Source: Antedon mediterranea (Eukaryota; Echinodermata; Crinoidea; Comatulida; Antedonidae). From it: a stretch of DNA of 64,000 nt. A program made the translations under genes and the position numbers. The stretch lies in assembly GCF_964355755.1 (NCBI RefSeq), contig NC_092680.1, positions 17,027,001 to 17,091,000 of the forward strand, written 5' to 3'. Positions 1 to 64,000 of this stretch are shown here, piece by piece (position 1 is the stretch's first letter; each line of letters opens with the position of its first letter). The notes below the pieces were generated by a model. It was not told the origin of the DNA. It saw only the letters and a list, made by a program, of their open reading frames with translations, and ran no database searches.

Positions 1-115
1 CCATATTCATTCAATCCAAGGATATAACAGCGCGAATCATTGTTAGGCATGCTATAACACAAACGTTTAAACAATAATCATTACTTGGACGCCAAATGAC
101 AGCGTCAATGTTTTT

Positions 116-3100
116 AAGACTAAGTCAGCTGTGTGACTTAGGCAAATAAGGAGAGCTGACATATGATCTGCCTAACTCACTGCTTATATCATTATACTGC
201 CCTCTGTACATTATCTGAGTGCTTGTATATACATTTGCACATGCTCAGATCGTTTTTTGTGTTTCTGCCTAAGTCAGCTGTGTGACTTAGGCAATTAAGA
301 AGAGGAGACTCATGATTTTTTAATTCTTTCTCTTTTATTGCTACTTTCCTTTTCTAAAATCATCAGTGTTAATTTTAATCTGAAGAGCTGATGCTATTAA
401 ATTTTGTTACTTAAAGGTAGCATTTTTTGGATATCGACAGCCTCATAACAAAAGTGTCTAAGTCATAATTTTATTTTTCTGCCTAACTCACTGCTTATAT
501 CAATATACTATATTTTTTGTGTTTCTGCCTAAGTCAGCTGTGTGACTTAGGCAATTAAGGAGAGCTGACTTATGATCTGCCTAACTCACTGCTTATATCA
601 ATATACTATATTTTTTGTGTTTCTGCCTAAGTCAGCTTTGTGACTTAGGCAATTAAGGAGAGCTGACTTATGATCTGCCTAACTCACTGCTTATATCAAT
701 ATACTATATTTTTTGTGTTTCTGCCTAAGTCAGCTTTGTGACTTAAGCAATTAAGGAGAGCTGACTTATGATCTGCCTAACTCACTGCTTATATCATTAT
801 ACTGCACTCTGTACATTATCTGAGTGCTTTTATATACATTTGCACATGCTCAGATCGTTTTTTGTGTTTCTGCCTAAGTCAGATGTGTGACTTAGGCAAT
901 TAGGGAGAGGAGACTCATGATTTTTTTAATAAAATAAGAAATACATTTTTATAGTATATTTTTTAACCCATTTGTTACAAATTCTTTCTCTTTTATTGCT
1001 ACTTTCCTTTTCTAAAATCATCAGTGTTAATTTTAATCTGAAGAGCTAATGCTATTAAATTTTGTTACTTAAAGGTAGCATTTTTTGTATATAGATGATA
1101 TCGACAGCCTCATAACAAAAGTGTCTAAGTCATAATTTGTGTTTTGTTTTTCTGCCTAACTCACTGCTTATATCAATATACTATATTTTTTGTTTTTCTG
1201 CCTAAGTCAGCTGTGTGACTTAGGCAATTAAGGAGAGCTGACTTATGATCTGCCTAACTCACTGCTTATATCAATATACTATATTTTATGTGTTTCTGCC
1301 TAAGTCAGCTGTGTGACTTAGGCAATTAAGGAGAGCTTACTTATGATATGCCTAACTCACTGCTTATATCAATATACTATATTTTTTGTGTTTCTGCCTA
1401 AGTCAGCTTTGTGACTTAGGCAATTAAGGAGAGCTGACTTATGATCTGCCTAACTCACTGCTTATATCATTATACTGTCTTCTGTACATTATCTGAGTGC
1501 TTTTATATACATTTGCACATGCTCAGATCGTTTTTTGTGTTTCTGCCTAAGTCAGCTGTGTGACTTAGGCAATTAGGGAGAGGAGACTCATGATTTTTTA
1601 AATAAAATAAGAAATACATTTTTATAGTATATTTTTTAACCCATGTGTTACAAATTCTTTCTCTTTTATTGCTACTTTCCTTTTCTAAAATCATCAGTGT
1701 TAATTTTAATCTGAAGAGCTAATGCTATTAAATTTTGTTAATTAAAGGTAGCATTTTTTGTATATAGATGATATCGACAGCCTCATAACAAAAGTGTCTA
1801 AGTCATAATTTTATTTTTCTGCCTAACTCACTGCTTATAACAATATACTATATTTTTTGTGTTTCTGCCTAAGTCAGCTGTGTGACTTAGGCAATTAAGG
1901 AGAGCTGACTTATGATCTGCCTAACTCACTGCTTATATCGATATACTATATTTTTTGTGTTTCTGCCTAAGTCAGCTTTGTGACTTAGGCAATTAAGGAG
2001 AGTTGACTTATGATCTGCCTAACTCACTGCTTATATCATTATATTGCACTCTGTACATTATCTGAGTGCTTTTATATACATTTGCACATGCTCAGATCGT
2101 TTTTTGTGTTTCTGCCTAAGTCAGATGTGTGACTTAGGCAATTAGGGAGAGGAGACTCATGATTTTTTAAATAAAATAAGAAATACATTTTTATAGTATA
2201 TTTTTTAACCCATGTGTTACAAATTCTTTCTCTTTTATTGCTACTTTCCTTTTCTAAAATCATCAGTGTTAATTTTAATCTGAAGAGCTAATGCTATTAA
2301 ATTTTGTTACTTAAAGGTAGCATTTTTTGTATATAGATGATATCGACAGCCTCATAACAAACGTGTCTAAGTCATAATTTGTGTTTTGTTTTCTGCCTAA
2401 CTCACTGCTTATATCAATATACTATATTTTTTGTGTTTCTGCCTAAGTCAGCTGTGTGACTTAGGCAATTAAGGAGAGCTGACTTATGATCTGCCTAACT
2501 CACTGCTTATATCATTATACTGCCCTCTGTACATTATCTGAGTGCTTTTATATACATTTGCACATGCTCAGATCGTTTTTTGTGTTTCTGCCTAAGTCAG
2601 CTGTGTGACTTAGGCAATTAAGGAGAGGAGACTGATGATTTTTAAAATAAAATAAGAAATACATTTTTATAGTATATTTTTTAACCCATTTGTTAAAAAT
2701 TCTTTCTCTTTTATTGCTACTTTCCTTTTCTAAATTCATCAGTGTAAATTTTAATCTGAAGAGCTGATGCTATTAAATTTTGTTACTTAAAGGTAGCATT
2801 TTTTGTATATAGATGATATCGACAGCCTCATAACAAATGTGTCTAAGACATAATTTTTGTTTTTCTGCCTAACTCACTGCTTATATCAATATACTATATT
2901 TTTTGTGTTTCTCCCCAAGTCAGCTGTGTGACTTAGGCAATTAAGGAGAGCTGACTTATGATCTGCCTAACTCACTGCTTATATCTTTATACTGCCCTCT
3001 GTACATTATCTGAGTGCTTTTATATACATTTCCACATGCTCAGATCGTTTTTTTGTGTTTCTGCCTAAGTCAGCTGTGTGACTTAGGCAATTAAGGAGAG

Positions 3101-3560
3101 GAGACTCATGATTTTTAAAATAAAATAAGAAATACATTTTTATAGTATATTTCTTAACCCATTTTTGACAAATTCTTTCTCTTTTATTGCTACTTTCCTT
3201 TTCTAAAATCATCAGTGTTAATTTTAATCTGAAGAGCTGATGCTATTAGATTTTGTTACTTAAAGGTAGCATTTTTTGTATATAGATGATATCGACAGCC
3301 TCATAACAAAAGTGTCTAAGTCATAATTTTTGTTTTGTTTTTCTGCCTAACTCACTGCTTATATCAATATACTATATTTTTTGTGTTTCTGCCTAAGTCA
3401 GCTGTGTGACTTAAGCAATTAAGGAGAGCTGACTTATGATCTGCCTAACTCACTGCTTATATCATTATACTGCCCTCTGTACATTATCTGAGTGCTTTTA
3501 TATACATTTGCACATGCTCAGATCGTTTTTGTGTTTGCAATTAAGGAGAGGAGACTCATG
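116..3560. repeat. Satellite 1: 98-bp units inside ~460-570-bp higher-order units
   Basis: The array mixes a 98-bp unit (same phase at 578, 676 and 774) with a longer segment that recurs at intervals of 569, 476 and 458 bp. Each unit contains an inverted repeat, GCCTAAGTCA - GCTGTG - TGACTTAGGC, a 10-bp stem with a 6-nt loop, followed by AATTAAGGAGAGCTGACTTA. The ~63-codon minus-strand reading frames seen once per long unit are by-products of the repeat. Bases 1-115 look like unique sequence. No gene is seen here. Confidence 0.93.
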
Positions 3561-3739
3561 ATTTTTTAAATAAAATAAGAAATACATTTTTATAGTATAT
3601 TTTTGGTCTCTTTAGTTCACTATGTCGGTCGGTCGGTCTGTCTGTCTGCGTTTTATCGCTTTTCTGTACTTTTTGAACTGTTTTGATGTACAGAAAAGTT
3701 TTAAAGTACACGAGCACGCGACTTATGGCTGTTGGCCTT
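3561..3739. other. Junction between satellites 1 and 2 with a GTCG/GTCT microsatellite
   Basis: A short unique spacer contains GTCGGTCGGTCGGTCTGTCT at about 3623-3645. It also contains a small inverted pair, CTTTTCTGTAC / GTACAGAAAAG, at about 3660-3704. Satellite 1 ends mid-unit at its left. There is no coding signal. Confidence 0.7.
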
Positions 3740-6700
3740 GTTTTTGACATAAATGGTTACTATTGCATAATAAACATGCGCAGAGTCGAATAATAGGTTC
3801 TGCGCATGTCAATTGTGCTATAATAACCATATTTGACATAAATATAGCACAATTGACATGCGCAGAACCCATTATTCGACTCTGCGCATGTTTATTATGC
3901 TATAGTAACCATTTATGTCAAAAAATAAAAAGGTAAAAAATTGGCCATTTTTCGAAAATTTGACATAAATGGTTACTATAGCATAATAAACATGCGCAGA
4001 GTCGACTAATGGGTTCTGCGCATGTAAATTGTGCTATAGTAACCATTTTTTTATCGACAAATAAAAAGGTCGGAAATTGGCAATTTTTTGAAAAAAATTC
4101 CTGTACTATAGTACAGGTAAATTTTCGAAAAATGGCAGATTTTGACCCTTTTTTTCTGACATAAATGGTTACTATTGCATAATAAACATGCGCAGAGACG
4201 AATAATGGGTTCTGCGCATGTCAATTGTGCTATAAACTAGTAACCAGTTTTGACATAAATGGTTACTATAGCATAATAAACATGCGCAGAGTCGACTAAT
4301 GGGTTCTGCGCATGCTAATTGTGCTATAGTAACGAGTTTTATCGAAAAATAAAAAGGTCGAAAATTGGCAATTTTTTGAAAAAATTCCTGTACTACAGTA
4401 CAGGGGAATTTTTGAAAAATGACCGATTTTCGACCCTTTTATTTTTTGACAGAAATGGTTACTATTGCATAATAAACATGCGCAGAGACGAATAATGGGT
4501 CCTGCGCATGTCAATTGTGCTATAGTAACCAGTTTTGACATAAATGGTTACTATAGCATACTAAAAATGCGCAGAGTCGACTAATAACTTCTGCGCATTT
4601 TAATTGTGCTATAGTAACCAGTTTTATCGAAAAATAAAAAGGTCGAAAATTGGCCATTTTTTTGAACAAATCCCTTTACTAAAGTACAGGAAAATTTTCG
4701 AAAAATGGCCGATTTTCGACCCTTTTATTTTTTGACATAAATGGTTACTATAGCATAATAAACATGCGCAGAGTCGACTAATGGGTTCTGCGCATGTAAA
4801 TTGTGCTATAGTAACCAGTTTTTTATCGAAAAATAAAAATGTCGGAAATTGGCAATTTTTTGAAAAAAATCCCTGTACTATAGTACAGGTAAATTTTCGA
4901 AAAATGGCCGATTTTGACCTTTTTTTTCTGACATAAATGGTTACTATTGCATAATAAACATGCGCAGAGACGAATAATGGGTTCTGCGCATGTCAATTGT
5001 GCTATACACTAGTTTTGACATAAATGGTTACTATAGCATAATAAACATGCGCAGAGTCGACTAATGGGTTCTGCGCATGCTAATTGTGCTATAGTAACGA
5101 GTTTTATCGAAAAATAAAAAGGTCGAAAATTGGCCATTTTTTGAAAAAATTCCTGTACTATAGTACAGGGGAATTTTTGAAAAATGACCGATTTTCGACC
5201 CTTTTATTTTTTGACATAAATGGTTATTATTGCATAATAAACATGCGCAGAGACGAATAATGGGTTCTGCGCATGTCAATTGTGCTATAGTAACCAGTTT
5301 TGACATAAATGGTTACTATAGCATACTAAAAATGCGCAGAGTCGACTAATAACTTCTGCGCATTTTAATTGTGCTATAGTAACCAGTTTTATCGAAAAAT
5401 AAAAAGGTCGAAAATTGGCCATTTTTTGAACAAATCCCTTTACTAAAGTACAGGGAAATTTTCGAAAAATGGCCGATTTTCGACCCTTTTATTTTTTGAC
5501 ATAAATGGTTACTATAGTATAATAAACATGCGCAGAGTCGACTAATGGGTTCTGCGCATGTAAATTGTGCTATAGTAACCAGTTTTTTATCGAAAAATAA
5601 AAATGTCGGAAATTGGCAATTTTTTGAAAAAAATCCCTGTACTATAGTACAGGTAAATTTTCGAAAAATGGCCGATTTTGACCCTTTTTTTCTGACATAA
5701 ATGGTTAACATTGCATAATAAACATGCGCAGAGACGAATAATGGGTTCTGCGCATGTCAATTGTGCTATACACTAGTTTTGACATAAATGGTTACTATAG
5801 CATAATAAACATGCGCAGAGTCGACTAATGGGTTCTGCGCATGCTAATTGCGCTATAGTAACGAGTTTTATCGAAAAATAAAAAGGTCGAAAATTGGCCA
5901 TTTTTTGAAAAAATTCCTGTACTATAGTACAGGGGAATTTTCGAAAAATGACCAATTTTCGACCCTTTTATTTTTTGACATAAATGGTTACTATAGCATA
6001 ATAAACATGCGCAGAGACGAATAATGGGTTCTGCGCATGTCAATTGTGCTATAGTAACCAGTTTTGACATAAATGGTTACTATTAGCATAATAAACATGC
6101 GCAGAGTCGACTAATGGGTTCTGCGCATGCTAATTGTGCTATAGTAACGAGTTTTATCGAAAAATAAAAAGGTCGGAAATTGGCCATTTTTTAAAAAAAT
6201 TCCTGTACTATAGTACAGGGGAATTTTCGAAAAATGACCAATTTTCGACCCTTTTATTTTTTGACATAAATGGTTACTATTGCATAATAAACATGCGCAG
6301 AGACGAATAATGGGTTCTGCGCATGTCAATTGTGCTATAGTAACCAGTTTTGACATAAATGGTTACTATAGCATACTAAAAATGCGCAGAGTCGACTAAT
6401 AACTTCTGCGCATTTTAATTGTGCTATAGTAACCAGTTTTATCGAAAAATAAAAAGGTCGAAAATTGGCCATTTTTTGAACAAATCCCTTTACTAAAGTA
6501 CAGGGAAATTTTCGAAAAATGGCCGATTTTCGACCCTTTTATTTTTTGACATAAATGGTTACTATAGCATAATAAACATGCGCAGACACGAATAATGGGT
6601 TCTGCGCATGTCAATTGTGCTATAGTAACCAGTTTTGACATAAATGGTTACTATTAGCATAATAAACATGCGCAGAGTCGACTAATGGGTTCTGCGCATG

Positions 6701-7720
6701 CTAATTGTGCTATAGTAACGAGTTTTATCGAAAAATAAAAAGGTCGGAAATTGGCCATTTTTTGAAAAAATTCCTGTACTATAGTACAGGGGAATTTTCG
6801 AAAAATGACCGATTTTCGACCCTTTTATTTTTTGACATAAATGGTTACTATTGCATAATAAACATGCGCAGAGACGAATAATGGGTTCTGCGCAGAGACG
6901 AATAATGGGTTCTGCGCATGTCAATTGTGCTATAGTAACCAGTTTTTGACATAAATGGTTACTATAGCATAATAAACATGCGCAGAGTCGACTAATGGGT
7001 TCTGCGCATGTCAATTGTGCTATAGTAACCAGTTTTGACATAAATGGTTACTATAGCATAATAAACATGCGCAGAGTCGAATAATGGGTTCTGCGCATGT
7101 CAATTGTGCCATAATAACCAGTTTTATCGAAAAATAAAAAGGTCGAAAATTTGCCATTTCTTGAAAAAAATCCCTGTACTATAGTAAGGAAAATTTTTGA
7201 AAAATGGCCAATTTTCGACCCTTTTATTTTTTGACATAAATGGTTACTATAGCATAATCAACATGCGCAGAGTCGAATAATAACTTCTGCGCATGTTAAT
7301 TGTGCTATAGTAACCAGTTTTATCGAAAAATAAAAAGGTCGAAAATTGGCCATTTTTTGGAAAATGCATAATAAACATGCACAGAGTCGAATAATGGGAT
7401 TTTTTTCAAGGAAATGCCAAATTCCGACCTTACTATTTTTCGATATAACTTGTTACTATAGCATAATTGACATGCGCAGAACATATTATTTTACTCTGCG
7501 CATGTTAATTACGATATAGTTACAAGTTATGTCAAGAAATATAAGGGTCGAAAATGTTCTATTTTTCGAAAATTTTCCAAATTCCGATCTTACTATTTTT
7601 TTGGTTTAAAAAACTTGCCAAATTCCTATTTCAAGTTCCTATAGAATAATTGACATGCGCGGAACACATTATTTGACCCTGCGCATGTTTATTATTATAT
7701 AGTATTTGTTCGAAACATTT
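3740..7720. repeat. Satellite 2: ~285-bp nested-palindrome unit with a 765-bp higher-order form
   Basis: Two kinds of long inverted repeat alternate. One pairs TGGTTACTATAGCA with TGCTATAGTAACCA and, inside it, CATGCGCAGA with TCTGCGCATG. The other folds around CCTGTAC-TATA-GTACAGG, with flanking arms (TCGAAAATTGGCCATTTTT and its near-complement). Equivalent points lie at 4296, 5061 and 5825 (765 bp apart), then at 6111, 6396 and 6682 (285-286 bp apart). The array decays from about 7300 to 7720. The recurrent 81-codon minus-strand frame (MSKLVTIAQLTCAEP...) is a by-product of the unit and not a convincing gene. Confidence 0.93.
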
Positions 7721-8199
7721 ACTTTCTAAATACCCCAAATACAGCTTGCCTTGCATATAGAATGCTAAAGAGAACTAAACGCAGACTAAATTAGTTTATA
7801 ATGTTTTATACATCCAATTTGACCGGCCTAAATAGTATCAGAATTAGTAATTGTTATGATCATCATTAGTCTGGCCTCTAAATTAGAAACACCTAAGCCT
7901 CACTACAACTTCAAGGTTGATTATCAGAGCGAGGGCAGGTAGAACTTTTTAGTGATGCTCCTTGTTAAGAAAAGAAATAGAAAAAATACAATACATTTTA
8001 TCAAGAAATATGCATAAAAAAACATAAAATATTCTAAATAGGACGGAAAGGGTAATTAGGAAAGAATGAAAGGAATAGGGGATGTGGAGTCCACTGCAAT
8101 TATATATGTCACAGGGTCTGAAAATATTAATACCTACATAGATAAGACCTTAGACATTACATATACCTACAAAACAATAAATAATAAAAAAAAAAAAAA
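7721..8199. other. Unique spacer between satellites
   Basis: AT-rich unique DNA ending in an A15 tract at about 8187. A weak exon-like stretch at 7870-7938 is open in one frame and ends in CAG/GT, but its acceptor is poor and I do not call it. Nothing else is recognisable. Confidence 0.5.
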
Positions 8200-9730
8200 A
8201 ACCTGTTAATCATTATCATTATTAATTAATAAAATAAAACAATCAATATGTTAATATTAGGGAAAGAATCATGTAAATTATTATCATATTTTAATAATAA
8301 AATACAAAGAAAAACAAGAGAAACCTGTAAATCGTTAGCATAATAATTAATAAAATACCTAGAAAAACAATCAATATTATGCTAATAGAGGAAGGAAACA
8401 TGTAAATCATTAGCATAATAATTAATAAAATACCTAGAAAAACAATCAATATTATGCTAATAGAGGAAGGAAACATGTAAATCATTAGCATAATAATTAA
8501 TAAAATACCTAGAAAAACAATATTATGCTGATAAGGGAAAGAAACATGTAAATCATTAGCATATTATTATTAATAAAATACATAGAAAAACAATCAATAT
8601 TATGCTAATAAGGGAAAGAAACCTGCAAATCATTAGCATAATAATTAATAAAATACCTAGAAAAACAATCAATATTATGTTAATAAGGAAAAGAAACATG
8701 TACATCATTAGCATAATAATTAATAAAATACATAGAAAAACAATCAATATTATGTTAATAAGGAAAAGAAACATGTAAATCATTAGCATAATAATTAATA
8801 AAATACATAGAAAAACAATCAATATTATGTTAATAAGGAAAAGAAACATGTAAATCATTAGCATAATAATTAATAAAATACATAGAAAAACAATCAATAT
8901 TATGTTAATAAGGGAAAGAAACCTGTAAATCATTAACATATTAATTAATAAAATACCTAGAAAAACAATCAATATTATGCTAATAAGGAAAAGAAACATG
9001 TAAATCATTAGCATAATAATTAATAAAATACATAGAAAAACAATCAATATTATGTTAATAAGGGAAAGAAACATGTAAATCATTAGCATATTAATTAATA
9101 AAATACATAAAAAACAATCAATATTATGCTAATAAGGAAAAGAAACCTGTAAATCATTAGCATATTAATTAATAAAATACATAGAAAAACAATCAATATT
9201 ATGTTAATAAGGGAAAGAAACATGTAAATCATTAGCATAATAATTAATAAAATACATAGAAAAACAATCAATATTATGCTAATAGAGGAAAGAAACCTGT
9301 AAATCATTAGCATAATAATTAATAAAATACCTAGAAAAACAATCAATATTATGCTAATAGAGGAAAGAAACATGTAAATCATTAGCATAATAATTAATAA
9401 AATACCTAGAAAAACAATCAATATTATGTTAATATGGAAAAGAAACATGTAAATCATTAGCATAATAATTAATAAAATACATAGAAAAACAATCAATATT
9501 ATGTTAATAAGGGAAAGAAACATGTACATCATTAGCATATTCTATTAATAAAATACCTACAAAAATAATCAATATTATGATAATATGGGAAAGAAACCTG
9601 TAAATCATTAAAATATTATATTAATAAAATACCCACAAAATCAATCTTATGTTAATAAGGGAAAGAAACCTGTAAATTATTAGTATATTTTATCAATAAA
9701 ATAAAAACAATATACCTAGAAAAAACACGT
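8200..9730. repeat. Satellite 3: 75-bp AT-rich tandem array, about 20 copies
   Basis: The unit contains AATCATTAGCATAATAATTA, then AATACCTAGAAAAACAATC and TATTATGCTAATAAGGGAAA. The period is 75 bp (25 codons), so the minus strand shows periodic hydrophobic frames of 177 and 147 codons built on a 25-residue repeat (MLMIYMFL...IILIVFLCILLII). Variation between copies is mostly substitutions (CATAG/CCTAG, TGTTAAT/TGCTAAT). I treat the frames as by-products. The array fades at both edges. Confidence 0.92.
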
Positions 9731-10482
9731 TTTTTAAAAAAACGTAGAAAAGCAGTATGCTTATAAGAGAAAAAAACCCTAATGAACCATTTATTTTGCA
9801 CTAGGAGTCATACAAAAATCAATATACTTTTTTTAATGCAAATACTTATCTATATAACAACAAAATCAACATAAATGTTTACCATTTACAGTTCAACATT
9901 TACTTACAGCGACCTGCTAAAATCCTGAGATATGCTCTAAATGTGGTGGAGCATGAAAGAGTCCATGACATCTATGCTCTCAGTTTATCCAAGTGGCCCA
10001 ACAAGCAACCTATATCAAGATCTAAAAAGAACACTGGAGAAGAAAAATAGTATATCATGCTTACCTTAATCATACTTACCGCAACTGCAATGTTAACACA
10101 TACATCTGTGGTCCATTTGGACATCTCTCCTACAAAGTATAGAAAACATGTGCTTGCTTAGTGAGAGAGAATGTATCATAAAAACATGTAGGCCTACCGT
10201 GTCAATAGAGAGCCAAGGATTTCATTTTAGTTTTCTATTTTTAGAAAATTGTTGTCTTAAGGATATTCGTCTGGTGACACATTTATTGTGATGAATTATT
10301 GTGATTGTGATGGATTATTTTTAGGTTTTTCAATAAAAAAAATGAAAATATACATTTCTTTTATGTATATAAAACATCATACTTACCCAACATAAATACT
10401 TATGAAATAGTTTCCATTAGGAATTGTTTACAAAACAAACCATAGCTATCCAGCAAAAACTGTACAGAAAGAAACCATATGT
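9731..10482. other. Unique spacer with ambiguous exon-like signals on both strands
   Basis: On the plus strand, an acceptor-like TTTACTTACAG ends at 9909. It is followed by a 46-codon open stretch (beginning RPAKILRYALNVVEHERVHD) that ends in TAG at about 10050. On the minus strand, 10080-10129 is framed by TTTGTAG and GTAAGT, and a second stretch from 10033 down to about 9913 is framed by TTCTCCAG and GTAAGT, but that one has stops in all frames. The minus signals could belong to a spliced non-coding RNA. I recognise no protein and cannot decide between the strands. Confidence 0.3.
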
Positions 10483-13400
10483 CTACTGGATGAGTTGAAT
10501 GTTGAATACATCAATTGTCTTGATATGGGGTGTACATCTTGACTGGATGAGTTGAATGTTGAATACATCACTTGTCTTTCTATGGGGTGTACATCTTGAC
10601 TGAATGAGTTGAATGTTGAATACATCAATTGTCTTGTTATGGGGTGTACATCTTGACTGGATGAGTTGAATGTTGAATACATCAATTGTCTTGTTATGGG
10701 GTGTACACCTTGACTGGATGAGTTGAATGTTGAATACATCAATTGTCTTGATATGGGGTGTACATCTTTACTGGATGAGTTGAATGTTGAATGCATCACT
10801 TGTCTTGATATGGGGTGTACATCTTTACTGGATGAGTTGAATGTTGAATACATCAATTGTCTTGTTATGAGATGTACATCTTTACTGGATGAGTTAAATG
10901 TTGAATACATCAATTGTCTTGCTATGGGGTGTACATCTTTACTGGATGAGTTGAATGTTGAATACATCAATTGTCTTGTTATGGGATGTACATCTTTACT
11001 GGACAACTTGAATGTTGAATACATCAATTGTCTTGCTATGGGGTGTACATCTTTACTGGATGAGTTGAATGTTGAATACATCAATTGTCTTGTTATGGGA
11101 TGTACATCTTTACTGGATGAGTTTAATGTTGAATACATCACTTGTCTTGTTATTGAGTGTACATCTTTACTGGATGAGTTTAATGTTGAATACATCAATT
11201 GTCTTGTTATGGGATGTACATCTTTACTGGACAACTTGAATGTTGAATACATCAATTGTCTTGTTATGGGATGTACATCTTTACTGGACAACTTGAATGT
11301 TGAATACATCAATTGTCTTGTTATGGGATGTACATCTTTACTGGATGAGTTGAATGTTGAATGCATCACTTGTCTTGTTATTGAGTGTACATCTTTACTG
11401 GATAAGTTTAATGTTGAATACATCAATTGTCTTGTTATGGGGTGTACATCCTTACTGGACAACTTGAATGTTGAATACATCAATTGTCTTGTTATGGGAT
11501 GTACATCTTTACTGGATGAGTTGAATGTTGAATGCATCAATCGTCTTGTTATGGGATGTACATCTTTACTGGATGAGTTGAATGTTGAATGCATCAATTG
11601 TCTTGTTATGGGATGTACATCTTTACTGGATGAGTTAAAATGTTGAATACATCAATTGTCTTGCTATGGTGTGTACATCTTTACTGGATGAGTTGAATGT
11701 TGAATACATCACTTGTCTTGTTATCGGGTACATCTTTACTGGACAACTTGAATGTTGAATACATCAATTGTCTTGCTATGGGGTGTACATCTTGACTGGC
11801 TGAGTTGAATGTTGAATACATCAGTTGTCTTGTTATGGGGTGTACATCTTGACTGGCTGAGTTGAATGTTGAATACATCAATTGTCTTTCTATGGGGTGT
11901 ACATCTTGACTGGATGAGTTTAATGTTGAATACATCAATTGTCTTGTTATGGGATGTACATCTTTACTGGATGAGTTGAATGTTGAATACATCAATTGTC
12001 TTGATATAGGGTGTACATCTTGACTGGATGAGTTGAATGTTGAATACATCATTTGTCTTGTTATGGGGTGTACATCTTGACTGGATGAGTTGAATGTTGA
12101 ATGCATCACTTGTCTTGTCATGGGGTGTACACCTTGACTGGATGAGTTGAATGTTGAATACATCAATTGTCTTGATATGGGGTGTACATCTTTACTGGAT
12201 GAGTTGAATGTTGAATGCATCACTTGTCTTAATATGGGGTGTACATCTTTACTGGATGAGTTGAATGTTGAATACATCAATTGTCTTGTCATGGGATGTA
12301 CATCTTTACTGGATGAGTTGAATGTTGAATACATCACTTGTCTTGTTATGGGATGTACATCTTTAATGAATGAGTTTAATGTTGAATACATCACTTGTCT
12401 TGTTATGAGATGTACATCTTTACTGGACAATTTGAATGTTGAATACATCAATTGTCTTGTTATGGGATGTACATCTTTACTGGATGAGTTTAATGTTGAA
12501 TACATCAATTGTCTTGTTATGGGATGTACATCTTTACTGAACAACTTGAATGTTGAATACATCAATTGTCTTGTTATGGGATGTACATCTTTACTGGACA
12601 ACTTGAATATTCAATACATCAATTGTCTTGTTATGGGATGTACATCTTTACTGGATGAGTTGAATGTTGAATGCATCACTTGTCTTGTTATGGGATGTAC
12701 ATGTTGACTGGTAGAGTTGAATGTTGAATACATCAATTGTCTTGTTATGGGAAGTACATCTTTACTGGACGAGTTGAATGTTGAATGCATCACTTGTCTT
12801 GTTATTGAGTGTACATCTTTACAGGATAAGTTTAATGTTGAATACATCAATTGTCTTGTTATGGGATGTACATCTTTACTATGAGTTGAATGTTGAATGC
12901 ATCAATTGTCTTGTTATGGGATGTACATCTTTACTATGAGTTGAATGTTGAATGCATCACTTGTCTTGATATGGGGTGTACATCTTTACTGGATGAGTTG
13001 AATGTTGAATACATCAATTGTCTTGTCATGGGATGTACATCTTTACTGGATGAGTTGAATGTTGAATGCATCACTTGTCTTGATATGGGGTGTACATCTT
13101 TACTGGATGAGTTGAATGTTGAATACATCAATTGTCTTGTTATGGGATGTACATCTTTACTGGACAACTTGAATGTTGAATACATCAATTGTCTTGATAT
13201 GGGGTGTACACCTTGACTGGATGAGTTGAATGTTGAATACATCAATTGTCTTGTTATGGGGTGTACATCTTTACTGGATGAGTTGAATGTTGAATACATC
13301 AATTGTCTTGATATGGGGTGTACATCTTTACTGGATGAGTTGAATGTTGAATACATCACTTGTCTTGTTATGGGATGTATATATTTAATGGATGAGTTGA

Positions 13401-16400
13401 ATGTTGAATGCATCACTTGTCTTGTCATGGGGTGTACATCTTGACTGGATGAGTTGAATATTGAATACATCAATTGTCTTGATATGGGGTGTACATCTTT
13501 ACTGGATGAGTTGAATGTTGAATGCATCACTTGTCTTGATATGGGGTGTACATCTTTACTGGATGAGTTGAATGTTGAATACATCAATTGTCTTGTCATG
13601 GGATGTACATCTTTACTGGATGAGTTGAATGTTGAATGCATCAATTGTCTTGTTATGGGATGTACATCTTTACTGGATGAGTTAAATGTTGAATACATCA
13701 ATTGTCTTGCTATGGGGTGTACATCTTTACTGGATGAGTTGAATGTTGAATGCATCAATTGTCTTGTTATGGGATGTACATCTTTACTGGATGAGTTGAA
13801 TGTTGAATGCATCAATTGTCTTGTTATGGGATGTACATCTTTATTGGATGAGTTTAAGGTTGAATACATCAATTGTCTTGTTATGGGATGTACATCTTTA
13901 TTGGATGAGTTTAAGGTTGAATACATCAATTGTCTTGTTATGGGATGTACATCTTTACTGGACGAGTTGAATGTTGAATACATCAATTGTCTTGTTATGG
14001 GACTGACATCTTTACTGGATGAGTTGAATGTTGAATACTTCAATTGTCTTGTTATGGGATGTACATCTTTACTGGATGAGTTGAATGTTGAATACATTAC
14101 TTAATCTTGTTATGGGGTGAATATCTTAACTGGATGAGTTGAATGTTAAATGCATCAATTGTCTTGTTATGGGGTGAACACCTTTACTGGATGAGTTGAA
14201 TGTTGAATGTATCAATTGTCTTGTTATGGGGTGAACATCTTTACTGGATGATATGAGTGTTAAATGCATCACTTGTCTTGTTATGGGATGTATATCTTTA
14301 CTGGATAAGTTAAATGTTGAATACATCAATTGTCTTGTTATGGGATGTACATGTTGACTGGATGAGTTGAATGTTGAATACATCAATTGTCTTGTTATTG
14401 GATGTACATCTTTACTGGATGAGTTGAATGTTGAATGCATCAATTGTCTTGTTATGGGATGTACATCTTTACTGGACGAGTTGAATGTTGAATACATCGA
14501 TTGTCTTGTTAAGGGACTTACATCTTTACTGGATGAGTTGAATGTTGAATACTTCAATTGTCTTGTTATGGGGTGTACATCTTTACTGGATGAGTTGAAT
14601 GTTGAATACATCACTTGTCTTTTTATGGGGTGTACATCTTTACTGGATGAGTTGAATGTTGAATACATCAATTGTCTTGTTATGGGGTGTACATCTTTAC
14701 TGGATGAGTTGAATGCTGAATACATCAATTATCTTGTAATGGGATGTACATCTTTACTGGATGAGTTGAATGTTGAATACATCAATTATCTTGTAATGGG
14801 ATGTACATCTTTACTGGATGAGTTGAATGTGAAATACATCAATTGTCTTGTTATGGGATGAACATCTTTACTGGATGAGTTGAATGTTGAACACATCAAT
14901 TATCTTGTAATGGGATGTACATCTTTACTGGATGAGTTGAATGTTGAATTCATCAATTGTCTTGTTATGGGGTGTACATCTTTACAGAATGAGATGAATG
15001 TTGAATACATCAATTGTCTTGTTATTGAGTGTACATCTTTACTGGATGAGTTTAATGTTGAATACATCAATTGTCTTGTTATAGGGTGTACATCTTGACT
15101 GGATGAGTTGAATGTTGAATGCATCACTTGTCTTGTCATGGGGTGTACATCTTTACTGGATGAGTTGAATGTTGAATACATCACCTGTCTTGTTATGGGG
15201 TGTACATCTTTACTGAATGAGTTGAATGTTGAATGCATCACTTGTCTTGTTATGGGGTGTACATCTTTACTGGATGAGTTTAATGTTTAATACATCACTT
15301 GTCTTGTTATGGGATGTACATCTTTACTGGATGAGTTGAATGTTTAATACATCACTTGTCTTGTTATGGGATGTACATCTTTACTGGATGAGTTGAATGT
15401 TGAATACATCAATTGCCTTGTTATGGGATGTACATCTTTACTGGATGAGTTGAATGTTGAATACATCAATTGTCTTGTTATGGGATGTACATCTTTACTG
15501 GATGAGTTGAATGTTGAATACATCACTTGTCTGGTTATGGGATGTACATCTTTACTGGATGAGTTGAATGTTGAATACATCAATTGTCTTGTTATGGGAT
15601 GTACATCTTTACTGGATGAGTTGAATGTTGAATACATCACTTGTCTTGTTATGGGATGTACATCTTTACTGGATGAGTTGAATGTTGAATACATCACTTG
15701 TCTTGTTATGGGATGTACATCTTTACTGGATGAGTTGAATGTTGAATACATCACTTAATCTTGTTATGGGATGTACATCTTTACTGGATGAGTTGAATGT
15801 TGAATACATCAATTATCTTGTAATGGGATGTACATCTTTACTGGATGAGTTGAATGTTGAATACATCAATTATCTTGTAATGGGATGTACATCTTTACTG
15901 GATGAGTTGAATGTGAAATACATCAATTGTCTTGTTATGGGATGAACATATTTACTGGATGAGTTGAATGTTGAATACATCAATTATCTTGTAATGGGAT
16001 GTACATCTTTACTGGATGAGTTGAATGTTGAATTCATCAATTGTCTTGTTATGGGGTGTACATCTTTACAGAATGAGATGAATGTTGAATACATCAATTG
16101 TCTTGTTATGGGATGTACATCTTTACTGGATGAGTTTAATGTTGAATACATCAATTGTCTTGTTATGGGATGTACATCTTTACTGGATGAGTTGAATGTT
16201 GAATACTTCAATTGTCTTGTTATGGGATGTACATCTTTACTGGATGAGTTGAATGTTGAATACATCAATTGTCTTGTTATGGGGTGTACATCTTTACTGG
16301 ATGAGTTGAATGTTGAATACATCAATTGTCTTGTTATGGGATGTACATCTTTACTGGATGAGTTTAATGTTGAATACATCACTTGTCTTGTTATGGGATG

Positions 16401-19400
16401 TACATCTTTACAGAATGAGATGAATGTTGAATACATCAATTGTCTTGTTATGGGATGTACATCTTTACAGAATGAGATGAATGTTGAATACATCAATTGT
16501 CTTGTTATGGGGTGTATATCTTTACTGGATGAGTTTAATGTTGAATACATCAATTGTCTTGTTATGGGTGTACATCTTTACTGGATGAGTTGAATGTTGA
16601 ATACTTCAATTGTCTTGTTATGGGATGTACATCTTTACTGGATGGGTTGAATGTTGAATACTTCGATTGTCTTGTTATGGGATGTACATCTTTACTGGAT
16701 GAGTTGAATGTTGAATACATCACCTAATCTTGTTATGGGATGTACATCTTTACTGGATGAGTTGAATGTTGAATACATCAATTGTCTAGTTATGGGATGA
16801 ACATCTTGACTGGATGAGTTGAATGTTGAATGCATCAATTGTCTTGTTATGGGATGTACATCTTTACTGGATGAGTTGAATGTTGAATACATCAATTGTC
16901 TTGCTATGGGTTGTACATCTTGACTGGATGAGTTGAATGTTGAATGCATCAATTGTCTTGTTATGGGATGTACATCTTTACTGGATGAGTTGAATGTTGA
17001 ATGCATCACTTGTCTTGTCATGGGGTGTACATCTTTACTGGATGAGTTGAATGTTGAATACATCAACTGTCTTGTTATGGGATGTACATCTTTACAGAAT
17101 GAGATGAATGTTGAATGCATCAATTGTCTTGTTATGGGATGTACATCTTTACTGGATGAGTTGAATGTTGAATGCATCACTTGTCTTGTCATGGGGTGTA
17201 CATCTTTACTGGATGAGTTGAATGTTGAATACATCACCTGTCTTGTTATGGGGTGTACATCTTTACAGAATGAGATGAATGTTGAATACATCAATTGTCT
17301 TGTTATGGGATGTACCTCTTTACAGAATGAGATGAATGTTGAATACATCAATTGTCTTGTTATGGGGTGTACATCTTGACTGTATGAATTGAATGTTGAA
17401 TACATCACCTGTCTTGTTATGGGGTGTACATCTTTACTGGATGAGTTGAATGTTGAATGCATCAATTGTCTTGTTATGGGATGTACATCTTTACTGTATG
17501 AGTTGAATGTTGAATACATCAATTGTCTTGTTATGGGATGTACATCTTTACTGGATGAGTTGAATGTTGAATGCATCAATTGTCTTGTTATGGGATGTAC
17601 ATCTTTATTGGATGAGTTTAAGGTTGAATACATCAATTGTCTTGTTATGGGATGTACATCTTTATTGGATGAGTTTAAGGTTGAATACATCAATTGTCTT
17701 GTTATGGGATGTACATCTTTACTGGACGAGTTGAATGTTGAATACATCAATTGTCTTGTTATGGGACTGACATCTTTACTGGATGAGTTGAATGTTGAAT
17801 ACTTCAATTGTCTTGTTATGGAATGTACATCTTTACTGGATGAGTTGAATGTTGAATACATTACTTAATCTTGTTATGGGGTGAATATCTTAACTGGATG
17901 AGTTGAATGTTAAATGCATCAATTGTCTTGTTATGGGGTGAACACATTTACTGGATGAGTTGAATGTTGAATGTATCAATTGTCTTGTTATGGGGTGAAC
18001 ATCTTTACTGGATGATATGAGTGTTAAATGCATCACTTGTCTTGTTATGGGATGTACATCTTTACTGGATAAGTTAAATGTTGAATACATCAATTGTCTT
18101 GTTATGGGATGTACATGTTGACTGGATGAGTTGAATGTTGAATACATCAATTGTCTTGTTATTGGATGTACATCTTTACTGGATGAGTTGAATGTTGAAT
18201 GCATCAATTGTCTTGTTATGGGATGTACATCTTTACTGGACGAGTTGAATGTTGAATACATCGATTGTCTTGTTAAGGGACTTACATCTTTACTGGATGA
18301 GTTGAATGTTGAATACTTCAATTGTCTTGTTATGGGAAGTACATCTTTACTGGATGAGTTGAATGTTGAATACATCACTTGTCTTTTTATGGGGTGTACA
18401 TCTTTACTGGATGAGTTGAATGTTGAATACATCAATTGTCTTGTTATGGGGTGTACATCTTTACTGGATGAGTTGAATGCTGAATACATCAATTATCTTG
18501 TAATGGGATGTACATCTTTACTGGATGAGTTGAATGTTGAATACATCAATTATCTTGTAATGGGATGTACATCTTTACTGGATGAGTTGAATGTGAAATA
18601 CATCAATTGTCTTGTTATGGGATGAACATCTTTACTGGATGAGTTGAATGTTGAACACATCAATTATCTTGTAATGGGATGTACATCTTTACTGGATGAG
18701 TTGAATGTTGAATTCATCAATTGTCTTGTTATGGGGTGTACATCTTTACAGAATGAGATGAATGTTGAATACATCAATTGTCTTGTTATTGAGTGTACAT
18801 CTTTACTGGATGAGTTTAATGTTGAATACATCAATTGTCTTGTTATAGGGTGTACATCTTGACTGGATGAGTTGAATGTTGAATACATCAATTGTCTTGT
18901 TATGGGATGTACATCTTTACTGGATGAGTTGAATGTTGAATACTTCAATTGTCTTGTTATGGGATGTACATCTTTACTGGATGAGTTGAATGTTGAATAC
19001 ATCACTTGTCTTGTTATGGGGTGTACATCTTTACTGGATGAGTTGAATGTTGAATACTTCAATTGTCTTGTTATGGGATGTACATCTTTACTGGATGAGT
19101 TGAATGTTGAATACATCACTTGTCTTGTTATGGGATGTACATCTTTACTGGATGAGTTGAATGTTGAATACATCACTTGTCTTGTTATGGGGTGTACATC
19201 TTTACTGGATGAGTTGAAAGTTGAATACATCAATTGTCTTGTTATGGGATGTACATCTTTACAGAATGAGATGAATGTTTAATACATCACTTGTCTTGTT
19301 ATGGGGTGTACATCTTTACTGAATGAGTTGAATGTTTAATACATCAATTGTCTTGCTATAGGGTGTACATCTTTACTGAATGAGTTGAATGTTGAATACA

Positions 19401-22400
19401 TCAATTGTCTTGTTATGGGGTGTACATCTTTACTGAATGAGTTGAATGTTGAATACATCAATTGTCTTGCTATGGGGTGTACATCTTTACTGAATGAGTT
19501 GAATGTTGAATACATATATTGTCTTGCTATGGGGTGTACATCTTTACTGAATGAGTTTAATGTTGAATGCATCACTTGTCTTGTTATGGGGTGTACATCT
19601 TTACTGGATGAGTTGAATGTTGAATGCATCACTTGTCTTGTTATGGGGTGTACATCTTTACTGAATGAGTTGAATGTTGAATACATCAATTGTCTTGCTA
19701 TGGGGTGTACATCTTTACTGAATGAGTTGAATGTTGAATACATCAATTGTCTTGCTATGGGGTGTACATCTTTACTGAATGAGTTGAATGTTGAATGCAT
19801 CACTTGTCTTGTTATGGGGTGTACATCTTTACTGGATGAGTTGAATGTTTAATACATCACTTGTCTTGTTATGGGATGTACATCTTTACTGGATGAGTTG
19901 AATGTTTAATACATCACTTGTCTTGTTATGGGGTGTACATCTTTACTGGATGAGTTGAATGTTGAATACTTCAATTGTCTTGTTATGGGATGTACATCTT
20001 TACTGGATGAGTTGAATGTTTAATACATCACTTGTCTTGTTATGGGGTGTACATCTTTACTGGACGAGTTGAATGTTGAATACATCAATTGTCTTGTTAT
20101 GGGATGTACATCTTTACTGGATGAGTTGAATGTTTAATACATCACTTGTCTTGTTATGGGGTGTACATCTTTACTGGATGAGTTGAATGTTGAATACTTC
20201 AATTGTCTTGTTATGGGATGTACATCTTTACTGGATGAGTTGAATGTTTAATACATCACTTGTCTTGTTATGGGGTGTACATCTTTACTGGACGAGTTGA
20301 ATGTTGAATACATCACTTGTCTTGTTATGGGATGTACATCTTTACAGAATGAGATGAATGTTGAATACATCACTTGTCTTGTTATGGGATGTACATCTTT
20401 ACAGAATGAGTTGAATGTTGAATACATCACTTGTCTTGTTATGGGGTGTACATCTTTACTGGATGAGTTGAATGTTGAATACATCAATTGCCTTGTTATG
20501 GGATGTACATCTTTACTGGATGAGTTGAATGTTGAATACTTCAATTGTCTTGTTATGGGGTGTACATCTTTACTGGATGAGTTGAATGTTGAATACATCA
20601 CTTGTCTGGTTATGGGATGTACATCTTTACTGGATGAGTTGAATGTTGAATACATCAATTGTCTTGTTATGGGATGTACATCTTTACTGGATGAGTTGAA
20701 TGTTGAATACATCAATTGTCTTGTTATGGGATGTACATCTTTACTGGATGAGTTGAATGTTGAATACATCACTTGTCTTGTTATGGGATGTACATCTTTA
20801 CTGGATGAGTTGAATGTTGAATACATCACTTGTCTTGTTATGGGATGTACATCTTTACTGGATGAGTTGAATGTTGAATACATCACTTAATCTTGTTATG
20901 GGATGTACATCTTTACTGGATGAGTTGAATGTTGAATACATCAATTATCTTGTAATGGGATGTACATCTTTACTGGATGAGTTGAATGTTGAATACATCA
21001 ATTATCTTGTAATGGGATGTACATCTTTACTGGATGAGTTGACTGTGAAGTACATCAATTGTCTTGTTATGGGATGAACATATTTACTGGATGAGTTGAA
21101 TGTTGAATACATCAATTATCTTGTAATGGGATGTACATCTTTACTGGATGAGTTGAATGTTGAATTCATCAATTGTCTTGTTATGGGGTGTACATCTTTA
21201 CAGAATGAGATGAATGTTGAATACATCAATTGTCTTGTTATGGGATGTACATCTTTACTGGATGAGTTTAATGTTGAATACATCAATTGTCTTGTTATGG
21301 GATGTACATCTTTACTGGATGAGTTGAATGTTGAATACTTCAATTGTCTTGTTATGGGATGTACATCTTTACTGGATGAGTTGAATGTTGAATACATCAA
21401 TTGTCTTGTTATGGGGTGTACATCTTTACTGGATGAGTTGAATGTTGAATACATCAATTGTCTTGTTATGGGATGTACATCTTTACTGGATGAGTTTAAT
21501 GTTGAATACATCACTTGTCTTGTTATGGGATGTACATCTTTACAGAATGAGATGAATGTTGAATACATCAATTGTCTTGTTATGGGATGTACATCTTTAC
21601 AGAATGAGATGAATGTTGAATACATCAATTGTCTTGTTATGGGGTGTATATCTTTACTGGATGAGTTTAATGTTGAATACATCAATTGTCTTGTTATGGG
21701 TGTACATCTTTACTGGATGAGTTGAATGTTGAATACTTCAATTGTCTTGTTATGGGATGTACATCTTTACTGGATGGGTTGAATGTTGAATACTTCGATT
21801 GTCTTGTTATGGGATGTACATCTTTACTGGATGAGTTGAATGTTGAATACATCACCTAATCTTGTTATGGGATGTACATCTTTACTGGATGAGTTGAAAG
21901 TTGAATACATCAATTGTCTAGTTATGGGATGAACATCTTGACTGGATGAGTTGAATGTTGAATGCATCAATTGTCTTGTTATGGGATGTACATCTTTACT
22001 GGATGAGTTGAATGTTGAATACATCAATTGTCTTGCTATGGGTTGTACATCTTGACTGGATGAGTTGAATGTTGAATGCATCAATTGTCTTGTTATGGGA
22101 TGTACATCTTTACTGGATGAGTTGAATGTTGAATGCATCACTTGTCTTGTCATGGGGTGTACATCTTTACTGGATGAGTTGAATGTTGAATACATCAACT
22201 GTCTTGTTATGGGATGTACATCTTTACAGAATGAGATGAATGTTGAATGCATCAATTGTCTTGTTATGGGATGTACATCTTTACTGGATGAGTTGAATGT
22301 TGAATGCATCACTTGTCTTGTCATGGGGTGTACATCTTTACTGGATGAGTTGAATGTTGAATACATCACCTGTCTTGTTATGGGGTGTACATCTTTACAG

Positions 22401-25400
22401 AATGAGATGAATGTTGAATACATCAATTGTCTTGTTATGGGATGTACCTCTTTACAGAATGAGATGAATGTTGAATACATCAATTGTCTTGTTATGGGGT
22501 GTACATCTTGACTGTATGAATTGAATGTTGAATACATCACCTGTCTTGTTATGGGGTGTACATCTTTACTGGATGAGTTGAATGTTGAATGCATCAATTG
22601 TCTTGTTATGGGATGTACATCTTTACTGTATGAGTTGAATGTTGAATACATCAATTGTCTTGTTATGGGATGTACATCTTTACTGGATGAGTTGAATGTT
22701 GAATGAATCAATTGTCTTGCTATGGGGTGTACATCTATACTGGATGAGTTGAATGTTTAAAGCATCACTTGTCTTGTTATGGGATTTACATCTTTACTGG
22801 ATGAGTTGAATGTTGAATACATCAATTGTCTTGTTATGGGGTGTACATCTTTACTGGATGAGTTGAATGTTGAATGCATCGATTGTCTTGTTATGGGATG
22901 TACATCTTTACTGTATGAGTTTAATGTTGAATACATCACTTAATCTTGTTATGGGATGTACATCTTATCTGGATAAGTTTATTGTTGAATACATCATTTG
23001 TCTTGTCATGGGGTGTACATCTTTACTGGATAAGTTTATTGTTGAATACTTCAATTGTCTTGTTATGGGGTGTACATCTTTACTGGATGAGTTGAATGTT
23101 GAATACATCACTTGTCTTGTTATGGGGTGTACATCTTGACTGGATGAGTTGAATGTTGAATACATCAATTGTCTTGTTATGGGGTGTACATCTTTACTGG
23201 ATGAGTTGAATGTTGAATGCATCAATTGTCTTGTTATGGGATGTACATCTTTACTGGATGAGTTGAATGTTGAATACATCGATTGTCTTGTTATGGGATG
23301 TACATCTTGACTGGATGAGTTGAATGTTGAATACATCACTTGTCTTGTTATGGGGTGTACATCTTTACTGGATGAGTTGAATGTTGAATACATCACTTGT
23401 CTTGTTATGGGGTGTACATCTATACTGGATGAGTTGAATGTTGAATGCATCACTTGTCTTGTTATGGGGTGTACATCTATACTGGATGAGTTGAATGTTT
23501 AATGCATCACTTGTCTTGTTATGGGATGTACATCTTTACTGGATGAGTTGAATGTTGAATACATCAATTGTCTTGTTATGGGGTGTACATCTTTACTGGA
23601 TGAGTTGAATGTTGAATACATCAATTGTCTTGCTATGGGGTGTACATCTTTACTGGATGAGTTGAATGTTGAATACATCATTTGTCTAATTGTTATGGGA
23701 TGTACATCTTTACTGGATGAGTTGAATGTTGAATACATCAATTGTCTTTCTATGGGGTGTACATCTTGACTGTATGAGTTGAATGTTGAATGCATCACTT
23801 GTCTTGTCATGGGGTGTACATCTTTACTGGATGAGTTGAATGTTTAATGCATCAATTGTCTTGTTATTGAGTGAACATCTTGACTGTATGAGTTGAATGT
23901 TGAATACATCACTTGTCTTGTCATGGGGTGTACGTCTTTACTGGATAAGTTTATTGTGGAATACATCAATTGTCTTGTTATGGGGTGTACATCTTTACTG
24001 GATGAGTTGAATGTTGAATACATCAATTGTCTTGTTATGGGATGTACATCTTTACTGGATGAGTTGAATGTTGAATACATCACTTAATCTTGTTATGGGG
24101 TGTATATCTTTACTTGATGAGTTGAATGTTGAATACATCAATTGTCTTGTTATGGGATGTACATCTTTACTGGATGAGTTTAATGTTGAATACATCACTT
24201 GTCTTGTTGTGGGATGTACATCTTTACAGAATGAGATGAATGTTGAATACATCAATTGTCTTGTTATGGGATGTACATCTTTACAGAATGAGATGAATGT
24301 TAAATACATCAATTGTCTTGTTATGGGATGTACATCTTTACAGAATGAGATGAATGTTGAATACATCAATTGTCTTGTTATGGGGTGTATATCTTTACTG
24401 GATGAGTTTAATGTTGAATACATCAATTGTCTTGTTATGGGATGTACATCTTTACTGGATGAGTTGAATGTTGAATGCATCAATTGTCTTGTTATGGGAT
24501 GAACATCTATACTGGATGAGTTGAATGTTTAATGCATCACTTGTCTTGTCATGGGATTTACATCTTTACTGGATGAGTTGAATGTTGAATACATCAATTG
24601 TCTTGTTATGGGATGTACCTCTTTACTGGATGAGTTGAATGTTGAATACATCACTTGTCTTGTTATGGGGTGTACATCTTTACTGGATGAGTTGAATGTT
24701 GAATACATCAATTGTCTTGTTGTGGGATGTACATCTTTACTGGATGAGTTGAATGTTGAATACATCAATTGTCTTGTTATGGGATGTACATCTTTACTGG
24801 ATGAGTTGAATGTTGAATGCATCAATTGTCTTGTTATGGGATGAACATCTATACTGGATGAGTTGAATGTTTAATGCATCACTTGTCTTGTTATGGGATT
24901 TACATCTTTACAGAATGAGATGAATGTTGAATACATCAATTTTCTTGTTATGGGGTGTACATCTTGACTGTATGAATTGAATGTTGAATACATCACCTGT
25001 CTTGTTATGGGGTGTACATCTTTACTGGATGAGTTGAATGTTGAATGCATCAATTGTCTTGTTATGGGATGTACATCTTTACTGTATGAGTTGAATGTTG
25101 AACACATCAATTGTCTTGTTATGGGATGTACATCTTTACTGGATGAGTTGAATGTTGAATGCATCAATTGTCTTGCTATGGGTGTACATCTATACTGGAT
25201 GAGTTGAATGTTTAATGCATCACTTGTCTTGTTATGGGATTTACATCTTTACTGGATGAGTTGAATGTTGAATACATCAATTGTCTTGTTATGGGGTGTA
25301 CATCTTTACTGGATGAGTTGAATGTTGAATGCATCACTTGTCTTGTCATGGGGTGTACATCTTTACTGGATGAGTTGAATGTTTAATGCATCAATTGTCT

Positions 25401-26477
25401 TGTTATTGAGTGTACATCTTGACTGTATGAGTTGAATGTTGAATACATCACTTGTCTTGTCATTGGGTGTACATCTTTACTGGATGAGTTGAATGTTGAA
25501 TACATCAATTGTCTTGTTATGGGATGTACATCTTTACTGGATGAGTTGAATGTTGAATACATCACTTGTCTTGTTATGGGGTGTACATCTTGACTGGCTG
25601 AGTTGAATGTTGAATACATCAGTTGTCTTGTTATGGGGTGTACATCTTGACTGGCTAAGTTGAATGTTGAATACATCAGTTGTCTTGTTATGGGATGTAC
25701 ATCTTTACTGGATAAGTTTAATGTTGAATACATCAATTGTCTTGTTATTGAGTGTACATCTTGACTGGATGAGTTGAATGTTGAATGCATCACTTGTCTT
25801 GTCATGGGGTGTACATCTTGACTGGATGAGTTGAATGTTGAATACATCAATTGTCTTGTTATAGGGTGTACATCTTGACTGGATGAGTTGAATGTTAAAT
25901 GCATCACTTGTCTTGTTATGGGGTGTACATCTTGACTGGCTAAGTTGAATGTTGAATACATCAATTGTCTTGTTATGGGGTGTACATCTTTACTGGATGA
26001 GTTGAATGTTCAATACATCAATTGTCTTGTTATTGGATGTACATCTTTACTGGATGAGTTGAATGTTGAATACATCACTTGTCTTGTTATGGGGTGTACA
26101 TCTTGACTGGCTAAGTTGAATGTTGAATACATCAATTGTCTTGTTATGGGGTGTACATCTTTACTGGATGAGTTGAATGTTGAATACATCAATTGTCTTG
26201 TTATTGGATGTACATCTTTACTGGATGAGTTGAATGTTGAATACATCAATTGTCTTGTTATGGGATGTACATCTTTACTGGATGAGTTGAATGTTGAATA
26301 CATCACTTTTCTGGTTATGGGATGTACATCTTTACTGGACGAGTTGAATGTTGAATACATCACTTTGTCTTGTTATGGGATGTACATCTTTTCTGGATGA
26401 GTTGAATGTTAAATACATCAGTTTTATGGTTTCCGGTAGTGCACATCATTACTGGATAAGTTGAATGCATCACAGAC
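10483..26477. repeat. Satellite 4: 57-bp megasatellite, about 280 copies over 16 kb
   Basis: The unit runs GTTGAATACATCAATTG, TCTTGTTATGGGATGTAC, ATCTTTACTGGATGAGTT. Because 57 is 3 x 19, both strands are open over long stretches: the plus strand repeats NVEYINCLVMGCTSLLDEL and the minus strand MYSTFNSSSKDVHPITRQL, with frames up to 389 codons. Stops arise only in variant units (CTTGACTGG, GTTTAATAC, CACTTAATC). Sub-variants cluster in blocks, for example CAGAATGAGATG and GGACAACTTG. There are no splice sites, promoter or unique domain, so I call this satellite and not gene. Edge units (10.5-12.9 kb and 25.4-26.5 kb) are more divergent than central ones. Confidence 0.96.
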
Positions 26478-26654
26478 AACCTGAAATAATGAAGATCTTG
26501 CCCAAAGGGTGTTAGTTATATAGCTACAACTCGTTAGGGTGTGGTGGTGGAGAGTGTTTGGTAATTGATTATTCACTTCTTATTGAAATTCCCAATAAAA
26601 TAGCAAAATAATTAAAATAGGGGCCTAACAAAAAGAAATAAAGTAGAATTGCAT

Positions 26655-27785
26655 ATTAAATTTATTGATCCGATAAGACACATACAACCATGTAAAAAAA
26701 AATTATTTTAAAATAAATTCGCGATTTTGTAAACGAAAATTAGTAAGAGTTTGATTAAATAATGGACACAGACAACCATTTAAAACATTTATTTCAAAAT
26801 AAACCCCTGATCTTGTGAAAGAAATTGGTTAAAGTTTGATCATATAAAAGACACAGACAACCATTTAAAATAATTTATTTCAATATAAATTTGTGATCCC
26901 GTGGAAAAAATTGGGAAGAGTTTGATAAAATAAGACACAGACAACCATTTAAAATAATTTATTTCAAAATAATCCCGCGCTCCTGTGAAAGAAATTTGTT
27001 AGAGTTTGATCAAATAAAAGACAGACAACCATTTAAAACATTTATTTCAAAATAAACCCACGATTCTGTGAAAGAAATTAGACAGTTTGATCAAATAAAA
27101 GACACAGACAACCATTTAAAAAATTTATTTCAAAATAAACCCCTGATCTTGTGAAAGAAATTGGTTAAAGTTTGATCAAATAAAAGACACAGAAAACCAT
27201 TTAAATAATTTATTTCAATATAAATTTGTGATCCCGTGGAAAAAATTGGGAAGAGTTTGATAAAATAAGACACAGACAACCATTTAAAAATAATTTATTT
27301 CAAAATAATCCCGCGCTCCTGTGAAAGAAATTTGTTAGAGTTTGATAAAATAAAAGACACAGACAACCATTTAAAATTATTTATTTCAAAATAAATTTGT
27401 GATCCTGTGAAAGAAATTAGGTGGAGTTTGATCAAATAAGACACAGACAACCATTTTAAAACATTTATTTCAAAATAAACCTGCAATCCTGTGTAAGAAA
27501 TTAGATATAGTTTTGATCAAATAAAAAACACAGACAACCATTTAAAAATAGTTTATTTCAAAATAAACCTGCGATTCTGCGAACATTTATTTGTAGAGTT
27601 TGATCAAATAAAAGACACAGACAACCATTTAAAAAAAGTTTATTTCAAAATAAACCTGCGATGCTGTGGAAAAAATTAAGTAAAGCTTAGAAAATAAAAG
27701 ACACAGACAACAGTTTAAACAAATTTATTTCAAAATAAACCTGCGATTTGGTAGTTTTATCAAATAAGACACAGACAACTATTAA
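26655..27785. repeat. Satellite 5: ~85-97-bp tandem array, about 13 copies
   Basis: The recurring words are GACACAGACAACCATTTAAA, TTTATTTCAAAATAAACC, then a variable GCGATCCTGTGAAAGAAATT and GAGTTTGATCAAATAAAA. Copies differ by short indels and are more diverged than satellite 4. There is no coding signal. The region between the two arrays (26478-26654) is unique and featureless. Confidence 0.9.
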
Positions 27786-28948
27786 AAGAAAATTTGTTCC
27801 CAAAAATGTTTTCGCGATCCACTGTAAAAACTAAACAACTCTAGAAAACTCGAAGGAAAGAAAGATAAAAAATATATGCCCAAAGATGCCAAGAGTTATT
27901 TTTATCTACAGACAGTCTCTAACAGCTAGTTACAAAATCTTACTTGGTTTGATGCTTGGATGCTTGAAGCGATGTCTTGCTGTGTTAATAACCTACCTTT
28001 GTGATTCCATTTCCATAGGGTAAAAACCAGTGTGCGAGGGAATAGGGGGTGGGGAGCACAACTGGGGTTGTATCATGCATTATCTAAGTGTTAGTTATAA
28101 TCATCTTACAATTGTATACATTTAATATTTTAGTATGTCTTAAGTATAGTACTTACAATTGTAAAAATAATGTGTATATGATGGTGTTCCAATAAACATA
28201 CTCTTACAATTGTTTAATAACTTTGCTGAACATGATGTGATGTTTTTAACTTAATGTTTACTGACTTACAATTGTGTATAATGAGTGAAGTTGATGTTAT
28301 TTAAACAATATCTTTAAATAATCATAAAATTATGCATGAAAATATAATTAAAATAAACATCAAAGACTGTCATACAGGTGACACTAGTGGTATCCTCAGC
28401 TCAATCTGTTGTGTTAGTTACTAAAACAAATACAAGCTTATATATTGTATAATATAAAATATGATATATTGTATGAATAATATAAAAAATGTTAAATATT
28501 ATAACATGTTTATATTATTATACAATACTATATATTAACATGCACTGAATACAAACTTAGAAATAATACATAATATTGTAACTGAATAATAAGACGTATA
28601 AAACAACAATTTTTTTATAATTTAATTTTATAAAAATCATCTGTAACATTTTAAATAAATAACATTTCTAAACCTATCAATGCATGATACAACATTAGGC
28701 AACACATATAAATATATTGTTTATATTATAATAGATTATATATAATACTGTATAATATATTATTTGTGTGTGGATGGGAGGAGGGATAAAGCAGGATAGC
28801 ATCAACCTGTGAATAAACTTACTCTACTAGAGTTAGTAATCTGTAAAGGAATAACCACAAATTAACACATAGATATGAATATTTGCAATATCTATATGTT
28901 AGTTTTAAGGTGTTATTGGTTAGGTCTTACTTTGATGTCTTCATACAA
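27786..28948. other. AT-rich non-coding DNA with a recurring CTTACAATTGT word
   Basis: No gene is recognised. An exact 11-bp word, CTTACAATTGT, occurs at 28105, 28152, 28203 and 28265. Around 28430-28760 the sequence is almost purely A/T, with many short palindromes (TATATTATA-like). A short minus-strand stretch at about 27960-28020 has donor-like GTAGGT and GTAAGA signals but no recognisable protein. Confidence 0.5.
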
Positions 28949-29080
28949 ACATCTAGGCCGGAACACAAACAAATAACAACATCTAGGCCGGAACAAACAA
29001 AAATAAAACATCTAGGCCGGAACACATAAAATAAACATCTAGGTCGGAACATCACACAATTAAACATCTAGGCCAGAACA
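28949..29080. repeat. Short minisatellite, 5 copies of ACATCTAGGCCGGAACA at ~30-34 bp
   Basis: The 17-bp core recurs five times, with AT-rich spacers (ACAAACAAATAAC and similar) of slightly different length. The fourth and fifth copies carry one substitution each (TCGG, CCAG). Confidence 0.9.
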
Positions 29081-30520
29081 TGCAAAACGTCTTGACTGAA
29101 AAACTTTTTCATGAATACCATAACAACTTTAGAAGCCATGCAGTGCTGTATGTCTTCACATGGTCGGAGAACAAATTAAGAGACTACCATAGGCCAACAA
29201 GAATGCACAAAAGTTTTTATAACGTAATACCGTTGTTTAAATTTGAAGTTGAACCTGCAAAAGAACATCAGAGTCAGATTCAGCTTCCCTATCCTAGTGT
29301 AAACATTCTAAAATGAACACAATAAAAATAATAAAGGCAATACCGTATATAAAATAATATAAATGTTGTGTATTTAAAACATTCACTCAACAATCACTGA
29401 AGCAGATTAAACTTCATACACTACGCCCATGATGGTACCAAGGAGGGCTCTTAGAAGTGACCATATTAGGCCTACTGTTAGCCTACCAATAGCAAACTTA
29501 GGCCTAAAAAAACGATAAACAAAACACTAAACTACCGAATATTACTGCTTGTAAAAGATCCAAAATAAAATTGAAAGTAACGAACTATGGTAACGCAAAG
29601 TCTTCTTCTATATTTAAAAAATAAAGCATGAATGTGTATACTTTATGTTCCTCTCATACGATGTGTGTAGGCCTACGTATGCTGAGCAGGATCGCAGCAT
29701 AGCCTAGATGAGGAAACACTTGAGCTCATTTTAAACTACATAACTCTGTTGAATTCGAGTGTTTTAAGAACTAAATCAAGTTACAAAATGTGTGTATCAT
29801 ACTGTTTGTATTAAAGTTGCCAAAGGAAACCAATTATGCTTAACTAGTGTATATTTCCTACCTATTGCTGTTTCTTTTTCGTCGGGAGTTCTCTTTCAAT
29901 CTTCTCTCCGCCGTCTTCTTCCAAAATGGCTAAAGTTGGCAACTAAGTATGCTAATTAGCAAATAGTTTGTGCTGATTGGCTAATCTAGTCGTCTGCATT
30001 ACGCGCGTATTCTAAACCGGATCTAACTGGTGCTATACCAAAAAATATTCTTTGCATACATAGCTTGAAAAGTTTGCTGTTGGATCTAACTAACTTCACC
30101 CCCTCCCTCTAATCTCAGTTATAGGGCCTAGTTAGTCCATTTGTTATTTTGTTATTTGCTTACACCATATGCAATTGAGTTTAAGATAAGTAACAGCGCC
30201 GGATCCATGTAACAACCGTAGAAATACACCCTGAATACTAATTTCAATGTTTATTCTTTATAGAGGGATTTGTCCATTACCACTGTTAGAACATCGTAAT
30301 CTACTACGCATATTTAATAAATGGTAATGTTTAATAATGATATTCTGTATATATATATTTGGTTTATTGCAAAAAGTAATGTAAAAAACATTGATAATTG
30401 TATGAATTTCATAGATCCTTAATGGTGTAAATGTGATAATGTTCAAGTATGTGGTCATACGAAGATTAGAGAAGATTAATATAATAGTAATACTGATGGG
30501 TTTTTTTTAATTTAGCCTAC
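29081..30520. other. Unique non-coding DNA
   Basis: A 78-codon plus-strand frame at 29080-29316 has no recognisable similarity and no supporting signals. I see no gene except for the possible minus-strand transcription start described at 29862-29935. Confidence 0.45.
29862..29935 (-). promoter_or_regulatory. Possible minus-strand promoter / first exon with YY1-like element
   Basis: On the minus strand, GCCATTTTGGAAGAAGACGG (a YY1-type GCCATTTTG element) is followed by a purine-rich stretch that ends at a donor-like AATAG/GTAGGA. This composition contrasts with the AT-rich surroundings and resembles the 5' end of a housekeeping or non-coding transcript. I found no start codon with a good frame and no matching downstream coding exon. 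It could equally be chance. Confidence 0.3.
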
Positions 30521-30522
30521 TG

Positions 30523-30839
30523 CCGTATTTATTCGAATAAACGTCTCAGTGCGTTTATTGTTCAGGAAGGTTTTTAGATGGAGGCGTTTATCCGGGAGAG
30601 GCGTTTATTTTTTGGTGTAATAATGATAACATGGATGTTTAAATAAATAACCCCTAAATATGAAAAATACAACCCAATTAATATCAAGAAGTGAAGCGAA
30701 ATACGGTAAAAATTGTATCAAAATGTTTGGTAAATTGTAGATCATGTCAATCAATGAATTCTACTACAAATGAAAATGTGTTGTAGTGATAATATTGTGT
30801 ATAGTGTATACGCATGTGGCGGGTGGCGAATAAATACGG
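30523..30839. mobile_element. TIR element (MITE), CCGTATTTATTCG termini
   Basis: Perfect 13-bp terminal inverted repeats, CCGTATTTATTCG and CGAATAAATACGG, bound about 317 bp. The interior repeats GCGTTTAT words (GGAGGCGTTTATCCGGGAGA) and encodes nothing. The structure is that of a non-autonomous cut-and-paste transposon. I did not identify a clear target duplication. Confidence 0.8.
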
Positions 30840-32172
30840 TATTTAGAACATATAATAATATATCAGTAGATTGTAATTACGGCCTTACACATAGGCTGTA
30901 GTCCCATGTAAAATATGATATTGTTTGCGTTATGAATAATTTAATAGTTTTGGTGGGTGACAAATACGTTTTTAGCAAGTCTATTTCTTGCCATAAAAGA
31001 ATGCGATTTAATCTTCCTTGATATCAAACATTATTCATAAACGACTGATAAAATGAATTGTTACTCCGGCCATTATTATAATTCGGAATTATTTATAAAT
31101 AAATAATTCTTCTATGTAATATTTAATAATGCCCCGTCTATCTATAGACCAGAGGAATGAGCGAATAGACTGACTAAAACCTTAAATAGAGGGCGCTACA
31201 CTTGTTTTAATGTTTTATCACAGACATCTTGATTAATACGTAAGCTGCAGATTAAAATTTTTTTTAAAGGTTTATTTTGAAATTTCTATTAGAAACAAAT
31301 ACACAAAGCAATTAAACTGACTTTTTTGTTCTGCATTCTTTTAATAAATTGTACTATAAAAACATCAATAATACAATCAAGAAAACTAAATAATAATTAT
31401 TAAAAATAATATTTGTTTTTTTATAATTATCGCAAACTACAATAGAAATGTAAAAACTCAACACAAAGATTCCTGATTATCAATTGACTCACTTTTTTTA
31501 GTTTTATACTATCTTATGTCCTTGGGCAACATAACACTGTTTAAGCTAAATCAAGAGACAATGATGATTTGATCTGGTACCCATTATTAGAATATGTAAC
31601 ACAAAATTAAAATTATGATCTAATTTTTTATTTTATTAAAAATTAGATTAGAAAACATTCTCAGAATTGCTTGCATCTGGTAGGCCTACCCATAGAAAAG
31701 ATAATGTTTTCAGAAATGCAAGAATAATTATCTGTGTGACTAATTTGCTTCTTTTATTTGCAAGTATGTTCGTATATGGCACTGGCACTGACACTATTGG
31801 GGGTAAATTTTGTTCTATAACACTAGTACAATATTTAGGTTAACAATGCAATATTACACAAATATCAAATGTTTATGTGATGCTGGCCAAAATACAAACT
31901 TTTTCATTATATGTTCCTATATTCTATTGAAAATGTTTGTCATTTATTCATTTTATTAGTATAAATTCACATATTAACTATTATTTACACTTGAAGCTTT
32001 TGTCTTTGTTTTAAATTTCCTGCTTTATAAGCAACCATTCCTGCTTTGTACACCATAGCTTTTGGAGGCGTGCCTTTATAACTATGCCTTTTGTTTGTTA
32101 ACATTTTTGATTGGTTGATTTGTTTTATTATGTAATTTTGTGACTTATATATGTTATCCTTTGTTACAATTC
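30840..32172. other. AT-rich non-coding DNA
   Basis: No gene, strong repeat or RNA structure is recognised in this stretch. The 64-codon minus-strand frame at 31985-32179 has no recognisable similarity. The last ~200 bases could be the tail of the retroelement that carries the hammerhead-like motif at 32173. Confidence 0.45.
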
Positions 32173-32215
32173 TTTTCACCTGATGATGGGCTATGCCCGA
32201 AACATGTCGTTAAAA
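32173..32215 (+). ncRNA. Hammerhead-ribozyme-like motif (retroelement type)
   Basis: The catalytic core words are present in order. CTGATGA (32180-32186) is followed by helix II GGGC-TAT-GCCC, then GAAA (32199-32202), a two-base-pair helix III (AC-AT-GT), a GUC cleavage triplet ending at 32208, and a helix I strand (GTTAAAA) that pairs with TTTTCAC with one mismatch. One extra unpaired U sits between CUGAUGA and helix II. Such short-helix-III hammerheads are known from Penelope-like elements. Activity is unproven. Confidence 0.55.
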
Positions 32216-32296
32216 TAAATCTATATTGAGGCAGTTTTAACTTATTTGATCTTGATTTTTTTATATATCCTGCCTATGCAGCTCTTTGATTTATAT

Positions 32297-32350
32297 ATAT
32301 ATATATACATATATATATACATATATATACATATACATATATATATACAT
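32297..32350. repeat. AT/ACATAT microsatellite
   Basis: A run of ATATATATACATATATATAC-type dinucleotide and hexanucleotide repeats lies immediately before the first copy of the tRNA-like duplication. Confidence 0.9.
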
Positions 32351-32615
32351 CCACTGATTGTGAGGGCGTTTGTTGTATGAGAGAATGTATCTGGTGGGTG
32401 AAAATCTGTGATAATACCATACATGGCTCTGTGGTCTAGTGGTATGATACTCGCCCTGTAAGCGAGAGGTTGCAGGTTCGAATCCAGCCAGAGACATTTT
32501 TTCATACAACTAAAAAATATGGAACTTTCGCCAATGAGCTATGCTCGACGCGATTATGAGATCATGTTCCGAATATGAGCACTGTTTCTATAATTTACAG
32601 TATGATTTATATATA
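32351..32615. repeat. Tandem duplication copy A around a tRNA-like gene
   Basis: About 265 bp starting CCACTGATTGTGAGGGCG is repeated almost without change at 32718-32983, an offset of 367 bp. Both copies include the tRNA-like sequence, its T-tract and about 100 bp of 3' flank, and both run into AT-rich simple sequence. The near-identity implies a recent duplication or ongoing conversion. Confidence 0.93.
32425..32496 (+). tRNA. tRNA-like gene, UGU anticodon (copy A), probably degenerate
   Basis: A cloverleaf can be drawn: acceptor GGCTCTG/CAGAGAC with one mismatch, A-box TGGTCTAGTGG, anticodon stem CTCGC/GCGAG with loop CCTGTAA, B-box GGTTCGAATCC, then a T6 terminator. The anticodon would be UGU (Thr), but position 33 is C instead of the near-universal U, and the T-stem has an A-A mismatch. 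The body resembles tRNA-Pro more than tRNA-Thr. It is either a Pol III-competent pseudogene or a tRNA-derived repeat. Confidence 0.5.
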
Positions 32616-32717
32616 ATTTACACAGTGCTACGCAACATCATTGATTTACATATACAAAATATTATTTAAAAAACCGTTGCGAATTAAAGTTGGAATTTAT
32701 TCTGACTTGTTAAGCCT

Positions 32718-32983
32718 CCACTGATTGTGAGGGCGTTTGTTGTATGAGAGAATGTATCTGGTGGGTGAAAATCTGTGATAATACCATACATGGCTCTGTG
32801 GTCTAGTGGTATGATACTCGCCCTGTAAGCGAGAGGTTGCAGGTTCGAATCCAGCCAGAGACATTTTTTCATACAACTAAAAAATATGGAACTTTCGCCA
32901 ATGAGCTATGCTCGACGCGATTATGAGATCATGTTCCGAATATGAGCACTGTTTCTATAATTTACAGTATGATTTATATATAT
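32718..32983. repeat. Tandem duplication copy B around a tRNA-like gene
   Basis: Second copy of the 265-bp segment at 32351-32615. It ends in the long ATATAC microsatellite instead of an ATATAATTTACACAG spacer. Confidence 0.93.
32792..32863 (+). tRNA. tRNA-like gene, UGU anticodon (copy B)
   Basis: Identical to the copy at 32425-32496, including the C33 loop, the acceptor and T-stem mismatches and the T6 terminator. The 3' duplication flank is also shared. The same doubts about function apply. Confidence 0.5.
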
Positions 32984-33017
32984 ACATATATATATATATA
33001 TATACATATATATATAC

Positions 33018-33086
<69 letters not shown>

Positions 33087-33101
33087 TATATATATATACA
33101 C
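32976..33101. repeat. (ATATAC)n / (AT)n microsatellite
   Basis: About 125 bp of ATACAT hexamers with flanking AT dinucleotides, directly abutting copy B of the tRNA-like duplication. Confidence 0.95.
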
Positions 33102-33206
33102 ATTAGGCAATGAACATTAAATCGAAACCGCCCGGTGATATACTGAAATTTTATTAATTAATTTGAAACGATAAAGATGAGGAAATCTGTGAGAATGAGA
33201 AAAAGT

Positions 33207-33278
33207 CGCCCAAACCGAGAATCGAACTCGGACCGCCTGCTTGATATGCAGATGTCCTAACCATTAGACCACTGAGGC
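33207..33278 (-). tRNA. tRNA-like sequence, AUC anticodon, degenerate
   Basis: On the minus strand: GCCTCAG, A-box TGGTCTAATGG, anticodon arm TCTGC-ATATCAA-GCAGG, a perfect T-arm CCGAG-TTCGATT-CTCGG and a T5 tract. The anticodon reads AUC (Asp), which eukaryotes do not normally use (they use GUC). The acceptor pairs poorly with TTTGGGC (two G-T pairs and one mismatch). The D-arm resembles tRNA-Glu. It is probably a pseudogene or the head of a tRNA-derived SINE. Confidence 0.45.
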
Positions 33279-33366
33279 TTTCATGGTATTGTTATATATA
33301 ACAGGTTGAAATTATCAGACCGTTGGGATAGAGTGCTCAATACCAAGGTAGAGCATAAATAAATAA

Positions 33367-33401
33367 AATAACAGCAGAAAACTTGGTTACTTCATTGTTT
33401 T
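33367..33401. repeat. Left arm of a perfect 35-bp inverted repeat bounding a retroelement remnant
   Basis: Begins AATAACAGCAGAAAACTTGG and is the exact reverse complement of 33817-33851. The two arms bracket the Penelope-like coding remnant and its ribozyme. The reading frame of the remnant starts inside this arm. Confidence 0.95.
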
Positions 33402-33674
33402 TGGAACGAAAAACTAAGAAATGCAACGGAACTCAGTAAATATATATGGACACTTAAAGACTCTAAAACAAATTACTCAATTAAATGGAAAATTATAAAG
33501 AAATGCAAACCTTACTCAAATATTAACAAAAGATGTAATTTATGTATATATGAAAAGTATGTTATTATATGTCAACCAGAGCTATGCTCACTGAACCGTA
33601 AAAACAAGTTAGTCTCTACTTGTAGACATAGGAAAAAATTCTTACTAAATTGCAGATCCAAACAGTTTATCTAA
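33399..33674 (+). pseudogene. Penelope-like retroelement remnant: C-terminus of GIY-YIG endonuclease region
   Basis: A 91-residue open stretch reads FWNEKLRNATELSKYIWTLK and continues with IKWKI, KPYSN, CNLC, EKYVII, ELCSLNRKN, LVSTCRHRKKFLLN and a TAA stop. This succession (NATELSKYIW, then the CxxC, the NxRxxLxSxCRH block) is the one I know from the end of the GIY-YIG endonuclease of Penelope-like elements. The reverse transcriptase and the N-terminal half of the endonuclease are absent, so this is a short 3' fragment. Family assignment is from memory of the motif order, not from a search. Confidence 0.75.
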
Positions 33675-33758
33675 AACAATAGGCTATTGTATACGACTTC
33701 CTGATGACTCACTTTTATTAAGCACTATGAGACAACTGTGTCACTTATGTTTTATATT

Positions 33759-33814
33759 TCACCTGAAGAGTGCGGCCAGCTACATGCTGGTCGTACGAAA
33801 CAAATTTGTAGTGA
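33759..33814 (+). ncRNA. Hammerhead ribozyme (type I-like) at the 3' end of the Penelope-like remnant
   Basis: The core elements are complete. Helix I is TCAC (33759-33762) with GTGA (33811-33814). CTGAAGA lies at 33763-33769. Helix II is 11 bp, GTGCGGCCAGC/GCTGGTCGTAC, with loop TACAT. GAAA lies at 33797-33800. Helix III is a short palindromic ACAAATTTGT, and the cleavage triplet GUA ends at 33810. Two G-U pairs sit in helix II. Position 7 is A, which the CUGANGA consensus tolerates. Its placement inside the repeat arm of a Penelope-like element matches where such ribozymes are known. Activity is inferred. Confidence 0.75.
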
Positions 33815-33816
33815 TT

Positions 33817-33851
33817 AAAACAATGAAGTAACCAAGTTTTCTGCTGTTATT
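33817..33851. repeat. Right arm of the perfect 35-bp inverted repeat
   Basis: Ends ...AAGTTTTCTGCTGTTATT and complements 33367-33401 exactly. It starts three bases after the hammerhead's 3' helix strand. The next element begins immediately at its end. Confidence 0.95.
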
Positions 33852-35287
33852 AGGTTATATGCATGATATGCATATAACCTCTTGATTCTGTCAAAATCTT
33901 TATTTATTTATTTATTTATTTATTCTTTCCTTAGCACTATTTTGTCCGTGCATTATCTTGGCATCAGTTTAATCTAGCTAAGTCAATTTTTCAGAGTATA
34001 TTCCTTATGGCCAGGAATCGATGTGGTTATATTTTCACGATGCGTAATCAAAAATTACGCGGTCTACGCGCGATTTTACGAAATCACGTTTGTAATCATA
34101 TCTTCACAAGCGTGAATCACAATTAAACAAAATTTGGTACTCATAAATTTCAGGTCATATTTCATCATATGGCAATAAAATTACGTGCGTAGCGCATATA
34201 ACGCTTGCGTACGCGCGCTTAAAATGTTCAAAATTGTCAAAATTTATTTTCGATGAAATTAGAGTACGTTTCAGGCAATTTTAAGCGTTTAAAAAATTGC
34301 CATGAGTGCGCACAATTTTGCACGCGCACTGCGCGTTAAACGTTAATGCGCACTCTTTTTGCCGGATTTCTGTTTTACAATCTTTCTTTAATAATATCCT
34401 CATATTTGGTTCAGGTTTCAACTCGAAATTGCGTTATACGGGCACATCAAAAGTGACTGGCTACGCACGTATAAGTTAACAAAATGGTGAAAATATGCTA
34501 AATTTTAAAATTAATATATATCGTCAGAATGCAGGGGAACACCTATTTTTTATTTCATTTTCTTGAAGTGTATGTATCATATGTATGATTTATTATCAAA
34601 TTAAGAGAACAAAACTTGATTAAGTCATCATTAATTGCATATTAAATTTAAAAAAAATAATTTCGACAATCAAACAAATTATGACATTTTCTTAGGCCAA
34701 AATAACAAACTTAACATTAACTTTCTTCCTTCCAAAGTTCATATATTAAAGTTAAAAGTATATAGTTTGACAGTGCATCATTTGTTTACATTTTAAAGAT
34801 GTCATCATAGTAAAAAATTATAATTCATTGCGGTATGTAATAATCTATTTCCACCAAACTGGTTACTGCATAGTAAATACACGGAGGAATTTTTCTACAA
34901 CTTTTAGTCAGTGGTGTATGGCTTGATGGTCTGTGCTCGTGTCTATGGCATTCAAGGTACCGAGATCGAGTCTCACCTTGGGAAACGAAATAAGATTTTT
35001 TTTTTATTATCCGTATTGTTTGTTCAAATTTATTTCTTAGTGTATAGATTATACACATGATTTATAATGAAATCTAGATAAAAATTAACTTATGTCTTTA
35101 TTATTATGTAACAACAAATGTGGTTTATGACATTATACGCATATGGATCTTTGATCGGATTGTGATACCGGCTATGGTGGTCGCGTCCTATCATATAATA
35201 TAAATAATTAAAGATTCTGAGAAAATCAATCAATCAATATATCTTTTAAAAATTAATTATCTTTATTTAAATCAATGCATATAACCT
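33852..35287. mobile_element. Non-autonomous element, 1.44 kb, AGGTTATATGCAT inverted termini
   Basis: Termini AGGTTATATGCAT (33852-33864) and ATGCATATAACCT (35275-35287) are perfect 13-bp inverted repeats. At the left the same sequence also forms a local hairpin with 33868-33879. The interior is non-coding, with clusters of CGCG-containing words (ACGCGCGATTTTACG, GTACGCGCGCTT) and a (TTTA)n run. Just outside the right end is a second hairpin, AATTCGTCA-TAG-TGACGAATT (35290-35310), followed by CTAG. If this belongs to the element, it would be a Helitron-like 3' end. Class is therefore uncertain. Confidence 0.6.
34911..35005 (+). mobile_element. Possible tRNA-derived SINE head with T tract
   Basis: An A-box-like TGGCTTGATGG and a B-box-like AGATCGAGTCT are spaced as in a tRNA. 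They are followed by CTTGGGAAACGAAATAAG and a run of about 10 T. No cloverleaf closes well. It lies inside the 1.44-kb element and may be a nested insertion. Confidence 0.35.
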
Positions 35288-35469
35288 ATAATTCGTCATA
35301 GTGACGAATTAAATCTAGTTTTATTTATTTATATATATATATATATACATTATACTACATTTGACCTGCCTTGTGATACAAAATAGATAAGCTAAACCTC
35401 AATAACAAATGTTTCAAAAGACTCTTTCACTAATGACTAGAGGGTACTATGAATAGTAAATTACCGTAC

Positions 35470-35588
35470 TATCAAAGTACCCAAATATGGTAGTGATGTG
35501 CCCAAATATGGTAGTGATGTGCCCAAATATGGTAGTGATATGATCACATTTTATTTTCACATAAAGTTTGATAGTGTAGACAGCGCAT
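35470..35588. mobile_element. MITE copy (GTGTAGACAG family) with an internal 21-bp triplication
   Basis: The right end, AAGTTTGATAGTGTAGACAG, and interior words match the reverse complement of the element at 36850-36962. The left terminus is degenerate. The internal 21-bp word CCCAAATATGGTAGTGATGTG is repeated three times (35480, 35501, 35522). The related element has it once. Confidence 0.65.
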
Positions 35589-35786
35589 TAGGATATCTTA
35601 CTACAAATTGTTTAATACACAGCATTGCAGAATATTATATTATGGATTTATACCAAGAAAGTGTAATTTGCAGCTCCTACTTGCCATGATAATATGCTGT
35701 ACTGTTTTACGGGAGAAGGTTCTGGATAGTTCTGCTATTTTTTCAGTCAATTTATGTTCTTCATCTATTTATCCTTTAGGAACTGG

Positions 35787-38584
35787 TTAAAAATCTAGAA
35801 GCTAAAATATTAATCAACAAAGGTGAAAGTTAGAAACAAATAATGAATTGAATTTAAATTCTTTGATTATTATTATTATTATTTTATTTATATAGCGCTT
35901 TTCCAAATTAGTATAAAATGATCAAAGCGCTCAGTTAGATGGTACGGTACATTCACAGTAAGTACTGTATACAAATTGAGCCAACATTAGGTGGAGGGAC
36001 TATCCCGGGGAAAGACTGGTTCAGGGAAAAAAAATATTGGCAAGCAATTCTTTTAAAAACTATCTATAGAAAGGCCTACATCTAGATCAAATGTCATTAC
36101 TGGGACTATACCCAGGGATATGCCTGTTTGTGAAATCGGACATAAAGTAGTGGGTGGGTTTAAACCTGAAGTGGGATAATAACTTGAGGATATACGGGTA
36201 TGGTTGTACTCACTAACTGTGGTAAGATCTTCTCCATATGTTGTACATCAACTACTGCTGCTCCTTCAGAACTAGCTTGTTCTGCACTTCTCCCAGCACC
36301 CTCTGTTCAAATAATCACAATAATTACTCAAAACTCAAACATTTATTCATCATACAACAAGAGGAAATTACAGTGCGTGCACTGCACAAAAAATTGTAAT
36401 AAAATGTCAAAAAATACACCAAAAATCATTCACCTTTTAAAATTAAATTGTCTTCATTTTAGAAATGAAAGAAGATGGTGGTTTGTGCGAGAGACTGTTG
36501 TCATTAAACATCCACTTCGAATTATGCATGATGGTTGGCTTTCGTCATCCAAAATGCAATTGAAACAGTTGGGACAATAACAACAATGTATATCATAAAA
36601 TAATAAGAAGAACAGTAGGACAGTATACAGTAGTATTTATTATATTATTTATTATATTTTATTATAATTTTTGATGAAATAAAATTATTATAATTTTTGA
36701 TGAAATAAAATTATAATTTTTGATGAAATAAATAAAAATAAAATAAAAAATAATCATTTAAACAACAAGGTAAAAATAAAATTTGATTATGTATGTCTTA
36801 CCTTTTTCCAGTTGTATTATGTTTTTTTCAATGCGGCAATATAAGATTAAAGCTCTGTCTACACAATCAAACTTTATGTGACAAAAAAAAGTGGTCATAT
36901 TACTACTATATTTGGCCATATCACACTTTTTGTCAAACTAGTTGGATAGTGTAGACAGAGCATTATAGTGTATAAATAAATGAGTTAATTTTACCTTTTG
37001 CAAATATTCTGAGAAATTCAACACATAATTTAACAGCATCATTACTCACTATAATGAAGAAAGAAAATGTGCAATCTATTTATGAAGTAGAAGAGTATTA
37101 GATCAATTAGCCATGACTAATTAAAACAATCTTTGTGTATGTTCAGACCTACAACTTTATGGTCTTATATCATCATGGGATAAAGTGAGTTCTCATTTTA
37201 ATTACAGTAGCATTGCACTGTTCATACTGGAAAACTTTTACAGCTCTGTTTCAATTAATTTGATTGGTTGGTTATTATATTTTACTTCTGTATCTTGTAA
37301 CAAGAGTTTCCATATTGAACTCAATGTTCACTGGCAGTTTCAGACCTCAGCTGAGTTGTACACTCCATATGATACAAAACCATACATTTAAAGGTCTGTG
37401 CAGTATTCAACAATCACACTTAAGTGACATATTTCCCTTAAATATTAAGTATTTCACTTAAGTCGATAAATATTTAAGTACTTACCTTAAATTATTCACT
37501 TATATAGGAGATTTATTTAATTTTAAGGGTATGGTATGGTGAATAGTCACAGGACTTTTCAAATGAGGTGGGTTGGGGGAGGGGTGGACATTTTTTAAAT
37601 GCCTTGTGTGTTTTTTGATACATTCCATACGCAAAAAACAAGAACGCTCATTTATAATTTCAATGGCCTTGGTTGGTGGCATTTAATGGTATAGGCCCTA
37701 CTTACATTTTGTTTTTCCATCTGTAAAGTGCATTCGTAGAATTTTATCAATTGTTGACTGCAAAAAAAATATAAATTATCAGAGATATTTAGACCTCTGG
37801 TATTATGATACTGGAGATGGCTTTGGCCTAGCCTTAGCCTATTAAATAAGAATCAATTTATTACATCATTAGGCCTATATGTATGTTGGTTTCCTGAAAT
37901 TGAAACAGATCAGGGTAATACTAATAATTTCCACATGATCTGAACCAGGATAACCTAACTAGGGTAGCCTACTAGTGTAGGCAACTAGGTACTACTAGTT
38001 AGGTTCGAAACTGGCTGTGTGCCTAGTAGTATAATACTAGTAATACACCTATGGCGATGCCTGTCTTTACGTATTTATGTACAATTTAAGTTAAGTCGCC
38101 TCGCCTAGCTAGCTACTAGGCCCTCTTAACTTAGTCTTATGCCTTGTTAGACCTGGCCCTTTAGCAGTAGGCAGGCTTTGACCTAAAAAGTATAGTACCA
38201 GGCCTATACTACACTACTAGAGCTAGCAGGGCCTACTAACTAGCTAGGCCTAGCTAGTAGGCCCACTAGTACTAAGTAGGCCTAGCTATAGGCCTAGCTA
38301 GGCTACTTACTTAGCTACTAGGCCTAGCCTACTAGGCTAGGCCTAATAAGCTGGAAATGCTAGCCTAGCTAGCTAGGCTAGGCCTACAGGCCTAGGCCTA
38401 GCTAGGCCTACTACTACTATAGGCCTATTCTATAGGCCTATACAAATTAACAGTGCACAGCTGCTTTAAAAGGCCCAGAAAATACATCACGAAATTAGAA
38501 ATATAAGACGGTACACTATATGTTACATACATATATGTTACATACCAATTTGAACGTTGCACCCTGCTCTTCTTCGTCTGCCAT
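35787..38584 (-). CDS. CENPX: Centromere protein X (CENP-X / MHF2), complete, five exons
   Basis: CENP-X is a histone-fold protein. With CENP-S it forms the MHF complex, acting at kinetochores (CENP-T-W-S-X) and with FANCM at stalled forks. The coding exons are 38546-38584, 37706-37757, 36995-37048, 36214-36302 and 35787-35801. All have GT donors (GTATGT, GTAAGT, GTAAAA, GTGAGT) and AG acceptors, and the phases agree throughout. The product is 82 residues against 81 in human. It begins MADEEEQGATFKLSTIDKIL, then RMHFTDGKTKLSNDAVKLCV, EFLRIFAKEGAGRSAEQASS, and ends DVQHMEKILPQLLLDF. It aligns with the human protein throughout, including the FKDDKTK-like loop and the C-terminal LPQLLLDF. The last exon codes only four residues and the stop. 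The first exon has an acidic start. Two MITEs lie in or near its introns. The gene is minus strand, with the tRNA-Ser lying head to head upstream. Confidence 0.93.
36635..36740. repeat. Short tandem repeat ATAATTTTTGATGAAATAAA, about 3 copies
   Basis: Three consecutive ~26-29-bp copies of TATAATTTTTGATGAAATAA in the third intron of the CENP-X gene, with further AT-rich decay on both sides. Confidence 0.85.
36850..36962. mobile_element. MITE with GCTCTGTCTACAC termini and TTA target duplication
   Basis: Termini GCTCTGTCTACACAATCAAA and GTTGGATAGTGTAGACAGAG are near-perfect inverted repeats of about 21 bp enclosing 113 bp. TTA trinucleotides sit at both outer edges (36847-36849 and 36963-36965). 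It lies in intron 3 of CENP-X. The damaged relative at 35470-35588 is in the opposite orientation. Confidence 0.85.
37960..38425. repeat. GGCCTA/CTAG-rich cryptically simple block in CENP-X intron 1
   Basis: About 450 bp is built mostly from overlapping TAGGCC, GGCCTA, CTAGCTAG and ACTAGT words. Examples are TAGGCCTAGCTAGGCCTACT and GGCCTAGCTAGGCTACTTAC. There is no fixed period. Most of the hexamers are self-complementary, so many alternative hairpins are possible. The scattered AGGCCTA word elsewhere in the window is the same motif. Confidence 0.85.
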
Positions 38585-38599
38585 TTTTGTTTTCTTTTC

Positions 38600-38705
38600 A
38601 AAGTTTCGCGCACTCTCTCAATGTAGTTGACTTCCGGCCTCGTGTCAAACGATGTCACTCTCCGACCTTCTACCTCATAATTGACGTTCGATGATTGGTC
38701 AGACA
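38600..38705 (-). promoter_or_regulatory. CENP-X promoter region: ETS and CCAAT motifs
   Basis: Upstream of the CENP-X start codon (38584) the minus strand has an ETS-type CCGGAAGT at about 38630-38637 and a CCAAT box (TGACCAATCA) at about 38692-38701. There is no TATA box. This arrangement is typical of housekeeping and cell-cycle promoters. Function is inferred from the motifs only. Confidence 0.55.
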
Positions 38706-38869
38706 GCGGAGAGTGGCTTTTTTCTTAACTAATATTCATTATGCCGAAATGATCCTCATATATCTTTATTATGGTAATAATATATATTATAAAATAAAAA
38801 AAGTATAAAATACTCTAAAATCTAACGTCAACACTACAATAACAAACAATGATGAGCAAATTATGATGA

Positions 38870-38951
38870 GTAGTCGTGGCCGAGTGGTTAAGGCGATAGA
38901 CTAGAAATCTATTGGGGTCTCCCCGCGCAGGTTCGAATCCTGCCGACTACG
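38870..38951 (+). tRNA. tRNA-Ser (AGA anticodon)
   Basis: A full class II tRNA of 82 nt. Its acceptor is GTAGTCG/CGACTAC, its A-box TGGCCGAGTGG, its anticodon arm ATAGA-CTAGAAA-TCTAT with AGA, its long variable arm TTGGGGTCTCCCCGC, and its B-box GGTTCGAATCC. It is followed by a T7 terminator at 38955-38961. It matches the animal tRNA-Ser(AGA) closely. The anticodon stem carries an A-U pair where vertebrates have G-C, a paired substitution that keeps the helix. It looks functional. Confidence 0.96.
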
Positions 38952-38961
38952 AAATTTTTTT

Positions 38962-40140
38962 AAATCATTTTTTATGTTTATACATTAATACATTAATTGT
39001 GTTTATATTTTTCCTATGTGCAATTCATTGCATTTCTCTTTCAAAGTTTACTTCCACTAAACGGTACAAACAATGCTTTTTTGTGTCAATTTTTAACAGT
39101 TGTTTATTTTATATTTGAGCCTTTATATCATATTACGATTTGGTTTCCTGAAGATTTCTTTTTATTAGGAAAAAAAAAAGCTAGTATCATAAGTTATCTA
39201 AATGAGTTTTGGAATTTTCTATTTTATTAAAATATTAACAATTATTATGTCATTTATGACTTTTTTTCACTTGCGTTGCGTTACGTCATTGTGTTGCGTC
39301 GCTAGTGGGAACCACGCTTAACTGTCTATAACTTCGCTTGTCATTGGTTAAAACGCTTGCGTTTACGTCCTTGCGCGTTACGTTCTAGTGGGAACCAAGC
39401 TTTACCTAAGTTTGTTTTCAATCGTCGTAGTCTGGTACGATATGGGTGTACATCTATTATAGTAGGACTATAGAGGTGAACTAAGTTAGAGGTGGACATG
39501 TAATCACAAGCCGAAGGAACACATCATAAAGATTGCTTTACCATGAAGACACGGTTCTCTGGGGAAAATACTTATTTCTATATTGAGAAAATATTATACT
39601 TATCTGATAGAAATAAATAATGGATAAGAAATAATTATTTATTTATATGGAGAAATATACTTAATGTAAAATACATACATGATTTTAATCTTCAGATCCT
39701 CGTGATTTCGCACATGAAGGACACTCTGGTATCTTTTATATAAAAGGCTAGTGTTGCCCGAAAGCTCTGCAAATGTTTCTGGCTGTTTATTTATCGTTTT
39801 GTACCTATTATTTAGCAGGATTTTTGCCTATTTTATTTTGTATCTCCATTGAGATCCAGCCACATACCCACATCACTGTCATTTTTTCAGTATCCTTTTG
39901 ATTTACATATAATTATATTTATTATTCAGCCTATTATAATACAATAGATTTTCAACGCACACGAGACCCCACCATTAATTGTTTTTATATGATTTGACAG
40001 ACAGGTTTATTCACACACAGGTGATATTACTCCTATAGGCCTTTACAGAAACCAGTAAAATCCATTATAAAAGCTTTGATCTCCAGTGGGGAGCCTTATC
40101 CCAGTGTTAATACAGGGAGTTGTAAACTCCCTGGTTAATA
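38962..40140. other. Non-coding DNA between tRNA-Ser and the first 24-bp array
   Basis: Contains the rearranged MITE at 39268-39403, a retroelement-tail-like stretch near 39740-39780 (GTGTTGCCCGAAAGCTCTGC), and a small palindrome, GGGAGTTGTAAACTCCC, at 40115-40131. No gene is seen. Confidence 0.5.
39268..39403. mobile_element. Rearranged copy of the TGGTTCCCACTAG MITE family
   Basis: The left half is inverted relative to intact copies: CACTTGCGTTGCG...GCTAGTGGGAACCACGCTT is followed directly by the usual right half ending CTAGTGGGAACCAAGCTT. Both ends therefore carry the same orientation of terminus. Family members are at 46411, 47407, 49521 and 57357. Confidence 0.8.
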
Positions 40141-40890
40141 GATATACAGAATTGAGTTCGTTGGACGTCTAACTATTGCGTTTGTTGTACACCTGACTAT
40201 TGTGTTCGTCGTACTTCTGACTATTGCGTTCGTTGGACGTCTGGCTATTGCGTTCATTGTTCGTCTAACTATTACGTTCGTTGTTCGTCTTGACTATTGC
40301 GTTCGTTGTGTACGTCTGGCTAACTATATTGGGTTCGTTGACGACGTCTGTCTGTTGCGATCGTTGTAGGCTTCGTCTGGCTATTGAGTTCGTTGTACGT
40401 CTGACTATTGCGTTCGATGTACGTCTGGCTATTGCGTTCGTTGTTCGTCTGACTAGTTCGTTCATTGTACGTCTGACTATTGCGTTCGTTGTTCGTCTGA
40501 CTAGTTCGTTCATTGTACGTCTGACTAGTGCGTTCGTTGTACGTCTAAATATTGCGTTCATTGTACGACGTCTGACTATTGCGTTCGTTGTTTGTCTGGC
40601 TATTGCGGTCTTTGAACGTCCGACTATTGCGTTCGTTGTACGTCTGACTATTGCGTTCGTTGTACGTCTGGCTATTGCGTTCGTTAGACGTGTGACTATA
40701 ATATTGCGTTCGTTGTACGTCTGACTATTGTGTTCGTTGTTCGTCTGGCTATTGAGTTCGTTGTAGGCCTACGTCTGGCTATTGCTTTCGTTGTACGTCT
40801 CACTATTTGCGTTCGTTGCTTGTTTGACTATTGCGTTCGTTGTACGGCTGGCTATTGCCTTCGTTGTACGCCTGACTGTGACTATTCCAT
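40141..40890. repeat. 24-bp minisatellite array 1, 3' of gene copy 1
   Basis: About 30 copies of CTGACTATTGCGTTCGTTGTACGT (24 bp, shown for its length) with CTGG/CTGA and TTCGT/TACGT variants and short indels. The period is a multiple of three, so an artefactual frame (FVVRLTIA repeats) appears. The array lies 200 bp downstream of the copy 1 stop codon. Confidence 0.94.
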
Positions 40891-41091
40891 TCGTACTTTA
40901 AAAAGTCTCTGTTCTTTGCTCTTTCCTCTGATATTTGACAAACAACAGAGGCACATTTGGCAAACATAATAGTTCAAATTGCTGGTCACTTAGCATTGAG
41001 TTTTAGCATTAAGTTATTATGATGCAATATAACTCAATTCATGTTTTTCAATCACTTTTAGAAAAGGTTACTCACTGTGTAGTTACACTGT

Positions 41092-42964
41092 CTATTCTAG
41101 CTCTTCAACCTCTATTATTGGTTCCATGATTCTTGCAACTCTACTAACGTTTCGAAATTTATGTTTATTTCTAATTAAAAAGGTTTTTTGACCGCTTCCA
41201 CTAGGTTTATTTTCTTTCACAACAGGAGCCCGTCTGTACTCGACCGTCATACCACAAATTTTCTGTAGTCTTCGCATATAGCAATCCTGATCAAATCGAA
41301 CGTCGTCAATTTGGTCTTGAACCGTGTTAATTTTCTGCAGGTTGTACGAAACCATTTCCATCCGTCGACTGGATTCACGCCTAAGCTTTGAGGCGATTAA
41401 ATCAAGAACTTCGCCTCGATGCAAGCCATGGCAATCAGGAACCGGATTCTGACAAATTCTAGCCCAGTCTGATCTTGCTCGCTCAACCTGTTGGATCAAA
41501 CATTTGCTGAGAGTGACGATGGAATTAAGTTGTTGATCGACGTGGGTTAGAGGACTTGCATCTACATCATACTCTTCACTTGGATCCTCTTGATCTTCCA
41601 GAAAGTGTACTACAGCGTCTTTATCCTTCTCGGTGACGTCATCACAATACATTCTTACATTGTCCCAATATGTGGAATACTCCAGCTCCTCCATGTCTTT
41701 CTTTATTTCGAAAGAGTCAAACGATTCCTCTTTTTCGTCATCATTGAAATCCAGTGTGTTGGTGTGCACTGTCAACTGTTCGTTGTCTTCCGTTTTCTCT
41801 GTCTTAACTGTCAATTTTGCTGATACGTGGTCAATGCTGTTGGAGGCTCGTACGTCGCGTTCTGCCTGTACGCATTTGCTCAACATTTTCACTTCCTTGG
41901 TGTTTACTGATTTGTCTGCCATTTCAAATGAACGTGTCATTGTGCCACTCTCTGTCAACTCTTTTTTGAGTGTCTGTGTCTCGTCATCAACCATTTTTGG
42001 TTTGACCTTTTTACTTCTGCCTTTTTTGGTGAGACGTGCCAATCTAAAGGCTTCACTAAGCTTTCCTCTCTTTTTCTTCGTTGGCTTCTCTTCTTCATTG
42101 GAAGTTTCTGCATCAGGTCCTGTTGATGTCTGTGAAACTGTGCTGTCCATCTTCTCCTCCAAAGAAGTCTCCGAAGCAGTAGATAGTTCAGGGCTTTTGG
42201 TAGCACCAACTGATGCAGCTTTGGCGGATGGTGGGCGTTTAGATGACGCAATACCAATTGAGAAATCATCATCTTCTCCCATTACGTTTCTAATTTCTAC
42301 TTGAAGGGCATCCCATTTTCTGACTTCTCTTTCTCGTTTCAGTTCTTCCCTTCGACGGCGTCGAGCAGCGGGGTTCTCAGAGCCAGGAATATTTTCTTCC
42401 ACTCTACTGAATGATTTAACACCAGACTTAGTAATTCTACCAACTGTTGTATATCTAGCTGCTGACGATGTACTTGCAACAGCTTGACCAGTAGTAGGCC
42501 CACTGGTTGTAGCGGCATTTGAATCTTCATTGGAAACAACCTGGATAACAAACAAATATATATAATATAAACAAAATTATGTATTAGTATGGTTAAATTA
42601 CAATGTGATCGGGAATAAACGGTTTGCTTACCTGCTGTTGTCGACGGTTAAAGAATCTACGAAACCGTGCAAAGCGACGCCACCATGGAGAGGATGGACG
42701 TGCCTATCAATAAATAAGATAAAAATCGTAAAAAACAACTTCTTAATAAACCATTAAATGCCTATGACCCCGACTAGGCTACACCTCGTTTGCACAACAA
42801 GACTATCGAACACCACTTCTGCGCACTCTTGTCTTCTATAAAATTTCACGCAGTACCTTCTTAAAAGTATCGCTTAAAATCAAGCATTCTTTACTCACGT
42901 TTTCTTTCCGATATTCTTCATTTTGTTTTTGTCGTTTATCAACTGATTGTTTACTTTCAGCCAT
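41092..42964 (-). CDS. Unrecognised 528-residue protein, tandem copy 1 (three exons)
   Basis: Exons are 42899-42964, 42632-42703 and 41092-42540. Donors GTGAGT and GTAAGC and both AG acceptors are clean, and both introns are phase 0. The start is MAESKQSVDKRQKQNEEYRK. Exon 2 gives a striking aromatic/arginine segment, WWRRFARFRRFFNRR. Exon 3 holds a low-complexity Ser/Thr region, a basic stretch (RRRRRE, about residues 106-111) and an NLS-like pair, KKKRGK and KKGRSKKVKPK (about 201-228). An acidic middle (DDEKEESFDSFE) follows, then a helix-rich C-terminus with many charged residues. No catalytic motif, signal peptide or membrane segment is seen. I do not recognise the family. Nuclear location is inference. 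The antisense frames over exon 3 are by-products. Confidence 0.85.
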
Positions 42965-43025
42965 CGTAATGAAATAAAATCTCTTTTCGAGTATAATTAT
43001 CGAATATTTAACTAAGAAATCACTA

Positions 43026-43970
43026 CGTCTGGATTGAGTTCGTTGTACGTTTGACTATTGCGTTTGTTGTGCACGTCTGGCTATTGCTTTCGTTGTACGT
43101 CTGACTATTGCGTTCGTTGTACGTCTGACTATTGCGTTCGTTGGACGTCTGATTATTGCGTTCGTTATACATCTAACTATTTCGTTCGTTGTACGTCTGG
43201 CTATTGCGTTCGTTATTCGTCTGGCTATTGCGGTCTTTGGACGTCTGACTATTGCGTTCGTTGTACGTCTGACTATTGCGTTCGTTGTACGTCTGGCTAT
43301 TGCGTTCGTTAGATGTGTGACTATAATATTGCGTTCGTTGCACGTCTGACTATTGCGTTCGTTGTACGTCTGGCCATTACGTTCGTTGTGTACGTCTGAC
43401 TATTGCGTTCGTTGTACGTCTGACTATTGCGTTCGTTGTACGTCTGGCTATTGCGTTCGTTAGATGTGTGAATATAATATTGCGTTCGTTGCACGTCTGA
43501 CTATTGCGTTCGTTGTACGTCTGGCCATTACGTTCGTTGTGTACGTCTGGCTATTGCGTTCGTTGTTCGTCTGGCTATTGAGTTCGTTGTAGGCCTACGT
43601 CTGGCTATTGCTTTCGTTGTACGTCTCACTATTTGCGTTCGTTGTTTGTTTGACTATTGCGTTCGTTGTACGTCTGACTATTGCGTTCGTTGTACGTCTG
43701 GCTATTTCGTTCGTTAGACGTGTGACTATAATATTGCGTTCGTTGTACGTCTGACTATTGTGTTCCTTGTACGTCTGGCTACTACGTTCGTTGTGTACGT
43801 CTGGCTATTGCGTTTGTTGTTCGTCAAGCTATTGAGTTCGTTGTAGGCCTACGTCTGGCTATTGCTTTCGTTGTACGTCTCACTATTTGCGTTCGCTGTT
43901 TGTTTGACTATTGCGTTCGTTGTTTGTCTGGCTATTACGTTCGTTGTACGCCTGACTGACTATTCCATTC
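43026..43970. repeat. 24-bp minisatellite array 2, between gene copies 1 and 2
   Basis: About 38 copies of the same 24-bp unit as array 1, with the same starting sequence (ATTGAGTTCGTTG) and the same ending (CCTGACTGACTATTCCATTC). Larger internal duplications are visible: the TTAGATGTGTGACTATAATA variant recurs at 43313, 43463 and 43716. It starts only about 60 bp upstream of the copy 1 start codon. Confidence 0.94.
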
Positions 43971-44173
43971 GTACTTTAAAAAGTCTCGGTTCTTTGCTCT
44001 TCCCTCTGATCTTTGACAAACAACAGAGGCACGGGACATTTGGCAAACATCATAGTTCAAACTGCTGGTCACTTAGCATTGAGTTTAGCATTAAGTTATT
44101 ATGATGCAATATCACTCAATTCATGTTTTTCAATCACTTTTAGAAAAGGTTACTCACTGCGTAGTTACACTGT

Positions 44174-46046
44174 CTATTCTAGCTCTTCAACCTCCATTAT
44201 TGGTTCCATGATTCTTGCAACTCTACTAACGTTTCGAAATTTATGTTTATTTCTAATTACAAAGGTTTTTTGACCGCTTCCACTAGGTTTATTTTTTTTC
44301 ACAACAGGAGCTCGTCTGTACTCGATCGTCATACCACAAATATTCTGTAGTCTTCGCATATAGCACTCCTGATCAAATCGAACGTCGTCAATTTGGTCTT
44401 GAACCGTGTTAATTTTCTGCAGGTTGTACGAAACCATTTCCATCCGTCGACTGGATTCACGCCTAAGCTTTGAGGCGATTAAATCAAGAACTTCGCCTCG
44501 ATGCAAGCCATGGCAATCAGGAACCGGATTCTGACAAATTCTAGCCCAGTCTGATCTTGCTCGCTCAACCTGTTGGATCAAACATTTGCTGAGAGTGACG
44601 ATGGAATTAAGTTGTTGATCGACGTGGGTTAGAGGACTTGCATCTACATCATACTCTTCACTTGGATCCTCTTGATCTTCCAGAAAGTGTACTACAGCGT
44701 CTTTATCCTTCTTGGTGACGTCATCACAATACATTCTTACATTGTCCCAATATGTGGAATACTCCAGCTCCTCCATGTCTTTCTTTATTTCGAAAGAGTC
44801 AAACGATTCCTCTTTTTCGTCATCATTGAAATCCAGTGTGTTGGTGTGCACTGTCAACTGTTCGTTGTCTTCCGTTTTCTCTGTCTTAACTGTCAATTTT
44901 GCTGATACGTGGTCAATGCTGTTGGAGGCTCGTACGTCGCGTTCTGCCTGTACGCATTTGCTCAACATTTTCACTTCCTTGGTGTTTACTGATTTGTCTG
45001 CCATTTCAAATGAACGTGTCATTGTGCCACTCTCTGTCAACTCTTTTTTGAGTGTCTGTGTCTCGTCATCAACCATTTTTGGTTTGACCTTTTTACTTCT
45101 GCCTTTTTTGGTGAGACGTGCCAATCTAAAGGCTTCACTAAGCTTTCCTCTCTTTTTCTTCGTTGGCTTCTCTTCTTCATTGGAAGTTTCTGCATCAGGT
45201 CTTGTTGATGTCTGTGAAACTGTGCTGTCCATCTTCTCCTCCAAAGAAGTCTCCGAAGCAGTAGATAGTTCAGGGCTTTTGGTAGCACCAACTGATGCAG
45301 CTTTGGCGGATGGTGGGCGTTTAGATGACGCAATACCAATTGAGAAATCATCATCTTCTCCCATTACGTTTCTAATTTCTACTTGAAGGGCATCCCATTT
45401 TCTGACTTCTCTTTCTCGTTTCAGTTCTTCCCTTCGACGGTGTCGAGCAGCGGGGCTCTCAGAGCCAGGAATATTTTCTTCCACTCTACTGAATGATTTA
45501 ACACCAGACTTAGTAATTCTACCAACTGTGGTATATCTAGCTGCTGACGATGTACTTGCAACAGCTTGACCAGTAGTAGGCCCACTGGTTGTAGCGGCAT
45601 TTGAATCTTCATTGGAAACAACCTGGATAACAAACAAATATATATAATATAAACAAAATTATGTATTAGTATGGTTAAATTACAATGTGATCGGGAATAA
45701 ACGATTAGCTTACCTGCTGTTGTCGTCTATTTCGACGGTTAAAGAATCTACGGAACCGTGCAAAGCGACGCCACCATGGAGAGGATGGACGTGCCTATCA
45801 ATAAATAAGATAAAAATCGTAAAAAACTTCTTAATAAACCATTAAATGCCTATGACCCCGACTATAGGTTACACCTCGTTCGCACAATAAGACGATCGAA
45901 CACCACTTCTGCACACTCTTGTCTCCTATCAAATTTCACGCAGTAGCCTACCTTCTTAAAATCAAGCATTCTTTACTCACGTTTTCTTTGCGATATTCTT
46001 CATTTTGTTTTTGTAGTTTATCAACTGATTGTTTATTTTCAGCCAT
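44174..46046 (-). CDS. Unrecognised 531-residue protein, tandem copy 2 (three exons)
   Basis: Exons are 45981-46046, 45714-45794 and 44174-45622, with the same splice layout as copy 1 at an offset of 3082 bp. Exon 2 is 9 nt longer (three extra residues, NRR), extending the arginine-rich run. Exon 3 differs from copy 1 at about ten residues out of 482. Six of these fall in the last ~60 residues (D-E, K-N, V-I, E-K, L-V, I-M), and the long middle is almost identical. Both copies are open and correctly spliced, so both are probably functional. The 5' flank beyond 46110 is unrelated to that of copy 1. Confidence 0.85.
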
Positions 46047-46110
46047 CGTAATAAAATAAAATCTCTTTTCGAGTATAATTATCGAATATTTAACTAAGAA
46101 ATCACTAAGA

Positions 46111-46410
46111 TAAGTTACTTTCCAGCGTGCTTAGAAAGAATGATAAGGTTTGTTGACACCGTACCTCCTTGGTAACTTTGTGTACGATCCTCCCTATGGT
46201 AACGTTACGCGCGCGTAGTTTAGGCATGGAAACTGTGACGCGTTGTAAAAGTAAGTCCACACCACGAGAGACAGCGCCGCACCAAGTGTTTCATTATAAA
46301 TACCGTAATAATAATTGCCATTATTCTTTAAAAAAAAATTATATAAAGCGATGCTGTATAAAATAATTATATATTGCATAGGCCTACACAATCCTTTTAA
46401 TAATCCCTAA
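46111..46410. promoter_or_regulatory. Upstream region of gene copy 2 with repeated GGTAAC motifs
   Basis: Two CCTTGGTAAC/CTATGGTAAC words (46168-46177 and 46195-46204) resemble RFX X-box half sites. A GC-rich ACGTTACGCGCGCG follows. Because the gene is on the minus strand, this lies 120-160 bp upstream of its start codon. Copy 1 lacks this region, since the second minisatellite replaces it. Regulation is inference. Confidence 0.3.
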
Positions 46411-46589
46411 AGCGTGGTTCCCACTAGCGACGCAACACAAGGACGTAACGCAACGCAAGAGAAGTGACCAATCACAAGCGATGGCTTATTCGCTTGTGAT
46501 TGCTGACTGTCTATAACTTCGCTTGTCATTGGTTAAAACGCTTGCGTTGCGTTTACGTCCTTGCGTTACGTTCTAGTGGGAACCAAGCT
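46411..46589. mobile_element. TGGTTCCCACTAG MITE, intact 179-bp copy
   Basis: Terminal inverted repeats AGCGTGGTTCCCACTAG and CTAGTGGGAACCAAGCT. The interior holds a second palindrome, CAATCACAAGCGA...TCGCTTGTGATTG, and inverted GCGTTGCGT words. TAA and TTA flank the ends, compatible with a 3-bp TWA-type target (PIF/Harbinger-like). Non-coding. Confidence 0.9.
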
Positions 46590-47406
46590 TTAGTAGTGTT
46601 AACAAGTTACGGATCAAATAGTCTACACTTGATAAATAACTGTTTTATCATCTTCTGTATTCTGTACCTTTTAAATTACTATTTACACAAAAAAAAAATC
46701 TCACGATCAATTTCAACATCTTTTAAATTTGGTATCAATTAGCTTTGTGTATTCTCGACGCTGATTAGTCCATTGAAATTCATTCGATTAATACTGCGCC
46801 CTCTATGTGTCCAAGCTTAAACTTTCTTCTAGTCTTGTTTGTAAATGATTTATGACTGTCTCGTATGACTCGTATAAATGTGTATTTTTTCAAACTCAAG
46901 AAACAGTGTGCTAGCCAAAATTAACATGAACATTAAAAGACTTTCAGGTAAATAAAACTCATGATACATCATAATATATACATTTCAATATTCATTACGT
47001 CGTATGGATGGTTAAATTGCTAATTGTAATTAATAAGAATCAATCAAATGTAGTTGTGATTCCAAATCACAGTATACGAATAGATAGTGTGAAAAATATC
47101 GTTTGTTGCACTGAAATTGTGTTCGTTCGTCTGTCACCACAGTGTACGCCCTCCATAGGTCTTGTTGTGCAATACTTTAAATGCACAAGGGCGAATCATG
47201 TACAACAGTTCAATCTCATAATGGTCAGGTGTAAAATCAATCCCATCGTGTTCTCTCAAGCTTTAACATGACTTTGTTAATCATGCAAATAAACAAACCA
47301 ACTAAAATAATAATTAATTGTTATTACGTTTAGTCTCCACATACTCCCAAATCCGCTCACCACCCGCCCCACCAAATTACGTAACAACTTGCTAAACTTG
47401 TTATTA
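46590..47406. other. Unique non-coding DNA between MITE copies
   Basis: An 87-codon plus-strand frame at 47008-47271 has no recognisable similarity or splice context. No repeat or gene is recognised otherwise. Confidence 0.45.
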
Positions 47407-47714
47407 AGCGCGCGTGGTTCCCACTAGCGACGCAACACAATGACGTAACGCAACGCAAGTGAATTGACCAATCACAAGCGATGGCTTATTCGCTTGTGAT
47501 TGCTAACTGTCTATAACTTCGCTTGTCATTGGTTAAAAGGAGTTGTTATTAATAATAACAACTCCCTGGTTAAAACGCTTGCGTTGCGTTTACGTCCTTG
47601 CGTTACGTTCTAGTGGGAACCAAGCTTAACTGTCTATAACCTCGCTTGTCATTGGTTAAAACGCTTGCGTTGCGTTTACGTTCTTGCGTTACGTTCTAGT
47701 GGGAACCAAGCTTT
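47407..47714. mobile_element. TGGTTCCCACTAG MITE, copy with nested insertion and duplicated right half
   Basis: A full element (47407-47627) is immediately followed by a second right half (47628-47714) starting ACTGTCTATAACCTCGC. The second half appears to be a tandem partial duplication. A CG dinucleotide is added near the left end. The first element is interrupted by the small palindrome at 47539-47566. Confidence 0.88.
47539..47566. mobile_element. 28-bp snap-back insertion with 9-bp target duplication
   Basis: GGAGTTGTTATT - AAT - AATAACAACTCC plus one C is inserted into the MITE. Perfect direct repeats TGGTTAAAA lie on both sides (47530-47538 and 47567-47575), while the other MITE copies have this word once. 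The structure is that of a minute inverted-repeat transposon. Confidence 0.75.
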
Positions 47715-48061
47715 AAAAACATGATAAACGTAATATATTGATAGACATATGGATATCGTATACTGCCCAACCTTCGACGTAAAATTTCAAAGAAGATGGC
47801 GACTCTGGATTTGCCATGATTCAACCCATACGCCTAATGTATTCGAATGTTATTATAAAAAAAATACACCAAGAATTATTAGTTTTACATAACATAAACA
47901 TTAAAAAGGCACTATTTATAAGCATAACACAATTAGCGCCCCCAAACGGTTTATTATGATTTTATACCAGTGATTTGTAATAGCCAATATCTCTCTGTTT
48001 CAAACTAAACTGGATGCCACCGTTTTCGCCACTCCCTCTATTTATTATTACTATATAAGGA

Positions 48062-48140
48062 GGTTTCGCAAGGCTAACGATAACGAAAACGGATACGTCC
48101 CACATTTTGTGACGTATCCGTTTTCGTCGTTTCAGAAACC
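48062..48140. mobile_element. 79-bp hairpin MITE
   Basis: Outer termini GGTTTC/GAAACC and an inner perfect 17-bp inverted pair, ACGAAAACGGATACGTC / GACGTATCCGTTTTCGT, with an 11-nt loop. Non-coding. Confidence 0.8.
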
Positions 48141-50934
48141 CTGGATCTGACACAACACACCAAACTCATGAGGCCTATTCCATTTGCCCATCTTGATACC
48201 ATTACATGTACAGGTAATAAAACAGTGAGTTATCGCGGCTAAAAACAATCACGCCCTCAGTGTTTTGGAGTGCAAATTGTAAGATGAACCTGTTTTCCGC
48301 CGGCCCATGAATACGCATGGTTGTATCAACGACTATCAGTATCATCCATTTATCATCAACATTCACAAGTAAAATCATACAAGGGAAGAGTGAAATTGCA
48401 AAATTGTAATTTCCTTCTCATACACAAACACAAACAAAAGAACAAGAATACTCTATTTTAAATTTGTGGCGATCATATATTTAATACAATACATTTTGCA
48501 GTTATAATAAAATCTGTAGAGAGAAATTAAAGTTTTAAACAAATGTGAGTTCCACAGTTTAATATATACATTATATCAATACACACAATTATATAAAGAT
48601 GCACCTCGGATTATAAATAAATATATTATATGCATCTGTAATAAATACTGTGTATAGGCTATAAATATTGTATGAGAATCTGTAGCAATAAAATTACAGA
48701 TAAGTATGGCGCATTAATTTAACTTTAATGTTGTCAATTTGTTATCAAATCAATAATGTATTTCATAGACAAACTATGCGAATTACTGTAGATGAAAATA
48801 AATACTTTTTATGTACTCAACACGTGACATATGTGCGTCACATTGGACATTAAAATGAATCGACAAAATCTGTAGGAACTTTCTGATGCTCTTAAATAAA
48901 CAATAACATACTGGTCCATTGAGACTAACAAATCTCGATGTATATGAGAATAAAGTACGGCTATGACGGCTGATTTAATATTTCCATGGTGATATCCCTA
49001 TTTCGTGACAAATAGTAGGTTACGTCACGTCACTTTATTTCTTCATGGTTAAACAGACTGAATTTAATTTCCGCTTACAAATACTGTACCTCATTTCCAT
49101 GGAACGTCACTTACATTCATGAATACTTTACTTCGATCACAATTTGGGGTCGAGGGTTGGACGAATGATAAAAAGTGTAGTAAACAAACAAGCTTGGATG
49201 TAATTGAAATTAAGTATATTTGCCTATCATTATTACTTTTTGCATAAAAGACGTACCATAGATTTTAGTACCAGTTCTGAACGTATACTTTATTATCGCT
49301 CATAAATACATGGCTACACTGACACGTTTTCGTCTCATGTTACGGTTGATTAGGTGGTGTGTATTATAAAGGAAAGGTTTATTTCGTTAGTTTAACGAAG
49401 AAAAGTCTTCGTAATCGAATCGAAACATAGTTCTGGAACAGGACTCTAATCGTAACTTAATGTGCTTACAGTTTGAGATACAGTATTTCTAAAGTAATTT
49501 ACTTAAATCATGGTTACACAAGCACGTCGGCGCAAGTTATTTGACCAATCAGAGTGACGGGGCATCCGAGTTGTTGTTTGTGATTGGTCAATTTACTTGC
49601 GTTGCACTTACGTACTTTGCGTTGCGTCCACGTGAGAACCAAGCTTTGAAAAGAGTAACCTGGGCCCAATTTATTAATCATTTCTCTTCTCTTCTTTTTT
49701 TTTTCACTGTAAGTTTGTAATTATGTTAAAAGAAACGTTGTCGTTGGTGAACTATGAACTTTTGTTTTTATGTACAACGTTTATCTTTGAATGTCTTATT
49801 TGAGCTGTTGAAGAAAGAAGTAAAAATCTCACTTTTCTGTAACCGAAAAACTGAAAATCACACGGTCAGATGAACAACAAAAATAGTTTAACCTAAATTC
49901 AACACTACAGTAATTTTAAGATTATGGATCAAGATATGACTTGATAGCATTATACCGGACTAATATAGTTAAAATCTGTCTCGGTAAATTCTTATCGTAC
50001 CTCTAGATCTTAAGTCGCACTGGGACTCGCATGAATTCAATTTAGTTGTAAACAGAGTCTCACACGTGAATCTCACAACAAGTTCGTCCTCCATACAATT
50101 AAGTGGACTAATCCATAACACACTAAAGTTTTTAAAATGCATACTACTCAATGTAAAACAGGTATTCAAAAACAATAGCATTTTTCATAAGAATAAAAGA
50201 ATAGTTTTGAACAGCGATCTAAATTGTTTGTTTTTGCATTTACTACTGCTAGGAATTTCCCTGCGGGCTGAGCTAGCTACCGATGGATTTCAGGGATCGC
50301 TTGAGCGTGTAATTATCAAACTAAGTTGCGTGGTATACTTCAATAAGGTAATAATTGTGCTGGAGTCTACTGGCTAAACCCCAGATCAACTCTTCGTCAC
50401 GCCATTGAGATTTTCACCAGGTGGCAGTCTGTTCAAGCCTTGCCAAACAAATTACGTAAAACATTTCTTTTTTATTTCAATTCAGGTAAGCAATGTCAAC
50501 TTGAACACTTGATGACATCTCTCTCTCTCTCTTTTCGTTGATTTAACGCTTAAAGGTGTTGAAAACCGGAGTAGAAAAAGATTGATGATTGTGTGACGTC
50601 ATTTACAGAAATCGGACTACTATACTCATAAAATGCCATCATTGAATTCCGCGTTAAGTGGCACGCATGCTCTGACTTGTATCGGTAAAATTTACAGTAC
50701 ACATCGTTAAATCTCTTGATAAACAAAAATATACAATCCATCCTCTTTAACGTTTAATAGCGAAACGCACGCTCTCTGTATCCGCACATTGTGAATACAA
50801 AATTTATAAAACTTTTACAAACGTTTAACCATAACATCTTATCCAAACTATGTACAAAGCTGTTAACGATATGTATATATTTTACAAAATGTACATAATT
50901 TATATATATATATGTAATATAGAGTTTGCTTTTG
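48141..50934. other. Non-coding DNA 3' of the RGM gene
   Basis: AT-rich sequence with one diverged MITE (49521-49647). A YY1-like AAGATGGCGAC lies at 47803, just outside. The proximal 50.4-50.9 kb is probably RGM 3' UTR: a minus-strand ATTAAA at 50753-50758 and AATAAA near 50470 are candidate poly(A) signals. Frames at 49969-50377 and 50550-50741 have no recognisable similarity. Confidence 0.5.
49521..49647. mobile_element. Diverged TGGTTCCCACTAG MITE copy
   Basis: GGCGCAAG, TTGACCAATCAGAG, GTGATTGGTCAATTTACTTG and GAGAACCAAGCTTTG match the family in order but with many changes. The left terminus is hard to place. Confidence 0.65.
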
Positions 50935-51636
50935 CTACCGTTTTGTTGAAAATGTGAAAAGAAGCGAAACTAGTAGCGTCACAAATGTCCATGCTTGCGA
51001 GGCTTGTAACACATTAGTCCTATTGGGTTCATTATCGCCCCGCACTATTGGTGGGGGATCTTGTTCAAATATACTAGTTCTATTTGCAAGTACACGTTTG
51101 GGATTGGGATGCAGTCTTTTTACATCCATGAAGGCATGTTGTGCAGCAAGCGAAAAGTTTGCATTGCCAGTTGTCATGAGGTCAAACACACATGAATCAA
51201 AATAGTCATTTGTAACTTCTGCCTTTTTACATTTGGCAACTGCTTCTACGCGAGAAGTTAATTTTCGAGATGGATCAAGGTTATCGAGCTGTTTATATCG
51301 GAGATTTAAAAAGTCTTTGAAATAAATTCTTTCCCGAGCTGGGCATCCTTTGACGCACAATTGCAACGCGTCATCTTCCTTATCCTGGATTAAATCCCTT
51401 GGCATACTGAGGGCAAAGGTCAGAAATCGTCCGACCTGACGAAGCACGATGGTTGTTGCCACGTATTGAAGGTGTATTTCTACGTGTTTTCTCGGTACAA
51501 CATCTAGAATGACCACACTCTGGCTAGGCCCACTTGTGTTTGTGCCATCCAGGAACGCAGCTGGTAGTCTCCCACTCTCGGCGAAATAGATCTTCTGCTC
51601 GGCACATTTAGCATTGGATTTGATCACAACAGAAAT
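50935..51636 (-). CDS. RGM: Repulsive guidance molecule (RGM), last coding exon
   Basis: This exon encodes the C-terminal 233 residues. It follows a TTTGTTCTAG acceptor in phase 0, joining directly to the exon at 63325. RGMs are GPI-anchored co-receptors for BMP ligands and neogenin. The visible RGM blocks are LPAAFLDGT, HVEIHLQYVATTIVLRQVGR, LTFALSMP, LCVKGCP, YFDSCVFDLMTTGNANFSLA and DVKRLHPN. N-glycosylation sequons are NFS and NRT (twice). A final hydrophobic stretch, AWTFVTLLVSLLFTF, fits a GPI signal, though it ends in the charged STKR, so a short transmembrane tail is an alternative. An RGD tripeptide lies at 51034-51042. I cannot assign it to RGMa, b or c; a single invertebrate RGM is most likely. 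Confidence 0.95.
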   Translation of the reverse strand: MSVVIKSNAKCAEQKIYFAESGRLPAAFLDGTNTSGPSQSVVILDVVPRKHVEIHLQYVATTIVLRQVGRFLTFALSMPRDLIQDKEDDALQLCVKGCPARERIYFKDFLNLRYKQLDNLDPSRKLTSRVEAVAKCKKAEVTNDYFDSCVFDLMTTGNANFSLAAQHAFMDVKRLHPNPKRVLANRTSIFEQDPPPIVRGDNEPNRTNVLQASQAWTFVTLLVSLLFTFSTKR

Positions 51637-52084
51637 CTAGAACAAAAAAAAAGGATATCATAAATACCAATATCATTTAATTGATTATTTAGAGAACAAT
51701 ACATTTTAACTTAAAAGTTAAATGCATCGATTGTGTGGTTAAAGAAACGGATTGAAATTATGCATATACAAATTACTTTATTAGAGAGGCAGTATTTTGA
51801 TGGTCAGAGAATCAGATTAGGACCAGGATGTTATACACGTCGTGTTTCCCTCTTGTTTTGACCATCTAGAATGGTTTACGGAACAATATTTTGATCCATG
51901 TGCAAGATTTATCAGAAACTCGAATGTGACGTTTTCGATATGTTCGAGATTCCATTACAGTCATTTCCGTATCATGAGTGAGTAATTATAAACGGCAAAA
52001 AGGCTAAACCAATACACAAGTATTGGTTAGCATGTATTTTGATGTACTTTAAATGTAGAGTAATATAATATATAGTATCAATTA

Positions 52085-52205
52085 GACTTGCCCCAAGTCT
52101 GTAGTTATTGTCTTTTTTATCCACCAGTCGGTGTTTTGATTTGTGTCTGAATAATACGTGCTCGTGTATGAAACGCCATATGTGCCAAAATATTCATCTT
52201 TTTAC
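52085..52205 (+). repeat. Dispersed repeat, forward copy
   Basis: Starts GACTTGCCCCAAGTCTGTA, with CCACCAGTCGGTGTTTTGAT and CATATGTGCCAAAATATT further on. It is the inverted counterpart of 56899-57041, about 75 per cent similar by eye. Its first bases form a small hairpin (GACTTG-CCC-CAAGTC). Confidence 0.75.
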
Positions 52206-53032
52206 TAATTTCGGTATAGATACTAGACTAAGCACTAATGTTTAGTAATACGAATATATTAACGAAAATGGTACGCGTTTGTAAATGTTATCCTTGTAAA
52301 AATAAAAATGATGATGTAGTGATTTAATTTAGAGGTATAGACCTATATCTCTATTTCTATACCTCCATGATAGATCCATGATAGATGTAATTTCGTTAAC
52401 GATATTCTATAATAAATACGTACTGGTTACAAGAAATCAGTAGGCCTACGGTAATAGTTTCCAAACACGCCAACAGATAACAATAATATTTATAATCATT
52501 CAATAATTCATATTAGATAAGAAAATCATAAATCAGAGTTCAGAGGCAAAAGTAACAATATTCTTGTATAGTAACTGAATCTTTGAATTTGCACTTTGCA
52601 TACTATTCTTCGCGATCTGGGCAGTCTAATTTAACAGAATGTTACGAAATTGAAAACCGATTATTTAATGAGCATAATTAATTCTCTTATCAAGCGGGAA
52701 CGTCGTTTGTTAATGAACAGATTAGTCGACAAATCTCAGCTTTTATCTCTGCAATTACTCATCGAGTTATACAAATATGGCCTCTATCGAAACATAAACA
52801 AAACATTACTTATAAACAATGTACTTGTAAGGAGGCAGTAATAAGTATACAATACAACCATATCATTAAAACAAAGTTGTATTGAACACAATACCATACT
52901 AATTAATTCAGTGGGAAAGCCAATAGAATTAAAAAAAACCTACTGTTTTCATTTATAAGTTTATACACTATTATTGCTGACCTATTTCTCTACAGTGCAT
53001 CAATTACAGAAACCCATTAAACTGTCAATGTT

Positions 53033-53478
53033 ATGTCCAGAAGGAATGTCCAGAAGGGATGTCCAGAAGGAATATCCAGAAGGAATGTCCAAAAGGAATG
53101 TCCAGAAGGGATATCCAGAAGGGATATCCAGAAGGGATATCCAGAAGGGATGTCCAGAAGGAATGTCCAGAAGGGATGTCCAGAAGGAATGTCTAGAAGG
53201 GATGTCCAGAAGGAATGTCTAGAAGGGATGTCCAGAAGGAATGTCCAGAAGGAATGTCCAGAAGGGATGTCCAGAAGCGATGTCCAGAAGGAGTGTCCAG
53301 AAGGGATATCCAGAAGGGATATCCAGAAGGAATGTCCAGAAGGGATGTCCAGAAGGAATGTCCAGAAGGGATGTCCAGAAGGGATGTCCAGAAGGAATGT
53401 CCAGAAGGGATGTCCAGAAGAAATGTCCAGAAGGGATGTCCAGAAGCGATGTCCAGAAGGAATGTCCAGAAGGGATGT
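53033..53478. repeat. 13-bp minisatellite, about 34 copies
   Basis: Unit ATGTCCAGAAGGG/A, with GATATCC, TCTAG and AAGCG variants. Because 13 is not a multiple of three, three units give a 13-residue repeat in every frame (MSRRNVQKECPEG on plus, LLDIPSGHSFWTS on minus). No frame contains a systematic stop. I therefore treat the overlapping 80-163-codon frames as artefacts. It lies in the RGM intron. Confidence 0.95.
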
Positions 53479-53875
53479 AAGACTAGAGGTCCAACCCATC
53501 CTGGTACCTCAATGTAGTGTATAGCCCAACATACATATCCACTGATAAAAATGATCAGATATTGTTAAGAAATGTTAGACCAGACAAAATCGCTTTCTAA
53601 ACGCTATCGCTAATAATGCACAACGGCATTCTTGTTCTGTTTCCGTTGGTTATTTAAGCGAGTTAATCTGCATACAGGTAACAAATTGGCGTGTTCAATA
53701 ACTTAAGTCTGTTGTCTCAGGTACAGCTGAACAAGCTGCTTTCACTTCCTTCACCAATATTCAACATTAAAAGTCACAATCCGTTGGTATCCCTGTTATA
53801 GTATTATTGCCTTGATTTAATATTAGTGCATGCTATGGAGTTCACGGCCGTCATTCAAACTCGCGTCATTATACA

Positions 53876-54150
53876 CTTTTAAACACGCAGTTACATGTTT
53901 AGCGTGTTTAAAACTTAAACGTGTTTATAGCTACATGTTGTTTTCCTCCACTCGTTTATTTTCAATGTCTCCACATGCTTAGCAGTCAACATGTTTAGGT
54001 ACGTGTTTAGCTCCACGCATGAGCCCCATACATGGCAAATTAAACACGTGTTTTTATATATTGCTCTACATGTTTAACAATCAACACGACACGAGTTGGA
54101 TACAGACTACATGTTTGGAATGTGTTTAGAACCTAAACATGTTTCATATC
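53876..54150. repeat. Degenerate block rich in ACATGTTTA / AAACACGTG words
   Basis: ACATGTTTA, ACATGTTTGG, AACATGTTTAGG, AAACACG, CGTGTTTA and AAACATGTTT occur about a dozen times in both orientations within 275 bp, with no fixed period. It could be an old inverted-repeat transposon or a motif cluster. Confidence 0.5.
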
Positions 54151-55360
54151 TAAAGGTAAAGAGGTGAATGAAATGATTATACCTGATTTTGGAACCTAGA
54201 AATCAGGGTGGGCCCACTGAGAAGATCTGATTGAATTACTGACCTAAATTTCCGCCCCAAGTACCCGGATTGATTTTATCTCTCTTATGCATAATTTGTC
54301 CATCTGTATACGCTGAATTGAAAATAGAATTGCTGTACCACCAATACGCCGATTGAATCAATATAACCTAACATGTCGAGAGATTGGCATTTAAGAGCTG
54401 ACAAATGATGATGTTTATGTTTTGGTCATTCTAAATCATAGCTAACTCTAGTATTCGGTAGGGAGTGTGAAGTGTTTCATATTTCAGTATTCCGTGTTAA
54501 CACGATCGGCTTTCGATCGTATCTGACAACTGTGAAAATACTAGACTTGAAAATCAATATCTTTGGATTACGTAGTTTGCCAATGTAGATAATATTAAAT
54601 ATGTGAAGGTCGGGTGAGTTAGTCGCCTCCTTCAGACCACATACCGTAACTACGCTTCACCCTATTATACAAGTGCAAGCCTACCGTGTCTAACCAACAG
54701 ATGGTTGACAAAAACACACTGGTAACCGGCTTTTACACTTTTTGTTGGTTGTTTGATGACACCAGGTAGGCAAATCCTCCGCTGCATCTCAGCAGTCTAG
54801 ATGGGCCTAGAGTTTCAAACTGAATTCCACATTATGTTTGAGCAAGCGTATACTAATTCAATATTTGGGAGATATTATAAGTTGTATTCTACGAAACGGC
54901 ATTCCATTTGATGCATATGATATGCATTTCTTCGTGAACTTTCGATGTCGAATGTGACACTGACTTTTCCATTCTCTCTATAAAATTAAAGCAATGTGTT
55001 GGCATATCATCGCAAACACGTAATTTAAGCTACCGAAAATACTTTGAAGGTGAAACTTTACATTGCTACGGTGATTAAATGGCGCACGGTTTAATTATTG
55101 GTATACAGTCGTGAATAATATAAGGAATGATTACGTAATGTTTAACGCTAAAACACGGTATAGACGGGTTTCCATTATTTACTGGTATGGATGGATCGGT
55201 GTATGTACCGTATACTACTTATTAGCAGGCCAGCATTATTGGGATTTAAAGTCAGTGAATGCAGTTACTCGTCGTTATTTTGTGCTTGTCGTATCGTGAA
55301 AATTCATGACAACACGGAGTCCTCCCCATTAGCCTAATGAGAGAATTATGGGCCCATTCA

Positions 55361-55419
55361 TTTACCCGGGTAAGTTCCATGGGTCAGTCATCAACATTGA
55401 ACCAACTTACTCGGGTAAA
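55361..55419. mobile_element. 59-bp hairpin MITE, TTTACCCGGGTAAGTT termini
   Basis: Arms TTTACCCGGGTAAGTT and AACTTACTCGGGTAAA pair with one mismatch around a 27-nt loop. It is non-coding and lies in the RGM intron. Confidence 0.7.
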
Positions 55420-55723
55420 TAAACTAAGGTCAAACGGGCACTGTGTTGCAACTAACTACTATACTGTATAAGCAATGTTTCAAAATGAAGAGAGAGAGAG
55501 AGATTGATGGTGTAATGATAATATCGGCATAGCATGTGATAGGGATGGGTTCAAGCCTATCTATATCATACTAATTGCATCATTAGGCAAGATGCTTTAC
55601 TCTTATTGCATTACCTGAAGTTCCAAAAGATCTGGATGGATCACCCTCATTAAATATGGTTAAAAAAAATGAATTTTTGTACAGCGCATCGTTTATACGA
55701 CGTCAGTTAAAATTAAAATGCCT

Positions 55724-55791
55724 TGGTAACTATGCCGGTCTTCCACCAGTGTAACTATGGTAACTATGCCTGTCTTCCACCAGTGTAACGT
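55724..55791. repeat. 34-bp direct duplication
   Basis: TGGTAACTATGCCGGTCTTC followed by CACCAGTGTAACTA is repeated once with two differences. Confidence 0.85.
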
Positions 55792-56898
55792 AGTAGTGGA
55801 ATATTAATGAAAAGTGGGCCACCTATTATTTTCAAACTGCGTTTAAGAAAGTACAGGAACTATAACGTACAAATACATGATGCGTTTTACTATAGGAAAT
55901 GCGGTTAATATCCACAACAAAAGGTGTTTTATTTGTTGAAATTACAACTATAAAATTCCATTCAATACTGAACGTTAGGTTTATTGAACTACTACCGTAC
56001 TTATTTCAAAGCAAAGTGTTTAACAATTAAACTAAATCCATCAATAAAATCAAAATAATACAAGCGCTTTAGCTAGTCAATCCAAGAATCTAGTTGGGCG
56101 GTTATACAATATGCCTCAACAATACGGTTTAACAATAAAAAGGTTTGAAATTGTATAATAGTAGTGTTTGAAAACTGCTAATTCAATCATTTTTAAAGAA
56201 ACAAAGACAGATTCAACGCAAGGAAACAATTTCGGACAATGTGTGATATAGGTCATGAAAGATAAAAATAACCCAATGGTCAAACGTTTGTTTCTAAAAA
56301 AAAAAATAAAGATTAAATGCGTTAAACAATACTAAATACATTTGAACTTTGTAATGTACTTTTATACAGAGTTTCAGAGGAAGCAATAAGGCGGTTATTT
56401 AGCATAAAAGGATTGCGTGTTTGTAATCGCACGATTGAGTGCACGACTTGTGAGGCACCGAATATTAGATTAACGATACTATTTAGCCTATATTCTATTT
56501 AGGTCATTTTTAAGATCCTGGATTGTTATTATTGTTATCATCAATTACAGTATGTCGTATTGGGAAAACATGACAATCGGGATATAAAATGAATGTCTGT
56601 GCAGTTAGCCCTAGCTAGTTCAACGCAGTGCATATTCGTCCAACAAGATAAGACATTAATAAAACAAAAAACAGCGTCCTAATCTATACCAATACTGTAG
56701 GTATAATGTCAATAATTATATTATAAAGGTTAATTAGGGCCTAAAATATTAATTCATAGAAAATTACTGAAAACAATGACTATGCTATGGGTATCAGTGG
56801 CTGGATCTCAATGAAGATACAAAATAAAATAAGAAAAAAGCAGCCAGAAAGAAAGTTCCAGTGCAACATAACATTAGTCTCGGTTCTAGACCGAAATA

Positions 56899-57041
56899 GG
56901 TAAAACGAGAAATATTTTGGCACATATGCCGTGTCATACGTATAATACATAAGCTCGTATTTTTGTAGTATTCAGACAAATATCGAAACACCGACTGGTG
57001 GACTAACATAAAAAAGACAATATACAGACTTGGGGCAAGTA
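56899..57041 (-). repeat. Dispersed repeat, inverted copy
   Basis: Reverse-complement relative of 52085-52205, including the GACTTGGGGCAAGT end and the CACCGACTGGTGG core. It lies about 4.8 kb away in the same intron. Confidence 0.75.
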
Positions 57042-57356
57042 TAGTGCAACACTAGCCCTTCCTTGATATGTTTCGTCCAAGTCTTCATCGTGTATTCAGT
57101 TTATAGAATTTTAAAACTTGTACATAAACTAGACAGACTGGTGTATTCAGGAACATTAACTCGTATCGGAACTGTGTCATTCCTCGGAAACACAACCTCT
57201 CTATTTGTGGTTTATAGTTTCCGGGACAGGGCTGTTATTATTTGAACTGAACAAAACTTTTAGAATTCTGAATAAATCTAATAACAAAATCCAAATTTAT
57301 AAAACACCATGTCTAGTAATTGTTATCGTATTGTAAGTAGGCCTATTCCACAGTTA

Positions 57357-57535
57357 AGCGTGGTTCCCACTAGCGACGCAACGCAAGGACGTAACGCAAC
57401 GCAAGTGAATTGACCAATCACAAGCGATGGCTTGTTCGCTTGTGATTGCTAACTGTCTATAACTTCGCTTGTCATTGGTTAAAACGCTTGCGTTGCGTTT
57501 ACGTCCTTGCGTTACGTTCCAGTGGGAACCAAGCT
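57357..57535. mobile_element. TGGTTCCCACTAG MITE, second intact 179-bp copy
   Basis: Same termini and internal palindrome as 46411-46589, and the same length. It is flanked by TTA on both sides (57354-57356 and 57536-57538), giving the clearest target duplication of the family in this window. Confidence 0.92.
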
Positions 57536-60500
57536 TTAGTTAAATTAAAAACAGTGGAAGTTCATATAATTGTTCCCTGAATAGGGTTGGACCATAGAGA
57601 TATTATAGTTCACTCTACTTTCTCTATGGTTGGACGTGTGTTACAAGATATTGCCCTTCGTTCGTTTTACACTGCCACTTTAATAGGGGTATCCATTGAA
57701 TATAGCTGTCCAAAGCGAAGTGTTAGTAATTTGACGAAAACTTGCCGAGGCCGGCACTCGTGTACTCGTGCGACGACTTCCGAAGTGAATGCTCTAGCGG
57801 TCTTCTTATAATTATATTATATTCCAATTCTTTTGTTGGTCAAAACGTACGTGTCGTTACTTATATCCGTCTAAGGCCTACAGGTGATTTTCTCAATACA
57901 CATAATCGAAACAATACAAGGATTATCGGGGCTTTGTTTCCGCCGTTCGATTACCAATAAAGACTACACTTGAAAACGACATTAAGTGCAAGTTGCGTGA
58001 GAAAGGTAACATGGTGGACAAGGCCAGGGCCAATTCACTTCTGGTATACTATTATAATAAATATTAATTTTTTTTTCCAAAGAAAGACTTCCTTTATTAT
58101 TTGAGCAGCACTCACCTATGTGACCTACATAATTTTACACATAACCACCCACAAAATGCTTTCCCTTTTGTTATTTTGGTAAACTGTTTATATCGTACTG
58201 GTCTGATTGAATCGGATAACATTTTGTGGCTTTATCAACATTTTCATAGGCCACCTATTTATTATTCATTACTGTAATTTAAGTATGAAAATAATACATG
58301 TATATCAAGCGATGGATTTCATAGGAATATTTGTCCATTTTTTCATGTTTGTTGCCTTTGAATAGAATGCATGTAAACGATTGATTGTCATGGGTTTTTT
58401 CAATTGACCTCTTTTGACTAAGTTTCGGTGTTATATACTACAGAGTACAAACTATCGTGCCAAATCAAATTCAGAATACAATCCCTTAGGGCCTAGTGAT
58501 ACAACTCCTATGTGTTGTAATGTTCTATTGCCATTAATTTTTACGAGCGACCTTTCAACACATTCTTTCATGCTCGGTAGTATGTGATTACCATGTGCAT
58601 TTTATTATGATCTAGTTAACCATTATTCTCACATCGACCTTTATTCTTATTGGATAAATCTCAACTGACCTCTATTCTTATAGCCTAGAATAGGAAATGC
58701 AGGAATAGATAGATACATGTTAATAAATGTTACTTCAATAGACACCCAACTAGCAGGCAGGACCTAACAATAAACGTTTGTTTACTTTATTATAATTGTT
58801 AGTACGTGTATAAATACGATACTATAATGCTTGTTTCGCAAACATGTATGCCCTAAAGGCGTTTCCTACGTTATATATTGAAATGATCGTATACGGTACT
58901 TAAACCTGTATTACTTTGATGGATTTTGTTTTCCTGATTTATTTTGTATTTAAGACAGGACCACAATGCAAAACAGGTTTTTCTTTTACCAAATTGTTTA
59001 ATCCTGTATATAAAGATGTTGTTAAATAAATAAATAAATTTCTGTATAGGCTACATCATAAATGGGACGCTACCGACGTCAAAACTATGAATGAAGGAAT
59101 ATCATATTGGTGTACATATTTGTCTCCTCGTAATGGTATAAATAGGAGTGAACATTTTACTTCCTTTGTGCTTTTTTTTATTAATGCGTAATATTACCTC
59201 CTGTAACCAAATCTCTCGTCTCATCAAATATTTCTTTAATAAAAACGTAATATCCTTCCGCGAATGGTGGCTTTATGGGAATCGGATCAAATAATTGATG
59301 GTGTTTTGTGTGTATCTAACGACAATAATGGTTACGGTAGGATGTCAACAAAGTTATCAATGTTATCACTGTTTACCTTTTGGTGCTATATTGGGTTTTA
59401 ACCATGATAAACTCATAAAACTTGTACAGTATGGCATTAGACTCATACATTTATGGTACTCAATTTCAATATTATTTCCCTAAATAAAAGTAAGTCCATT
59501 CTAGAATATGTTTTTCTTATTTTTTTCATATTATAACTTCACGTCCTTTTCACCCATTCACTTCGTAGCCAGGTTCGAATGCAATAATGAAATATTCTTA
59601 GTAAATAACGTATTTATTTGTTTTAACTGAGTTACATTTTATTTGACTTACATTCATTAAATTAACGAGCCTTATTTCTTATAAAAATTAAATAAAAATA
59701 AAACTTTTCAATCACTACTGTATAAATTAAAAAATAATGTGTATTCATAATTTAAAGAGAGAGCGATATAAATCGTCTGTGGTAACAAACAGGCACAACT
59801 TTGGTGAGCACGTACAAATATTGCACCATAATTTTATCAAATTTTCAACATGTGCGCGTCAAGCTGCGACATACGCGCATCGGCGCGCGCGTATAAAACT
59901 CGTTTCATTATCACCGTTTCAACGCGTAAAATAAAGATTCCGTATTTGTGGCGTTACTGACGTAATATATATATATATAAATGGTTTTAACAAGTTGAAC
60001 TTTATTTTGACAAACTTAGTCTGCATCTGGCACAGGAACAACTTTAAGATAAAATCCCTTTGTGGCATTTAAACCATTGCAGAATTCATATTTTTACTTT
60101 CGATTTTGGTTCTCAGTTTAGCAGACATATTTTCTGTAAATAATTTTTTATGAGACAACAAAAAAACATAGACTAGCAATATTGTTATGCGAACTACAGT
60201 AAAATACTTTTTGTTATAAATTGCTAGTACTGTCTTTTGTTGTAGGAAATTAAAATTTTAAATGAAATATGTACATATTTTATTTATGTTCCCTTATTTT
60301 CCATGCATATATTTTAGGACAAACTTGTTTGGGATTACTATAGCGCTATTTCATGAAGATCATGATAAACATTGGCGACAACATAATATTATATATTTCT
60401 TATGTTTAATGTGTATCCATGGTATAACAGTAGTGAACTGTTCAATTCGTCGACCTTGGGTACTGCACGCCATACCATTCTATAGAGAATTCAGTTTATA

Positions 60501-61713
60501 AGCAGGAAGCAATGTTACTACATAAACACGATGAAAAAAAACCCAGGTAGAACATTAACGTAAGACAATTGACACACAGAACAATAACATTAAAACTATA
60601 CTAAAGTTGAGTGCATGTTCGGAATTAGGAAGATGCCCATATATAACGAGGCTTGAATAGTCGCCAGAGAAATATCGTTTCAGAGATCAGTCGAATAATA
60701 ATGCAAATTTCATCATTTTGAGCTCGCTAAAGGCAAGGTCATTAATCACCAAGGGAGCATGCTTGTTTTCCAGCGTGTTTTCCTGTTCGGTTTTGACGAT
60801 GTAGGCTTAAAATATTTAGGTAATGCATAAATAGTACGTATACACTAACAAAAGGAAACTGTTCTTTACAAAAATGTACCTTTGTTTTTATATTTCTTTT
60901 TTGTCTTATCTTTAAAATATCAAGTTTAAGAATTAGGCCTAAATACAACTAGTTTATTGTATTAAAATCATCCCTCCTCTTTCCTATATTACTCATCATC
61001 ACTAACATATGTTGCGAAAAGTACTGATTTGAAGAACTGTACACTATTATGTTTTAAATTGTATAAGCAGTCCAGTAAATCATTGTGTATAGTCGCTCTG
61101 GAAAGGATTAACCACGGTAAATGAATACCGTATACATTTAATCCAATGCAACTCAGAGCGAGTGTTTTCAAAAGTTCGTTCATATTCAATCACGTCATCA
61201 CTGAATAATTGAGTGAGTTAATTTAATATCAGATCCATTTACGTGATAACTGAAAAGTTGCAAACGATATACAGTATTTGAAATATCACGATTTAATGTA
61301 TGACAATGAATATGCAGCGAATCGGGGTAATTTGCTTTCCTGTCTTAATCTAGTATCACGCATTAACATATTTCTTAGCTTTCAAAACGAAAGATTTTAT
61401 TTTCAAAACGGAATTGAAATTCCATTTATATTATACTTTGTGACATTACTATCAGGAGACGCTTCTATTAAGGGGACACTTTCTCATTGAACGATCGAAG
61501 GAGGACAACATTTTTCTTTGTACCTGAAAACATTTCTATACGTTTATTGAAAACGATTATCTCATTTTTTCGGTACTGGAAGAATTCTTTGTTTAATATC
61601 TCCGATTTTCCGTTGTGTACAAAATAAAACAATAACGAAACATTGAAACGACGTTTTTGGCATAACTTTGACTGTCTTAATTCAAAGAGTGTAATATCAC
61701 CTACTGTTAGCCT

Positions 61714-61825
61714 GTAGGTGGGGGTAACATTACCCACCCAACACCGGTGGGTGAGGGTAACATTACCCACAATACGCCGGTAGGTGTGGGTAATACTATC
61801 CAGGTTAAGCTCATGGGTGAGCACC
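61714..61825. repeat. 33-bp minisatellite with nested palindrome, ~3.3 copies
   Basis: Units start at 61714, 61747 and 61780. Each begins GTAGGTGGGGGTAACATTAC or a variant. Inside each unit GGGTAACATTACCC is almost self-complementary. The minus-strand frame through it (HTYRRIVGNVTLTH...) is a by-product. Confidence 0.9.
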
Positions 61826-63324
61826 AAAACCTAATTAAATCAAACTGTTGTTTATGGTATGCTGACGCAGGCCTACTGTATTTCAATTGTCTCGAAATAT
61901 AACATACCAACGATGTCTAAAATAATGAAAGAATTATATTGAATATATGACAGAATACTGATATACGTAGCATGTTGATACACAGAGACCCCCTTTTTCT
62001 GGAAACCCTAAGGGGACATTTTTCATGAAACGAACGAAGGACGATACATACAGTACTGCAATATTAAGGAGACATTTTGTAGAGTTCCAAGGTGGTCCCT
62101 AATAGGGGTTTGTACTGGTTCTGACGTTCTAATTGTATTGTGAGACTGCCGTGTGTAATTTACACTCGGTCTAAAGCAAGAGAATTGGTAGAAAATTTCA
62201 CGTAGAATGTCGTGGGTTTTCTTCTTCCGTTGGGTGATTCACTTATTATTATATCCGAACCCTGCCAACAAAATGCTTAACTCGAGCGATTTGAGGATTG
62301 AAGCATAGACACGGTGACGGGCTTAAAATTGGTGACGAAAGGAGAGCGACAAGCTTGGTTGAAGCCGTCATTGTCTGGCAGATGATAACAGGGCCTAGCC
62401 TAATTCGTTGTGTATTAAAGGAAGGGAGCCTGTAACAAAATTATCGGCGAAATAAGCTAATTCAATTACCCTATTCTAAAACGTGCAAACATTACACAAC
62501 TTTTGTTCTAATACCGTAATGGTTTAGCTTCAAAACTACTCGACTAAACGAGAGGTCATTCTAGGATGCGATAGCATAAAAATGACATTTGTTAACCATG
62601 ATATATATAGGATCAGCGAGGTTTGTGGATTAGATTATTTTAAATTAAACCATTCGATAATACAATACAATACTATAGTCACCAAAAAACATAGTAAACG
62701 AACTTTCAAAATACAACGATGTCAAATGTAAATGATGTGAGAAAATGAATCAGAATTTTAACATAAATTTGTTTGCTCCGATCGAAATAGGAACATTCAA
62801 ATGTGTGAATCATTATTTAGGCTAGTATACGACCATGTAATATATAACAGTAGACTTGAGCTCTGAAAGCCGTAGTATAAATTATCCATTTATTCATAAA
62901 TTAATTGGTACTGTAGGCCTATGCAGAAGTTCATATTCGATCATTAAAATGTAATCAGTACCTTGAATAGTAAACGTATCTCGGTGGAATGTAACCCAGA
63001 GATATGACCAGTGATTGACCTAGTGGACAATACAATCAATCTATTCTTTGAAGGGCTCGAGTCAAGTTAATCGCCTTGAGTTAAATCTATTGTTCATGCA
63101 AGGATCAAATCGATTCAATCGAAGATGGAAGTGACCATTGTAAGTCCGAAAAGCACACTTGAATAAGAAGGGGGTAGATTAAGGGAACTTAATTAACTCA
63201 GTAGACAATACGTTAACCTTTAATCTCGGGGCCAATCTGTGCTCATCTAAGAACTGTCTAAAAAAGAAACAATAATGATTACTGCAGGACATAAATTTCT
63301 GCAGATATTTTTTGCATAACTTAC

Positions 63325-63857
63325 CTTACTCGTAGCCGTTGCTCCAGACGATCCATTCACTGGTATATTTGTAACACTCACGGCTACATAGTCATTATAA
63401 ACCAGTGGCCATGCACCAGACACTTTACACGTTTGAAATTCATCATAAAACGTTCTTAAATGCGGGTCTCCAAAAATGCCACAATGTGCTAAATCCTCCG
63501 TCTTACGAGAACCACGATAGTCACATGTATTGTCTCGTTGTGGTGGCGTAGGACGGGGTCTCCGCGCAGTGACCGTTAACTCCCGCGTCCCCTTTGGACG
63601 ACGGGTAGTTGTCGGGACGTTTGCTAAAACATTTTCACAGTCGTATAGCTGCATATAATCAGGAATGTATGTTGTGATTGTGTGGTAGTTAAGGTTTCCA
63701 CGACATGAACTAGCCGTCCTCTGGGTACAAGTTCGATATCTTTCCAGAGCTTGACAACGTAATAGAACGTCAGATTCAGCGAGAGAGTCTGTAGCTGAAG
63801 AGTACTGCTTTGTACAACGAACTACTTTACAATCAGACGACGAAAATTGAGTACAAG
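63325..63857 (-). CDS. RGM: RGM, internal exon with the N-terminal domain and GDPH site
   Basis: The acceptor (CTTTGTAG) is at 63858 and the donor at 63324. Two bases plus 177 codons continue a reading frame from an upstream exon outside the window, which must hold the start and signal peptide. RGM hallmarks in order are the Cys-rich start (CTQFSSSDCKVVRC), the block YRTCTQRTASSCRGNLNYH, then CDYRGSR, CGIFGDPHLRTFYDEFQTCK and GAWPLVYNDYVAVSVTNIPV, followed by ATATSK. GDPH (63460-63471) is the acid-labile Asp-Pro self-cleavage site of the family, within a partial von Willebrand D domain. The RGD of vertebrate RGMs at the CRGD position is RGN here (63694-63702). An extra Pro/Thr/Arg-rich linker (TTTRRPKGTREL..ARRPRPTPPQR) precedes the D domain. 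Confidence 0.96.
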
Positions 63858-64000
63858 CTACAAAGGAAGATATTTAAAGTGTTATATATTTTGTTCTTTT
63901 GTTGAAGAATGCCTTGGTTAGAATATGAACGTTTATTTACGTGTACGATATCAACATTGGTATAAATATTGGTCTTAACGCCTAGGACTCAACGCGAGGA
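63858..64000 (-). other. Start of the upstream RGM intron
   Basis: Intronic sequence only. The first RGM exon, its promoter and the signal peptide lie beyond the right end of the window. Confidence 0.8.

Follow-up and report, generated by a model that had tools for sequence, protein, structure and literature searches.

What kind of element places a hammerhead-like RNA motif and the end of an endonuclease-type reading frame between perfect inverted repeats, all within 485 bp? The locus that raises this question occupies positions 33367-33851 of the window, by which we mean the whole 64-kb stretch of DNA that was analyzed. We find that it is very probably a 5'-truncated Penelope-like retrotransposon insertion in an animal genome, at which both strands of the target acted as primers. 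The arms, the core of the RNA motif, and the order and spacing of the parts are read directly from the sequence (Table 1).

Table 1. Features of the locus and of the sequence directly to its right, in window positions.
Feature	Positions	Strand	Basis
Left end, 35 nt of element terminal sequence, inverted	33367..33401	-	100% complementary to 33817-33851
Probable Penelope-type GIY-YIG endonuclease C-terminus, 90 codons; GIY and YIG motifs missing	33402..33671	+	Open frame; signature of the family
Probable 3' pseudo-LTR, most of the hammerhead inside	33675..33816	+	Position between ORF stop and arm; Penelope anatomy (PMC3846280)
Type I hammerhead, 75 nt, predicted cleavage after A33810	33748..33822	+	90-nt MFE fold, motif null, coordinates
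Candidate element ORF start, ATG across loop II and helix II	33784..33831	+	Translation MLVVRNKFVVIKTMK, then a stop at codon 16
Same 35 nt in direct orientation, possible tail	33817..33851	+	Length of 35 nt; published tails 30-40 bp (PMC11167929) and 31 bp (PMC3846280)
Palindrome, 29 nt, 13-bp arms, 3-nt loop	33852..33880	.	Repeat listing; DNA fold of -11.2 kcal/mol

The reading frame

The open frame begins within the left arm and spans 33372-33674, ending with a TAA stop at 33672-33674. Its portion outside the arm carries the strings TELSKYIW, RCNLCIYEK, and LVSTCRHRKKFLL. From the signature of the family we take this portion to be a probable C-terminus of a Penelope endonuclease, and presumably the part that follows the GIY and YIG motifs, both of which are absent here. 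The first-pass annotation had described a GIY-YIG C-terminal fragment. The 90-codon frame is indeed present, but no tool confirmed the GIY-YIG assignment, and the fragment matched nothing in Pfam or NCBIfam. Penelope-like elements have an RT related to telomerase; neither an RT domain nor any other Pfam match was found for the frame, and the 485 bp contain no frame longer than 100 aa in the open-frame listing.

Wider searches with the fragment were also negative. A tblastn search of phages gave no match, two PDB matches (E values of 1.1 and 7.9) were taken as chance, and a structure model of the fragment had a pLDDT of 38. Among possible relatives, 4 pattern-matching stretches in viral contigs and 56 in genome contigs were considered, with none confirmed in either set. 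The endonuclease motif occurs at 4 loci in viral contigs, and a longer form of it at none there and at 2 in genome contigs. We rejected all six as relatives because the best tblastn alignment of the fragment to them (E 0.054) covers 9 residues, which are the pattern itself. Since the contig collections searched were bacterial, archaeal, phage, and viral, the lack of relatives among them says little about the origin of the fragment.

The hammerhead motif

The 75-nt motif has the conserved hammerhead core (CUGANGA...GAAA...UH) together with all three helices, and it is open through helix I. The core is formed by CTGAAGA at 33763-33769, GAA at 33797-33799, and A17 at position 33810. Helix II has eleven base pairs (33770-33780/33786-33796), as the first-pass annotation had stated. 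Helix III is short (33800-33802/33807-33809) and is closed by the loop AATT, while helix I consists of a proximal part (33759-33762/33811-33814) and seven distal base pairs (33748-33754/33816-33822). One strand of helix I had been said to abut the right arm. The core of the motif is complete, but the distal part of helix I overlaps the arm by 6 nt (33817-33822).

This arrangement is the MFE structure of the 90-nt segment 33746-33835, with an energy of -25.0 kcal/mol and a z-score of -3.3, and none of 200 shuffled sequences was equally stable. In the MFE structure of a longer, 159-nt segment (33740-33898) helix II is kept, and the strands of helices I and III take different partners. Judged by the core and the 90-nt fold, the locus has the type I hammerhead near the pseudo-LTR end that marks Penelope elements, although Rfam is silent on it and the 159-nt fold differs.

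A descriptor scan of both strands returned a single match. In a control of 60 Markov windows we obtained 13 loose matches and no strict ones, and 4000 such windows gave 614 loose matches. Because these were spread over 466 of the 4000 windows, the bare descriptor is not decisive. Matches with at least four base pairs in helix I numbered 18 in the 4000 windows when helix II was required to have at least six base pairs, and 6 when it was required to have at least eight. With the eleven base pairs of helix II observed here, a chance origin of the motif is unlikely, and we disfavor it. A second hammerhead-like string, CTGATGA, lies upstream at 33701-33707; the scan, in which a GAAA partner is needed within about 60 nt, gave no match there.

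No Rfam hammerhead family matched over the window at the gathering threshold, nor did any match in 651 bases at E<=5 or in 106 bases at E<=10. The Rfam check proposed for the motif thus came back empty at three stringencies, and the core is complete nonetheless. Matches below threshold to sroD, STnc50, mir-785, and toga_FSE were rejected as chance, with scores far under gathering. The long helix II may have lowered the Rfam score of our motif. The hammerheads of Penelope elements are minimal, atypical variants according to PMC7761336, in agreement with the earlier remark that hammerheads are known in such elements. The hammerhead pattern was also found at two loci in viral contigs, which we set aside; their frames appear phage-coding by eye, and the best tblastn match of the fragment there had an E value of 0.87.

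The segment 33800-33809 (ACAAATTTGT), in the helix III region, is self-complementary, and two RNAs can therefore share a helix III of ten base pairs. A two-strand fold with this intermolecular helix has a predicted energy of -60.8 kcal/mol, compared with twice -25.0 kcal/mol for the separate strands. The minimal type I motifs of Penelope elements have been suggested to cleave as dimers (PMC7761336), and dimeric action is reported as demonstrated for newt and salamander motifs (PMC7761336 and PMC7229834). Our motif resembles the minimal Penelope hammerheads (Cervera and de la Pena 2014 and Lunse 2017, as related in PMC7761336) in being of type I and in having a helix III that is weak, self-complementary, and favorable for dimer formation. 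It differs from them in that helix III, usually lacking there, has three base pairs, in its eleven-base-pair helix II, and in the absence of an Rfam match. From its sequence, any cleavage of the RNA would be expected after A33810. For the anole element, cleavage was observed only when protein was supplied, and mutating the ribozyme had no effect on insertion in vitro (PMC11167929).

A probable pseudo-LTR and a candidate start of the ORF

The putative pseudo-LTR is 142 bp long. We draw its limits by analogy with Penelope anatomy, the locus having no second pseudo-LTR to define them. Counted from the candidate ATG at 33784, cleavage would be expected after nucleotide +27. The 35-nt piece starts 7 nt beyond that site and runs from codon 12 (+34) into codon 23 (+68, which is position 33851). 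The hammerhead of the anole element cuts 26 bp beyond its start codon (PMC11167929), and the pseudo-LTR of Adineta Pen2a spans 12 codons of the ORF, or 22 with the tail (PMC3846280). The in-frame stop at codon 16 of our candidate falls within the 35-nt piece, so that both arms contain it; either the template was already defective, therefore, or the ATG at 33784 is not the start.

Inverted arms and boundaries

A repeat search and self-BLAST agree that the two arms are 35 nt each and 100% complementary, with a spacer of 415 nt, which bears out the perfect inverted repeats reported before. Among the 41 longest perfect pairs listed (partners within 2 kb, low-complexity words excluded), they are the sole pair of at least 20 nt outside the repeat region at 3.7-7.4 kb. 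The exactness of the arms had also been read as a sign of recent formation or of maintenance. Thirty-five identical sites out of 35, however, bound the divergence of the arms only weakly, to a pairwise value below about 8%, and do not show maintenance.

The arms stop where complementarity stops, and their ends therefore fix the left piece only; the right end of the element may be at 33851 or further on. When 33341-33369 was compared with the sequence from 33846 onward, no exact direct repeat of at least 6 bp was found, and no target-site duplication of at least 3 bp was found at the boundaries when three choices of the right end were compared. Since TA is present in both arms close to their outer ends, a 2-bp TA duplication is possible. 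Penelope insertions that have no target-site duplication are described in PMC3846280. Self-BLAST revealed no second copy of the 485-bp unit in the window.

The palindrome, AGGTTATATGCAT-GAT-ATGCATATAACCT, begins at the base directly after the right arm. It may be an element hairpin, target sequence, or a product of the junction. Because the 13-mer ATGCATATAACCT recurs once, at 35275-35287, the palindrome may be an old target or another repeat, and because the window holds two further hairpins of such size (arm length 12 or more, loop length 5 or less), we give it less weight. A TTTA repeat starts at 33899. An element end at 33898 would correspond to +115 of the candidate ORF and would fall within the range of 111-118 bp into the ORF where the main RT start of the anole element lies, within a stem loop (PMC11167929); this coincidence is suggestive only, the two elements not having been aligned.

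How the insertion may have formed

We propose that the insertion began with an element protein cutting an AT-rich target on both strands, and that each of the exposed 3' ends then served as a primer for reverse transcription within the element RNA, beyond the hammerhead. One strand would have yielded a long cDNA running through the hammerhead, the pseudo-LTR, and the endonuclease end, and the other merely 35 nt, which would form the present inverted left end. The two cDNAs would then have been joined at 33401/33402, the hammerhead being included as an ordinary component of the pseudo-LTR. In this scheme we infer the family, the priming events, and the lengths of the cDNAs. If the element ends at 33851, the same RNA nucleotide would have been primed by both strands, and if it continues through the hairpin, for example to 33898, priming would have occurred on either side of the hairpin. 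Should the palindrome be element RNA, priming of the left end would have taken place at the foot of the hairpin, and priming of the right end past that hairpin.

Several of these steps have counterparts in the anole element (PMC11167929). Cutting and extension there involve both target strands, the preferred cut being at 5'-ATT-3' in AT-rich DNA; the RT start is identical for top and bottom target strands, and two RT start sites delimit the tail of 30-40 bp. Penelope copies are also described as 5'-truncated, and some carry pLTRs in inverted orientation and short extensions at the 3' end (PMC8969392). The insert of Adineta Pen2a is completed by an inverted pseudo-LTR and has a tail of 31 bp (PMC3846280). 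Our locus resembles Pen2a of Adineta vaga and PAc of Anolis in the order of putative endonuclease end, putative pseudo-LTR, hammerhead (PAc), and possible tail, in the length of that tail, in its AT-rich surroundings, and in an ATG about 26 nt ahead of the cleavage site; with Pen2a it shares an inverted terminal piece (PMC3846280). Unlike both, it is only 485 bp long and has no RT domain, its inverted piece is just 35 nt, no target duplication was found, and the candidate ORF start is followed by an in-frame stop at codon 16.

The hairpin admits a further possibility, namely that the cut bottom strand folded back and copied itself into the 13-bp hairpin before priming reverse transcription. 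Palindromes at inverted Penelope junctions have been interpreted as the result of self-priming (PMC3846280). We regard such a fold-back as quite improbable here; that the hairpin is element RNA, with reverse transcription of the left end starting at its foot, is likelier.

Alternative origins of the locus

The first-pass annotation stressed the packaging of the locus into a small inverted-repeat unit that could move, and a non-autonomous TIR unit (MITE-like, or a package mobilised by Penelope) moving as a 485-bp whole would suit the perfect 35-bp arms around so compact a unit, as would the possible TA duplication within both arms. No other duplication was found, of at least 3 bp at the boundaries or of at least 6 bp nearby, and there is no second copy in the 64-kb window. 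Part of helix I of the ribozyme falls within the arm, which agrees with a Penelope tail in both place and length. Moreover, the minimum RNA for the anole protein in vitro extends over ORF nucleotides 1-172 (PMC11167929). The present copy ends at +68 or about +115, and a transcript of it would, by analogy, be missing some of the RNA required by the protein. A mobile small unit is unsupported on these three grounds, the missing RNA, duplication, and second copy, and we consider it very unlikely; by the same analogy the insertion is probably immobile. A retrozyme or a piece of one, that is, a small non-autonomous hammerhead retroelement spreading through circular RNA, is scarcely credible. The locus does share with animal retrozymes a type I hammerhead and a short AT-rich unit, its helix III is weak, and retrozymes and Penelope elements are reported to coexist (PMC7229834). 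Yet the type I hammerhead repeats of animals are, in the same source, tandem repeats of 150-450 bp, each with a hammerhead, whereas the window has a single motif in a single copy, no tandem array, and a 90-codon frame of endonuclease type.

The arms might also have arisen in two steps, through a normal 5'-truncated Penelope insertion to which the left arm was added later by inverted duplication or recombination. A 35-bp inverted copy with a divergence limit of about 8% cannot be dated, and a single locus fits either history, but the inverted piece matches a Penelope tail in length and in place, which is unexpected for a random duplication, and we judge this history very improbable. Some observations also count against the insertion by two-strand priming that we favor: the protein has no database relative and an uninformative model, no Rfam hammerhead matched, the 159-nt MFE structure is without hammerhead helices I and III, the candidate ORF has its stop at codon 16, and neither a target-site duplication nor a second copy in the window was found. 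Weighing these together, we hold that the 485-bp copy is most likely an ordinary shortened Penelope-like retrotransposon that retained the self-cleaving RNA motif customary in such elements. The known mode of Penelope insertion most likely accounts for its inverted ends, with no need for a new type of mobile unit.

Other features of the window

Four tRNA matches were obtained in the window with Rfam at the gathering threshold. The tRNA calls lie at 32424-33278 and 38870-38951, and they include one tRNA-Ser and two tRNA-Thr (tgt) 367 bp apart, each of the latter followed directly by a 116-nt direct repeat of 100% identity with the same 367-bp spacing. On the minus strand, the call of a tRNA-Asp (anticodon atc) ends 88 bp before the element. 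On the right side of the window, parts of a repulsive guidance molecule gene are found on the minus strand at 50935-51636 and 63247-63873, the exons matching Pfam RGM_C (6.5e-54 and 6.6e-26) and RGM_N (2.7e-15); their presence suggests an animal host.

The window is also rich in repeats. At 10484-26467 a 57-bp unit (19 codons) is repeated about 280 times in a 16-kb array that has long open stretches on both strands, and about 34 copies of a 13-bp unit, likewise with open frames on both strands, are located at 53033-53478. Two minus-strand open frames of 494 aa, at 41092-42576 and 44174-45658, are 3082 bp apart and nearly identical by eye. Arrays of a 24-bp repeat lie near both, and the frame at 41092-42576 has no Pfam match.

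Implications for Penelope insertion

Taken alone, the locus is of small significance. It is a compact natural case of the junctions that are expected if both target strands prime the Penelope RT within the element RNA, a form of priming for which PMC11167929 gives an in vitro report with the anole element. If the fold-back were true, the locus would record self-priming of DNA at a Penelope junction, a suspected step for which we met no demonstration in the literature surveyed. A set of comparable truncated copies from one genome could test two-strand priming, as well as the position of priming relative to the hairpin.
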